Shown one piece after another: positions 1 to 64,000 of a stretch of DNA of 64,000 nucleotides. The notes beneath the pieces were generated by a model. The model was not told the origin of the DNA. It did no database searches and worked only from the letters and a program-made list of their open reading frames with translations. Position 1 is the stretch's first letter. Each line of letters begins with the position of its first letter. The stretch is from positions 13,622,354 through 13,686,353 of the forward strand of contig NC_045139.1 of the NCBI RefSeq assembly GCF_008831285.2, in the 5' to 3' direction. This DNA comes from Nymphaea colorata (taxonomy: Eukaryota > Streptophyta > Magnoliopsida > Nymphaeales > Nymphaeaceae). A program made the position numbers and the translations under genes.

Positions 1-1476
1 TACGGTGAAATGACCAAAATTTCATATCGTCTCTTTAACTCTTATTGTTATTATTATCATTATTTTTCATTGTATTATTCAACCAAAGTTCCTCAGGCGG
101 CTAAGCTGCAACAATTTGGTTGTTTTTTTTTGGTCTGTGCACTATGGGGAGCAGCCTGCATTACACTGTACATGTAATCCATTCTTTCAAATGACTAGAG
201 CTTGCGGCGGATGCCATTTCTGACAATGTACAAACTGTGAGCATGAAGTGTTTATGTTTCTGAACATTTGGACTCTAAACCTGGATCTAGATTTGTTTAT
301 CTTGCCCCATTGGGTTAGTACGCTGAAAGTCTCAATAAATTTGTAAGTTTTTTAAGAGATGCAAATATTCGTAACAACCTGTGAAATCGCCAGTTTCATA
401 TGAGAGGTGGCAGTTTCACCGGCGACGGGCGGTTCAGTAATGCTGGAAAAGATTTTAAAATTTGAACTTTTCGTAGAAAACGTTTTCTTGCCATAAAGGG
501 GCTCAAAACATAATTTCCCCTTTTAGTAGGCCTGTTGCATCATGAATGGGACAGGAAAGCGAAGTCGGAAGTCATGGTTGGATGAGGCAGACCACCTTTC
601 ACTTGAAGTTGAAAGTGATTGTTTACTTTCTTAATCAAGGAATTTCCAACTTTTTTGTGTTAAATGTTATCGTTCTCTGTTCATTAAGTTATTTAAACTT
701 TATATCGGGGGACCAGGCGAGTTTCTGTAAATCTTACTTTTGCGAAACAGAAGTTCACCCTGCCGTTCCGACCTGATGGTGACCATATGCGTGTGCCTGG
801 ACCGCGTGAGGAGACCACTGCCTATGGATGTGTATGGGGATTTCAGGTCCAACACAAATCGTAGATTGAAATCCTTAAGCTAAGATTAGGATGTTGTTGC
901 TTCAAGTTTTCTCCTAAATTCATTAAGATAATTATCTTTACCGTACACAACAACAATTGATAACAGGTCGGGTAATTTTTTTATTTTAACAAAGTGAAAG
1001 CACAACGTTCTTATTCTTCTTGTTCCAACAAAAATATTGAAAAATTTTCAGTACTAAAATTTTTGCTTCCTCTTTCTGTTAAACTCGTAGATGGTAAACT
1101 AAGGTAAGGATGGATGATAACGACCCATTGCATCGTCACGAACTTGTGAAAACGGCCTTCATCTCAAGATCAGATTCAGATGTGGTTCTCGTATAATGGG
1201 AACTGTACACATGGTATTTACACCTTACTAGTAACTACTGTTATGTCCTTCTCTATGGTGGTCCAGTCCAGCATTTTGCATTAACCACTTGTCTTTCTGC
1301 TATGCCATTTTATGCCAAAATTTTCGTGGGAGAGGTGTGCAAATTGCGTAAGCATGAAGACCCGATACAGGCTGCAGAGCGACAGAACCCTCTGAATAAT
1401 CGTAAATCGGAACTGAGTCCACTCCGCATCCATTCGTGTATGCCCACGGCGCGCACTACCTCTCCAGTCCGCACCG
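1..1476. other. Intergenic, upstream of SUVR3
   Basis: AT-rich sequence with no convincing exon on either strand. The longest open frame (546-776, +) has no recognisable motif. The 3' part presumably contains the SUVR3 promoter and 5' leader, but no single element stands out. Confidence 0.5.
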
Positions 1477-3588
1477 ATGAAGAGACCTGCGTCAGGGTGT
1501 GGCGACCAGCCGAACCTCTTTCTCGAATTCGCAGAACTAATCCTTCCATGGCTACCTCCTCCTGATATGGCCTCCGTTTCCTCGACTTGCAGGACCCTCC
1601 GCCGCATGGCACAAGCCATTACCGAACGCCGCTGCTCAGACGCTTCCAGAGGCCTCGAGAAGTACCCCATTCCCTTCTGCAACCCCGTCGATGATGAGCC
1701 TTACGCGTACTTCCTTTACACCTCGCATGCGGTCTTGGGCAACCGTTCTTCCTCGATATTGTCTCAATCGTGGGGCGGAAACTATAGCTGTCCTTCAAAG
1801 TTTGGCCCTGCCCACGAACTTTCTTCCTTAGATGTTGATGTTTCTGAAGGGTGTTGCTGTAGAGAGTGCTCTGTTGGCCACGACGGACGAGGAGGATGCC
1901 CATGTTTGGGTTTCAATGAGTTGTTAAGTGTAGTGGAGTTGGGCGTCGGGTCGAGGATGGAGTGTGGGAACAGCTGTTCTTGCAGTATTGATTGTCCCAA
2001 CCGACCAACACAACGAGGGATTGCTGTGAAGCTGAGAATCGTGAAGCATTTGAAAAAAGGTTGGGGATTGCACGCAGCAGAGTTCGTCCCACGTGGAGAA
2101 TTCTTGTGTGAATATGTTGGTAAGATATGTATAAATGCCATAATTTTCTCTTGGACTTCTATTTATATAGTAGATTCAATACTAAAAAAATGCGTGTTTT
2201 AATGGTTTGTGGGGACTGGTGGTAAAAGGATCATGTGAAAAAGGCAGTGCATTTTGTTTTGGGCCCAGCTTTTTGGCATGGTAATGATATTTGCAGCAGG
2301 AAAATTCTTCCCCTACCAATCGCTTGAGAATATTTCTCACTGGAGCTCTCTTGTTCATTTATTGTGTAATCACTCTGTATAAGTGCTTTAGGACTTGGTT
2401 CTTCTGTTTGTTTTTTGTCCTGGGACGCAGTTACGTTACAAATGGTGCTTCGTTAAGTTGTTTTGATCTGATACAATCGCTCCCTTTTGCAGACTTATTT
2501 TTGGATGTTCAATTCACCTGTTAGAAATAGATTGACCGCACAAGTTTTCTTTCACCTTCGTTAAGTTGTTTTGATCTGATAGAACTGCTCTCTTCTGCAG
2601 ACTTATTTTTGGTTGTTCAATTCATCTGTCAGAAATAGGTAGATGACCACACTTGTTTTTCTAAAACTTGTGGTGTGTGTATGTATATGTATGTATGTAT
2701 ATATTTAGGAAAATTGAATGGTGACTCCGGCTTTTTAGAGTCACACAGCCATTTAATTAGGACCATCTATTCCATCATGATGGATACTCGAGAGAAAAAT
2801 AAGGTGAAGAAAGGTGATGAATTGTTAGTTCTCAGTTCTCACCTTTTTTTCTTTGTTTTTTTCTCTGGGTGACTCTGGATAGCCGAGCCATCATTCACTC
2901 ACTATATATATAAAGTTCAAATTCTAGGGGTAACATGACTGTCCTTGTGTTGTATTATTAGTGTCTCATGATGCTTTATACTAAGTGCTGTCATCACATC
3001 CAGTGAAATAAAGCTTCTTTGTGTTCCTCACGCACAAAAAAATGTGAGTTGTTCATCTATCCTCTCCAGTAGTTTTTACACCCCACAATTTCTTCCCTTT
3101 AACATGATGAGAGTATCACGCATTTTCTGGGTTATCCTCCATAAACTGTTTTGAGTTGTACTTCTTAAGTGACTATTATTACCGCTGTGATTTGTTCAGG
3201 TGAGCTTTTGACAACAGAAGAATCAAGGAAACGGCAACAAGAGTATGATAAGTATGTGTCCACTGGCCACTTTTCTCCTGCACTGCTAGTTGTTCGAGAG
3301 CATCTCCCATCAGGCAAAGCCTGTCTAAGGTTAAATATAGACGCCACTAGAATTGGAAATGTTGCCAGATTTATCAACCACGCGTGTGATGGTGGAAATC
3401 TTTCAACTGTACTACTACGTCATTCTGGTGCATTACTTCCTCGTTTATGTTTCTTTGCTGCTAGAGATATAGACGAAGGGGAGGAGCTTGCTTTTAGTTA
3501 TGGTGATGTCAGGCAAGGACATCGTGCGGTACCATGCTTTTGTGGTAGCTCAAATTGCTCTGGTTTGTTGCCATATGAGCAGACGTAG
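1477..3588 (+). CDS. SUVR3: SUVR3-type SET-domain histone-lysine methyltransferase
   Basis: Predicted nuclear protein lysine methyltransferase of the plant SU(VAR)3-9-related family. Two exons, 1477-2119 and 3200-3588, joined in frame (GTTG|GTAAG ... TTCAG|GTGAGC) give 343 aa; Arabidopsis SUVR3 is about 340. Residues about 10-50 (LPPPDMASVSSTCRTLRR) resemble an F-box-like helix pair. A Cys-rich pre-SET region follows (CCCRECSVGHDGRGGCPC, then CGNSCSCSIDCPNR). The SET domain contains GWGLHA, the cofactor and catalytic motif RFINHACDGGN (Asn274, His275), FSYGDV (Tyr315), and a post-SET cluster CFCGSSNC with Cys327, Cys329 and Cys334. The ATG at 1477 gives a start like the family's, with no earlier in-frame competitor of note. 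The single 1080-bp intron splits the SET domain at its usual EY(V/A)G|ELL site. The gene looks intact. Substrate specificity cannot be told from sequence. Confidence 0.95.
2451..2660. repeat. Tandem duplication, about 108-bp unit, in SUVR3 intron
   Basis: Two diverged direct copies, starting at 2451 and 2559, both begin CGTTAAGTTGTTTTGATCTG. Each contains a pyrimidine tract followed by TGCAGACTTATTTTTGG, so each carries a cryptic acceptor-like TGCAG. The copies differ at several positions, so the duplication is not very recent. Confidence 0.8.
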
Positions 3589-3940
3589 AAGTCTTCTTTG
3601 GTTGTGTTTTGTTTTCCATATTGGAAGGCAGTGCCTTGGGTTCGCATGATTGGTTTCGATGGTTTCAATATGTTCATTGTACTTACTGCTTATGTGAAGA
3701 AAATGCATAAATAGGAAGAACATTCTTTGAAATCTCTATGTGGTATTGTTGATATCATTTATAAAGTTGCCTTGTGCATTGCTTCGTGTGGCATCTTGTG
3801 TCTCTTTTCATGCTCCAAACCAACGGCAACCAAATTTATCCTGTAAAAAATGATCTTGTTGGGGCTTGATAATCACCTCTATCACCAATTATTTAAAAGC
3901 TATAGGGCCTGTTCTTTCTGAGAAAAATCTTGTAAGATGA
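3589..3940. other. Convergent 3' spacer SUVR3 / LBD
   Basis: About 350 bp between the stop codons of two convergent genes. It should hold both 3' UTRs and poly(A) sites. No further gene is visible. Confidence 0.5.
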
Positions 3941-6309
3941 TTATTTTGGGTGTAGTATAGGGTTAGCAAATACAATTGGTTTCTGGCTCTCTTCTTCATC
4001 ATCGTCTTCATCATTTGAAGGGTGCGATAGCTGAAGAGGCTCAAAACTTCTTGAAGATGGTGCTGCATCTGTTGGATCAAAGTGGCCAGTATAGTTTCCC
4101 ATGGTGACCAGGTTATTTGAAGCGGAGGAATTATTGGAAAATGCTGGTTGTAGAAGACCCACATGGTGTTGCTGGTGTGGGATTTGCAGGGCATTGGCAA
4201 CGGCCAGTCTGCTATTGATCAGCTGTGTTTGCACTACCGATAGTTCTGCCTGTAATGCAGCTACCTGAAAACATTAGGTCAGAATGATTAGTTTAAAATT
4301 TGTACTGCTTGCTCTTAGATGGAAATCCTAACTGTTTTTAACTTTTTTATAACCCCTTCATATAAGTACTAATCAGATCAACCTGTGGCCTATTTTGTGC
4401 TTGTCAACAGATTATATGGTCATGAGAAATTTGACAAGCCTATCCAGCATGTAGTCCCTAGGGAGCACCAGATAACCTGAGCCTAGTTCCCTTCATGTCG
4501 ATCAATTTGTATGTGTTTGTAGTTGTGATTCCTCATTTCCTAGGTACAAAAACGCCTGCTTTCGAGCCAGCAAAGGCTGCAGAATGTTACAAAAAAGAGA
4601 GTTTTTCCCTGTTCGAAGAGATTCATGTTGAAGGCTCTTTATGGCAATCATGGTCAGAGTCTGGTTTCACTGCAGGAGATGAAGAAAATGGAAGTCGACG
4701 GGATATTTCATATTTGGAACCAGCAAGATCAGGTACATATCTTGATGTAACCTGTCTGGGACCCTATAAATGGATGAACTTAAATTCTCTTACGGTTCTA
4801 ATGTTGGAACCCAATTGGCAGCGTAGCTTTTTCTCCAAATCTTACGCGCAAATGGTTCAGTATAAACAATCGTGTATCATCCGGGCACTTGAGTGGGACT
4901 TGCAATGTCTGGTGCCGGACCCGCATTGACAAGGTGCCTCCTTTGTGAGACTCGGCAATGACTTGCGAAGGAATGTGGAGGAGTCAGATCCAGGCCAAAT
5001 ACCAACATAATCCTGACCAACCTAATTGGACTAGTATCTGGATATAGGTTTTGGGAACAAAATCCAAATCTGACTAACTAAAAAAAATCAGATGTTTACA
5101 CAGAAGTGTATTAGGTTCTTGACGATTAATCTTTGAATCGGATGAAACCTGCATGCCAAATCATAATCTGTTTACTAAAAAGTGTCCTCTATTCTTTTGG
5201 CAAGAGAGAATAAATTGGTTCATGTGCTGGATCTGGATAAACCCAACCCACTGGCATTGACAGATGGATCCTCATCAACCCTCGGTTAACAAAGAGCCGT
5301 AGGCTTGTAAGGAAAGGGGAGTAAAGAAAAAGTTGCTTGTCTAACCGAAAGAATTCCATCTTCCAAAGAAGACTATTGGGGTTGATGTTACACCAGGCAT
5401 TTGGCATCTGAAAGGACCTACTTGTTCAGGTCATCCGGATAAGCAAGTGGCTCTTGGTGGAACCACCCAAAGCCTCGAGAGAAGGACAATAAATGCCCAC
5501 GAAGAGGAACCAAGGCTAAAGAGTTTTACTTGTAGACAGCAACGGATGGAGAAATGTACCTTTCAAAGTGGAATCCAATGCTTAGGGGACAAGATTTCAT
5601 GTCAATAGCTGTTATTTTCCACATACCAGTTATCCTATTTGGAGGGTACCGCCATGTGAAAAATAATTGAGTGACTTCTATAGACTGTGAATAAGATTAG
5701 ATATTCCACAAGTCCGGAGAAATGTCAGCTTTCTTTACAGGCAACTAAAACCTTAAGCTTTTTGAAGAAAAGTATGAGTGATCTTTCTGAAAGGCTGGAG
5801 CGAGTATTGTTTCCACAGTCCTCCCCTTTTGACTACTGCAGAAACTGAAATTTCCTGAGTTATCTTACATGTATAAGAAGTGTTCAAAGTTTCGAACCTG
5901 CTGCTGTAATGCCAGTATCGTTGCGACACATCCATAAACTGGATCAGAAAGTCTTGCTTGAGCCTCGTAAGATATTGTCAGGACGGCATCCTGTCTGCGA
6001 TTCGCCGGAATATGCAGCAGCAGCTTGGAGACGTTACTTGCACCAAAGACCTTGTGGACTGCAGCGAACCTGGCTGCACCTTGATCAGACCCAAAGTAAG
6101 GAGCAAATATGCACCCACTCGCACATTTCCTTCTAAGGAATTTGCATGCACCACAGGGTGCTGCACTTCCGCTGCCCCCACCGCTGCTGCTCCCGTTGTC
6201 GGTGCCATGTGGGACGATGCATTTTCTGGCATCGGGACTTCGTCTTGACGGCACCGGCTTAGCTGAATGTGGGTCAAGTGGGTTGGATGAGCTTCTCGAA
6301 TTCTGCCAT
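3941..6309 (-). CDS. LOB-domain (LBD) class I transcription factor; start unresolved
   Basis: Plant-specific DNA-binding factor. The first coding block ends at 5898 and encodes a full LOB domain: zinc-binding C-x2-C-x6-C-x3-C ([15 protein letters not shown]), the GAS block ([17 protein letters not shown]), DPVYGC, and the start of the leucine-zipper-like coil (ILALQQQ). Exon 2, 4264-3941, continues in phase as [15 protein letters not shown] and ends in an acidic tail with stop TAA at 3941-3943. The intron (4265-5897) uses GT-AG. The closest remembered relatives are class I LBDs such as LBD18/19/20/30, but I cannot pick an orthologue. The start is odd. The only in-frame ATG upstream of the LOB domain is at 6638, which would add about 170 unlikely residues. 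A plausible ATG at 6309 ([10 protein letters not shown]) lies in another frame. An unrecognised upstream exon, a sequence error or a real frameshift could explain this. The end given here (6309) is provisional. Confidence 0.85.
4544..4732 (+). pseudogene. Exon-like coding fragment inside LBD intron, opposite strand
   Basis: A 189-bp stretch with coding-like composition encodes residues such as [19 protein letters not shown] and [10 protein letters not shown]. It is bounded by a pyrimidine-rich acceptor-like CCTAG and a donor-like ATCAG|GTACAT. It lies antisense within the LBD intron with no neighbouring exon I can attach. I do not recognise the protein. It may be a captured exon from another gene, or chance. 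Confidence 0.35.
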
Positions 6310-6638
6310 GCTTTGTCGGCGGGTGACTTCTTGGCTTGGGAATCCAGGTTTATATGCCGGAAGAGTATGCCGGTGGCCGGAAAAATGGTGGGGAGGAAAG
6401 AGGTGGGAGGGAATTTGAAGGAGGGGAAGCGGGAGAAAAGGACATGCTTGTCTCGTGAGTGTGTTGTACCGGACACAAGCGATTTGAATGTGACGGGCCG
6501 TCGGTGGTTGTGAAGCGTTACGAGTTTGAAACGTATTTCTTTTCTTTTCCTGTACGTGCTTCGAGCAACGCATACCAAACTGACTGACCTGTTACTTTTT
6601 ATTCTTTCCTCTCCCTTTCTTGTCTCAATTATGAACAA

Positions 6639-9485
6639 CCCGGCACTGCTTTGAGAATTGAGATATTAACACTGTACATCAGCAAACTAGAATCCTCAAA
6701 TGTTTAAACTAAGTACGTATTCATGTGAATGTGATTTAGGTCATTCCTTTGCATAATTGCAATTTATTCAATGAGTTTAACTTGTAGTTTAATTTATAAA
6801 GATTTATGTAACTAATTGTAATCATAAATATGTATTCATATGAATGAAATTTAAGTCAAGTATAGTTTACCCTATTCATTTTAATATGACATAAGTGTCA
6901 ATCTCTTGTATAAGTCCATTCTACCATAGACCTGGAGGGCAAGGGACAAAAGAAAAAGCCGTTAACTCCTCTTTTAAGGCAGGGCAGGGCAGGGCAGGCA
7001 GTCATAGAAGTTCAAGTGATGAAGGGTGCACATAAATAAAGGCATCCGGATTGTAGCTTAGAAAGATTTGAAAAATAGGCAGGGTTTGTTTGGGGGAGAA
7101 ATTAAAATTAAAGAAGAAGAAGAAGTTAGTTCTTGGTTGAGAGAAGAGAGGGAAACAAACTTGGGAGTTGGTGCCACACGTCTTGTGCTTCCCGCAGCGT
7201 GTGGGATGGCATGCCCATATCTAATCTAAGTGCTATCACACCAAGAGAGGGTGGGGATGGATTTGATGACATCGTAACAGCCAACGCGGGATCCAATATC
7301 TACCAACCCCCGCCTTCATAGCACGACGATAGATTGTAAGCTATCTTTGTTTGTCATTGTCATCTGGAGTGGATTCCTTAAAGGCCTGTAAGCTCCACAT
7401 TCCTTGCCTTGAACCTTTTTCATTTTCCAAGTTGAACTTAGTGTTTTGGCGTTCATCAATGGTGGAGTTGGGGGACACTAATTGAAAAAGCAAATCTTTT
7501 TAAAATATCAAGTACGTTGGTCCACCAAAGCAAGCCAGAAACTTGAAGAGACTCTTATGGGTTTTTTTAGAAGGCAGGCAACCTCCATTAAATAAACATT
7601 AAAAAAAAAATACTATATGTTGTGTGTATGTAACCTCAAAAAGCAAAAATGATACGAGTAGCATTAGCAATTAAATTGGTCTGTAGAAGTCAATTTATGA
7701 TGATATCTAAGATGGATGAACCTATTTTTCAATATGAGGACTGTTTGGCGAAGGTCACCCATAGGGTGGTTGTCAGCAAAACTTCATCCGTCATTAAGAA
7801 TTTCAGAAAAGGGCAGTCGGTCATAGAAATTATAATAAAACTTTCCTTCCTCGAGTGGAAACTCCATGTGCGTCCAGTACGTTGGGTCTCGGTGGCGGTC
7901 GTGAACTTTTGAAGAAGGCAACCGAGTTCTTAAAATCAGCGGCTTTGAGGTTCGAGAAATTTGTCAGTGTCCTCTGCCCGCCACCGATACGCTTGAGTGA
8001 TCTTCCTCGATCGCGTCGTCTCCACGCCATCGAATGGAAATGGATCCGAGTATCATATTCATTCCACATGCGATTGCGATCCGGATTCAAGTGTACGCAT
8101 TACATTAGCTCTGGAATCCGGACCGCCTTGGACCTGGATCCTGACTTCACTTCACCCGGATGTCGTCACGGTGATGGGATGATTGATCCCGAGCCAATGA
8201 TCCAAATCGAGTTCGACAGCCTTTTCTAAAAACTTGATATCCTCATTATATATGAACTATCCATTTTACTATAAAGATCTTCTACCATATTCATATGGAT
8301 TTCAAATTGAGTATGATAGATATTCGATTTTAATGAAAATGCAATATTCGTAGGTGGTCATCATATTTTGAAAGCGCCATGATGGTCATCAACTTCCAAT
8401 TTTCACAGGATCGGCGGATTGGGGGTATATATATATACATCATGACGACATAAAGTTTCTGTGCCCTCTTTTCTTTTCTTTTCTGTGAAATGTTCCCCAC
8501 TTTCCAATGGTCCCAAGCATCGGTCTTCAAATCCCAAAGTGCTGGTGATTTGGATACAATATGGAAGCAGATTTCCTAATTCATCGAGAAAATACTTAGC
8601 CAATTTAGACTTGGTCCTTCTCATGCGAAGGATTGTTCATGTGGAAATGCTGAGCATAACTAACTAGAAGACGGGACCCATTGGATTGGCTTGTTAAAGA
8701 GTTCCCACCTAAAAATTTGACACTGTTACGTTATGCAGGAAAACGACAGTCTAATTTAGTCTTAATATGAAAGGGGACACAATACATCAGCCCACCAAGT
8801 TGGATGTTTAGATCCTGAAAGTAACTTTGGTGGCTAAAACAAGAAGATCACAATCACAACAAACTTTTGCACCACATGATTACCTCGACTAATCTTGCAT
8901 TTTATATCTAATAAATCCGACTAATCTTGCATTTTATATCTAATAAATCCGACTAATCTTGCATTTTATATCTAATAAATCCTTCAATGGGTGGGATGGT
9001 CATGGGAGTCCTCACACATGCACTTATGTGAAGCATGTTTTACCCATAACATAACAAAAGTATCAAATAGATTCCGTAATAAAAACGGAGTCGGCGGTCA
9101 ACCGAGCCAATCTGACCCACACGGACCACCTAGGAGCCCACCCACCATTTACTATGTCAGGGTCCCCGCCCAACTGCGGAGACACATCTGCCATTTATGT
9201 AATTCTTTACCCTTATATTGTCACATCACCTACGTAATTACGTAGAAATCTTCTCATAAAATCTGGGTCTCCCGGGGCAGAGAGAGGGAGAGTGAGTGAG
9301 ACAGGAGGAGGGTTTCTGGAAGAGTCTCTCAGATCTCGAATTCCCTTTGTTGGCGTCATGATCTGAGGCATCCGCTCGGCGCTCTTTCTCTCACTCTTAG
9401 GTGTTCTTCTTCATCGGATTCTGGTCTCTGAGTTTCTGGTTGATTTGGAGTTGTAGGGCAAGAGGTTAGGGGTGGTGGGCGGAGG
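6639..9485. other. Divergent intergenic region LBD / UBC2
   Basis: No convincing gene. It holds a short GGGCA-rich run (about 6976-7000), a 32-bp triple tandem repeat (8886-8982), and the UBC2 leader, which is purine-rich near 9280-9310. An open frame at 7855-8229 (+) shows no family signature. Confidence 0.5.
8886..8982. repeat. Three tandem copies of a 32-bp unit
   Basis: Direct repeats with period 32 bp start at 8886, 8918 and 8950. The unit begins CGACTAATCTTGCATTTTAT. Copies are essentially identical by eye, with no spacer, so this is a young minisatellite and not a CRISPR array. Confidence 0.9.
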
Positions 9486-12400
9486 ATGTCGACTCCGGCG
9501 AGGAAGAGGCTGATGAGGGACTTCAAGCGGTTGCAGCAAGATCCGCCCGCTGGAATTAGCGGCGCCCCGCAGGATAACAACATCATGCTGTGGAACGCTG
9601 TGATCTTCGGGTGAATCTTCGATTTCGTTTTGCTTTTCCTTCTTTTCTTATTTTTTTTTTCTAGGTGGTTTCTGATTGTTTTAGGGTTTTTGTTTTCCTG
9701 GCGCCTTTGGTTTCAGCCCCGATGATACTCCTTGGGATGGAGGTGAGATTTTTTCCTCGGCGTTGCTGTTATTTTCTTTTCGCTTTATCTTTTTTTCGCC
9801 CGGCATTCATTTGTAACGGAAGATTGGGGTTTTTGTGCTGTCTTCTTCCTTTTTTTTTTTTTTTTCGCTACGGATGTATGCTGAAGGATGTTGATTATTC
9901 AGTGTATTTGCTTGTTCGGCTGTTCTCTTCCTAGGTTTTGGAAATTGTAGCAATAGGATACTTTTGATGTCATTTTGACAATCGCCGAATTCTTTTTTTG
10001 CCGCTGTCAGGCTTCGTATGTTTTTCTAGGTATCATGTCCCGGAGATGGTTCGTGCGCTGACCGGTTTGATTTTCGTTATTCTTATTCGTGATGATTTGA
10101 TATATATATATTTGGGCTGTTTTTCTTCCTCCACGTATTCCTTTTCCTACCTTGTTTAATTTTTTTCTTCTCTGGGGTTTCTGGTGCATTTTTCATATAT
10201 TTAGGTGGATTTTTTCTTTTTAGAAATTATTTTTTGTTTCAGATGGTCAAATTCTCTCGTTGGAGCACGTAAATTGCTGTTTTCAGATAGTGCATGGTGG
10301 TGTGACTTGGTTCCATTTAAGGTTTTGTTTTGTCTATTTTCTTCGCGAGCCTGTGGTTGTTGCAACAATCTCATAATTTGCAATTGCTAGCTTTCTGGTT
10401 TCATGTGGATGTTTTCCTAGCCCTTGTATCTTTTGTGCTTCAATCTTGTTTTTGATGAGTTGTCCAAGCATTTAAAGTCAAACCTTTGTGGTAGGTCCAG
10501 ACGGCATCAAATACTTCCACGATAGGGTTCTTTGTCCAGTTGCGAACTGCTGTCTGTCTATCATTAGAACGCTGCTTCCTTTCTTCAAGAATCATATAGT
10601 GAGCTGTTGGAGCTCAGTGGGCTTCATCATGTGTTCTTGTTTTCTCTCCCGTTTGTGTTTTGTAGTCTTGGTATGTTGAAGGCAAATAGGCAATAAACTG
10701 GAGTGCTATCTGAGTTAGGATGTATAAGAGCCAGTAACAGTGAGTGAAAATTTGTCATCGAGAGAATATTTGTTATGTTTCTTGCTTAGTATGTTTTACC
10801 AATATGTAACAAACTTTTATTCTCTTACTTGTGTACTGAATATTTGATGACCATGAATTGATAAGTGTATGCACCAAAGAGGATTTTTACAACATAGTTA
10901 TTTAGGAAATATTTTGCGCTTCATGTGTGGACTATCATCTACATAGTCCATATAGTTTCTTTGAAGCTTTAACATCAGACTATGTTGAAGTGATGTCTGT
11001 ATGTATTTTTTCTGATTACTGAACATGCACTAAACAAGAGAAACTGGTGGTCTTTGTTCAATAAACCTAGGTTTTAACATGGGTAAGAAGGCTGGCATAG
11101 GTTCCACAAAATATGTTTTAGAGCGCATAAGATGTATACAGAAATTCATGGTTTTATAGAATATGACTTAGCATATGGTTGGAACTTCCACTTGATGAGT
11201 TAATATAAAATATGTAATTAGCATATAGCAAACTGTACTTAAAGAACAGAAGTCATATAATATAACTGCACATAATATAAGTATATACGGTATAACAGTG
11301 TATAATAAAATTACAGGACTTTAATTTGAAGGGAAAGAGACTTTTCACCTTCCCATGGGCTAGGCACGTCTAGGTGCCAGCCTAACACCCATGGCCTAAG
11401 TGATGGACTTAGGCGACACCTAGGCATGGATTAGGCGACGCGTTGACAACTGAGGTTTCTTGATGCATAGATTAAAGGCAAGGCATTAACCTTAATTTAT
11501 GAAAAAAATTGTTCTTCATAGAGTTTAAGGTTGAGAAGTTTGGTTGTTTAGTCTTCTTCATGGGGTTTATATATTTGAGAATCTGAGATTAATTGAAGGA
11601 CAAAGCAGTTTCTGGTGATGAAGAAAAAGAAAGTATAGTAAGATAACTTAACAAACTTGTGATGCAGGATTACCGTTTATCCTTTCTCATGTTTAAAACC
11701 TGAATAACTGCCTTTGATTGTTGTGGTTTTGGCAAAACAATTTCAAGATTATGACTCTCTTGTTTTGAGTTTTAGGCTATGAGTGGTCATCATTATATAA
11801 AATCCAATTTATAGTGTCAGTGCCAGTTGTGTGCTATAGAATGCTCTTATATGTGATTAATTTTTGTTCCTTACAAGCACTTTGGATTATGTTGTATACT
11901 GTATAGTTTACTTGCATTTCAAATTCTTTGATGCTTTCTAGAAGCAAATTTGGTACTTATAATGTCAAGTTTCTCTCTGATTTGTTCCAGGTACGTTTAA
12001 GCTAACCCTCCAGTTCACAGAAGATTATCCCAACAAGCCTCCTACTGTTCGGTTCGTGTCTCGAATGTTTCATCCAAATAGTAAGTTGAGAAATTGTGCT
12101 TAGTAAATTTTAATGTGTTATTTCATTTATAATTACGAAATCAATACTTCCAGATGTCTGTATTTTCTTAGTGATTGATTCTGTGGCTACGGCAGTCTAT
12201 GCAGATGGAAGCATTTGCTTGGATATTCTGCAGAATCAGTGGAGTCCTATTTATGATGTGGCTGCAATACTTACATCCATTCAGGTATGGGTTTTGAAGT
12301 TCTTATCACTTAATCATTCTGTTCCTTTCCTTCAATTATGCTCTTTGTACATGTGCTTTTAATGGTTGAATAATTCTTCTGCTTGTTCAATGTTTGAATA

Positions 12401-15400
12401 TCCAGTCTTGTCACGTTCTGGTGACTAATGAAATGCTCAATGTGTGAATGCCCTGCCTTGCCATGATCGTGGTGGTTAATGAAATGTGCGGATTGAGTTT
12501 TTCATTTTTAGGCTCTACCTGTTTAAGTAAGAAGGAAGACATCTCTTTGGTTTCTTTTCATCTGTACTTTTTTCAATGCCTTCGCAGTTACGTAACAAAT
12601 GCAGTTACCTTTCTGCATTTTCTGACCATTCAAGTTGTTTAAATTGCAGTATGGTGTGCATTTTATGTGTATATTAAAATTTTTGTGCTAGTGCAATGTT
12701 GTATGACAATTTTGTGGTCATTTCCCAGTCCTTTTTCTTCTTTCCGGAAGAGGTTGGTTTAGAATTTCCAGAGTTTCAAGAAAACGACGTGTTTGCATTA
12801 ATTAATCATTTTTCGGTTTCTCAGAAATTTCTTATAAAATAATAGATCAATAATTTCTGAGGGGGATTGTCCATATTTGGTATGATGCTATTTCCAAGAA
12901 TCAGCTAAAGGTGGCTTGTCTGACCTGACCTGGCTGAGTCTTCTATAGTCTAGTTTCATTTCAGAGGGAAAGAAATCTAAACACAAAAATATTGCTATTT
13001 AGAATATATCCTGAGATTTTCTGATAATAATTTTTTTATGGTTATGTATGGCTGAAACTGGCATGCATCAGATGCTCCAGTTGATCTGTCTAGCCTTTCA
13101 TGGGGCCTGATATCATCTCATATATTTTAAGATGTTACCTCATGATAAATTAATCCTGAAATGCATTTTTGTTGTTGATAGAGCTACTAAGCATGGTTAT
13201 CAGTATCTGCAATATTTTGAAGATGCTGCAACGAGATCACAATCTGATGTTACTGATTGGAAATATCACAATAACACAAAATTTATCTGAAATTTCTTCT
13301 GGAGTTTTTTTTTCACACATTTTAACTGTAGTTTTGTCCTTTCTTATGTATTTTATATTTTGAAAAACTTTCTAATGATTTTTTTGGAGGTTCTTGCAAT
13401 TATTGCATATTTTATTGACAAATTATGTAATTTCAAGTTTTTGAAGATTTCTCTGAGAAAACCATGTTTGAGAAGAAGCTTTAAGGGAGCCTTCCTGAGA
13501 AATTGTTGGAAATGCCATCTGTGACTATGCTATTAAGATAGCTTACTATACTGATCAACTGTTCAATATGTCAGTTCCCTGTTAGCAAGCATGCACTTTT
13601 CATGCCATTGCCTCTAAGAAGTTCCTAGAGGGTGTTTTTATGGAAAAGCAACTCAAGTTTTTGTTTAGCTTACAGTCCACATGGATTTGGATATGGGGGG
13701 TTTTTTGCTGCTTGAGTAGTAATTCACAGTCTAACTGGAGCTTATAGAAGCGTGGTTTGAGTCTGTAGCATCTTTACCAATTTCGCCATATGATTGAAAA
13801 TGAGCTCTGGTGTGAAGAGCTTCTTTCTGAGTCATGACTCCTGACCATTTCTGTGGAGGGTTGGGTTGCCTTCTTGATTGCCATTATTGGCTGTTATGGC
13901 CTACTTGGAATACTTGTTTTTTGTGGGGGAAGAATTTTCTCCTACAGTGTGGTTGATTGTAAGTGCCTCCGCACTCTCCATATGGATTGCCTACTCAAGA
14001 AACTGGATTATGCTGAAGTTGTGCCTGACCTCTGACCTGAAATACAGGCTTATCTCCTGATGAGGTTAGAGTGATAGGGACCTTTCTCGAAAGTTGAAGA
14101 GAAATTTTTTCCAAAGACCTCGGTCGTCAAAATCACGCCTACGTTCCAAGCGCCCACCTTTTTGAGCAGTCCAAAAAAGTTGTACTTTTTTTTCCTAGTT
14201 TATTTTTCTACTTTTTTCTTGTTCATTTTTTTCTTCTGCCTTTATTTATTGTTGTTTTTCTCCTTATCCTCCTCGTTCCTCTTCTCCTTCTCTTTTTTCC
14301 CCCATATACTGTTCTTGACCTACCTAGATGCAGGTTAGGCCTTTTTGGAGAGCCATCACGAGGCCCTCCTAAGCTTCCATCTGCTTGGTTGCGTGAATGG
14401 AAAAAATGGTCCAATTTGAAGCACCTTTGGTTTGAATAGTATGTACATTTTAGAACGACACAGATGAGCACATTTTAAAATATATTCTTGTTTGTTCTGA
14501 CATGTTCATCCATGGAAGCTAAAATTGAAAGCAAAAAAAGTTTAATTTGTGTGTGCTATTTCTTTAGAAAATATGTATCTAGAGCAAATTTTTCTAGGTA
14601 AGCACTTCTTGAGATATCACTTGCTAAAGGGATTTTGAGAGTGGTTCAATCATAAATGCGAGGATGGGTTTGCATACTTTTAAGATCCAATATATAGATG
14701 CAGCAGATTCTACTGTACGAGGAGAGGGACTTCCCATGACAGAAATGCCTGCCTGATTTCTGGATTTTAGATATCCCTGGTTTTTTTTTTCCCATTGGTT
14801 ATTGTCTTGCTGTTAATTGACCATCTGGATGTGCCATAAGACCAATTTATGTAAGTGGCTTACTGGAAGCCTTACCTGTTTTTTAGGGCTGCCTGCTCTA
14901 GGATACCATTCCTTTGGTCTTTTACTAGTTGAAGATGCAACATTTCTAAAAGGTTTAGAGTTTCAACTAAAGGCTGTCTGCCTACAAAACTTTCTGTTGT
15001 GATGATGGTATGCTTCAGTCTTTCGTAATTGAATAGACCATTAACAAGCCTCTGCCCAAAACACCCGTCGTCATGCATGAATGCGATGGTGGTGGTTTAA
15101 GTTTCCCTTGCTCATCTTTGGAAATATTGTGAGTATACAATAGGTACCTCTGTTCCCCATTCCTAACGGGCCCCCTTCGGACTTATGTGCTACTGGCCAT
15201 TGTTATACATGAACGCTTGGTTTATCATTTTGTTTGAGCTTTTTTCATTGTTAATCTTTGGGAAAATATGGTGGTTGGTTTTATTTTGCTGTTTGAGATT
15301 GCACTGATGCTGAATGCTGACTTCTCCTCGCTGCAGTCTCTTCTCTGCGATCCAAATCCTAATTCACCAGCAAACTCAGAAGCGGCTCGCATGTTCAGTG

Positions 15401-15465
15401 AGAACAAACGTGAATACAACAGAAGAGTGCGTGAAATCGTTGAGCAGAGCTGGACAGCCGATTAA
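9486..15465 (+). CDS. UBC2: RAD6/UBC2-type ubiquitin-conjugating enzyme E2
   Basis: E2 enzyme of the RAD6 class, which in plants and yeast monoubiquitinates histone H2B with a HUB/BRE1 E3 and acts in DNA-damage tolerance. Five exons (9486-9610, 9717-9742, 11991-12080, 12196-12284, 15337-15465) join in frame to 152 aa, the same length as Arabidopsis UBC2. It starts [20 protein letters not shown] and ends [10 protein letters not shown]. The catalytic cysteine is Cys88 in [11 protein letters not shown], with HPN upstream and the E2 fold motif PPTVRF. Exon 2 is only 26 bp (PDDTPWDG). Intron 2 (2.2 kb) and intron 4 (3.05 kb) are long and AT-rich. Near-identity to the Arabidopsis protein as remembered suggests strong purifying selection and a functional gene. 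Confidence 0.97.
11340..11450. repeat. CCTAGGCG-type GC-rich insert in UBC2 intron 2
   Basis: In an AT-rich intron, this patch repeats TAGGC/GCCTA motifs in both orientations (CTAGGCACG, TAGGTGCC, TTAGGCGACACCTAGGC). Such CCTAGGCG-rich patches are common in plant introns as remnants of small DNA transposons. No terminal inverted repeat or target duplication could be defined. Confidence 0.4.
12388..12490. repeat. Diverged short tandem duplication in UBC2 intron 4
   Basis: Two diverged copies, near 12388 and 12437, share TTCAATG/CTCAATGTGTGAAT..CCTTG and TAATGAAATG. It is non-coding. Confidence 0.5.
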
Positions 15466-16209
15466 AGACAGTCATTCATAATAAAAAGAAATGGGAGTGT
15501 CTAGATTCAAAATGGGTTCATTTTGAACTTTGTCGAATGACTACTACTCTGTACCTCTCTCGCTCTCCAGTTTTCTTAGTATTTTGGTTGTGTATAGTAG
15601 TGTCGCAGTCGATTTCTGGCTTGTAACTCCTTAGCTTGAATTTGCTGAGAATGGATGACACTATTTCTCCTGTTGGCATGATAAAAAATGTGTGCTTATC
15701 ACTATTCGGCAGTTGTTTGGACGCATGAAATTGTGTATATTAATGGATGCAATGCACATTGGGCGCCTGTTTTACTGATTTGATTGACCAGGAATAAAGG
15801 CTTCTTCCAGGTCTTCTTTTTGGTGTTCTGGATGCAAATGCATAGTGGGCGCCTGTTTGATTGATTTGGCTGACCAGGATTATGGGCTCCAGCTATGTCT
15901 TCCGTTTCTCAGAACTTCCGTCAGAGTTGGTAATTGGATTTCAGACGCGGGACGCTGTTATTTCCACCAAATGGTCAAGAAGGGCTCTTGATGAATAAAT
16001 TATAAGCTATCTTTATTATGAATCGCTACCATTTCTGAAGTTGGTAATTGTCATTGAATGACCTTGTACAATATGTACATTGAATTACAGACTATACCAT
16101 GCATGAACGAATCTGAAATGAATGGTAATGGTAGGGAGATCTTTCAAGAATGTCAAGTCTGTGTATGCTAACATCGCCAGAAGAACAAAAATAATGTCAT
16201 CTGAAAGAT
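15466..16209. other. Convergent 3' spacer UBC2 / NOL
   Basis: 3' UTRs of two convergent genes. A diverged direct duplication of about 87 bp starts near 15744 and 15831 (both contain GGGCGCCTGTTT and TGACCAGGA). No other gene is seen. Confidence 0.55.
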
Positions 16210-19200
16210 TCAATCTTCAAGCATATATCTGTTTCTCCTCGCTCCAAAAGCAATTCTCTGTATCAAATTTGGTAAGTACCGTCACTGTTCCGTCAAGGAG
16301 AAAAGCTAAAGCTGAAACACATTTTTGCTTGGAACTGGAAACTAACCGAAAATATCTGGGAGTAAGCCTTCAGCCCAGTCAAGAAACGAATATATGTAGG
16401 TCTTGTTGAACCATTAAGAGGCACTGCTCTAATGCAAGGAACAAGGTATTCAGCAACCTGCAGGAAGAATAAAGTGCCACACTAATGATTTAGCAATATT
16501 GGTAAAAGCGCGCCATCAAAAGTTCATTTGAGATGACCTCTCCTGATGCAATAGAAAAAGGAAAACCTTCAAACCATCATCAAATCGAACATAAGTGAGA
16601 AACAAACACCCAAAATATCTACCAGGGATCTGGTTAGTTAGCTGAAGGGCCATTTGGTAATGAGAATGACAACAAATTGTTCCATTAATCTGCCCTAAAA
16701 GGTTATGGCAATTCGTAGAAGATTATGTTTCAGCATTCGATGGATCGATGAATTGCCAACAGTTTTTTAGTATATCTATTGTCAAATGATCCATGAGGGT
16801 ATCGATGTGGTCATGATCAGGAACTTGCGAATATTGGGCATTAGATGTTGAAGTCAGTCAAGAAATACACAAAAAATAGTCTCCGATGCTAAACATCGAC
16901 CTTCTCCATAGTAATATATCAGCAACATTGCTCGTCAAGAGAGAAGCATCCGCTCTGCTAAGACGGAAGTGTGGCTCTAGTGTTATCCGATCTTCCTCTA
17001 GCAGAAGGAAAGACCAAGATGATAAGCTCACACAAGATATCTGGCTTATTTAGGAGCTATTTGTCAGGACGCTGAAGCTAACATCAACGTGTACAGCTGA
17101 AGATAGAGAAATTGGAAATCATCCGAAGCGTGCTTTTGTTATGAAAAAAAACAGCGGGTGTGAGGTTCTATATGCGGGAACTTCCTGCACAGAAAGGAGC
17201 ATCCGTGCCCTCAAATTAGCATCTAGATGCTAGAGTGATGGATAGATCATCATTGCATCTAACAGCCCTTTCTAGAGGATCAAATTCAATAAAAATATGA
17301 AAGGGAGTGAACAACTGAATCATCTTCCACCATTCGCAAATGGCTGCTATAAATGATGCCGAATTCAATAGGCTGAGCTGGCCAGCATCGTACATAATAT
17401 TTTGTTTTCGCTGCCTTTTGGAGAGTCTATGGTCTGGAATAACCACCCGTGGAGTGGTTCGGCAGACCTATTGTTGGCAGCTTTTGCAAGTATATTTGAT
17501 TAGTATGGGACTGGACTCCTCCCAACAAGATGGCATCGAAATAAACTTTGTATCTTATCAGTGTCCTTCCAAACACTATGTGGTAACAAAAAATGAAACA
17601 AAATGATGGAAAAGAATGAAAAAAAAAGAGCAAAATGGTAGAAGACTAGAAAAAATAAGATTCACATACCACATCTGCAGGCTCAGCAAGGACATTAATG
17701 AAAAATTTTGCCTGCAATATGAGAAAAAACATTCCTACTAAATATTTAGCAGAAACCAGAATGAATAGAATTTTCAATTAAAGTAAAGAATGGTTCTAAT
17801 CTCACCTGCTTTGTAAGAGCCCCTGACATCAAAAGGTCAGTTGTGACCATCCCAGGCTGAATTGTCATAGATGAACAGTTAGCAAAAATATGAGCTGTAG
17901 AAAGTTCTCTAAAGAAGGGTCATACAAAGTTCTCTATAAAGAAGAATCAGACATACCGATAAGTTATGCACCATAACGTTATTAATCTCATGCATTCGTA
18001 GCTCAGCCTGAAACACATACATCAATCCAATAAAAAATGAAACATGGAGAAACTCACTTTTTGAGATATATTGCCACCATTATTTAATGACTGCCAAATC
18101 AAGAGTTATCTAGTTCTCAAGATTATTTCAATGAAAGCTGTATAAGGTACACTAGTTTCTATATTATTGTTTGTTTACCATGCAACCTCTAAGTGCATGA
18201 GTATGACAGCAGGGAGAAAAAGAGAGATTTGATGATCCAAATGAGCCCTTTATGAGAAAAAAAAGGCATTATATCTGCAACCATTGAAGAGGTACTAGAA
18301 AGAAAACAGGAAAATTAGGTATGAAAAAACAATCGTACAGGAAAGGGTTCATCGAGGATAGTATGACAGCAGGGAGAAAAAGAGAGATTTGATGATCCAA
18401 ATGAGCCCTTTATGAAAAATGAAAGGCATTATATCTGCAACTATTGAAGAGGTACTAGAAAGAAAACAGGAAAATTAGGTATGAAAAACCAATCGTACAG
18501 GAAAGGGTTCAATGAGGATCAAAGCAGAGACATAAAACTTGGACACAGACAATAAACAAAGAAATGATTTGTCCATACACAATCTTAAACATGCTTGTCC
18601 TCAACAACAATAAATATATACCTGTAAGGACTTCGTCAGGTGCACCACACTACGTTTTGTAGCCCCATATGCAGCAAAACTAGCAAAGCAAGCCAATTCT
18701 CTATATTAATAACATGCAAGCAAACAAAATAATGCATGGATCAAATAAAAGAACAGCTGTAATCAATTCATAGAGTTAATCAACAAATAATAAGAGTAAC
18801 TTGATAAACCTAGTTGTCACCTTTTTGATAAATGAAATGAGCACTAAAAAAAGCAGCAGGATGAGCATTTACTTCCAGTACTAAATGATAGTTGCCTAAT
18901 TACTCCTTTTCTTCTGTTTGTTATGGAATTTGTGGCATCGTCTAGAAATATTGACAAGCTAAGTGCACCGCTACCACAGCCAAGATTCCTGGTTTGTTCA
19001 ACAACGAAGTGAGAATCCTAATTACTCCTTTTCTTCTGTTTGTTATGGAATTAGTGGCATCTTCTAGAAATATTGACAAGATAAGTAGCACTGCTACCAT
19101 AGCCAAGATTCCTGGTTTGTTCAACAACGAAGTGAGAATCCCGATTTACTATACCGAGGAGTTGGCCTTCCATCTGAACCAGCACCATCGATGTTGAAAA

Positions 19201-21908
19201 CATGACCTCCACGTGGTTGGCTCGCCATCATTTTGATTGCCTACAATCATTGAACCTCAACATTCCAAACATGGAAGGAAAATCAATTCAGGATATGTGA
19301 GTAAGAAAATTTTACCTCTCTGCAGCAGAGCATCAAACCAAGTGTATTTGTAGTAACAACCTCCCTATGAAAAAAAGTTATGATTAGCTACATTTATTGT
19401 TTAAAATACAATATTACCCTTCAGTAGAATAATTAAACGCTGTTATGGGAACATTTACATGAGATCTTCATCAGATGTCTCTGTCAATGGTTTGTAGCTG
19501 TATGCATTGGATCCAGCATTGTTTATCTGCTTTATTACAACATCACCACATCAGGACCAATTTAGGGTTATGCCTATCCATAAAAAAATAATAATAATAA
19601 TAATAAAGTAGCTTTTATCAAAATACACACTCAGAACAACCAGGAATACAGGCAAGCACACAGTTTTCATCATCATATTGCCAACTTAGAATATAATAAC
19701 CACAAAGAATAATAATTAGAAACTGAATCCTACGCAGTACGGGCATGTCATGTAAGACCAAGGTATGACAGAGACTCACAGAGAGGGATTTTCTCTCTCA
19801 TATCATATTAAATCTACTAGCTATCAGCAACAGGTGAACCTTATTATGGTTTTAATCCAAACAACGATCGTTTCAAAATCTCACTCAGGTGCATCTATGT
19901 ATGTTGACATAGACTCCATGAATTACAACAAGAACTATATAATTGAGGTTAGGCAGACTCTAACCAAATTACAAAAAGATCAAGTTATCATGGAAGTGAT
20001 ATGGCACATATGGATCAGCAAACTATTCCAGCAGTATGCTTCCATGCCTGAATACAAAGAGAGAAACCTAGCTTCACTAAATTATGTCCAACTTTATAGA
20101 ACTAGCAAGACAGCAAAACCAGGAAGCACCTTCTGAGGGAGAATGAGAGGAAAATGTTGCCCATGTTATAAGATAGGAACTCACTCCTCAACTAGTCCAT
20201 TAGTTCTTCCCAATTTCTCTTACTGACAACTCAAGTTTGACTTGCTGATTCGAAGAATTTTATAACAGATACAAGCCGAAGCGTGATGCAAGCTTAACCG
20301 TTGAACACAGAGAAAATGAACGTGACAGACTAATCAAAAGGCAGACGATCAGTAAATCTTATTGAGATCTTTCTATATTTATCGATGCAGATCAAAAGAG
20401 AAAATATGGTTATTTACTGCTATATGCTACCATGGTTCTCGCGACAAAATGTTTCATCTTCTATTCTATAATTGCTCAAAACTAAGATGTGTATATATAT
20501 AGTCGATCAATTTTGTGGGAAAAAGGAACTGCAAAAAGGTCCATACATACCCATACATCTATGTGGTTGAGTTTTTCTTGTGCAAAAGAAACTAATGCCT
20601 TGACATCACCTCCCTCTCTAACATCACAAACTGTACCCTAAAATATCAAAATACAAGTATTCAAAAGTCCAAACTTATATTTCGTCTAAAGGAGACCTTA
20701 AAGAGGAAAAAGAAACTGAATGGGTACCCACACATGCTGTCCGAACTCCTCTCTCAAATTCCGGACTGCCGATTCAACACGTTCTTCTGCAGGTTCAATT
20801 TTTAGTTGTGAAGCCACTTGAGCTAGTTTCCATTCTGTTACAGCGTGAAAGATGTACACTGATAGCTTGTGGTTAAGGTTAGAGAAAGAATCCATACCTG
20901 ATCTGGAGCATATTATGATGTTGTCACCAGCTTTCAGAAATTCTTTAGCAAGAGCATACCCGATTCCTACGTGAAAGCCATGAAACAATTTCAACGAGTG
21001 ATTTCCAATAGTACTGACTTCGTCCGATGGGCAACAGAAACTTGTTACATCTAATGGGCTGATCAATAATAAACAACCCATGTCATTTACACAGAATTGC
21101 CACTTGGTTCATCATGAGCTCCCAAGTTGCATGAGTTATAGTGATAACATAGAAACCACTTTTAATCTACTAATACTATGTTCATCATGAGCTCCCAAGC
21201 TGCATGAGTTGGTGACAAAATAGAGACCACTTTCTATTCTCAATGCTATTTATATAGAAGGCCAACTTAGTCGACGATGAGCTCCCAAGTCGCATGAGTT
21301 GTAGAGACGAAATAGAGACCACCTTCTCGGCTCAATGCTATTTACCACTTTCTTCTCAAATACTTAAGTTTTCAACCACCAGGTTCCCGCATATATGATG
21401 TACATGTTTCTTGTTTTGCTTTGGCAGAAAACAGGTTGCGGATCTTCAAATCAGGTTGCACAAACTAGATTCCAGAAATATTTTTGAACAGTAACCTTGT
21501 TGAAATAAAATAATTTCATACTTTGATCGGAATATGAGACACGAATTAAGCAGAAGATTAGAAAAAATAAACACCATTGAAGTAACCCTTAGTTCTCCAT
21601 TTTTTACCTCTTCCACCGAGAAGCTAAAGGCTGCTTTGGAGCAAAAAGTTACCTTTAGATGAACCGGTGATCAGCACATTGTAGGGAGGAACCATTGGTT
21701 CCCTCGTTCCCGATTCTGCCCTCACGTTCCTCCGTGATCCTAATTCTTCGATTTTAGGACGGTTTTCAACGGGGAAAAATCCGCTACACCCGCGGAGGTG
21801 ACGGTTGATCGAAGGGTTTGGGAGCACCGAGACCAACTGCAGCCGATCTGGCTTGAAATTGGGAGGAGAAACGAAGGGGGAGAGAGTCGGTAAATGGAGG
21901 GAAGCCAT
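16210..21908 (-). CDS. NOL: Chlorophyll b reductase NOL (NYC1-like), plastid SDR
   Basis: Short-chain dehydrogenase that reduces chlorophyll b to 7-hydroxymethyl chlorophyll a with NADPH, working with NYC1 in light-harvesting complex breakdown at the thylakoid. Thirteen exons, all with GT-AG introns: 21908-21653, 20966-20898, 20786-20728, 20637-20551, 19526-19459, 19364-19316, 19240-19155, 18679-18622, 18007-17957, 17856-17806, 17711-17670, 16457-16347, 16257-16210. They give 344 aa; Arabidopsis NOL is about 348. The first about 65 residues, from MASLHLP, are Ser/Pro/Arg-rich and look like a chloroplast transit peptide. The cofactor motif ITGSSKGIG spans the exon 1/2 join (about 81-88). NNAG (about 159-162) and the catalytic Tyr229-x3-Lys233 (YGATK) are intact. 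PGMVTTDLL follows, and the C-terminus is RIAFGARRNRYMLED. An earlier in-frame ATG at 21998 is less likely because 21908 begins the transit-like sequence. No lesion was seen. Confidence 0.95.
18201..18519. repeat. 160-bp tandem duplication in a NOL intron
   Basis: Direct copies 18201-18360 and 18361-about 18519, both starting GTATGACAGCAGGGAG, nearly identical with a few substitutions and a small A-run difference. They lie in the intron between exons 8 and 9, so they do not touch coding sequence. Confidence 0.9.
18895..19139. repeat. 122-bp tandem duplication in a NOL intron
   Basis: Copies begin at 18895 and 19017 (CCTAATTACTCC) and end near 19139, about 16 bp from exon 7. They differ at a handful of sites. 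They contain short inverted segments around CCAAGATTCCTGG. Confidence 0.85.
21108..21345. repeat. Three diverged tandem copies in NOL intron 1
   Basis: Units starting near 21109, 21182 and 21271 share GAGCTCCCAAG..GCATGAGTT, then AGA(G/A)ACCAC. Unit lengths differ (about 73 and 89 bp), so this is an old, decayed array in the first intron. Confidence 0.75.
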
Positions 21909-24668
21909 CGTAGTTGCAGAATTCGGAAGCGATAACGCTAGCGCCAAAACCAATATATAGCGGCCATTTAATTCCTTAAAATCCAGAAGGCGTACCAATT
22001 TACGAGTTGTTCCCAGGATCGTGCTCGACTTTTCCGACTGTTGCCATTTGCGCCTTTCTTCTTCTCAAATATCAAAATTGATACCGACCAAGTGTGCTAA
22101 CTCGAAAAACTTAATCAAGTTTTATTTCTATCACTTTTTCTAAAATCGAAGTTTAGAGTTTTCGTTTATATAAATATGAGGCCAGAAGATAGGGCAGCAT
22201 CTTCCGCTGGCCTACTGTCTTTACCCCAGTTTGATGATACATGTTGTGGATTGCTTTGAATGTAAGCGGTTTGTGGTGGCTTCTAATTATGTAGTTGAAC
22301 ATGTGCAGTTTAAATGCGAAAGTTCTCTTTCGCTTAAGCGAGTTCTTGCAACAAAAGCAGTTCACCGTGAAACGCTGCTCCGGCAATCAGGTAAACCACT
22401 TTGTTAAGAGAAGTGGCTGGCCTGCGCATCGTTAAGAAGAATTCTGTGAAGAAATCGTTGAGAGCAACCGAAAGCTTGAAACATAGAGCAACAGTATCTT
22501 CGTTTCTCTCTTGTCGTTGTAAACCAAGAGTCGCCAAACACAAGGCGTGAGGGACGTTGGTTTGAAAACGCGGTTCCTCTCCCACAGCAATATGTGGCGC
22601 AAGATTCTTCTTCGCCTTTACGTGATGTTACGTTTCTCTCTCTTTTCGTGCCTTTGCTTTGAAAATGAGCGTTCCTTTTGGCCGGCAGATCTCATCAATT
22701 CTTCTTAGGTTAACTGTTTTCGTTATAGCCCGCTAGTCAGGTTGCCGGAAGATTTCGATGTACCACTACACTTTATTCTAATTTCAATGTGACGCTGTAT
22801 TTTATAGAGGAGTCTATATGTTAGGGAGTAGACGAAAGAATACTTAATCTATGGACTTAATGTGGAAGTGATGTGACATGTTTTTGCTAACGTGACAACA
22901 GATCCATAATCAAATTCATGGTTTATCAAATTAAGGATATTAAGCTATACATAAGATCCACGCTTAATATTCTTATTTTGTTTATTTGTATTGAGATCAT
23001 ATGAGATTTAAGATAGAAGGGAAAATGGTCTCATCTTAAATTCACGGTTCTCAAATCTCTGATCTAAGACTACCATATGCTCCCATCGCAAAAGCATTAC
23101 TCTTCCTATTTTAAGCTAATTACAATGACACAATACCTCAAACTAAACAAATAATCAAAACAAAGTGTTCGAAATTTTGTTGGCAATGCGGCCCTTGTTG
23201 TTTAGTCGATTTCTAAGGTTTTTTTCTAAAGGTGAACCGTTTTCAAAATAATTAAGAATTAGAATTCCTGTTGCATCAATTTACTCCGTCAAATGGATTA
23301 CTAGTGTGTTTATATATATATAACGAAAAGTGTGCAAAAGTAACCTCGGATATTCATTTAAGTTTCTTTATTCGCTTTTTGACATAAACGTGTGTATTTT
23401 GATGATTTTGAAAAAATCAATGACCCACGTTGCATCAATTTTGAAACATATGTAAATGTCATGCTTTTGCGCTCAAATGGCATAATCTAAAATATCATCT
23501 AAATGCTGCAAACATATACGTACGTATAAGGTTTGATTGAAATAATACTTTGGTTGTCTCGACACACATCCATTTGAATATATATATATATATATATAAG
23601 ATGAGGAGAAGACAAGAACCGGTCCAAAAACGACCTAATCATAGCTGTCATTGGTTTTTGGGTTAAACTATTTTGAAGGGAAAGGAGGTTGGGCCTGCAC
23701 GCTAATGAATGTACATTACCCTGATTCGGCCATTTTGTTCTCTTGTCAATTATTGAGCTTGGCTTGAACACGCTATCTGGCTCAAATTAATCACTTGATA
23801 TATTCCACATTTCTGTGCAGCGCCGTCTCCCTTCTCTAGGTTGCTGTTGCCTGTCCCTTTCCCTTGTGCCCCCCCTCCAACAAGATTCCGCCAGCGACAC
23901 TCAACTGTCGCACAATTCCGGTCAAATTCGCTAATCGAAGAGTGCACGCTGATTTGGATTTGGATCTTCGATCCCTCCCTCTTCTCTTCGTGTCAGACGG
24001 ACGGACGCTTCGCACATCAAAATTGTAAGATTTCTGACTTGATTCAACTTTAGATTCAGTCAATAGTCATAAGCTTAATGTAAAAACTTTTTACGATAAT
24101 GGCTGACGTTGGCTGCTTATCCTTTTCAGAAAAAATTACTGCTGTGTTGTGGTATATGATACGTTAGAAATACATGAACTTCGATTGGTTCTTTGCCATG
24201 TTGCAGGTTTAATTTACGTGGTCGTGTTTAGTTCATTTTGCAAGGAACCATGGCGTGTCGTGTCCTTTTCTTCAAGGTCCGAAGTCGGCTTCTCTCTCGA
24301 TTTCCTCTGGGCAGCGGGCAGAACCATCGGGCGGCAGGGCGATGGCTTGCACGGAACGTCGTCTGTCACTCTTGTATTCGTGGGCGGTGGTGATGATGGC
24401 CGGGGAGGGCGGGGCCCTTCCTCTCCATCAGGCGCCCTCTTTTTTCTCTCTCCCATTATCGGCCGTCCTCTGCTCATTATTAGGAGTTAGTGGCACGGAT
24501 TCCAGAGCAGCAGAGGCACACACATTGGAGGGGGGAGGGTGACGGTGAGGGAGTGGTGCGAAACTCCTCACGAGGAAGAAGCGTCTGCGCTCTTTCTGAG
24601 GGGCGTTACGCCTCTGCTGGTTTGTCCTGGGAATCCGTGATTCCAGGGAATTCTATCTGGGAAATTGG
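21909..24668. other. Divergent intergenic region NOL / CAT
   Basis: Contains the two divergent promoters and the CAT leader. It includes an (AT)n run near 23579-23598. Two minus-strand open frames (22334-22585 and 22153-22386) have no motif I recognise. A GC-rich stretch at about 23820-24660 probably belongs to the CAT 5' region. Confidence 0.5.
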
Positions 24669-24841
24669 ATGGGTCTTGCCGGCGAAGGGGGGCTTGATGT
24701 TGGAGGCGGCGGCGCATGGGAAAGGGGTTTCCGGAGTTTGATGCGGAGGAAGAAGGTCGATTCCGTATACGATAGATCGCAAGGGACTCAGTTGGCCAAA
24801 CATCTCTCTGTCGTTCAGCTCATTGCCATAGGTGAAGATGA

Positions 24842-24873
<32 letters not shown>

Positions 24874-27800
24874 GCTGCGTCAACTAAAAAGGCTTGTGAA
24901 CGAGCTAAACTGTTTGACATGTTCTAAGCTTATTTGTGCAACCAGCCGAGCCGAGCCGAGCTGGAGCTGATGAAGAACTTTAGCCCCGAGCTCCAGCCAG
25001 CTCGTTCTCACGAGAAACGCTTTTGTTCCAGGCAATACCGAAAATTTTGAATTACACGTTTGGTAGGTCACACTTAACTTTTTTTTTTTCCCATTCTGAA
25101 ATTAATTGAACTGAAACTTGCATATTTGACAGACGAGCGCTTTGAGGAGTTGTTTTACATGATGCGTATGGGACAATATAATCATAAAAAATTACCAGTT
25201 ATTAAGTAACGAGCTTATAAACCGAGCCGAAGACTTGTTTGTTCGTGTTTGGCTTGTCATTTTACAAGTTCTTCCTTGATTTTTTTTTCTCAATTCGGTG
25301 CTTCTTTATCGCCATTTTATTCTTAGTGCAGTTTTTTAGTTTTTCCCTAAAATTTATCGCGCTTTATGTCGTGCTGCTTTGCATAAATCATTTCGTGGTT
25401 GCAAATGGTTCCAGCTCGGTTGTCATTTTTTAGCGAACAATTGGATATATGATGGTCTTTGTTTAAACTATGAGGTCCTAATGTTAATCCTTCTTCGTTG
25501 CCTCTCTTCTGCTTTTTATCTACGTATGGTAGGCCAGATATGGATTGTTTTATTATTGAACGTTTGTTGTTTCTCCTATTTTTAGGCGTCGGATCGACGA
25601 TTGGAGCAGGAGTCTATGTTCTTGTTGGTACCGTTGCAAGGGAGCACTCTGGACCGGCGCTTACTATCTCTTTCTTGATAGCTGGAATTGCAGCCGCCCT
25701 TTCTGCATTTTGCTATGCAGAGCTCGCAAGCCGCTGCCCGTCTGCTGGAAGTGCTTACCATTATTCATACATATGCGTGGGAGAAGGGTAATCTTCCCTT
25801 ACTAACTATTGCTACTTTGATCTAAATATTTTATTTTTTGTCAATACAATGTCCTTAGCTGTTTATCACGAGTTGGTAGTCCTTGGAAGCTCATCTCTTT
25901 TTTCTGATCCACTAAGAACAGTTTAACTTGTTAGTGTGTTGCAAAAAGTATTATGGTTGACATAAAATTGACTAGATCTATTTTTCTGTTGCGTTTAAAT
26001 ACAATAAGATGTCTTGTTTAAAAATGAGACTTGATCTTTATGATTGGTGCCAGTCTACCTTCTCCTAAGTTCATGTTCAAATGTGTCTCGTGTATATCTA
26101 TTGATTACCTGACACTATAAAGCAATTATTTTTTGCAGTATTGCTTGGCTGATTGGCTGGGCTCTAATACTGGAATATACTATTGGTGGTGCTGCTGTTG
26201 CACGTGGGATATCCCCAAATCTGGTAAGTAGTGATGTTTAATTTTAGGAGTTCTCCATTTCCATAATTGTCTCAGGTTAAAGCTTGGCTGCTCGTATATG
26301 CTTGCAATTGATTTTCATTATTTTACCAATTTCTTCCGTTGAGTTTGTACCTGAGTGAGGTCTGCAGTTACTCTGGGAAACAATTTCTATGAACTGGAAC
26401 AAATCAATATTGTTATGTGGTATGAATGTTGTGCTGTAGTGACATCTGCCTACCATTATAAAAGAAATTTAGGGTCCATTATCTTAGCCTTAAATTGATG
26501 TAAACAAATTTTTGTTAGTGCAGCTTTGCTTCTCTTTGCATTTACAGTGGATTGTCATGGCTCTTAGTAAATGATTTAGTAATTTACTAATTTACCAAAT
26601 GATATTGTAACTCTAGTATTCTGAATAACATGTGCCATTATAAATCCTCTCCCAAGATTTGACAGTCTGATCCTTCTTTCTTCATTTTCACATGGGGATG
26701 TTCATGTCCTGTTCCCATAGCATATTTACTTCGTTATGCTTTGCACAAGAATATTTATTGAGTCATCCATGAGTTATTTTTCTATCACATTGATAGCTGT
26801 TGGAACTGAATGATCCATATATTCTTTTGTATTCTAGACACTGCTTTTTGGAGGAGAGGGCAGCTTGCCAGTGATTTTAGCTCGTCACCATCTCCCAGGA
26901 CTTGACATAGTTGTTGATCCTTGTGCTGCCATTCTTGTTTTTATTGTCACTGGCCTCCTCTGCATGGGAATCAAGGAGGTACACAATGAGGACCTGCACC
27001 TTTAAACTGTATTTGTGCATTAGCTTGGTGTAAACCTTTTCATCTAGTTACACTATTCTTGCAGAGTTCCTTCGTGCAAGCCACTGTAACCAGTGCAAAT
27101 GTCTGTGTTATGATTTTTGTTATCATAGTCGGTAGTATCATCGCGTTCCAGAATGGATGGCCTGGTTATGCCCTTCCTAGTGGGTAGGTGAATTTGTGTC
27201 TTTGTGGTAACACACTTCTCATTTTTCCTTTTTCAGCTTCAAGAATTTCTTTTTAGTATTTATGATGTATTTCTTTACCATAAGGAAACTGAGCATGGTA
27301 TTATCATCAATTTAGGAAGGTCGCTATATGCTGAATGTTTAAATAAATTTCCTTGTCTGATCTCCAGATATTTTCCTTTTGGAGTTAATGGGATGCTTGC
27401 TGGATCTGCCACTGTTTTCTTTGCATATATAGGCTTTGATTCAGTTGCAAGCACTGCTGAGGAGGTCAGGCATGCTTAGTGTAATTTATTTGCTGTGGAT
27501 TCTATTTTTTCTGAACTATCATAGTTGAAAGGAGGAAATGGTTATAAACTTATAACTGTTCTTTTGCATGCAAAGTGATATGTCAGTGTGGTGTTCGATA
27601 TAATAACCTTTTATTCAATCATCAACTTACCTGACAGGTGAAGAACCCACAACGAGATTTGCCGTTGGGAATTGGAATAGCTCTATCCATATCTTGCTTC
27701 TTATATATGCTGGTATCTTCAGTTATAGTTGGCATGGTACCCTTCTATGAGATGGACCCTGACACACCAATTTCATCTGCTTTTGCTAGTCATGGAATCC

Positions 27801-29835
27801 AGTGGGCAATGTAAGTGATAATCACTTTTGGAATGTTGATAATATGGAGTTACAAACTTATTGTATGGGATTCTTATTTGCTTAGCACTTAATGGGATTT
27901 CCTTCAGGTATGTCATCACTGCTGGTGCAACTACTGCTCTTTGCTCAACATTGATGGGTTCCATCCTTCCTCAGGTAGTCTGCTATCCTAATTAGACAAA
28001 AATTGGTAACGAAGATGACATCTTTATTGTAGATGTGAATGTCTCTACTATTCTATTCTATGTATGAGCAGTGTCAATGTAATATCATGTCAGCTGCGTC
28101 TGGTTATATTTAGTGTTGTTGTTGTTTATGTATATGTTGTCTAAATGACCTATGTTCCATTTTTTAGCACATAATCAAACATTTTCAGCCAATTAGCTTA
28201 ATAATTTCTTTTCATTGAGTTGCTTCACATTTCATAAAGTACAACCTTGTCTAACCGTGTTTTGTTTTGGATACCCTCTCTGTTATTGGTTTTGTGACTC
28301 AGTTTGGCAATGCTTTTTCTCAGTGCTTGATTTTGTCTGGCACTATAAAAATGGATGAGCTTGTGTCTGTGAATGTCTCAGCCTAGAATACTGATGGCAA
28401 TGGCTAGAGATGGATTACTGCCTTCATTCTTCTCAGATGTCAATAGACGCACCCAAGTTCCTGTTAAGGGTACCATTGTTACAGGGATCGTTGCTGCATC
28501 TCTGGCCTTTTGCATGGATGTTTCTCAGCTGGCAGGAATGGTAAGTGTTTTTTAAATAACGAAAGATTCATTTTTATTGGATTTGCTATGGATAGGGATA
28601 AACCACAGAAAGCAGTATATGCTAGTGATGTTTCACAAGCTAAAAGCATTACATTTATTGGATTCTCTGGTGTTTAAAACTGAGTTCTGTTTGTTTCTTT
28701 TTATGCAGGTTAGCGTTGGAACACTACTGGCATTCACCATGGTCGCAATTTCAATTTTAATTCTGAGGTATGTCCCTCCTGATGAAGTACCTCTGCCAGC
28801 ATCACTTCAAGAAGCAATAGACTCAGTATCACTAAAGTATGCTTCCCAACAAGCTAATGGGGAAGACCCTGAAGATCCTGGTTGTGGTTGTAAAGATGCT
28901 CAACAAACTGCCAGAACGCATGAACACCACTCTACTGATGGATCACTCGGATATCCTCTAATTGAAAAGTATCAACCTGAAGGTAATTTATAACTTTTTT
29001 ACTTTGTTCATTAGATGCCAATAGTTTCTGTCTCTTTAAAATGATCCTTCCAATGTCTTATGGATTTCTCTACTACTGTGAGATCTAGCCACCCTTTTCA
29101 TTCATATTTTAGAGTTTGATAATTGTTTTCTTCAAATTTATAGGTAAACCTGATGATAAAAAAAGGCGCAAAATTGCAGCAGTCAGCATTGCTTTTGTGT
29201 GTACAGGAGTGCTTCTGCTTACTTCTGGAGCTTCTTTTGAATCTCTACCTGGGTAAATCATCTAGGAACTGCTATTATGGAAACTAGATACTATTGAGTA
29301 TTGACTAAACGTTATTGCAGATTTAACAAAGTAAAATGTTTTTGTTCAGTCTTCTACGATTATCTGCTTGCCTTGCTGGGGCTATGCTTTTATCTTGTGG
29401 TTTGGTCGTTCTCTCCTGGATTGGCCAGGACGATGGGAGGCATACCTTTGGACATACTGGAGGTCAGAATTAAGTTTTATTGATTCCACGATTGATGGTA
29501 TAGGTCTAACTAAGTCATTGATTATTGTTCAGGTTTCATTTGCCCTTTCGTTCCTCTTCTGCCTATTTGCTGTATCCTGATAAATGTTTACCTACTGATA
29601 AATCTTGGGTGAGTTTTGTTTTGTTCATGTGCATTTTGGGGTTCCCTTTTTTTCCCTTTGCTGACTGTTTGTTCTCTTCAGTGGTGGTACGTGGCTTCGG
29701 GTTTCAGTGTGGCTCTCAATTGGAATCATTGTATACTTGTTCTATGGAAATGGCCATAGTTCATTGTCAGATGCAGTTTACGTGCCAGCAGCCCATGTCG
29801 ATGAGATATACAGGAGTTCTACAAGTCTGGCTTAA
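24669..29835 (+). CDS. Cationic amino acid transporter, CAT2/3/4-like
   Basis: Membrane transporter of the amino acid-polyamine-organocation superfamily. The CAT2-4 branch is mostly tonoplast-located and moves Arg/Lys and other amino acids. Fourteen exons: 24669-24831, 25586-25787, 26139-26223, 26838-26978, 27065-27183, 27368-27464, 27638-27810, 27908-27974, 28382-28540, 28709-28982, 29144-29252, 29350-29462, 29533-29608, 29682-29835. All joins keep frame, giving 643 aa (Arabidopsis CAT2 about 635). The start MGLAGEGG precedes the family's [11 protein letters not shown] segment. [21 protein letters not shown] is the first transport helix motif. Other conserved blocks are [45 protein letters not shown] and [20 protein letters not shown] hydrophilic loop (about residues 430-490, ending near KKRRKI) precedes the last helices. 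The C-terminus is [11 protein letters not shown]. About 14 membrane spans are expected. It looks intact. Confidence 0.94.
24843..24874. repeat. (CT)n microsatellite just inside CAT intron 1
   Basis: An almost pure CT run begins about 11 bp after the exon 1 donor (ATAG|GTGAAG). Slippage here could affect first-intron splicing. It is non-coding. Confidence 0.85.
24935..25015. repeat. GAGCCGAGC-type GC-rich patch in CAT intron 1
   Basis: Reiterated CCGAGCCGAGC followed by GAGCTGG/GAGCTCC. A related ACCGAGCCGAAG lies near 25218, just after TTATAA. The pattern is typical of decayed plant transposon ends, but no element boundaries could be placed. Confidence 0.4.
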
Positions 29836-31543
29836 GAACTGTATGACTCTGTCCCATGGTCTGCGTTTCAACCGTTGTATTATACATTCATTCTGCTCTT
29901 ACACGTTCCCAGTTTTCAGCATGTATATACAAGTTAGTAATTCCCTTGTAGAGGATTCCTCTTGATGTATTTGAGAGCATCCAGCATGGTGCTCCTGCTT
30001 GTAAAGGATGTAACTAGTCTGCCCTTATGGAAGAATCTGGAAAATATTCTAAATCATGCAAATGATAAAGTAGGCATACTTTTAAGCTATGAGAAAATAA
30101 CTGTGAATATCATTAAATTCTTCCGGGAAGGTAGAATTTCTGTGAAAATAGCATCAAAATATAGTTTATATATTATAATCTTGAAGAAAAACACATCTTA
30201 AGCTGAGAAGACTGTAATTTAGGACGTCCTTTGATTTCTTTGTCATGGTAGTGCATTTAGCCCAGTTGGGCGATGTGCTCTACATCCGTGAGGTCTAAGT
30301 CCTGAGTTTAGTCTTGTAAGCTTCGGCTGTTTCTACTTTTATTTGAGTCAGAGCTACTTTCCTTGATTTTTTAACTGCTAGGGGATTGATGGTAAAAGCT
30401 GGTTAACTGCAGCTCGGTGAATTAAAAGAAGAAGAAGAACACAAGTGGGATTCATTTTTTTCTTGTATTTATTTATCCCTACACGGATAATTTCTTAACC
30501 ATACAAGAAAAAAACAATGCATTTGCTTTCTTGGTGGGAATCGAACAATTGGCACCATGGAACTGCTTGGGAAGTTGAGCCCGTAGAAGTTCAACTAAAT
30601 AGGACGTGATCATACACCGATGTCCTTCAGAAGATCATTAATGGAAAAAATACATGTTTTATGACAATAAGCAAGCTGGACATATAAGTCAAAAGAGACG
30701 GGTGGTGTCGCTGCACATGAAACTGCTGTGACCATGCTTGTTAAGCATCAAGGGGAAGAGCGTTGACCATCAACAAACCTAATTAGGCTTTAAAAAAACA
30801 AGGTAAAAAATAGAAAATTGTTGTGATGGTTAATTTGCTCTGAATCTGGGAAAATAAGTCTGTAAACTCTCTCTTTCTCTCTCATGCACATGGGCTGCGG
30901 GGCGCACACAAGCGCGACTTGTACACGCGAATGCATTCATGGAGAAAAAGAGATGGTAGGATGAAGATTGAAGAACATCAACTATGGAATATATATGGAA
31001 TATATCCAAAAGAATAGGAAAGCAAGAAGGAGAATCATATTCAAGAACGGTGAATAATTTAGTGTAGAGAAAAAGTTTTTTTTTTTGGGTTTCTTTTCTT
31101 CCGGGCAGTGAGCAGCACATATGCCCTTTCAGATGAGAGTTGAACAATTGCATCCATTTGATCGGCAAAGAAAGCATCTACATGAGTGGATTGGCCCTTG
31201 CAGTTTTATTCTTTTGAGTAACCTTTATCGGGTTGGACTTTTTTTTTTTAATTAACTAGCAATGCCTTTTACTGGAGTTCTTGGTGCTTCTTAAACCTTA
31301 ATGAATGAATTTAATTTCTCCATTCTTTAATTGTAAGGAGAAATTAAAAGAAATAGGACTTATTACAACAATCAATCTCTCCAAAATATGATACTAAATC
31401 GATTAACAAAAAAAAAACAGAATTATTAGAACACATGCAAATAAAGAGGTCATCTTAAAATTGAAACAATACAAAAGAATGAAAAAACTCCGGTTCATGT
31501 TTATGAATAGGAATACATACTCTCCATTAGAGAGAAACATGTG
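29836..31543. other. Convergent 3' region CAT / tail-anchored gene
   Basis: About 1.7 kb, including the CAT 3' UTR near its start. It holds tRNA-like SINE remnants (30240-30640) and AT-rich sequence. No gene was found. Confidence 0.5.
30240..30430 (+). mobile_element. Possible tRNA-derived SINE remnant
   Basis: 30258-30269 (TAGCCCAGTTGG) fits the RNA polymerase III A-box consensus TRGCNNAGYNGG. About 35 bp downstream, GAGTTTAGTC resembles a decayed B box. The copy ends in an A-rich/AAGAAG tail at about 30425-30440. A second tRNA-like segment on the minus strand has a good B box (GTTCGATTCCC, complement of 30536-30546) but a poor A box. Neither folds into a convincing tRNA, so decayed SINEs are the better reading. 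Confidence 0.35.
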
Positions 31544-33761
31544 TTACAACGATGTAGATACGGAGGAGATCAATGATGGGAGATTCTCAAGAATGAAAGT
31601 AAGTACTCCTCCAATCAGAAAAATGAAGCAAAACGCAAGCAAAACCTTTCCGATGTATTGAAGCGAAAACTCAAATCCTGTTGCAATTGTTCGCTTCTGC
31701 TGAAAGATAGTGCTTGATGACGTTCCCTGCAAAAAATAAAGAACTGGATCAGTGCCAAATATAATATATTAGTCATACTAGCTTTTAGCATTAAAGGCGA
31801 CAAAAAGGCAACTTCTAGCTTCTTGCTTCCTAATCTAATCTGGTTCAGCAATGAAAATGGCGATATATAATTTGTACTAAGCAAAGAAGTTGTTCAGCAA
31901 AACTGCACAAGCACTGCAAGCTTTGTTATTAGATCAAAGTCTGGTCCGTTTCGAATCTCAATAGGAGAACACCATACATGCTTCAAACCCAAATGCATAT
32001 ATCGAAGAGCTCGCCGCGATTACCAGTAACACCAAAAATTCATGCCAGATTTTAGTCTCTAAAAAGTTACATGGAACCGAGTGTGCTCAAATTATTTTGT
32101 AACATTTTTATGCAAGTAAAGATATATATATCAATTAGAAGGACTCGACTCAAGAAAGAGGTAATCGAGAAAAAACAACATTTCGGTTCCTTGCAGATCC
32201 TTGGACTGAATTGTTATGTGACTGCAGCAATTGAGCAGAGAACTAAGCTCGGTTCACGAATTCAGAAAATCACGATCAGTAATGTTACAAGTGCATTAGA
32301 AGAAATTACATACCATTCCCCCATGAACTCGCCTTTCGAAGCTTCCCACCCTCCTGATTTCGTGGTCAGCTTTTTGGCATCAAAGAAGAAAATACAATTC
32401 AATTAGTACCCTTAAAGAGGTTTCGGAATTAGTACCTTAAAGAATGCAACTAAGCTATATACTCATATCCCTTTTGTATAGAATTTTATAGTAGAAATTT
32501 CATCCATATCCATATATTTGAGCACGCTTTTAGCGGTTCATATTTGTTGGGCTACCCTTGGATTCTAAAAGTGAAAAAACCAAGTATATATGTACCATCT
32601 TCATGAACTGTCTGCAGTTTCCAACCCTCCCCATAATCCACAAGCACTGCAGTGTGCCCAAAACTGATGGGCTCCTCCTCTCCCTTAACAGCTTCAATGT
32701 GTGAAGCTGGTGCAATGCCAATGTCCAATTTCTTATTGATCATGCGCACGGCAAATCCTGCTTCAGTCCCTGCTGCAAATCTCGTAACTTTACCACTTGC
32801 TTTACAGTTAACCACTATATACTGCAGAAGCCAGCAGAAATAGCATCAGCCTAAGGACGAACCTGAACCGCCAAAAATGGCAAACTTTTACATTAACTGA
32901 AAATTAATGAAAGGAGACGGAAACCAATTGATGCCAACAGGGTGAACCTAGAAGGAAAAAAAAATCGAGAACAGCAATGTCCTAAAATGCGTGACGCCGG
33001 GATCACTTAAGTTGCGGAGCTCAAGTAAGTTAAATCATACGATCACAAAAAAGTAGGCGCATTATGCACGGAAAGGGGAAAAACCTGTCACAACAGGGTA
33101 AACTCAGGAAGCAAAGGCTCTTTAGAGAGGGCAAATTAAGAGAAGCAATTGAATGTAAAGAAAACCCGCAACCGACCTATTATCATAGGTGGCCAGAACC
33201 ATGATTACGTTGCCAGAATGGCAAAATTGCTCTAGTCCATGTGGAAAGGAACATCAGATTCACTAGAAGTAATAAGAGCAATCAAATGGTCGCAGCACAA
33301 AAATGTGGGTAGACCAAATTCGGAAAACCATTAGAAAAAATTAAGTACCCAAAACCAGGGGCAACCAACAGAAAGCATGATTGTTTAAAGGAAAAAAATC
33401 AAGAAGAAACCATCATAGAAAATGCCTTGACAACACCCCAATCAAAGACTCCTGTAGTTACCCAACAACAGGAACCAAGAAATTCAGCACAGATCCCAGC
33501 TAAAATTCTACATGAGAAAAACAGAGTTCATCAATTTGTACATAGAGAGGCAAAGCACGATGAATCGCAAAGCTGGACGCCCAACTTCAGTCTCATGATC
33601 ATAGACAAAATTTCCGCCAAACCAATTAGTGAAACTTTTCCCGAGTGACAATCTGATCAGCATCAGGCAGAAGCGGGGGAGACAGAGAGAGGGAGGGAGA
33701 GACGGCTTACAGGAGGTGCTGGCGCTCCTGAGGAAAGATGCTGCGTTTCCTCTTCCTCCAT
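31544..33761 (-). CDS. Small tail-anchored membrane protein, plant-conserved, function unknown
   Basis: Four exons on the minus strand (33761-33711, 32821-32596, 32369-32314, 31726-31544), all GT-AG and in frame, give 171 aa. Exon 1 (MEEEETQHLSSGAPAPP) is the frame that joins in phase to YIVVNCKASGKVTRFAAGTEAGFAV in exon 2. Exon 2 reads as a compact soluble domain ending VLVDYGEGWKLQTV. Exon 3 is basic (EIRRVGSFERRVHGG). Exon 4 ends in a single strongly hydrophobic helix, about residues 138-156 (VLLAFCFIFLIGGVLTFIL), and about 15 lumenal-type residues. That suggests a C-terminally anchored protein of the ER or another membrane. It resembles uncharacterised plant proteins I remember, but I cannot assign a name or function. 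Confidence 0.8.
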
Positions 33762-35891
33762 CTTCTTCCTCCTGTCGCTGTGAACAACCCATGGTGCCGC
33801 CAATATATAAAAGCAAAGTCTCTTCCTCTCAATCTCACAACCATTGGTCGATTCCTGGTTGACCACGATCCCTGAAGATTCCGCCGCTGACACCAACCTG
33901 GGAGCTCCCCACCCACTCCGATTCTCGAGTCGTCAGCGAGTATGGTGACCCATGAACTAACTCACGCGCCCCCCACCACGCAAGGGAGGTGACTGACTCT
34001 CCCTGGACCGTCCATCTAGGAGAAGAACACAGATCATGGGTCCACAATGAGGATTCATTTAGGTAATCGAGAAACCTGCCCAATTATAAACACCACCACC
34101 AGAGGGGAGAAGACATGCTTAGGCTCCAATTCCATCAGGTCTTTGCCAAGTTTCCATCATCGCCTGGACATTGAAGTCTTCACCTCCATTACTTGTATTA
34201 CTTTCTTCAACAATTTAGCGATGGACAACTATGTTCTCCACTCTTTGCTTTCCATACCCACTTCCATTTTTCAGCTTTGAAATATGCCATTTGTTAGCAA
34301 GGCAATGCACTGCCCAACTAGAAACTCTGGGGCTCGGTGTTGGGACCAATCCATCATGTCATGCCTTACCCTAACGCATTTAGATTTGGAATATTTCCAC
34401 ATTGCAGTTAAAACGTTAAGAAAAAACTTACGTTTACCTTTTAAGCCCCTCAGAAATTATTTGTTTGCCTGTGTCTTGTTTTGTTAATTTCAAAGCACAG
34501 CGTTTTTTAAAAAGTTGGGATGATTTAGCATGTTCAATAATGTTAGAACTAGTTATATATATATATATATATATAGTACATTGAAGGAATGCATCAAATT
34601 AGTAGGTCGGCATCGAAAGTAAGCCTGGCCATCGAGCCGGGCCCGATAGGCCGGCCCGACCCGGCCCAACTCCCGCCCTCCGTCCCTCGCTCCCCCTCTC
34701 CCTCTCCCTCTCCCCTTCTTCGCTCCCCGTCTCCCTCGCCGCTCCCCCTCCTCCTCCGTCTCCCTCCCCCTCCGTCCCCGTTGTTGCAGTCGGTGGAGAC
34801 CCAACGCTGTAGCCGGAGGGCGACGGGAGGGCGGGGGGAAAGGGGGTCGGGAGGGCAGGGAGAAAGGGGGTCGAGGAGGGGAAAGGGGGGCCGGGCTGAG
34901 CGACCCGACGGGCCAGATCGGGCCGGCCCGGCCCGATACCCACTTCTAAAATTGAAAGGGAGGGGAGAAGGTGTGGGCGTCGTTTGGGCCTTCATTCAAA
35001 TGATCAGATTTCTACACACAACTTCAAACTCTGGGATCAGATCTTTATTTTTTATTAGAATCCCAATCCAAATTTTAAGTCGACAACACTATTAGATATT
35101 AAGAACCTACTACTTTCAATATGTATGGATGTTAGACATAGAATCTTAATCAGATTATGATCTTATTTTAAATTGAACTCGATATGAGTTTAATTGAGTG
35201 TTAATTTTTAAAAATTCGTATCTGCTCAAATTTTTTAATCAGATATTAATATTTTTACATCCAACTTTTTTGCAGCAGTTTGGTTGGATATTCAATCCAT
35301 TGACATCCCTATTTTAAATAGGAAGTTTCACCATTTTTCTGAAACTGTGTCAAAATGTAGGAAAAGAAAAGAAATAAAAGGAAACCATGCCAAACCAAAC
35401 AGTTGAAAATGTGAACCGAATGCTTAGATTTGGAAAATGAGTTTATTGACAACTATGTTGAAATGGGAGGGTTGGTTTTGAAGAAAGTAAAAATCCAGCC
35501 ATTAATTAGACCTCAGTCCAGAGCATTTAGCACCGGAGATGGATCTGAATCTGACGAGAACCAGAATCAAGTCGCATGTTGGAAGGTGGATCCGGACCCT
35601 TTTTTGATGCTTATACCTCCGAACTTTGGGACGCCTAGGATCCGTTTGCATTGCACCCATAATTTCCCGGTTACTCTTGCAGCCCAGCCTCCCCCAAACC
35701 CCTTTCCTGCCTCGTCCCCCTCCATATTTGCACTTCTCCGGCAGCAACCCGTCGGCATCAGCGACGGAAGAAAACCCGTTCCTTCTGGCGTTCTCGCCAC
35801 CTCTTTTTGATTGCAAAGTCCTGAATCCTAAGTTCTACTGCGGTGAATCAAGGTTACTTTCTTTGTTCCTCATCTGGTCGCAATCGGAGGG
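33762..35891. other. Divergent intergenic region, tail-anchored gene / SEC62
   Basis: No gene is seen. It contains an (AT)n run (about 34553-34576), a GC-rich hairpin block (34620-34945), and an AT-rich stretch with repeated ATCAGAT-like motifs (about 34990-35260). The SEC62 leader is at about 35820-35891. Confidence 0.5.
34620..34945. repeat. GC-rich polypyrimidine/polypurine inverted structure
   Basis: GGCCCGA/GGCCGG motifs flank a roughly 115-bp C/T-only-like arm (about 34676-34790) and a roughly 100-bp G/A-rich arm (about 34800-34892). A short loop containing GTTGTTGCAGTCGG separates the arms. The arms can pair as a hairpin, and the right arm has many G-runs (GGGAGGGCGGGGGG). This is sharply different from the AT-rich surroundings. 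It is not coding, despite long open frames on both strands caused by the lack of A/T. Confidence 0.7.
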
Positions 35892-38800
35892 ATGGCAGGA
35901 GGCAACGGGCAGAAAACCAAGACAGCGAGGGAGAAGCACCCAGAGAAGCAGAAACCCGTGAAAGGTTTCCTTCTTTTCTCCCCTGCCTTGAAATTTCTTC
36001 TTGATCGGGCAAATGAAATTTCTTTCTGATCGCGTGAATGATCTATGCTCCGGGCAGCATTTTTACTCCCCAATCAAGTCGATTGAGGGTTTGAGATGCG
36101 ATAATGCGTTTAGGGTTTCGCATTTCCCCGCCTTGTACTGTTTTGGCGACCTTTTTGTTTGAATCTATGTGTCGTCGTCTCCAATTTATACTACGTCGAC
36201 TTTTGTGATGATTTTATGTCTTTGAGCAGAATAATTTTTTTCGTACTAGATTAAACTACAAAGTCTATAGTATTTCTCTTGGTTATATAATCTGTTTATT
36301 CGTTGGAGTTGGGCTTTTATGTTGTTTCCCCCCCTTCCTTTCTTGTTGCTAATTTGCCGGACTGAAGATATTGGTGATTGTCGATTAAGTACGGGGGTAC
36401 AAACTCCTACCTATTTTTGTGTGCCGTAGGGTTATTGTTTACCGAAACAAATCCGATGGTTATAAGTTCAGTTTAAAGTGAGGTTTCATTAGAAAATCCA
36501 ACGAGGGGAACCATTTTCTCTTAACTTCATTCCCTATAATAATCTTTGTCTGCCGAAGATGGTGCCGCTGCTAGGTATAGACCTGGCATTTCGGGCCCTC
36601 CTTCCTCAATTGCATTAAATGTCTTAAATGTGAAATTGAAAGTTGTAAAATTGCTCGATCCTTCTCTGCGTTGAGGCTTGGTTACTAAATCCTGAGTTGT
36701 TATGTTGACACGGAGTTGACTTTCCATGACCCACTGTGGTGATATGTCAAGGCACTGATATTCCACTTTCGTTTAAATATCTGCACCCACTGTGGCGTTA
36801 TGTCAAGGCATTGATGTTCCACTTTCGTTTAAATATCTGCAGGTGGCCAACTTGAACCAAACAAGAAGGCAGCATCCATTCAGGTAACCACAGCCTTGAT
36901 ATTTCTGTTCTTTTCTTTTTTCCCGTGCTCTGTTGGAACATAGGAATTGTAAGGCTTTTGTTAAATGAAAATCAGTCGGTTGACTCAGAAATCTGTCTGC
37001 CTTAAAATCGGAATGTATTATCTATTTCATGTCATTGAAGTTGGTTATTGAGAAGGTTGTGGATTCGTTTTTATCCAGTGCAAAGCCTCCCTGCTAAGCT
37101 TTGGCATTATGCAACGATTGTTGCTGAAGGATTTTTGTTTTTTTTTCCCTGATTCTTTTACTCTCTATTGTTTGTGATGAGGGAAGGGAAAGGTAGAATA
37201 ATCTTGGGACATTGCTTATGTGTTGTAGTGAAGTTTAATGACCACAAGCTTCTAATCATTCTCTAAACTCCATCTTTTTTGGTTTAAGTGGTATCAATAG
37301 TGAGCTGAGGTCCTACGTGTGTTTCTAGAACCTCATGCACTCCTGTCACGATGAATATTGGTCTGATGACTCTGTTTAGGACAACCTATCATTGAAGTAC
37401 TTATTTTATCACCAACTGCTTCCATATGGTTGGACACATTAGCCTCTAAATATTTTTGATTGAGGATGATGATGAAGCTATACTGATACTGGTGGAGATG
37501 AACAACATCCTGTGTATTTTTGTATAGAATAACATGTTGTGTGTGCATATTTTATCAACATGCATCATGAGCAATGTGCATCTCCTAAGCATTCATCCTA
37601 AATAGGTTCCTGGAGCTTCAAAGGACAGAAATTGGTCACTTAGTTGTATAATCCAAACTCATGGATGTATATTCTACCTGTTATCACGTGAATCATGTAC
37701 TGACTGAAGTTTCTCTTCTCATGATAAGATATGCTTTAGTAAAAAAAAAAAAAAAGGTACAGTTCTATATTGCACAGTGTAGAAACACACACCAAGATGG
37801 AGAGAAAAAGAAGGAACACACAATATACGTGGAAAACCTCAAAGAGAGGTGAAAAACCACGGAGAAGCTCTAACCTAGGTGCACAACCGCAACCCTAGGA
37901 GAGAGAAAATGTTATTCCACTTAATTCAACACTTACACATAAGTGACAATATATAGAGGGAGAGAGGAGAAGCCGCCTAGGGTACCGAGCCAGCCTCGGT
38001 ACCCGCGCCCCATAGAACCGGGTCCAGATATGGACCCGGTTCCCACAACAACATATTCTAACACTCCCCCTCAAGCTTGGCATACATGTCAAACATGCCA
38101 AGCTTGCTAACATTCTTTTCGAATGAAGAAGTACAAAGCCCTTTAGTTAGGACGTCTGCAACTTGATCTTCAGACTTCATATATGGCAGAATCAGCTCCT
38201 TTGAGTCAATGCGTTCCCGGATAAAGTGACGGTCAATCTCCACATGTTTGGTCCTGTCATGTAGAACTGGATTATTGGCAAGATTAATCGCAGACTTGTT
38301 GTCACAGTACATTTTCATTTTATCTTCCAGTTCCACACCAATATCAGTCAAAAGGATCTTCAGCCACAGCATCTCTGTAACTCCCATTGCAACAGCCCTG
38401 TACTCAGCCTCAGCACTAGACCTCGAACACACTTCTTGCCTCTTGCTTCTCCAAACAACTAGGTTACCTCCAAGAAAGATACAATACCCTGTAGTGGACC
38501 TCCTTGTGTCAGTGCAACCTGCCCAATCTGCATCTGAGTAGCCCTCAATAGTAAGTTTGTCTTGTCGAGTATACAGCAGTCCTTTTCCTGGGTCATTCTT
38601 TAGATATCCCAACACTCTTTCTGCACTCTTCCAGTGACAATCCGTGGGAGCATGCATAAATTGACTTAGCATATTTACCGCATACGTGATATCAGGGCGA
38701 GTTAGAGTAAGATAGATAAGCTTACTTACTAGCCTCTGATATCGCCCTTTTCCTTCCTCATCCAGAATAGTGCCTGTCTTGATACTTATCTTAGTCCCCG

Positions 38801-41800
38801 ATTCCATAGGAGTAAGATAGAGCCTACAACCAAGTTTACCTGTCTCCTTAAGTAAGTCAAGAGTGTACTTCCTTTGATTCATAACCAGCTCTGTCTCTGA
38901 TCGAGCAATCTCTATCCCCAGAAAGTATCTCAGTTTACCCAGATCCTTGAGGTCGAATTCTTTAGCTAATCTCTCCTTCATCTTCCTGTTTTCTTCCTCA
39001 TCACTGCCAGTGACAATCATATCATCAACGTAGACAAGGAGAAGACTCACCAGACCATCTCTCTGCTTTATGAATAGGGTATGATCTCCATTTCCTTGCT
39101 TGTACCCAGTAGACTTCATAACGATCCTTAGTCTCTCAAACCAAGCTTTAGGCGACTGCTTCAAGCCATACAAAGCTTTCTTGAGGTGACAACATTTTCC
39201 CTCTTGAACATACCCGGGAGGCATGTTCATATAGACTTCTTCCTCCAGATGGCCGTTCAAGAATGCATTTTTAACATCAAGCTGGTCCATGCGCCACTTC
39301 CTGTGCACAGCAAGAGCAAGAATAACCCTCACGGTCTTCAACTTTGCAACAGGGGCAAAGGTCTCAAGGTAGTCAATCCCATACTTCTGGCTGAACCCCT
39401 TTGCAACCAGACGAGCTTTATATCGATCTACAGTGCCATCAGGTTTATACTTCACGTTGTACACCCACTTAGAGCCAACTAAGTGTGTCCCTTTAGGGAT
39501 ATCAACCACTTCCCATGTTTTGTTCTTAGCTAACGCACCCATCTCCTCCGTCATAGCATGTAACCACTTGGGATCATCTTTAGCATCATCCACCGACCTG
39601 GGAATAACAACTTTGGATAAGGTTGTGATAAAACATTTGTAATTTGTACTGAGCTTAGCATAAGAAACAAATCTCTGAATAGGGTGAGAAGTACATGACC
39701 TGGTGCCTTTGCGCAAAGCAATGAGGAGCTCTTCATTCGATGGGCTTGGGTCATCCAGGGAGATCACAGGATTAGGATTGGTTCTATCCTCATCACCAAC
39801 ATCTTCCACTGTAGCTTTCTCCTTTCTGACATAAACCTGGCCAAACAAGTGATCCCTGGCAACAGTGGGCTGAGCATCCACCGTGACCCCTTCCATATAA
39901 CTGCCCTTCTCATTACTGACCGTGACCGTGTCAATCACACTGGGACTAACTTTGTAGTCCAAAAACTCCATAAACTGAATCAGCTGATTAGAGGAATACT
40001 CTTCCCCTTTGTTCCCAAGACACTCCCCCTGAAGAGGATTCACCGGAAAATACGACTCATGTTCATGAAATGTGACATCCCTCGAAACATACACTTTGGA
40101 AGTAGTGGGATCCACACATTTGTACCCCTTCTGAGTGGAAGAGTACCCCAAGAAAACTCCTTTAATAGACCGGGGATCAAGTTTTTTGAGAGTAGGGCTA
40201 TGATTATGCACAAAACAACTGCACCCAAAGACACGAGGAGTAAGAGGCCACGGATTCTGAGTGGGCCACAGGGTAGAATAAGGAGACTGACCATCCAACA
40301 CCCTAGTAGGCATACGGTTAATGAGGTGTGCACTAGTGAGAAGTGCATCACCCCAATACCGCTTCGGGACATGGCGTTGGAACATAATGGCCCGGGTAAC
40401 ATTCAAAAGATGACGATTTTTACGTTCAGCTATACCATTTTGAGGAGGGGTATAACTACAAGAGGTTTCATGAACAATACCCTTGCCTTTCAAGAAATCA
40501 TCAAGGGATTGAGAGACATATTCCATAGCATTATCCGTACGGAAAGCTTGAACAGTTGTATGGAATTGAGTCTCAACAAAGGCAACAAAGTTTTTCACAA
40601 CTGCTGGAACCTGACTACGTTCTCGCAACAAGTACACGAACGTACATCTAGAGTAATCATCAATAAGCGTCAAAAAATAGTGACAACCACCACACGTGGG
40701 TACTCCAGAAGGACCCCAAACATCGGAATGAACTAAGGCAAACGGATGAGTGGTTTTATTCAATGAGATAGGGTACGAAGCCCTGACATGTTTAGCCAAT
40801 TGACACACTTCACAAGCGAAGGAGTCAATGGAGACAGAAGCAAACAAATGAGGAAACAACTTCTTTATTAACTGAAATGGGAGATGTCCAAGACGCTCGT
40901 GCCATCGCAGAACAGTAGATCTATCATTCACACCAGACAAGTGACCACTCGTGGCAGAAATCAATGCTGAAGCAACTTGCACCGGCAATCTGTAGAGCCC
41001 ATCAGTAACCGAACCAATCCCAATCTTCTTCCTCGTCACCAAGTCCTGCAGGGAACAGTGATCAGCAGAGAAAATCAGATTACAGTTTAATTCTTTAGTA
41101 ATACTGCTGACAGAGAGTAAGTTCACATGAATATTTGGAACATGCAGGGCATTGTGGAGACGATATTTGTTCAACAGGGACAAGCTCCCTTTCCCAGCCA
41201 CAGAGATAGAAGACCCATCTGCCATAGACACGCGTTGCTTGCCAGAGGAAAGTTGATATTCTTGAAAGAGTTTAGAGTCCCCTGTCATGTGGTGAGTGGC
41301 TCCACTATCAACAATCCAATCACCAAGAGAAGAGTTACCTTGATCAGTCGAGGCAACGAGGGCTTGGGCTAGCTGAGCCCCTTCAGACGTGGAGGACTCC
41401 TCAGGGGTAGTAGATAGGCGGCTGATGTACGCCTGTAGCTCCTTGAGTTGAGCAGGGGACAGCTTGGACTTTGCACCACTAGAAGAATTGCTCTGACTGG
41501 AATCAGACACAGAAGGGCTACGCTTGCCAGAGGGAGGACGACCTCTGACCAGTCTCTTCTCGGGATGAAGATCCCAACAGAAATCCACCGAATGCCCCAA
41601 CTTGTTGCAATGAGTGCAATGCCGGGCAGGACGCTGCCCAGTCCCAGAGGCACGGCTGACAAAGGCAGAAGGGCCATGACCGGTGTCAAGATGCATCACC
41701 TGGCGACGTTGTTCTTCAGACTCAACTCGGGCATATACTTCCTCTATCCCCGGAATCTCATCACCATTAAGAATCTGGCTACGAATAGACTCAAATTCAT

Positions 41801-44800
41801 CCCGCAGGCCTCCCAGAAACAAAAACGTACGGTCCATCCATTCCTTTTCCCAGTAGAGGGAATGATCTGAACCGCACTTCCACTCATCAGTCACATGATA
41901 ATCTAGCTCCTCCCATTTGGTCTTCAGGGCAGCATAGAAGGCAGCAACAGACAAATCACCCTGTGTCAGGGAGTAAATACTGCGTTTAATCTGATAGGTG
42001 CGCAGATGTCTCTTCTTGTGACCATACATCTTCGCAAGCACAGTCCACATATCAAAAGAGGTCGGCTTCCGCAGAATGAGGGGCTGGATATCGGAGGACA
42101 CGGAGCTGATAATCCATACCTTCACTTGGCTGTCCTCCAACGCCCACGTTGCCCAATGAGGATCAGATTTGATGGGCGCAGGTTTGTCGCCAGTGATGTA
42201 AGAGAGACGCCCACGACTAGTAATCCCAATCTCGAGAGCGGCAGACCAAGATAGGTAATTGTCCTTGGTCAGACGGATGGAGGTGACCTGGATCGGCACG
42301 TTCTCAGTCTTGGAAGCGCTGCCCGCGTCAAGAACGGCATCTTTTTGAGTCCCCATCGCGTCTGCCATCACAAACACGCACACAGCAACAAGAGGCACAG
42401 CGGCGAGAACTAGGCAGAGGCGACGGGAATGAGGCAGCGGCTACGGAAGGCAGGCGGCGACGTTCCTGGGCAGCGGGAAAACGATGGACGGCGACGGCGA
42501 TGGGCAGCGGTGGCGCGGGACGGCGCTGAAGTGGGCGACGACAGTGATGGACAGCGGCAACGCAGCAGAGAACACCCGCGCCAGACGATGGCGGCGCAGC
42601 TGGCAGCGCTGGACGGTGGGGGCGCAGCTGGCAGCGCTGGACGGCGGCGGCGCAGCAGAGGCAGAGAAAAAAAAAACCGGCGGAAACAGCAGCGGCAAAA
42701 AAAACGGCGGAAACACGACTATCACACCAACGATCTCTCACGCGTTGGCTCTGATACCATGTAGAAACACACACCAAGATGGAGAGAAAAAGAAGGAACA
42801 CACAATATACGTGGAAAACCTCAAAGAGAGGTGAAAAACCACGGAGAAGCTCTAACCTAGGTGCACAACCGCAACCCTAGGAGAGAGAAAATGTTATTCC
42901 ACTTAATTCAACACTTACACATAAGTGACAATATATAGAGGGAGAGAGGAGAAGCCGCCTAGGGTACCGAGCCAGCCTCGGTACCCGCGCCCCATAGAAC
43001 CGGGTCCAGATATGGACCCGGTTCCCACAACAACATATTCTAACACACAGGAACAAAAATAATTAATATTTTCTTGTTAAATTGATTTGATTCTAAGCAT
43101 GAATTTTAGTGAATAAGCCATAGGAAGCATGTATGCATGCTTTGATTACAAAGAACACATGCATATATGTTGCATATGTACTTGCATACATTGTTTATGA
43201 GTTATACATATGCCTTTTCTCCTTTCCTTTTCCATGTATAGAGTGTGCATATGCACACAGATATGAACCTTAGATGTTTTTTACTGCTGTCAATAGAAAT
43301 AAAGTTCACCAGATAGTGGACAATAATGCGGCTATGTATGCATGTGAAAATTATGCTTTAAGTGATCTGAATTGTTCTGTTCGACCTATTTGCAGAAGCA
43401 GTCAAAAGTTAAAGACGTGTTCCAACTATTTGCTGAAAAGGTGAGAGAACATAAAAAGCTGGAATCCAGATGGGCTGTATTACAAGAAACAAGAGTTGAA
43501 TACTTCCGGGGCAAGGACTTTGTATCCTTTCTGAAGAATCACCCTGAGGTCAAGGAAGTATTGGGATCAGAGAAAAATTTGGACGTGGAGAGCATTGGTA
43601 ATACTTTACTCAGGAAAAGTCTTATTGTTCGCTGTGATCGACTAATAAAAATTATTCGACCTGGCAAGAAGAAGTTATCAACATGGCCAGCACATCTGGA
43701 AATATTTCCTGTAAGTATTTTGAATAATCGAACAATAATAGCCATCCAAAGTTATGCATCCAGTCTTATAGTAGGCATTATTGGTCAAAGATCTTTTTAT
43801 TTTCTTCTGGGTTACCCTTGTGAACTATGTTGCTTCCCATGGAAGGGAAAGGAAAATTTTATGGTTGTTGTTTATGGATACATGTTCTGTGCCAAGTCTT
43901 CTCTTATTTGAAGTTTGCTTTCTTACACGGCAGAAGAACTTAAGAAATTAGTATTTAAACTGCTTGCTTTGGCTCTTCAGCAAATATAAGAGTTTTCCTT
44001 ATTGTTTATTTATCTGGCATGTTTTTTAGCCAACTAATCTGAATTTAAATGGTCTGGCGTCTATGTTGATGTGTTCCTTGAACAGTGATTCCAGGCATAA
44101 GGTCAATTTGAGTGGACTTCTCATTTCTGTCAAACTTAGGATATGCACTTTGTTTAACAACTTCATATCCACCCATGTCTAATGAATGAAATAGGTACTA
44201 AACTACTTTCAGCACCCTATGATGAGCCTCCTTATAATGATAGAGCTGAGTTATTTGAAAACTTTAGATGGATAGCAGGATAATTGTTTTCTGCTCTCAA
44301 GTTAATATTGTGTTTTGGTGATTTTAGGTTCAGAATTTCAGCACAGGAAATCATTCAGAAGAAATGGATTTTATTTCAAACTGATGGTTGAAATTTGCAG
44401 TCTGAGTTTTGAATGCCATAAGGCATAACTACTTGGGGGAATAAAATTTCCATCCTCCAATGGTGCCTGTATGATATGTTAATTATTGCTAATCAAGAAC
44501 CCTACTGATATTCCTTTCCCTTAATCTCTTGCAGGATCAGGTTTTTTCAGAGAATGATGCGTTTTTCGCATGGACATTTGTGAAAAGAAGGCCCCTGTGG
44601 CAGACCATTCTTTCGTTCCTAGTACCTGTGGTTACTCTAGCGTGCTGCTTGTTCCCTGTATTCCCTCATTGGTGCAAACTCCTGGTTCTTTACTTCTTGG
44701 TTGGATTTCTATTGTTCATCTGCACGATGCTTTTTTGTAAGTGTCAACGGGTGATATCTTCCATGATAATTACAGTAGCTTGCCTTTTGACATTTCTGTC

Positions 44801-45787
44801 ATACGGTACCTGTCTCTATTTTTCAAAAAGCGCCTGCTTTTCGAATCTTGGAAGTTATGGAATCTCTCCAGCATTTTTTGAAGCCTGAAGAACTTTCTTC
44901 CTAGTGAAAAATGGCTTGAAAAACATTGACGTGAATTGTGATGTGAAGCATGTTTTTATTCTGCTTGTGAACTTGAATTCGATGGGGAGTAACCAAGATA
45001 AAATTATCAGTTGAATAATTTCTTTTTTCTGGATCATGTCCGGGGATACAGTTGCACATCTGATTTTCTTGGACATCAAGATACTGGCCAAATTCCTTTC
45101 CTGTATCAACTCCAGTAGTGCTTCACATGTTAGCTTTTTCCGTTAACCTAGATATTGTATATTTTTGCTGTTTTTCCAGTTGGGATGATCTGAACACTTA
45201 GTTTTGTTTAATCTGCAGTGAGATGGTTAATCTTTGGTGTCATCTGGATTCTACTGGGAAAGCGTGTATGGTTTTTCCCCAATATCCTTGCTGAGGAGGC
45301 AACATTCTCAGAGTTGTTCCAGTTTTGGCCCAGTAAAGATGAAGAAGAACGCCCTAAGTGGACATCAAGACTGACTTTTGCTGTTGGGTCCGTCTTAATC
45401 ATTTGGCTAGCTATGCGTCATGCACCTGATGAAGCTGCTAGGGCCAGGTAAGTTTGAACTTTGATCAACTGAGTAAACAGAGAGCAAAACGCTAGTTGCT
45501 TTGCATGGTTGCTTTTTCTTATGCACGCTGCGCATTGCAGGTACCAGAAGCGTGTGTCTAATATTATTGATGACGTCCTTGAGTGGTCACCGAGGCTGGC
45601 ATTGTCGAATATGATGGAAAAGCAGCAGCCAGTATTTAATGCAACACAAAGCAATCATTCTACAGACGGGACCAGCCCGGATTCTGAAGACGATGGTACA
45701 TTGAAGGATGTCAAAGTGGACTTCGATTCTGAAGTCCTCAAGAACGATGATCAGGAAGACGAAGAAACCAGGACAGAGGACGTGTGA
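35892..45787 (+). CDS. SEC62: SEC62, ER protein translocation subunit
   Basis: Component of the Sec62/Sec63 module that helps post-translational import into the ER next to the Sec61 channel. Six exons (35892-35964, 36843-36883, 43396-43710, 44535-44736, 45219-45447, 45541-45787) join in frame to 368 aa; Arabidopsis SEC62 is about 365. The N-terminus is Lys-rich. It is followed by the cytosolic domain VKDVFQLFAEKVREHK..SRWAVLQETRVEYFRGKDF and CDRLIKIIRPGKKKLSTWPAHLEIF. Then come DQVFSENDAFFAWTFVKRRP, two membrane spans (about residues 165-190 and 195-215), and the conserved WILLGKRVWFFPNILAEEAT. After HAPDEAARARYQKR..IDDVLEWSP the C-terminus is acidic. Exon 2 is 41 bp. Intron 2 (6.5 kb) contains the copia element at 37778-43045 in antisense orientation. 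The coding exons are unharmed. Confidence 0.96.
36730..36841. repeat. 56-bp tandem duplication abutting SEC62 exon 2 acceptor
   Basis: Two copies start at 36730 and 36786 (CCCACTGTGG) and end in GTTTAAATATCTGCA. Only the second continues to the AG used as acceptor; the first reads TGCACCC. The polypyrimidine/branch region of this intron is therefore doubled. Confidence 0.85.
37778..38063 (-). repeat. 3' LTR of the copia element
   Basis: 286 bp, beginning TGTAGAAACACACACC and ending TATTCTAACA on the plus strand. It appears identical to the copy at 42760-43045. The polyprotein stop lies just inside this LTR (38058-38060), as in some other copia elements. Confidence 0.95.
38058..42398 (-). CDS. 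Copia gag-pol polyprotein (fossil element, looks whole)
   Basis: A single long frame of about 1446 codons. The likely start is at or just inside 42398, with MADAMGTQK a few codons in. Parts, by approximate plus-strand position: gag; zinc knuckle C-x2-C-x4-H-x4-C near 41590-41630; protease DSGATHHMTG near 41300; integrase with a His/Cys zinc motif and DDE core, about 40920-40150; reverse transcriptase with YVDDM near 39020; and RNase H with SDADWAGC near 38530 to about 38200. The order protease-integrase-RT-RNase H marks Ty1/copia. The frame runs through the polypurine tract and ends in the LTR. It is an element gene, not a host gene. Confidence 0.93.
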   Translation of the reverse strand: MPLVAVCVFVMADAMGTQKDAVLDAGSASKTENVPIQVTSIRLTKDNYLSWSAALEIGITSRGRLSYITGDKPAPIKSDPHWATWALEDSQVKVWIISSVSSDIQPLILRKPTSFDMWTVLAKMYGHKKRHLRTYQIKRSIYSLTQGDLSVAAFYAALKTKWEELDYHVTDEWKCGSDHSLYWEKEWMDRTFLFLGGLRDEFESIRSQILNGDEIPGIEEVYARVESEEQRRQVMHLDTGHGPSAFVSRASGTGQRPARHCTHCNKLGHSVDFCWDLHPEKRLVRGRPPSGKRSPSVSDSSQSNSSSGAKSKLSPAQLKELQAYISRLSTTPEESSTSEGAQLAQALVASTDQGNSSLGDWIVDSGATHHMTGDSKLFQEYQLSSGKQRVSMADGSSISVAGKGSLSLLNKYRLHNALHVPNIHVNLLSVSSITKELNCNLIFSADHCSLQDLVTRKKIGIGSVTDGLYRLPVQVASALISATSGHLSGVNDRSTVLRWHERLGHLPFQLIKKLFPHLFASVSIDSFACEVCQLAKHVRASYPISLNKTTHPFALVHSDVWGPSGVPTCGGCHYFLTLIDDYSRCTFVYLLRERSQVPAVVKNFVAFVETQFHTTVQAFRTDNAMEYVSQSLDDFLKGKGIVHETSCSYTPPQNGIAERKNRHLLNVTRAIMFQRHVPKRYWGDALLTSAHLINRMPTRVLDGQSPYSTLWPTQNPWPLTPRVFGCSCFVHNHSPTLKKLDPRSIKGVFLGYSSTQKGYKCVDPTTSKVYVSRDVTFHEHESYFPVNPLQGECLGNKGEEYSSNQLIQFMEFLDYKVSPSVIDTVTVSNEKGSYMEGVTVDAQPTVARDHLFGQVYVRKEKATVEDVGDEDRTNPNPVISLDDPSPSNEELLIALRKGTRSCTSHPIQRFVSYAKLSTNYKCFITTLSKVVIPRSVDDAKDDPKWLHAMTEEMGALAKNKTWEVVDIPKGTHLVGSKWVYNVKYKPDGTVDRYKARLVAKGFSQKYGIDYLETFAPVAKLKTVRVILALAVHRKWRMDQLDVKNAFLNGHLEEEVYMNMPPGYVQEGKCCHLKKALYGLKQSPKAWFERLRIVMKSTGYKQGNGDHTLFIKQRDGLVSLLLVYVDDMIVTGSDEEENRKMKERLAKEFDLKDLGKLRYFLGIEIARSETELVMNQRKYTLDLLKETGKLGCRLYLTPMESGTKISIKTGTILDEEGKGRYQRLVSKLIYLTLTRPDITYAVNMLSQFMHAPTDCHWKSAERVLGYLKNDPGKGLLYTRQDKLTIEGYSDADWAGCTDTRRSTTGYCIFLGGNLVVWRSKRQEVCSRSSAEAEYRAVAMGVTEMLWLKILLTDIGVELEDKMKMYCDNKSAINLANNPVLHDRTKHVEIDRHFIRERIDSKELILPYMKSEDQVADVLTKGLCTSSFEKNVSKLGMFDMYAKLEGEC
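42760..43045 (-). repeat. 5' LTR of the copia element
   Basis: 286 bp, apparently identical to 37778-38063. The primer-binding site lies immediately to its left (42747-42759) and the target duplication CACAG to its right. Confidence 0.95.
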
Positions 45788-47033
45788 GACTGCAAGGTGG
45801 ATGATTTAGTCTTGTTTTGTCTGTATAATTCCACAGAGCTACAAGTATTTTGAGGCTCAATTTGGGTGCAGTTATTTAATAAAACTAATTAGTCAATCTG
45901 TGATCTCATCATGATTGATCGCAATTAACTAATGTTATTGATTGACTCGTAGCACCAAATTCCTTGTTTTTCAATGGGAACGGCAAAATGGAAACATTAC
46001 CGTAGTTGTTCACGTTGTAGGACATCTGCCTCCGGAAGGTGCTATGCTTTTTTGTCGTGTAGGTCTGGTGGAACATAAGTATTTTTAATTGCTCTCTTTT
46101 ATATATCTTAATTGGACCTGCTCTTTTCGCGAACAGGCATTTCCATTCTGTTATGGGTACCCTATCTGGTGGAACATAAGTATTTTTAATTGCTCTCTTT
46201 TATGTATCTTACTTGGACCTGCTCTTTTCGTGAACAGGCATTTCCATTCAGAATTCAGACCGAGGATCATCATCTACAAAAAAGAACCTGTCATAGCTTT
46301 GGATCCAAAACCCTGGATTTTTGTTTGACATCCATTAGGCAGGTTCGGGAGAAAAAGCGCGCGAGCTGCACCTGGCAAGGCATGTAAATGTTTTCATGGG
46401 TTTGCACTTTCAAAACAGCTTTATTATTTTAAACATGTCATCCCACAGTGACTATGTAATCATGTACAGTTTTTCTTTTTGGGAAAGCTTCTTTAAAAGG
46501 TTGTCCGTCATTGTATTAGAGGAGTAGCTGTAGAACCGGATGAAAATATTGGGTTGGGGGTGGTCACAAAGGGAAGCCATAGCCAAGTGAAAATTTTCTC
46601 CTCTTCCATACACGAGCGAGCAAGAAATTGCATCAACCCGCTTTTCTTCCCATAAAAACACAAATAGTGTTAATGGGTCGTAGAGTTCATCCCACAACTC
46701 AAAATTCGTCATCTTTTGTGGATTTTTGTATCTAAACATGAACCTTGTTTCGTGTTCACAAAGCAAAAAACTAGAGAAAGAGAGAAGGAGAGAGTTTTTC
46801 TATTGACCGCAACAAAAAAAATAGCATATTGATGATTGACCATTAGAAAGGAGTACCACATTACATCTGAATATGGGACAAAATCGTACGAGCAAAAGCC
46901 AAAGATGGTCGAGACACGGTTATTTCTTTTCCTTCAAAGATAGACTATGACTGTCAATCCCCACCGCACAAGAAGCAACATTAAACGACTGATATGAAAA
47001 ACGGTCGATAAAGAGGAAGTCCATACTTGATAC
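45788..47033. other. Convergent 3' spacer SEC62 / OMR1
   Basis: 3' flanks of two convergent genes. It holds a tandem duplication (46064-46250). No gene is seen. Confidence 0.5.
46064..46250. repeat. 101-bp tandem duplication downstream of SEC62
   Basis: Copies start at 46064 and 46165 (TCTGGTGGAACATAAG) and share the run to GAACAGGCATTTCCATTC with a few differences (for example ATATATC vs ATGTATC). Confidence 0.85.
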
Positions 47034-50000
47034 TCACTGCATCAAAAGCCTATAAGCTTCATTTGCCAACTCGATGGCATACTCATATCCAATATCATTA
47101 GCACGATCTTTGAACTCGGCCATGTCTGCAGGTGGAACTTGGATGCCCACCAACACATTTGCACCCATTTCACCCTGTTAAGAGGTTCAAAGATGAAACA
47201 TACTGTTCATCACTAATTCTGCACTTTCAAACGAGGAAGTGATCTAAATGGTTCAACCCAAATTGATCAGCTGCAAGCTATCCCAGTGACACCTTAAGCG
47301 GGTGTGGTAATAGGAACGTTGCGTTCTCTTGAATGCAATTTTTCATGAATGTGTTCCAAAAATGGACACTTTCATGGAACACTAGGTTCCAAACAACGCA
47401 GCGTTCTTGTTACTGAACACACTTTAAGGGCACTGGACATACTTTTTTCTTGGAGTCACCACTCAGAACGTTGTATAAAAGATGTGTGGAACTACTCCTG
47501 TGACAGCTTGCAAGTTGCGTCAAGTCCACCACTATCCTAGTGCAAAATGAGGTCTACGGTGAAAACGTTACAAATTGAACCATTGATTAGGCAATAAATG
47601 GCTTTAACAACTAATGACATTGAAAGCAAGGGGATAAACTTGCCTCCAATTATTTGAAGAACTTGGCTGGGTTTTGAGTCTTTTGACATGATAATCAGAA
47701 AACTAATACTAACCTGTGCACGATAGTGGAATAAACTAATATTCCAACGCGGGCTGAAAGAGTCCAAGAATTTCATCAGGGCACCAGGGCGCTCGGGAAA
47801 CACAAATCTACAAAGCAGCTCATTTTTTACATTTGAGCGACCTCCCATCTGAAATATCACATATCACATATAGAACTATGTTAGATGGGATTCGTTGTGA
47901 AAGGTATATAATCATAGAGGCAAGATAATCACAAGATGCCGTAGATGATCTTTTGCAAGGTCATTATTTGTGAGATCAATGGTTCGAAGTTGAGAAGATT
48001 CCATGCGGCCAACCATTGCTTGGAGCTCACTTACTTCATGAACACCAACACTGCAAGCACGGAACAGATAAATGAAGATACCATGATGCGATTGTATCTA
48101 GTCACCAGTTTGTTTTTTAACCTTTTTAGCACGAGGGCATTAAATGTCTTCAAATGTCAAGCTGGAATGGAAAAAAATGTATACATTTCACAAGGAGATC
48201 AGAATTTGCAGGAAAAAGAATTTGCTCGATTCTTATTCACCATGAACAAGAGGGGACAGAAACTAATACAATGATGAATGAAGACAACTTGCCTATATAG
48301 AACTAAAGCTTCTTCTCTATTACCATCGTATCTGTATTTGAATTCAGTTATGTTTATTGGACCGACCTGTGATTGAGAAATGACAAGGATTAGTGATGCA
48401 TAAGAACAAAAAAAGATAAAACTAGAACGTTCCAATTATGAGCTTTGTTCAGGTCTAACCAGTTCACAAAATGTTTTGAAGCTTCCTAACTCCTCTGGCA
48501 TGAAGGTGGCCAGAACAGCCTCCCTCTTCCTACCAACATCAGCAAGCTCAGTTACCAGCCTCAGCCTATCAAAATTCATATTTGCTCCACTGGTTATGGC
48601 AACCACTGATTCACCTTTTAACCCATAGTATTTGCAATATGCTTCTGCACCAGCCAAGGCAAGAGCACCTGCTGGTTCTAAAATGCTCCTTTTCTCTTCA
48701 AACATATCCTGCAACATGAATCCAATTTTTAATCATACTTCCATGAGTACTTGCATGACAAATAGTTCATCATTTTTCTTTGAATTCAGACGAATGACTC
48801 TGCACAAGGAGAGAAGATGTGGTGGCACATCCATGAGGAAAGTTGAACAGTTGCATGACCAAAGAAGACCCCAACAATGGGAGCAAAATCGTGCACCAAG
48901 ACATCACCATTTGTTGAAACTTGAAATTGTTTGTTGAATGCCAGTACAAGATGCCTATCCACTACTCTTGGTTTACATTCTACTGCCAATTCTGCCTCAG
49001 TTGGACATGGACGATGTAATCATTATAGTTGTCCAAAAGCTAAACAGGGTAGTGCTATTATCACCTTAATGGATGCACAGATGGCATCACGGTTGACAAG
49101 AACCACTCCATCTACCAACCCCCTGCACAAGCGAAAGGTCTCTTCCCCAACTACTTTGACCGCTACACCATCTGCAAAGCCACCTACTTGCTCCAGCATG
49201 ATTCTTTGGCCATGATACATGGACAATGCCATTGCATTTGCATCAAAAGGCTCAACGCCAATTATTTTTACCTGCATGGAAGGCCTAATTAGTTGGACAA
49301 GTGAAAAAAAAAAAACAAGATGGTAAATAGTTAAACACCTCCCTCTAAAAGCTTCAGTTTTGACTGCTGACCTCAGGTTTGACCTGCTTGACATAGGCAG
49401 CAATTCCAGCTATTAACCCACCACCACCAACAGGCACAAAAATTGCATGCAGCGGGCCCTTCATTTGCCTAATAATCTCCATTCCAATGGTTCCTTGGCC
49501 TGCAATAACATCTGGATGGTCAAATGGAGGTATGAATGTTCGTCCTTCTTGTTGACATCTCTGCTTAGCATATGATTGTGCCTCATCATACGAGTCCCCC
49601 ACAAGAACCACTGTTGCACCTAATCGTTCAACTGACTTCCACTGAGCAAAAGCAACCAATCCAAACATCAGATTTCAATGCTTAGTGTGGAATCAAAACA
49701 TGTGAATGAAGCAGCATTGCTGGAGTAAAATCAGGTCAATACATGTGCAGCTTCCAAAACAATACTATTACCAGATTATGTGACCAATGTTAAGCTGCTT
49801 ATCTACCCAGCTGACTTTGAACTATAGTGACTACAAGAACCTTGAGTCCACAATTCCACAAGGAAAGATGTCAAGCTGGATTGAACTCCATGCCAGTTAG
49901 AGAAGTCTCCAGCACTAAATAAACTTTAAAATGGATATAACACAAGCACAACTATTAACTGAGGACTCCATAATGAATCTTAAATGCCTATTAGAAAAGT

Positions 50001-51903
50001 GTCAGAATAGACCTTTATTTCTGGTGTTGTGACAGGCATAACAATCACTGCATGGCAATTCAATCTTTGAGCAGCCAATGCGACACCTTGGGCATGGTTT
50101 CCAGCAGACGAGCAGATGACTCCTCTGTCTAATTGTTCTTTTGCGAGATGGGCCATCATGTTATAAGCTCCACGTAACTTAAATGAGAAGACCTACAAAT
50201 TCTCATTATTAGTTAGTACATACACAAACAATTTGCAACTTGTCGAAGGAGGATGTTAATCAAATGCTGAGAAAAATTTAGGCAGAGAGCTGCATTGTAA
50301 CAAAATACATGTTAACCTTCCATAATTTATTCTATTAGACTTTTGGTCTATGTTTCCTTCATACTTTTTCTGGCCCATTTGTCATAAATGAAATCAGAAG
50401 ATTAAGCGATAATAGTTACAAAAATAGAACATCATCATTTGATAATAAACTGATGCTTGAGTAGCAGCCACAATCGCAGAACACATTATTAAATCAACAA
50501 GCAGTATACTGCATTTCTGAACGTTGTTCTGCTGGAGTTTCATAAAATTTTCTTCACAGCTTTGCCTATAGCTTCGAATTTTCATGCTAATTATAGTCAA
50601 ATACATGAGCACCTCGCTTCCCATTGGCTGACGGCATCAACCAACAGCTTTTATAGTGACAATTTGATGTTAAAGAAGCACACGTATAATGAGAAATGTC
50701 AATGGAGGTTGAGAAAAGGAGTACAGGACAGAAGACATGCGCCAAGTAGTAAGCAACATCGGTCTAAGAGGACAATTTCCATAAACTAATATGCCCAGCT
50801 TCATTGTTTCAGCTGCCTAATGCATGATAAAGACTCTGAATCTCCCAGTACACAGCAAACCACAAGTAATATAGTTAAATTTCCAGCCTTGCCTTCAAAA
50901 AATCACCTTAGTCACCTCTACGCGGCGGTTGCAGGATCAACCGCAGCTATGCCATCTCCAATCAATCTTCAAAAAGTATAGGAAGATAAAACCAACCAAT
51001 AACCTGAATCTCCCAGTATTTGATCCAGTAAGAGCCAAATTACGGTTTAGCTCGTGTGGTTCAAGTTGGTAAATGACTAACTTAACGTACAAAGAACTTT
51101 GAAATGGAAAGGATAATATCAAGTAAAAGTCAATTCAACATGCATAAAATATTAAAATTGTTTTTTTACATGGCACAACTACAATATCTTCTTCCATTCG
51201 TTTAAATGGTAAAATTCTAACAGTTTAGACTTTAGAGAACATTCACCGCTAATTCTGTTATAACTCGATCTACACTCAAAGTCTCAAAGGTTGCAGCACG
51301 GCTTAACGTGTATACGGCTTATATGCATCAGTAATCTATTCTCATTTAGCCAATCAATTGCTAGCGAAAACAACCATCATAACACCAAAATCAAAGGAAG
51401 AGACTCACAGGCTGCAGGTCCTCTCTCTTGAGCCATATATTGACGCCGCTCCTCTCAGAAAGCTTCGCCGCATACTGCAATGGCGATTCAATGGCGACAT
51501 CATAGACCTTGGAAGAAAGGATACTGATCAAGTAGGACGAGGCACTCGTTACATCATCACCCTCGACCACAGATTTAGTCCTTTCGGAGACCCCACCCAA
51601 GTACCCAGCTTGATACTGCAATGAATCAGAAGAGACCTTCTCTAGTGAGACAGAACGCTCTAAAGAATTCTCTTGGGGAAGAGAGGACGGTGGCTGTTGT
51701 GCAGAAAGGGAGAGCTCTTGACCCTTGGCAATAGCCAACGCCAGGAATAGGTGTTTGGAGATGTGGGAGGTGGCGGAATTGGCGTTTTTGGTCGTAGGAA
51801 GGGCGAGATTGGCAGGAAAACCATGATCACAGGCAACCTTCTTGTGAGGGAGGGAAGGAAGATGAAGCAGGTGGGTGCTGGGATTAGACAAGAGTGCCTC
51901 CAT
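47034..51903 (-). CDS. OMR1: Biosynthetic threonine deaminase, plastid (OMR1)
   Basis: PLP enzyme converting threonine to 2-oxobutanoate, the first and isoleucine-inhibited step of isoleucine synthesis in plastids. Nine exons (51903-51409, 50192-50013, 49641-49372, 49271-49065, 48708-48460, 48366-48293, 48050-47933, 47848-47714, 47174-47034) join in frame to 622 aa; Arabidopsis OMR1 is about 592. The N-terminal about 90 residues are transit-peptide-like. The catalytic domain begins [22 protein letters not shown]. The PLP lysine is Lys170 in [10 protein letters not shown], and the phosphate-binding glycine loop VGGGGLIAG is at about 296-304. [11 protein letters not shown] is also intact. The C-terminal half has the two ACT-like regulatory repeats ([14 protein letters not shown]..; [42 protein letters not shown]). 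The intron between exons 6 and 7 uses a GC donor. An upstream in-frame ATG at 51972 exists, but MEALLSNPS at 51903 is the better transit-peptide start. Confidence 0.96.
47283..47436. mobile_element. MITE-like inverted-repeat element in OMR1 last intron
   Basis: The left end CCAGTGACACCTTAAG..GTGTGGTAA..GGAACGTTGCGTT is mirrored by the right end, whose complement reads CCAGTGCCCTTAAAGTGTG then AGAACGCTGCGTT. These form imperfect terminal inverted repeats of about 40 bp around a short AT-rich core. The CAGTG tip recalls hAT-type MITEs. I could not find a clean target duplication, so boundaries are approximate. Confidence 0.55.
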
Positions 51904-52280
51904 CGAATGGAAGAGGGAAGGAGGGAGGCGCCTCCTTTTCTCTTTTTCCCAGGAAACGAAAGAGGGAGGCAAAGTGAAGGATCAGCTTGGCAGGTGATCT
52001 AAACGATCAAGGAAGTCGAATGCTTTGAAATCCTCACCGTTCTCTAGTTTCATCAAGCGGTCGGTTTGGGCCGTTCGGCCAGTTCTCTGGCTGCTGTGAA
52101 GTGCTGATATCTTTTTTGGCGGCTTTATCTAGCGCGGTTGATGTACGCAATCGATGGTGAAGATAACATAACATTTTTATCACCGGATTTAGCTAAATTA
52201 TATAATCCCTATATTTGAAAAAAAAATAAATCTCTATAATATTTTCTTTTCACAAATAGGCAAGGTTCATGTTTGGCAAC

Positions 52281-52542
52281 TTAGGGTGTGTTTAGATACA
52301 CACCCAAAACCTCCAAACTGTTTTTTCTGGCTTGAAAAAAGAGCTTTCAGAAAAATGAATTTTCTGTCGTAAAGGAGTGAAACGAAACTACCTCTCCCTT
52401 GTGTTATTCATGTAAAAACATGTTTTGCTTGTCCATCCAAACATGACAAACGACGTTTTTCAAAACTCATTAAAAAAACCACTTTACAAAACCAAGCTTT
52501 TTATAAATCGTTTTTTCAATGTGTCATCCAAACAATACCTTA
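52281..52542. mobile_element. Tourist-like (PIF/Harbinger) MITE
   Basis: A 256-bp AT-rich element (52284-52539) with terminal inverted repeats GGGTGTGTTTAGATA and, reversed, GGTATTGTTTGGATGA. It is flanked on each side by TTA (52281-52283 and 52540-52542), the target duplication typical of PIF/Harbinger MITEs. It is non-coding. Confidence 0.7.
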
Positions 52543-52686
52543 TGTGTGGAGAGGAAAGCAACTGTGACTACCTTATGTGTGGAATGCAAAGCAACTGTGA
52601 CTGGACTCAGTTTTACCTTCCCACAGCACAGTGGAAAGAAAGGATAACAGGAAGACATGAAGTAGCAGAAGACTCCTCAAAGACTA

Positions 52687-52784
52687 GACTCAGCTAATCC
52701 CCATGTCCACAAAGACTAGACTCAGCTAATCCCCATGTCTTCAATCACATTGACTCAGCTAATCCCCATGTTTTCAATCACAGT
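52687..52784. repeat. Three short tandem copies
   Basis: GACTCAGCTAATCCCCATGT occurs three times in a row, at about 52687, 52724 and 52751, with spacers CCACAAAGACTA and CTTCAATCACAT. It lies just upstream of the PPR cluster. Confidence 0.85.
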
Positions 52785-52985
52785 GAATCTGCACGCAGAG
52801 AGTACAACGCTTGTTACTGAAGAAACATTTTTCTGTGGCAGGAGGCATGCCAACAAGAGGCAAAAGTGCGGTAGGCTGCACGCTAAAATCAACAGAATGG
52901 CCGGGTATCGGGTATGATGTGCCTATCCCGGACTCAACCGAGAATCTACATCTGGCCTATCTATTGTTATCATCACTAATAACAG

Positions 52986-54597
52986 CCAGTCATCCAGGTT
53001 CCGAATTTCGATTTTTTACGTCGGAATTGGATGAGCCATTAAGCAAACAATTGGTTTTCTTCTTCGAGACCAACAAATTCCCTCGAAAAAATTGACCATC
53101 TTGCTTGCAATCCGAAATCTCTTTGTAAAATTCGATGGTTCTTGTCACCAAACTTGCCAAAAGTTCATGGTTTTCTCACTGCCATATATTTTTTGTCCCT
53201 TCTTTAGAGTCCTTGCACCCTATTCCCATTTTGGAGTTCAAAAGAATGCCACCATACAATCTCATAAGATATTAGACAAGGTATTGATACTAATTCAAGG
53301 TCCTCTCCCACTCTTTTTGGTTATTTTAACTTTGTCGGTATTCTTTAACGATGATGCTAAACTTAGTTTGTGGTTCATGTTTCCTTGTTGTAGTTATATT
53401 ATGGGAATGTCAGCATGCTTAGTATTGATAAAGTTAGTCAGTCTGCAATACGTGCCGACGAATTCTACGAGGAAAAAATGGTGGGTAGAGATTTTGAAAT
53501 GGGCAGAAGTAATAAAGAGATCAGAATAGATGGTTTTGATTTTCTTTATTTGATGGAGGGACGAGGGATTCAGCCGGACGCCGAGACTTTCGCCTTATTA
53601 CTCAATCAAGCTTGGAGGTTCAAGTCTGTACTGGATGCTAAGAGGATTCAGGGGAGGATTTTGAAGTTGGGGTTTGAGGGAGAACTGTCACTTGGGAATA
53701 AGTTGATTAATGTTTATCGAGATTTAGGCAGCCTGGCAGACGCGCACCAAGTGTTTGGTACAATGTGTTGGAGGGATGGCATTTCTTTTAGTCATATTAT
53801 TGCAGCTTGCATTGCTGAAGGAAGGAAGGTGTCGGCATTAAAATATTTTATGAGTATGTAAGATGAAGGCTTGGAAACCGACCTGGTTACGTTGTCACAC
53901 GTACTGAAGGCTTGTTTTGGGGGATCTGTTGGTTTTAGTTTTGTCAGGCAGTTGCATGGAAAGATTAATCGATTATGATTTCATATAGCGGTCGGCAATC
54001 TGTTGATGATGGGGACCCAATAACATGGAATGGCTTGATATCCGGATTTGCGCAGAGTGGACACTTTGAGGAAGCGGTCCAGGTTTTTTCCCGTATGCAC
54101 AAGGCTGGCATTGAAGCAAGCTTGTACACATTCTGCTCAACCATCAGTGCTTCTGCAAATTTGGCAGATGTAAAGCAAGGGAAACAGATACACACTCTTG
54201 TGATAAAAGGTGGTCATGAGTCGGATACAGAGGCTGGTAATGTTTTGGTTACACTCTACGCTATGTGTGGGAGTATTGAAGATGCGTATAGAGAGTTTCT
54301 TTTAATTCCACAAAAAAACGAGGTTTCATGGAATGCAATTATCACAGGTTATGCACAACATGGACATGGTAGAGAAGCATTGAGACTTTTTGAGTGGATG
54401 AAAGAAGAAGGCGTGAGACCCAATCATATAACCTTTATTGGTGTTCTTTCCGCTTGCAGTCATGTGGGCTTAGTGAGTGAAGGACTTGGCTTCTTCAGGT
54501 CCATGAGTCATGAGTACAACATTTCTCTCAGATCAGAACACTATGCTTGTGTGGTTGATATTCTCGGCCGCGCTGGAAGTTTCGATGATGCACTTGA
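52986..54597 (+). pseudogene. PPR copy A: DYW-type PPR gene fragment with internal deletion
   Basis: Homologous to copy C (about 57605-60437) from its upstream flank (CAGTCATCCAGGT near 52986) onward. The coding part begins near 53418 (MLSIDKVSQSAIRADEF) and reads PPR repeats to about 53860. There CAA has become TAA in the codon after KYFMSM. Reading continues as PPR sequence to about 53970, with further stops. At about 53995 it jumps to the later SVGDGDPITWNGLISGF repeats, removing the middle of the gene; the join lies in a shared CAATCTGTTG-like stretch. It then matches copy C almost exactly (53995-54597), stopping at FDDA before the E and DYW domains, where the inverted copy B2 starts. It cannot make a full protein. 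The 212-codon frame at 53975-54613 is only a leftover of several repeats. Confidence 0.9.
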
Positions 54598-56009
54598 CCA
54601 CCTTTTATCATAAGAGTGTGTATCTGTTTCCCTTGCTTTACATCTGCCAAATTTGCACAAGCACTGATGGTTGAGCAGAAGGTGTACAAGCTTGCTTCAA
54701 TGCCAGCCCTGTGCATACGAGAAAAGACCTGGACCGCTTCCTCAGAGTGTCCACTCTGCGCAAATATGGATATCAAGTCATTCCATGTTATTGGGTCCCC
54801 ATCACCAACAGATTGAAATGCGGCATATGCTTCTTTGATCTGGCCACATCTTGCATACAAAGTTACAAGTGCATTTCCAATGGACAAATCAGATGAATAT
54901 CCATGGACAACAGATTGGGAATGGACCTTCTTTCCCTCTTCAAGTGCTTGGAGGCCAGCACACGCACTAATGGCACTAGATAATCCTATGTTATTAGCAC
55001 GCATTCCCTGAAGCTGCATCGGGCCTCAGCAATTCTGTCATGTTGAGAATATCCGGAGATCATTGAAGTCCATGAAACAATGTCATGCTCGGGAAGACGG
55101 TCAAGCATTTTCTGAGCAATATCAAGTCTTCCACATTTTGCATACATGTCTATCAGCACGCTAGACACATAAACATCAAGCTAAAACCCAGATTTAACGG
55201 TCTGAGCATGAATCTGTTATCCAAGATCAAGGTTTCCCAAGAAAGTGCAGGTCCTTAGTACACTAGGATACGTGTACTCATTGGGATCTATCCCTGTGAT
55301 TTGCATTTGAGAAAACAGTTCAAGAGAGTCACTTAGATTGCCACATCGATAATATAAGGTGATAAGAGCATTACCAACAAAAGTTTCGGAGCCAAATCCT
55401 TGCTTTTAAACCTCTGCCTGGAGTTGCTTGCCCTCCTCAAGAAGTTCAATTTTCGCACAAGCACTCAGCACAGTTGAGAAGATATAAGGAGTCGGTGCAA
55501 TAACAGATACTTGCATCTGAGAGAATATAAATAAAGCTTCTTCACTTCAACCGTTCTGAGCATAACCAGATATCATAGCCACCCAAGACGTGCAGTCCCT
55601 CCAACCCAATTCATCAAAGACCACACGAGCCTTAACGATGTCACTAGCTTTTGCATATAAATCGATTAACGGATTGCCAACCGCTAAATCTATATGAAAT
55701 CCTAATCGAATAATCTTTCCACGCAACTGCCTGACAAAACTAAAACCAACAGATCCCCCAAAACAAGCCTTCAGTACGTGTGACAACGTAACGAGGTCGG
55801 CTTCCAAGCCTTCAACTTGCATACTCATAAAATATTTTAATGCTGACACCTTCCTTCCTTCAGCAATGCAAGCAGCAATAATATGACTAAAAGAAACGCC
55901 ATCCCTCCAACGCATTGTACCAAACACTTGGTGCGCGTCTGCCAGACTGCCTAAATCTCGATAAACATTAATCAACTTATTCTCAAGTGACAGTTCTCCC
56001 TCAAACCCC
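54598..56009 (-). pseudogene. PPR copy B2: truncated, inverted PPR copy
   Basis: Minus-strand copy of the same gene, fused head-to-tail behind B1 at about 56009 and tail-to-tail with copy A at about 54598. It begins inside the gene (LGFEGELSLxNKLINVYRDLG) and runs through HQVFGTMRWRDGVSF, DLYAKASDIVKARVVFDELGW and ALITLYYRCG. Then it jumps, in a shared GGCA, to SLELFSQMQITGIDPNEYTYPS and on to HTLMIKGG, where it ends. Several in-frame stops are present (for example after SGYAQNG and in the region GNLDLG). It also shares with copy C a frame break at ARCSFRECVLIT / MQLQGMRA. Clearly non-functional. Confidence 0.88.
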
Positions 56010-57590
56010 AGATTTAGTTACATATGCATGAAGCTCCTGACCTTTCCAAAAGTCACCAATACTAGCACAGACACTCAACAAACTTGCAACAGTTACAGGA
56101 TCAGGCTTCAAGCCACAGACCTGCATCTGCATGAAGAATTCTAATGCTCTTTCACTATTCCCACAAAAGGCATGTCCAGAGATCATTGAATTCCATGTAA
56201 TACTGTCCCAGTGCTTCATCTTGTCGAATATCTGTTCTGCTAAGAATGGACTGCCACATCGATAATATAAGGTGATAAGAGCGTTACCAACAAAAGTTTC
56301 GGAGCCAAATCCCAGCTTATAAACCTATGCCTGGAGCTGCTTGCCCTCCTCAAGAAGTTCAATTTTCGCACAAGCACTCAACACAGTTGAGAAGATATAA
56401 GGAGTCGGTGCAATACCAGATCCTTGCATCTGAGAGAATAGAAATAAAGCTTCTTCACTGCAACCGTTCTGAGCATAACCAGATATCATAGCCACCCAAG
56501 ACGTGCTGTCTCTCCAACCCAATTCATCAAAGACCATACGAGCCTTAATGATGTCACTAGCTTTTGCATATAAATCGATTAACGGATTGCCAACCGCTAA
56601 ATCTATATGAAATCCTAATCGAATAATCTTTCCATGCAACTGCCTGACAAAACTAAAACCAACAGATCCCCCAAAACAAGCCTTCAGTACGTGTGACAGC
56701 GTAACCAGGTCGGTTTCCAAGCCTTCATCTTGCATACTCATAAAATATTTTAATGCCGACACCTTCCTTCCTTCAGCAATGCAAGCAGCAATAATATGTC
56801 TAAAAGAAACGCCATCCCTCCAACGCATTGTACCAAACACTTGGTGCGCGTCTGCGAGACTGCCTAAATCTCGATAAACATTAATCAACTTATTCCCAAG
56901 TGACAGTTCTCCCTCAAACCCCAACTTCAAAATCCTCCCATGAATCCTCTTAGCATCCAGTACAGACTTGAACCTCCAAGCTTGATTGAGTAATAAGGCG
57001 AAAGTCTTGGCGTCTGGCTGAATCCCTTGTCCCTCCATCAAATAAAGAAAATCAAAACCATTTATTCTGATCTCTTTATCACTTCTGCCCATTTCAAAAT
57101 CTCCACCCACCATTTCTTCCTCGCAGAATTCGTCGGCACGTATTGCAGATTGACTAACTTTATCAATACTAAGCATGCTGACATCCCCATAATATAACTG
57201 CAACAAGGAAACATGAACCACAATTTAAGTTTAGCATCAAAGTTAAAGAATGCCGACAAAGTTAAAATAACCAAAAAGAGCGGGAAAGGTCCTTGAAGTA
57301 GTATCAATACCTTGTCGAATATCTTATGAGATTGTATGGTGGCATTCTTCCGAACTCTAAAATGGGAATAGGGTGCAAGGACTCTAAAGAAGGGACCAAA
57401 AATATATGGGAATGAGAAAACCATGAACTTTTGGCAAGTTTGGTGACAAGAACCATCAAATTTTACAGAGAAATTTAGGATTGCAAGCAAGATGGTTGAT
57501 TTTTTGGAGGGAATTTGAAGGTCTGGAAGAAGAAATGGAATTGCTTGCGTAATGGTAAAATTAAGCAATAGATGAACCATTAAGCAAGCA
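56010..57590 (-). pseudogene. PPR copy B1: 5' part of the PPR gene, inverted
   Basis: Minus-strand copy with the upstream flank (about 57590-57230), a likely 5' intron acceptor (TTGTTGCAG near 57200), and a long open N-terminal part (57221-56325). It reads MLSIDKVSQSAIRADEFCEEE, then PPR repeats to KIELLEEGKQLQA, where a TAG occurs; copy C has CAC ATG here. PPR sequence resumes (MKHWDSITWNSMISGHAFCGN .. HAYVTKSG) until about 56010. There it joins copy B2 at a shared TGGG, between CTGGGATTG and TTGGGGTTTG of the parent. B1 is the copy with the best-preserved N-terminus but lacks the second half and DYW domain. Confidence 0.88.
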
Positions 57591-57604
57591 ATTCAATAAC
57601 AGTG

Positions 57605-60600
57605 GTCATCCAGTCATCCAGGTTTCGAATTTCGATTTTTTACGATGGGATTGGTTGAACCATTAAGCAAGTAATTCATTTTCTTCTTCGTGACACACAA
57701 ATCTCTCGAAAAAATCGACCATCTTGCTTGCAATCCGAAATCTCTCTGTAAAATTTGATGGTTCTTGTCACCAAACTTGCCAAAAGTTCATGGTTTTCTC
57801 ACTGCCATATATTTTTGGTCCCTTCTTTAGAGTCCTTGCACCCTATTCCCATTTTGGAGTTTGGAAGAATGTCACCATACAATCTCATAAGATATTCGAC
57901 AAGGTATTGATACTACTTCAAGGTCCTTTCCCGCTCTTTTTGGTTATTTTAACTTTGTCGGCATTCTTTAACATTGATGCTAAACTTAGATTGTGGTTCA
58001 AGTTTCCTTGTGGCAGTTATATTATGGGGATGTCAGCATGCTTAGTATTGATAAAGTTAGGCAGTCTGTAATACGTGCCGATGAATTCTACGAGGAAAAA
58101 ATGGTGGGTGGAGATTTTGAAATGGGCAGAAGTGATTAAGAGATCAGAATAGATGGTTTTGATTTTCTTTGTTCGACTGAGGGACGAAGGATTCAGCTGG
58201 ACGCCGCCTTATTACTCAATCAAGCTTGGAGGTTCAAGTCTGTACTGGATGCTAAGAGGATTCAGGGGAGGATTTTGAAGTTGGGGTTTGAGGGAGAACT
58301 GTCACTTGGGAATAAGTTGATTAATGTTTATCGAGATTTAGGCAGCCTGGCAGACGCACACCAAGTGTTTGGTACAATGCGTTGGAGGGATGGCGTTTCT
58401 TTTAGTCATATTATTGCCGCTTGCATTGTTGAAGGAATGGAGGTGTCAGCATTAAAATATTTTATGAGTATGCAAGATGAAGGCTTGGAAACCGACCTGG
58501 TTACGTTGTCACACGTACTGAAGGCTTGTTTTGGGGGATCTGTTGGATTTAGTTTTGTCAGGCAGTTGCATGGAAGGATTATTCGATTATGATTTCATAT
58601 GGATTTAGTTGTTGGCAATCCGTTAATCGATTTATATGCAAAAGCTAGGGACATCATTAAGGCTCTTGGGTGGCTATGATATCTGGTTATGCTCAAAACG
58701 GTTGCAGTGAAGAAACTTTATTTCTATTCTCTCAGATGCAAGGATCTGGTATTGCATCGACTCCTTATATCTTCTCAACTGTGTTGAGTGCTTGTGCGAA
58801 AATTGAACTTCTTGAGGAGGGCACGCAGCTCCAGGCACATGTTTATAAGCTGGGATTTGGCTCCGAAACTTTTGTTGGTAACGCTCTTATCACCTTATAT
58901 TATCGATGTGGCAGTCCATTCTTAGCAGAACAGATATTCGACAAGATGAAGCACCGAGACAGTATTACATGGAATTCAATGATCTCTGGACATTCCTTTT
59001 GTGGGAATAGTGAAAGGGCATTAGAATTCTTCATGCATATGCAGGTCTGTGGCTTGAAGCCAGATCCTGTAACTGGTGCAAGTTTGTTGAGTGTCTGTGC
59101 TAGTATTGGTGACTTTTGGAAAGGTCAGGAGCTTCATGCATATGTAACTAAATCTGGGATTGAATCAGATTACATTGTTGAAGGGTCTCTGCTTGACTTT
59201 TACATTAAATCAGGTGACCTTGCTGCTGCCCGTGCATGTTTTGATGCAACAAAAAAAACCAATGTGGTGCTATAGAATTTGATGCTCATTGCATATGGAC
59301 AAATTGGCAATCAAATTGACTCTCTTGAACTGTTTTCTCAAATGCAGATCACAGGGATAGATCCCAATGAGTACACGTATCCTAGTGTACTAAGGACCTG
59401 CACTTCCTTGGGAAACCTTGATCTTGGAGAACATATTCATGGTCAAACCATTAAATCTGGGTTTCAGCTTGATGTTTATGTGTCTAGCGAGCTGATAGAC
59501 ATGTATGCAAAATGTGGAAGACTTGATATTGCTCAGAAAATGCTTGACCGTCTTCCCGAGCATGACATTGTTTCATGGACTTCAATGATCTCCAGATCTT
59601 CTCAACATGACAGAATTGCTGAGGCCCGATGCAGCTTCAGGGAATGCGTGCTGATAACATAGGATTATCTAGTGCCATTAGTGCGTGTGCTGGCCTCCAA
59701 GCACTTGAGGAGGGAAAGAAGGTCCATTCCCAATCTGTTGTCCATGGATATTCATCTGATTTGTCCATTGGAAATGCACTTGTAACTTTGTATGCAAGAT
59801 GTGGCCAGATCAAAGAAGCATATGCTGCATTTCAATCTGTTGGTGATGGGGACCCAATAACATGGAATGGCTTGATATCCGGATTTGCGCAGAGTGGACA
59901 CTTTGAGGAAGCGGTCCAGGTTTTTTCCCGTATGCACAAGGCTGGCATTGAAGCAAGCTTGTACACATTCTGCTCAACCATCAGTGCTTCTGCAAATTTG
60001 GCAGATGTAAAGCAAGGGAAACAGATACACACTCTTGTGATAAAAGGTGGTCATGAGTCGGATACAGAGGCTGGTAATGTTTTGGTTACACTCTACGCTA
60101 AGTGTGGGAGTATTGAAGATGCGTATAGAGAGTTTCTTTTAATTCCACAAAAAAACGAGGTTTCATGGAATGCAATTATCACGGGTTATGCACAACATGG
60201 ACATGGTAGAGAAGCATTGAGACTTTTTGAGTGGATGAAAGAAGAAGGCGTGAGACCCAATCATATAACCTTTATTGGTGTTCTTTCCGCTTGCAGTCAT
60301 GTGGGCTTAGTGAGTGAAGGACTTGGCTTCTTCAGGTCCATGAGTCATGAGTACAGCATTTCTCCCAGATCAGAACACTATGCTTGTGTGGTTGATATTC
60401 TCGGCCGCGCTGGATGTTTCGATGATGCACAACAATTTATAGAGGAGATGCCCATCAGGCCTGATGCCATGGTTTGGAGAACACTTCTCAGTGCTTGTAC
60501 TGTTCGCAAAAATTTGGAACTTGGGCAGGTTGCTGCACAACACCTTCTAGAATTGGAGCCACAAGATTCTGCAACTTATGTATTACTATCGAATATTTAT

Positions 60601-61080
60601 GCAGCACTTAGAAAATGGGATGCTCGCGATCAAATCAGGCAAATGATGAAAGACAGGAGGGTAAAGAAAGGGCCTGGTCAAAGCTGGATTGAAGTGAAGA
60701 ACATCGTACATGCATTCTTTGTCGGTGATCGTCTTCATCCATTATGTGAAAAGATCTATGAGTTTTTGGAGGTCTTGACTAACAGAACATTGGCGATTGG
60801 GTATGTTCCTGATCATCAGAGTCTCCTGCATGATCTAGAGCTGCAACAGAAAGACCCAACTGTGTACGTGCACAGTGAAAAGTTGGCAATTTCTTTTGGA
60901 CTCATGAGTTCGCCTCCTGGGATCCCTCTTCGTATAATAAAAAACCTGCGGGTGTGCAATGATTGCCATACTTTCATGAAGTATGTTTCCAAGGTTGTTA
61001 GCCGCGCAATTATAGTACGAGATGCAAATCGGTTTCATCATTTTGATAATGGGACCTGTTCCTGTGGAGATTATTGGTGA
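57605..61080 (+). pseudogene. PPR copy C: near full-length DYW PPR gene, At4g13650-like, broken
   Basis: The only copy with the C-terminus. It has a PLS-type PPR tract, E/E+ motifs (AMVWRTLLSACTVRKNLELG, PGQSWIEVKNIVHAFFVGD) and a DYW deaminase-like domain. That domain contains HSEKLAISFG (HxE), CNDCHTFMK (CxxC) and ends CSCGDYW at 61080. Such proteins edit C to U in organelle RNAs. It resembles Arabidopsis At4g13650 along its length. The upstream half carries several lesions compared with copies A and B: a TAA near 58138; a small deletion near 58205; GGA to TGA near 58590; a 40-bp deletion near 58664; TGG to TAG near 59275; and a frame break near 59628. The last 483 codons (59629-61080) are open. 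The whole is best called a pseudogene unless a truncated protein is made. Confidence 0.85.
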
Positions 61081-63069
61081 TAGCGCTGTTCTTCCATTTC
61101 TTTTCTTCTACAGAATGCATGTCCATTAGGATCATGAATCATGGGGTGCACGGGATAAAGGGGACATGAAACAATTTGTTTTTTTCAAGCACTTCTTTCC
61201 GGCGGTACGTGCTCATGCAGAACGTACGTCAGTCAGGGCAGACAGGTTAAAAGGGAATGGATAATAAAGTGTCCCGTACGACAAAGAATATTGCTTACTG
61301 CTTGGATAAAACCGCGAAGACATCCTTCCTGGACCTATCTACCTGTTGTATAGTTATTTGAAACAAAAAAGCCCGAATCTTCAGCATACTTCAAATGGAT
61401 CTCTACTGTTCATTGGTTTTGCTGAAGAATTATACCAACATCCTATACCATATCGCTGTATCTTCATGTCACATTTTAGAATCGTACTCTTTCTTTCATT
61501 TGGTTGACTCTTTCTGTTAATTTTTTTTTTCTTGTATGTTGTACAGACTACAGACTGGCCGATCAGGCTTTTTAGGTCCGTTATATAATTGAATCTTGGT
61601 GGTGTACTAGAAATCTACGTCGAGGCATGTGGATATGTGTGCCAGCCGCTTCAAAACCTTTTCAAACTGATTTGATCCAATTCACATCATATCCCTAATC
61701 CTGTTTATCATCTCAATGGCAGCCCGATATTTCCAACTATCTTCATAAGGCCCTTTCTTTATCTGAACTGCTAAAAAAGGAAAACATGATGAAGTTACAT
61801 CACATGGTATTTGCAAGTGAATGTATGCTTTTCGACATTGTTGTACACAAACCAGAGAATATCTTGACTTTGTAATTGTAATTTGGTAGCCTATTATTAT
61901 TATTATTATTATGTTCTTTTTCTTAGTTTTGTATAATTGATGCTTTACCTTGGTTTAAATTTTTCAAGCACCTGATGCTTCTTCGGTGCTAATTAAAGTT
62001 AGTGCTAGTTTTGTGTCCGCACACTGATAATGGGAAACGGATGCATGGCGTCTGATTAGTACGGATGTTTCACATTCATCGGTAGCTGTCCTATAAAGAA
62101 AACGGAGAGATACAAACATAAGCAAACATGAAGATACAAATGGTGTGCTCACTTTCTTAAGAAGTGAAGCTTTAAATATTGCTGTTTATTTGTTAAATCG
62201 CTTTTGAGCTTGCTTGATTGGGTGATTGATTTTCAAAATGTCGATAGAATGTATTAGCGATAGTCTCAGAAATTAAAAAGCAACAAAAAACAAAGAACAC
62301 AAAATTTTTCGATGATGAAGTGGTTTTTTGGCTTTTTTTTTCACGAGTAAACAACCCGTTTACTCAGTGAACAAGCAACATTTTGCACTTAAACTCCGAC
62401 TATGTACACAGAAACAATCGATAACCCTATTCCGTGAAAGTGGCTCTCCACAAAGGCGATCCAATGTTAAGCCGCAAAGCTACATGTAGATCGCATCCTA
62501 TATTTGGATCTTAGAGAGTATTGTCCAGCCTCTCTGTAAGAAGAAAACAGATGGGCGGATAGTAAGAACAGGACCCGGATCATCTCCTTGGAAAACGGCA
62601 GAAGAAAGAGAAAAAGAAAAAACGCAATTCTATAGAGACCATGTTGGTTCATGAACTCCGTAGAAAGGTGTTATATACTCTATCAACTGCCCAATGAAGT
62701 GGGTGACACCGTTTGTTTAACGTTACTGAAAATTAGTTACCACTGCCATCTTACAAGTTTTTGTTTGAGTTGTATCTCAGATTCACTGAAACTTGCTGCC
62801 ACTGATACTACTAGAAACATAAACGTCCAAAGTGTTGCATGTTTTACTCACCACTTAATGCGTAACTTATGATCTTGCCCATTGGGCTACTTTAGCCTTC
62901 ATGGTTTCCTTCCGCTTTACTCGTATGTTTCTTCCTAATTTTTCCTTTCTATCAATATATCAAGTTATTTTCATTGCAATGTCAAACTTGTGTTATCTTA
63001 AAGTTCTCATCAACCAGAAGATTGCTTCAATGTTGATTGGAATTATGCTTGGGGTTGGGTTTTATGCAG
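61081..63069. other. Intergenic, PPR cluster to RFC3 fragment
   Basis: AT-rich. It includes an (ATT)n microsatellite near 61891-61912. No gene, RNA or element was recognised. Confidence 0.5.
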
Positions 63070-63676
63070 ACTGGAAGCAGAACCATTGATCTAGAGATAA
63101 CTACATTATCAAGTACCCACCATGTGGAAATGACCCCAAGTGATGTGGGCTTCCAGGACAGGTACATTGTCCAAGAGGTCATCAAGAAGATGGCCAAGAG
63201 CAGACCCATTTAAACAAAAGGGGAAAAGGGGTTTAAAGATAGGACCTCAATTTGTGTACAGTTTCTTAAGAAAGATGAAGTTTGCATCATTGTTTTGTTG
63301 CATGGGTTGGTCAACCTTGCCACAAATTTGATAAAGTTTCAACTATCTTTCACTTACTTCTGTTGTGGTTGTGGTAAAATTTGGTATATATCGTCTTTCC
63401 ATGTTGTGATTCAAGTTTGTACTGGCATCTCCTCGATAGAGGATATTTTAGTTTATTTCAAAGATCCTTCCGTATAAGCTCAGATATTATGTGTCCAATG
63501 TCAGTTCTCGTGCTCAACGAAGTTGATAAATTATCTAAAGAAGCTCAACATTCATTGCGGAGAACCATGGAGAAATACAGTGCATCCTGTCGGTTGATAC
63601 AGTGCATCTAAAGTGACTGAAGCGGTTCGATCTCGCTGCCTAAATATACAGGTTAATGCCCCATCCATAGAGCAGG
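63070..63676 (+). pseudogene. RFC3: RFC3 (replication factor C small subunit) partial pseudogene
   Basis: Two exon-like blocks of the clamp-loader subunit RFC3. Block 1 (63070-63238) follows a pyrimidine-poor TTTATGCAG acceptor and encodes TGSRTIDLEITTLSSTHHVE, MTPSDVGFQDRYIVQEVIKK and MAKSRPI. It then has TAA where the family has Asp, followed by TKGEKGFK; the donor after AAAG is lost (ATAGG). Block 2 (about 63507-63676), after acceptor AATGTCAG, encodes [20 protein letters not shown] and [12 protein letters not shown] deletion and frameshift remove the CCNSS region. It resumes as KVTEAVRSRCLN, then QVNAPSIEQ and a good donor (GCAG|GTAAAA). The ATPase N-terminus (WVDKYRP, Walker A) is not in the window. 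An intron is retained, so this arose by DNA duplication and not by retroposition. Confidence 0.85.
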
Positions 63677-64000
63677 TAAAATGCATTTCAAACATCTGGA
63701 ATTTGTTGTTTTGGCATGATTGTTGGTAAATCATTCCCATTGGATCTTGTACCTCTTGGGTGTGTGCACATGGCTGAATGCCAATTTGTTACTGTTTCTT
63801 TGAAAAGATTACAGTGGTAAATGTAATAAGCCGCCCGGAAACTGGCCCAAATGCTTAGTCTCTTAGTACCTAACCTCCTCTCAAGTCAGCTGCAGAGGTG
63901 GAAGAATCCACCTCCTTTAAGTCGCATGTTTTCATGTGTGTGGAGCCCCGGTTTGAAGTGTAAAAGCTGGATCTAATACCAACTGTAACACCAGCTGACC
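63677..64000. other. Flank after RFC3 fragment; possible LTR element edge at window end
   Basis: No gene. At about 63970-63981, GATCTAATACCAAC resembles the complement of a tRNA-Met primer-binding site (GCTCTGATACCA). It is directly followed by TGTAACACCAGC, which looks like the start of an LTR seen in minus orientation. The element, if real, lies mostly outside the window. Confidence 0.35.

Follow-up and report, generated by a model that had tools for sequence, protein, structure and literature searches.

Genes for DYW editing factors are usually taken to be stable single copies, and Rf-PPR-like clusters are composed of P-class PPRs without E or DYW domains. The locus described here, from Nymphaea colorata, resembles the Rf-PPR-like clusters in that a number of PPR copies and pseudogenes are crowded into a small region, but it is of the DYW class, its single intact gene being surrounded by fragments that face either way, and the presence of E and DYW domains led us to reject membership of those clusters. 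The intact gene, D, is an ordinary member of the DYW subgroup of PLS-class PPR proteins, in which numerous PPR motifs are accompanied by an E motif, a weak E+ and a complete DYW deaminase domain; what sets it apart is the broken copies next to it. Foldback repair at breaks in yeast gives short inverted templated inserts, according to the part of PMC11724301 on which we draw; here too the joins carry such inserts together with microhomology, although that work concerns induced breaks in yeast and the present case is a fixed plant locus with kilobase-scale copies. Reversed-ends transposition of Ac yields tandem direct duplications and inversions, in the portion of PMC3744419 used here, and this locus likewise has a tandem duplication beside a hAT-type element, but one that is cut short and lies at one join only. 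An excerpt of PMC1790633 describes Arabidopsis MIRNA loci that arose from inverted duplications of coding genes, with 16 MIRNA foldbacks having gene-like arms, MIR161 among them, and miR161 targeting PPR genes. Our locus also contains inverted copies of a PPR coding gene from which long hairpins are possible; compared with the loci in that excerpt, its arms run to hundreds of bases and match imperfectly. Full-text literature searches judged by title gave no paper on PPR pseudogene clusters with inverted repeats and none treating such a cluster under PPR long-inverted-repeat siRNAs, and a full-text search on PPR clusters with gene conversion found nothing.

Layout of the cluster and state of its copies

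The window, that is, the whole stretch of DNA analysed, comprises 64,000 nucleotides (C2:13622354-13686353; NC_045139.1), and coordinates marked ext, like all positions above 64000 given below, continue its numbering rightward (Table 1). Copies in the window were located by repeat search and self-BLAST, each join was compared with both parent sequences, and the genome searched comprised 407.8 Mb in 783 contigs. Between 52 and 62 kb the repeat search gave nine inverted pairs and five direct families, and the two methods agree in placing A, B2, B1 and C where, and in the orientations in which, the original prediction had put them. The bounds it had given the cluster (52986-61080) proved too narrow, as copies E and D also belong to it. 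A DYW-domain family search of the genome (150 of 211 candidates scored) returned, 16 kb to the right of the DYW match of C, another one at C2:13699105 that lies within a frame of 1,051 codons, and all strong matches in DNA searches lay within C2:13675289-13699406 (40 of 48, 17 of 17 and 4 of 4 candidates scored). This interval contains A, B2, B1, C, a scrambled fifth copy E and the intact D; E and D are found 3-13 kb past the window end, D being 12 kb right of C. The copies are 92-99% identical to D, each with private mutations, and identities of 89-99% over hundreds of bases rule out chance resemblance. The prediction had described one DYW gene in four copies; these are related copies, but they are broken pieces. 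At least one stop change occurs in each of the four window copies, A, B1 and B2 are truncated, and the DYW domain is reached in the window only by C, and in the whole cluster only by C and D. No tRNAs and no known RNA families were found in the window, with no Rfam match. A copia-like element was also noted, its Ty1/copia type being assigned by eye only.

Table 1. Coordinates of the features of the cluster, in window numbering (ext, continued past 64000)
Feature	Position	Strand	Description
Copy A	52946..54593	+	Pseudogene; two D-equivalent pieces
Copy B2	54595..56010	-	Pseudogene; 96% identity to D
Copy B1	56004..57556	-	Pseudogene; 96.8% identity to D
B1/C fold-back join	57557..57594	.	14-bp filler and 24-bp direct piece
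Copy C	57595..61080	+	Nearly full-length; 96% identity to D
Open frame of C	59629..61080	+	483 codons; PPR motifs, E, weak E+ and DYW deaminase
C-unit downstream part	61081..64000, on to ext 67409	+	Collinear with about D 77034-87000
Copy E	ext 67444-69604		Fifth copy, scrambled, outside window
Element X	ext 69770-73466		Truncated multi-copy hAT-like element between E and D
Copy D	ext 73460-77033		Intact DYW-PPR gene, outside window

The 1,051-codon frame of D has the full order of a DYW-subgroup PPR gene by Pfam, with PPR motifs (PPR_2, E=5.9e-98) followed by an E motif (E_motif, E=4e-22), an E+ domain that at 22.2 bits falls just below the cut-off of 24, and a C-terminal DYW domain (DYW_deaminase, E=3.5e-39). 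Judged by these domains, D would be a PPR-E-DYW gene for organelle RNA editing. Without a 103-bp candidate intron, which is presumably spliced, the frame of D has 1,113 codons, or 1,080 counted from the first Met. The candidate intron is 113 bp long in A, B1, C and E, and B2 lies outside its span; its retention in these four copies and in D places the copying at the DNA level. Retrocopied pseudogenes were rejected on the same ground and because C and D share kilobases of downstream DNA. It appears to be D, and not some lost copy, that was the source of the pieces.

In A, a 5' piece equivalent to D 73460-74524 is joined at 53996-54007 to a 3' piece equivalent to D 75786-76383 (94% and 99% identical to D, respectively), and the copy has two stop changes, a 6-bp deletion and an internal join that is out of frame. 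B2 consists of D 74179-74853 joined at 55336-55343 to D 75242-76006, with four stop changes, while B1 is a truncated equivalent of D 73556-75098 with one stop change, joined to B2 tail to head. Cut off before the DYW domain and carrying stop changes, none of A, B1 and B2 is a DYW-subgroup PPR gene. The decayed 5' half of C has three stop changes and has lost 9, 40 and, at about 59628, 16 bp in separate deletions; the 3' half is open, and C, having no full-length open frame, is not a full-length member of the subgroup. Substitutions among the copies are mostly star-like and private to each. A 16-bp deletion common to C and B2, together with 75856T (D coordinate), which along with a few other changes is common to A and C, makes later exchange or separate parents likely. 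Such shared derived changes are few and conflicting, and they therefore do not establish that everything arose at once; conversion at a later stage may have blurred the record.

Joins, templated inserts and duplicated flanks

The joins seen in the window lie close to those of the original prediction: A and B2 meet tail to tail at 54593/54595 (predicted at about 54598), B1 and B2 are fused in tandem at 56004-56010 (about 56010), and B1 and C are head to head at 57557-57594 (about 57600). Shared bases, numbering two to five, occur at six of the eight simple joins of the cluster. At the A-internal join CAATC is shared exactly, and the predicted CAATC(T/C)GTT holds as CAATCYGTT with one mismatch; the TGGG claimed at B1/B2 is present as CCCA; and the overlap claimed inside B2 as GGCA is real and reads as TGCCA (5 bp). 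TTG is shared at the inversion join of E, AG, with a 14-bp local repeat, at the internal join of E, and TGGC at the join of the hAT-like element X with D. The 7-kb deletion in the C-unit has no shared base, and nor has A/B2, where base-level comparison found one inserted T at 54594 in place of the supposed GTCA-like overlap. For random joins within D the mean overlap is 0.70 base, and 0.6% of them share five bases or more. Against a null drawn from the D sequence only, and for joins that were not chosen blind, the four joins of the original prediction have 14 shared bases in total where about 2.8 are expected (simulated P about 0.0001-0.0002). The eight simple joins have 23, reached in 2 of 200,000 simulations; their overlaps were scored by eye in the sequences as they stand today. 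The six joins left after dropping the two 5-base joins give P=0.0035. Of four direct joins tested for PPR-motif register, the B2-internal join (in frame) and the B1>B2 join (out of frame) link points that nearly correspond between different PPR motifs (within the top 1.8% and 1.5% of random pairs, respectively), and as such their overlap may partly stem from the repeat nature of the gene. The other two are off-register, and unequal recombination between PPR motifs was therefore rejected as the sole cause.

Inverted templated inserts, absent from the original prediction, are found at the B1/C and C-unit/E joins. At the former, the end of B1 at 57556 is followed by a 14-bp filler and a 24-bp direct piece (57571-57594), after which C resumes upstream. 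This piece is the inverted partner of B1's end and matches E at 24 of 24 bases and D at 22 of 22; the DNA fold of 57530-57600 reaches -16.9 kcal/mol (z -7.3), with none of 200 shuffles as good. At the C-unit/E join, the 22 bases at 67429-67450 match D 76587-76608 without a mismatch and in inverted orientation, and the same sequence occurs in C and E too; the last 7 of these bases overlap the start of E, and the insert proper is 15 bases.

Homology between the left end of A (52946) and the right end of E (69604) stops at the same base, outside which 8 of 60 bases match, ungapped; the left flank of A reads ...GAGAAT and the outer flank of E reads CCCAATCGG.... Homology of D to A begins 7 bp further in, at the border with the truncated element X. 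All three PPR ends are at the foot of an imperfect palindrome, weak in each case (z -2.3 for A, -2.4 for D and -1.6 for E), and this position may be either a fragile site or an end that all three share. When the outermost 101 bases of A were searched, all four matches (4 of 4 candidates scored) fell within the cluster. Nothing thus points to a dispersed element, and the idea of a mobile unit whose left end is fixed was rejected for this reason. Directly flanking the 52946-69604 block, no target duplication of 2-10 bases was found.

C and D are contained in a direct segmental duplication, the C-unit (57595-67409) having 9.8 kb and the D-unit (73492-94811) 21.3 kb. Absent from the C-unit is a stretch of 7 kb that on the D side carries TIC20 (Pfam E=2.6e-72), and the D side is thus probably closer to the ancestral arrangement. 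A 122-codon piece in the same 7 kb, without a Pfam match, resembles by eye what we take to be the first exon of an RFC subunit. The C-unit segment 65761-66593 has no alignment to the D-unit (30-63% mismatch per comparison interval). Divergence between C and D is 69 in 2,000 over 57595-59604, 8 in 1,500 over 59605-61104 (Fisher p 6e-10 between the two) and 18 in 1,500 over 61105-62606. Past 62606 it is mostly higher, at 1.3-9.5% per comparison interval to 65076, with a Fisher p of 6e-5 between 61105-62606 and 62607-64214. The low-divergence, conversion-like tract is thereby 59605-62606, and its extension into noncoding DNA favours partial conversion after copying as a process that may also have shaped the cluster.

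Origin of the cluster

The reading that we prefer, with a probability of about 0.72, is that local break repair or replication repeatedly folded back and switched template, with decay and partial conversion afterwards. The locus would have been copied in direct orientation, giving the C-unit and D-unit, when a break was repaired or replication went wrong on one or a few occasions, and in the left part the same event or events would have involved repeated fold-backs and jumps. Traced along the minus strand in the sense of the gene, the path would start in B1 (D 73556>75098), jump back to B2 (74179>74853), jump forward within B2 (75242>76006), invert into A (76383<75786) and jump again (74524<73460), and E would be a second inversion-plus-jump; the number and order of events and the polymerase involved are what we infer. 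The locus combines the short shared bases, orientation changes and templated inserts by which MMBIR/FoSTeS or theta-mediated end joining is recognised. The 2-5 shared bases at most simple joins and the two inverted templated inserts fit MMBIR/FoSTeS or polymerase-theta end joining, between which microhomology alone cannot separate. Counting against the preferred reading are the A/B2 join and the 7-kb deletion, both without a shared base, and the two overlap joins near corresponding positions of PPR motifs. The appeal of the original prediction to microhomology and template switching is in agreement with the excess of shared bases and with the templated inserts, less the one overlap that is absent. 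Stepwise unequal crossing-over, with separate deletions and inversions between repeats and no template switching, is unlikely: it would suit the direct duplication of C and D and the closeness of the B2-internal and B1>B2 joins to corresponding motif positions, but crossing-over between direct repeats makes neither the A/B2 and E inversions nor the inverted templated inserts. The interpretation given in the prediction, which had set aside simple unequal crossing-over, is partly supported: two joins lie close to PPR register, and a direct duplication and a conversion-like tract also shaped the cluster.

hAT elements have terminal inverted repeats and an 8-bp target-site duplication. Element X has a TAGGGCTG end at 69770, and its relative L042 has inverted ends TAGGGCTG...CAGCCCTA with an 8-bp target duplication GGTAGAGG on both sides; X itself is without a right end, so that hAT features are seen in L042 and only partly in a second relative, L039, which has both ends in view and flanks that match only in part (CGGGTTCA / TGGGCCCA). 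X stops 281 bp short of the right end of L039, at its TGGC overlap with D. A hAT transposon could thus have driven the rearrangement by alternative transposition, leaving truncated X between E and D as a scar, for which the Ac reversed-ends transposition in the cited portion of PMC3744419 is a precedent. We regard this as quite unlikely, given that the flanks of L039 are not identical and that from 51000 to 97000 TAGGGCTG occurs once (69770) and CAGCCCTA is absent, and hence no such end is present at the other joins. The repetition of a unit in tandem on one contig might also reflect an assembly that put two haplotypes or collapsed repeats together in a false order, which is very improbable. 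There are no Ns in 134 kb from the window start, every copy has private substitutions at 92-99% identity, which argues against misassembly, and divergence between C and D ranges from 0 to 17.6% per comparison interval along alignable blocks. Matches outside the cluster are short and weak (at most 127 and 98 bits, among the candidates scored), giving no second haplotype contig among those candidates. As far as the assembly is trustworthy, what surrounds the intact DYW-PPR gene is a cluster of pseudogenes with many joins, copied at the DNA level.

Coding and hairpin potential of the copies

The 483-codon frame of C retains an intact DYW domain (DYW_deaminase, E=1.3e-39), an E motif (E_motif, E=2.7e-22) and an Eplus match of 23.8 bits (cut-off 24). 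Over 75603-77033, C and D have seven differences, six synonymous and one nonsynonymous (one-sided binomial p 0.002, with 0.275 as the synonymous fraction expected). Counted over parts of 75786-76383, the pieces of A, E and B2 have 7 synonymous to 19 nonsynonymous, which differs from C in a post hoc comparison (Fisher p 0.008, or 0.012 when the counts also take in B1 at 4:6 and B2's 5' piece at 9:15). When polarised, three sites are private to C, all synonymous, two are private to D, one is common to A and C and one is unpolarised; C-private changes are therefore synonymous in 3 of 3 cases (P 0.021), or in 4 of 4 (P 0.006) if the unpolarised site is C's. The nonsynonymous change is also in A and so is not private to C. 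These seven sites, tested after inspection, hint that the frame of C may have been constrained after conversion. It is, on this basis, conceivable but quite doubtful that C is alive, its 3' half encoding a short PPR-E-DYW protein split from a full-length editing factor and held under purifying selection. The differences are just seven and the test was picked after the data had been inspected, the ratio over 75786-76383, which A and E also cover, is 2:1 and not significant (p 0.22), the low divergence runs into noncoding DNA to 62606, as conversion by D would have it, and the broken 5' half would hold the targeting peptide and most PPR motifs.

The copies also have the capacity to form hairpins. 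A and B share 372 inverted perfect 21-mers, 365 of them also in D, where they cover 739 of 3,559 positions, and C and B share 1,028, of which 938 are in D. The inverted arms are long (A/B1, 953 nt at 94%; B2/C, 749 nt at 97%) and resemble a coding gene, as in siRNA or MIRNA loci formed by inverted duplication. The A-B2-B1 block could accordingly be a hairpin-RNA locus, read from either strand, whose dsRNA-derived small RNAs silence D and its relatives, that is, an early stage of an inverted-duplication MIRNA or siRNA gene, with a precedent in the Arabidopsis loci of the PMC1790633 excerpt. We consider this distinctly improbable; any inverted duplication yields complementarity, the inverted parts of E have no perfect 21-mer in common, and Rfam gave no match in the window. 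Judged on sequence, what A-B2-B1 would possess is a capacity only. That both readings hold jointly, with a constrained short PPR-E-DYW gene in C (59629-61080) beside a hairpin-forming A-B2-B1 block that feeds back on D through small RNAs, is highly improbable; if true, gene fission and a proto-siRNA locus would have come from the same rearrangement.

The class of mechanism is already known, and the locus is a good example of it and no new kind of system. With readable joins and five decaying, partly inverted copies beside an intact gene, it preserves well, in a plant, the natural traces of fold-back and template-switch repair, and it could serve to test whether gene fragments in inverted orientation become silencing loci or split genes.

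Left flank of copy A

Part of the 193-codon frame matches another contig of the same genome, C1, at the DNA level (79%), and a search of the frame against Pfam gave no match. Between this frame and copy A, the leftmost PPR pseudogene piece, lies a short dispersed repeat whose right end is 400 bp from copy A; 39 of the 41 matches listed for query 51400-52946 sit on or around this repeat, with identities of 69-84%. The left flank of copy A would be the promoter region of this putative threonine deaminase gene.

Features in and beside the window (ext, window numbering carried rightward past 64000)
Feature	Position	Strand	Description
193-codon frame	51391-51972	-	By-eye likeness to first exon of threonine deaminase gene
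Short dispersed repeat	52374-52540		MITE-like
Tandem duplications (2)	18200-18519; 18895-19141		160 and about 125 bp
LTR retrotransposon	37778-43046		Copia-like by eye
Element X	ext 69770-73466 (L009:5770-9466)		Multi-copy DNA with hAT-like end

Repeats and mobile elements

Element X adjoins the 5' end of the intact PPR copy D, and stops 281 bp before the right end of one relative. The tandem duplications show 95-96% identity. Because its two 287-bp direct repeats are identical, CACAG (read by eye) flanks it on either side and its minus strand holds an open frame of 1,458 codons, the LTR retrotransposon is apparently a very recent insertion.
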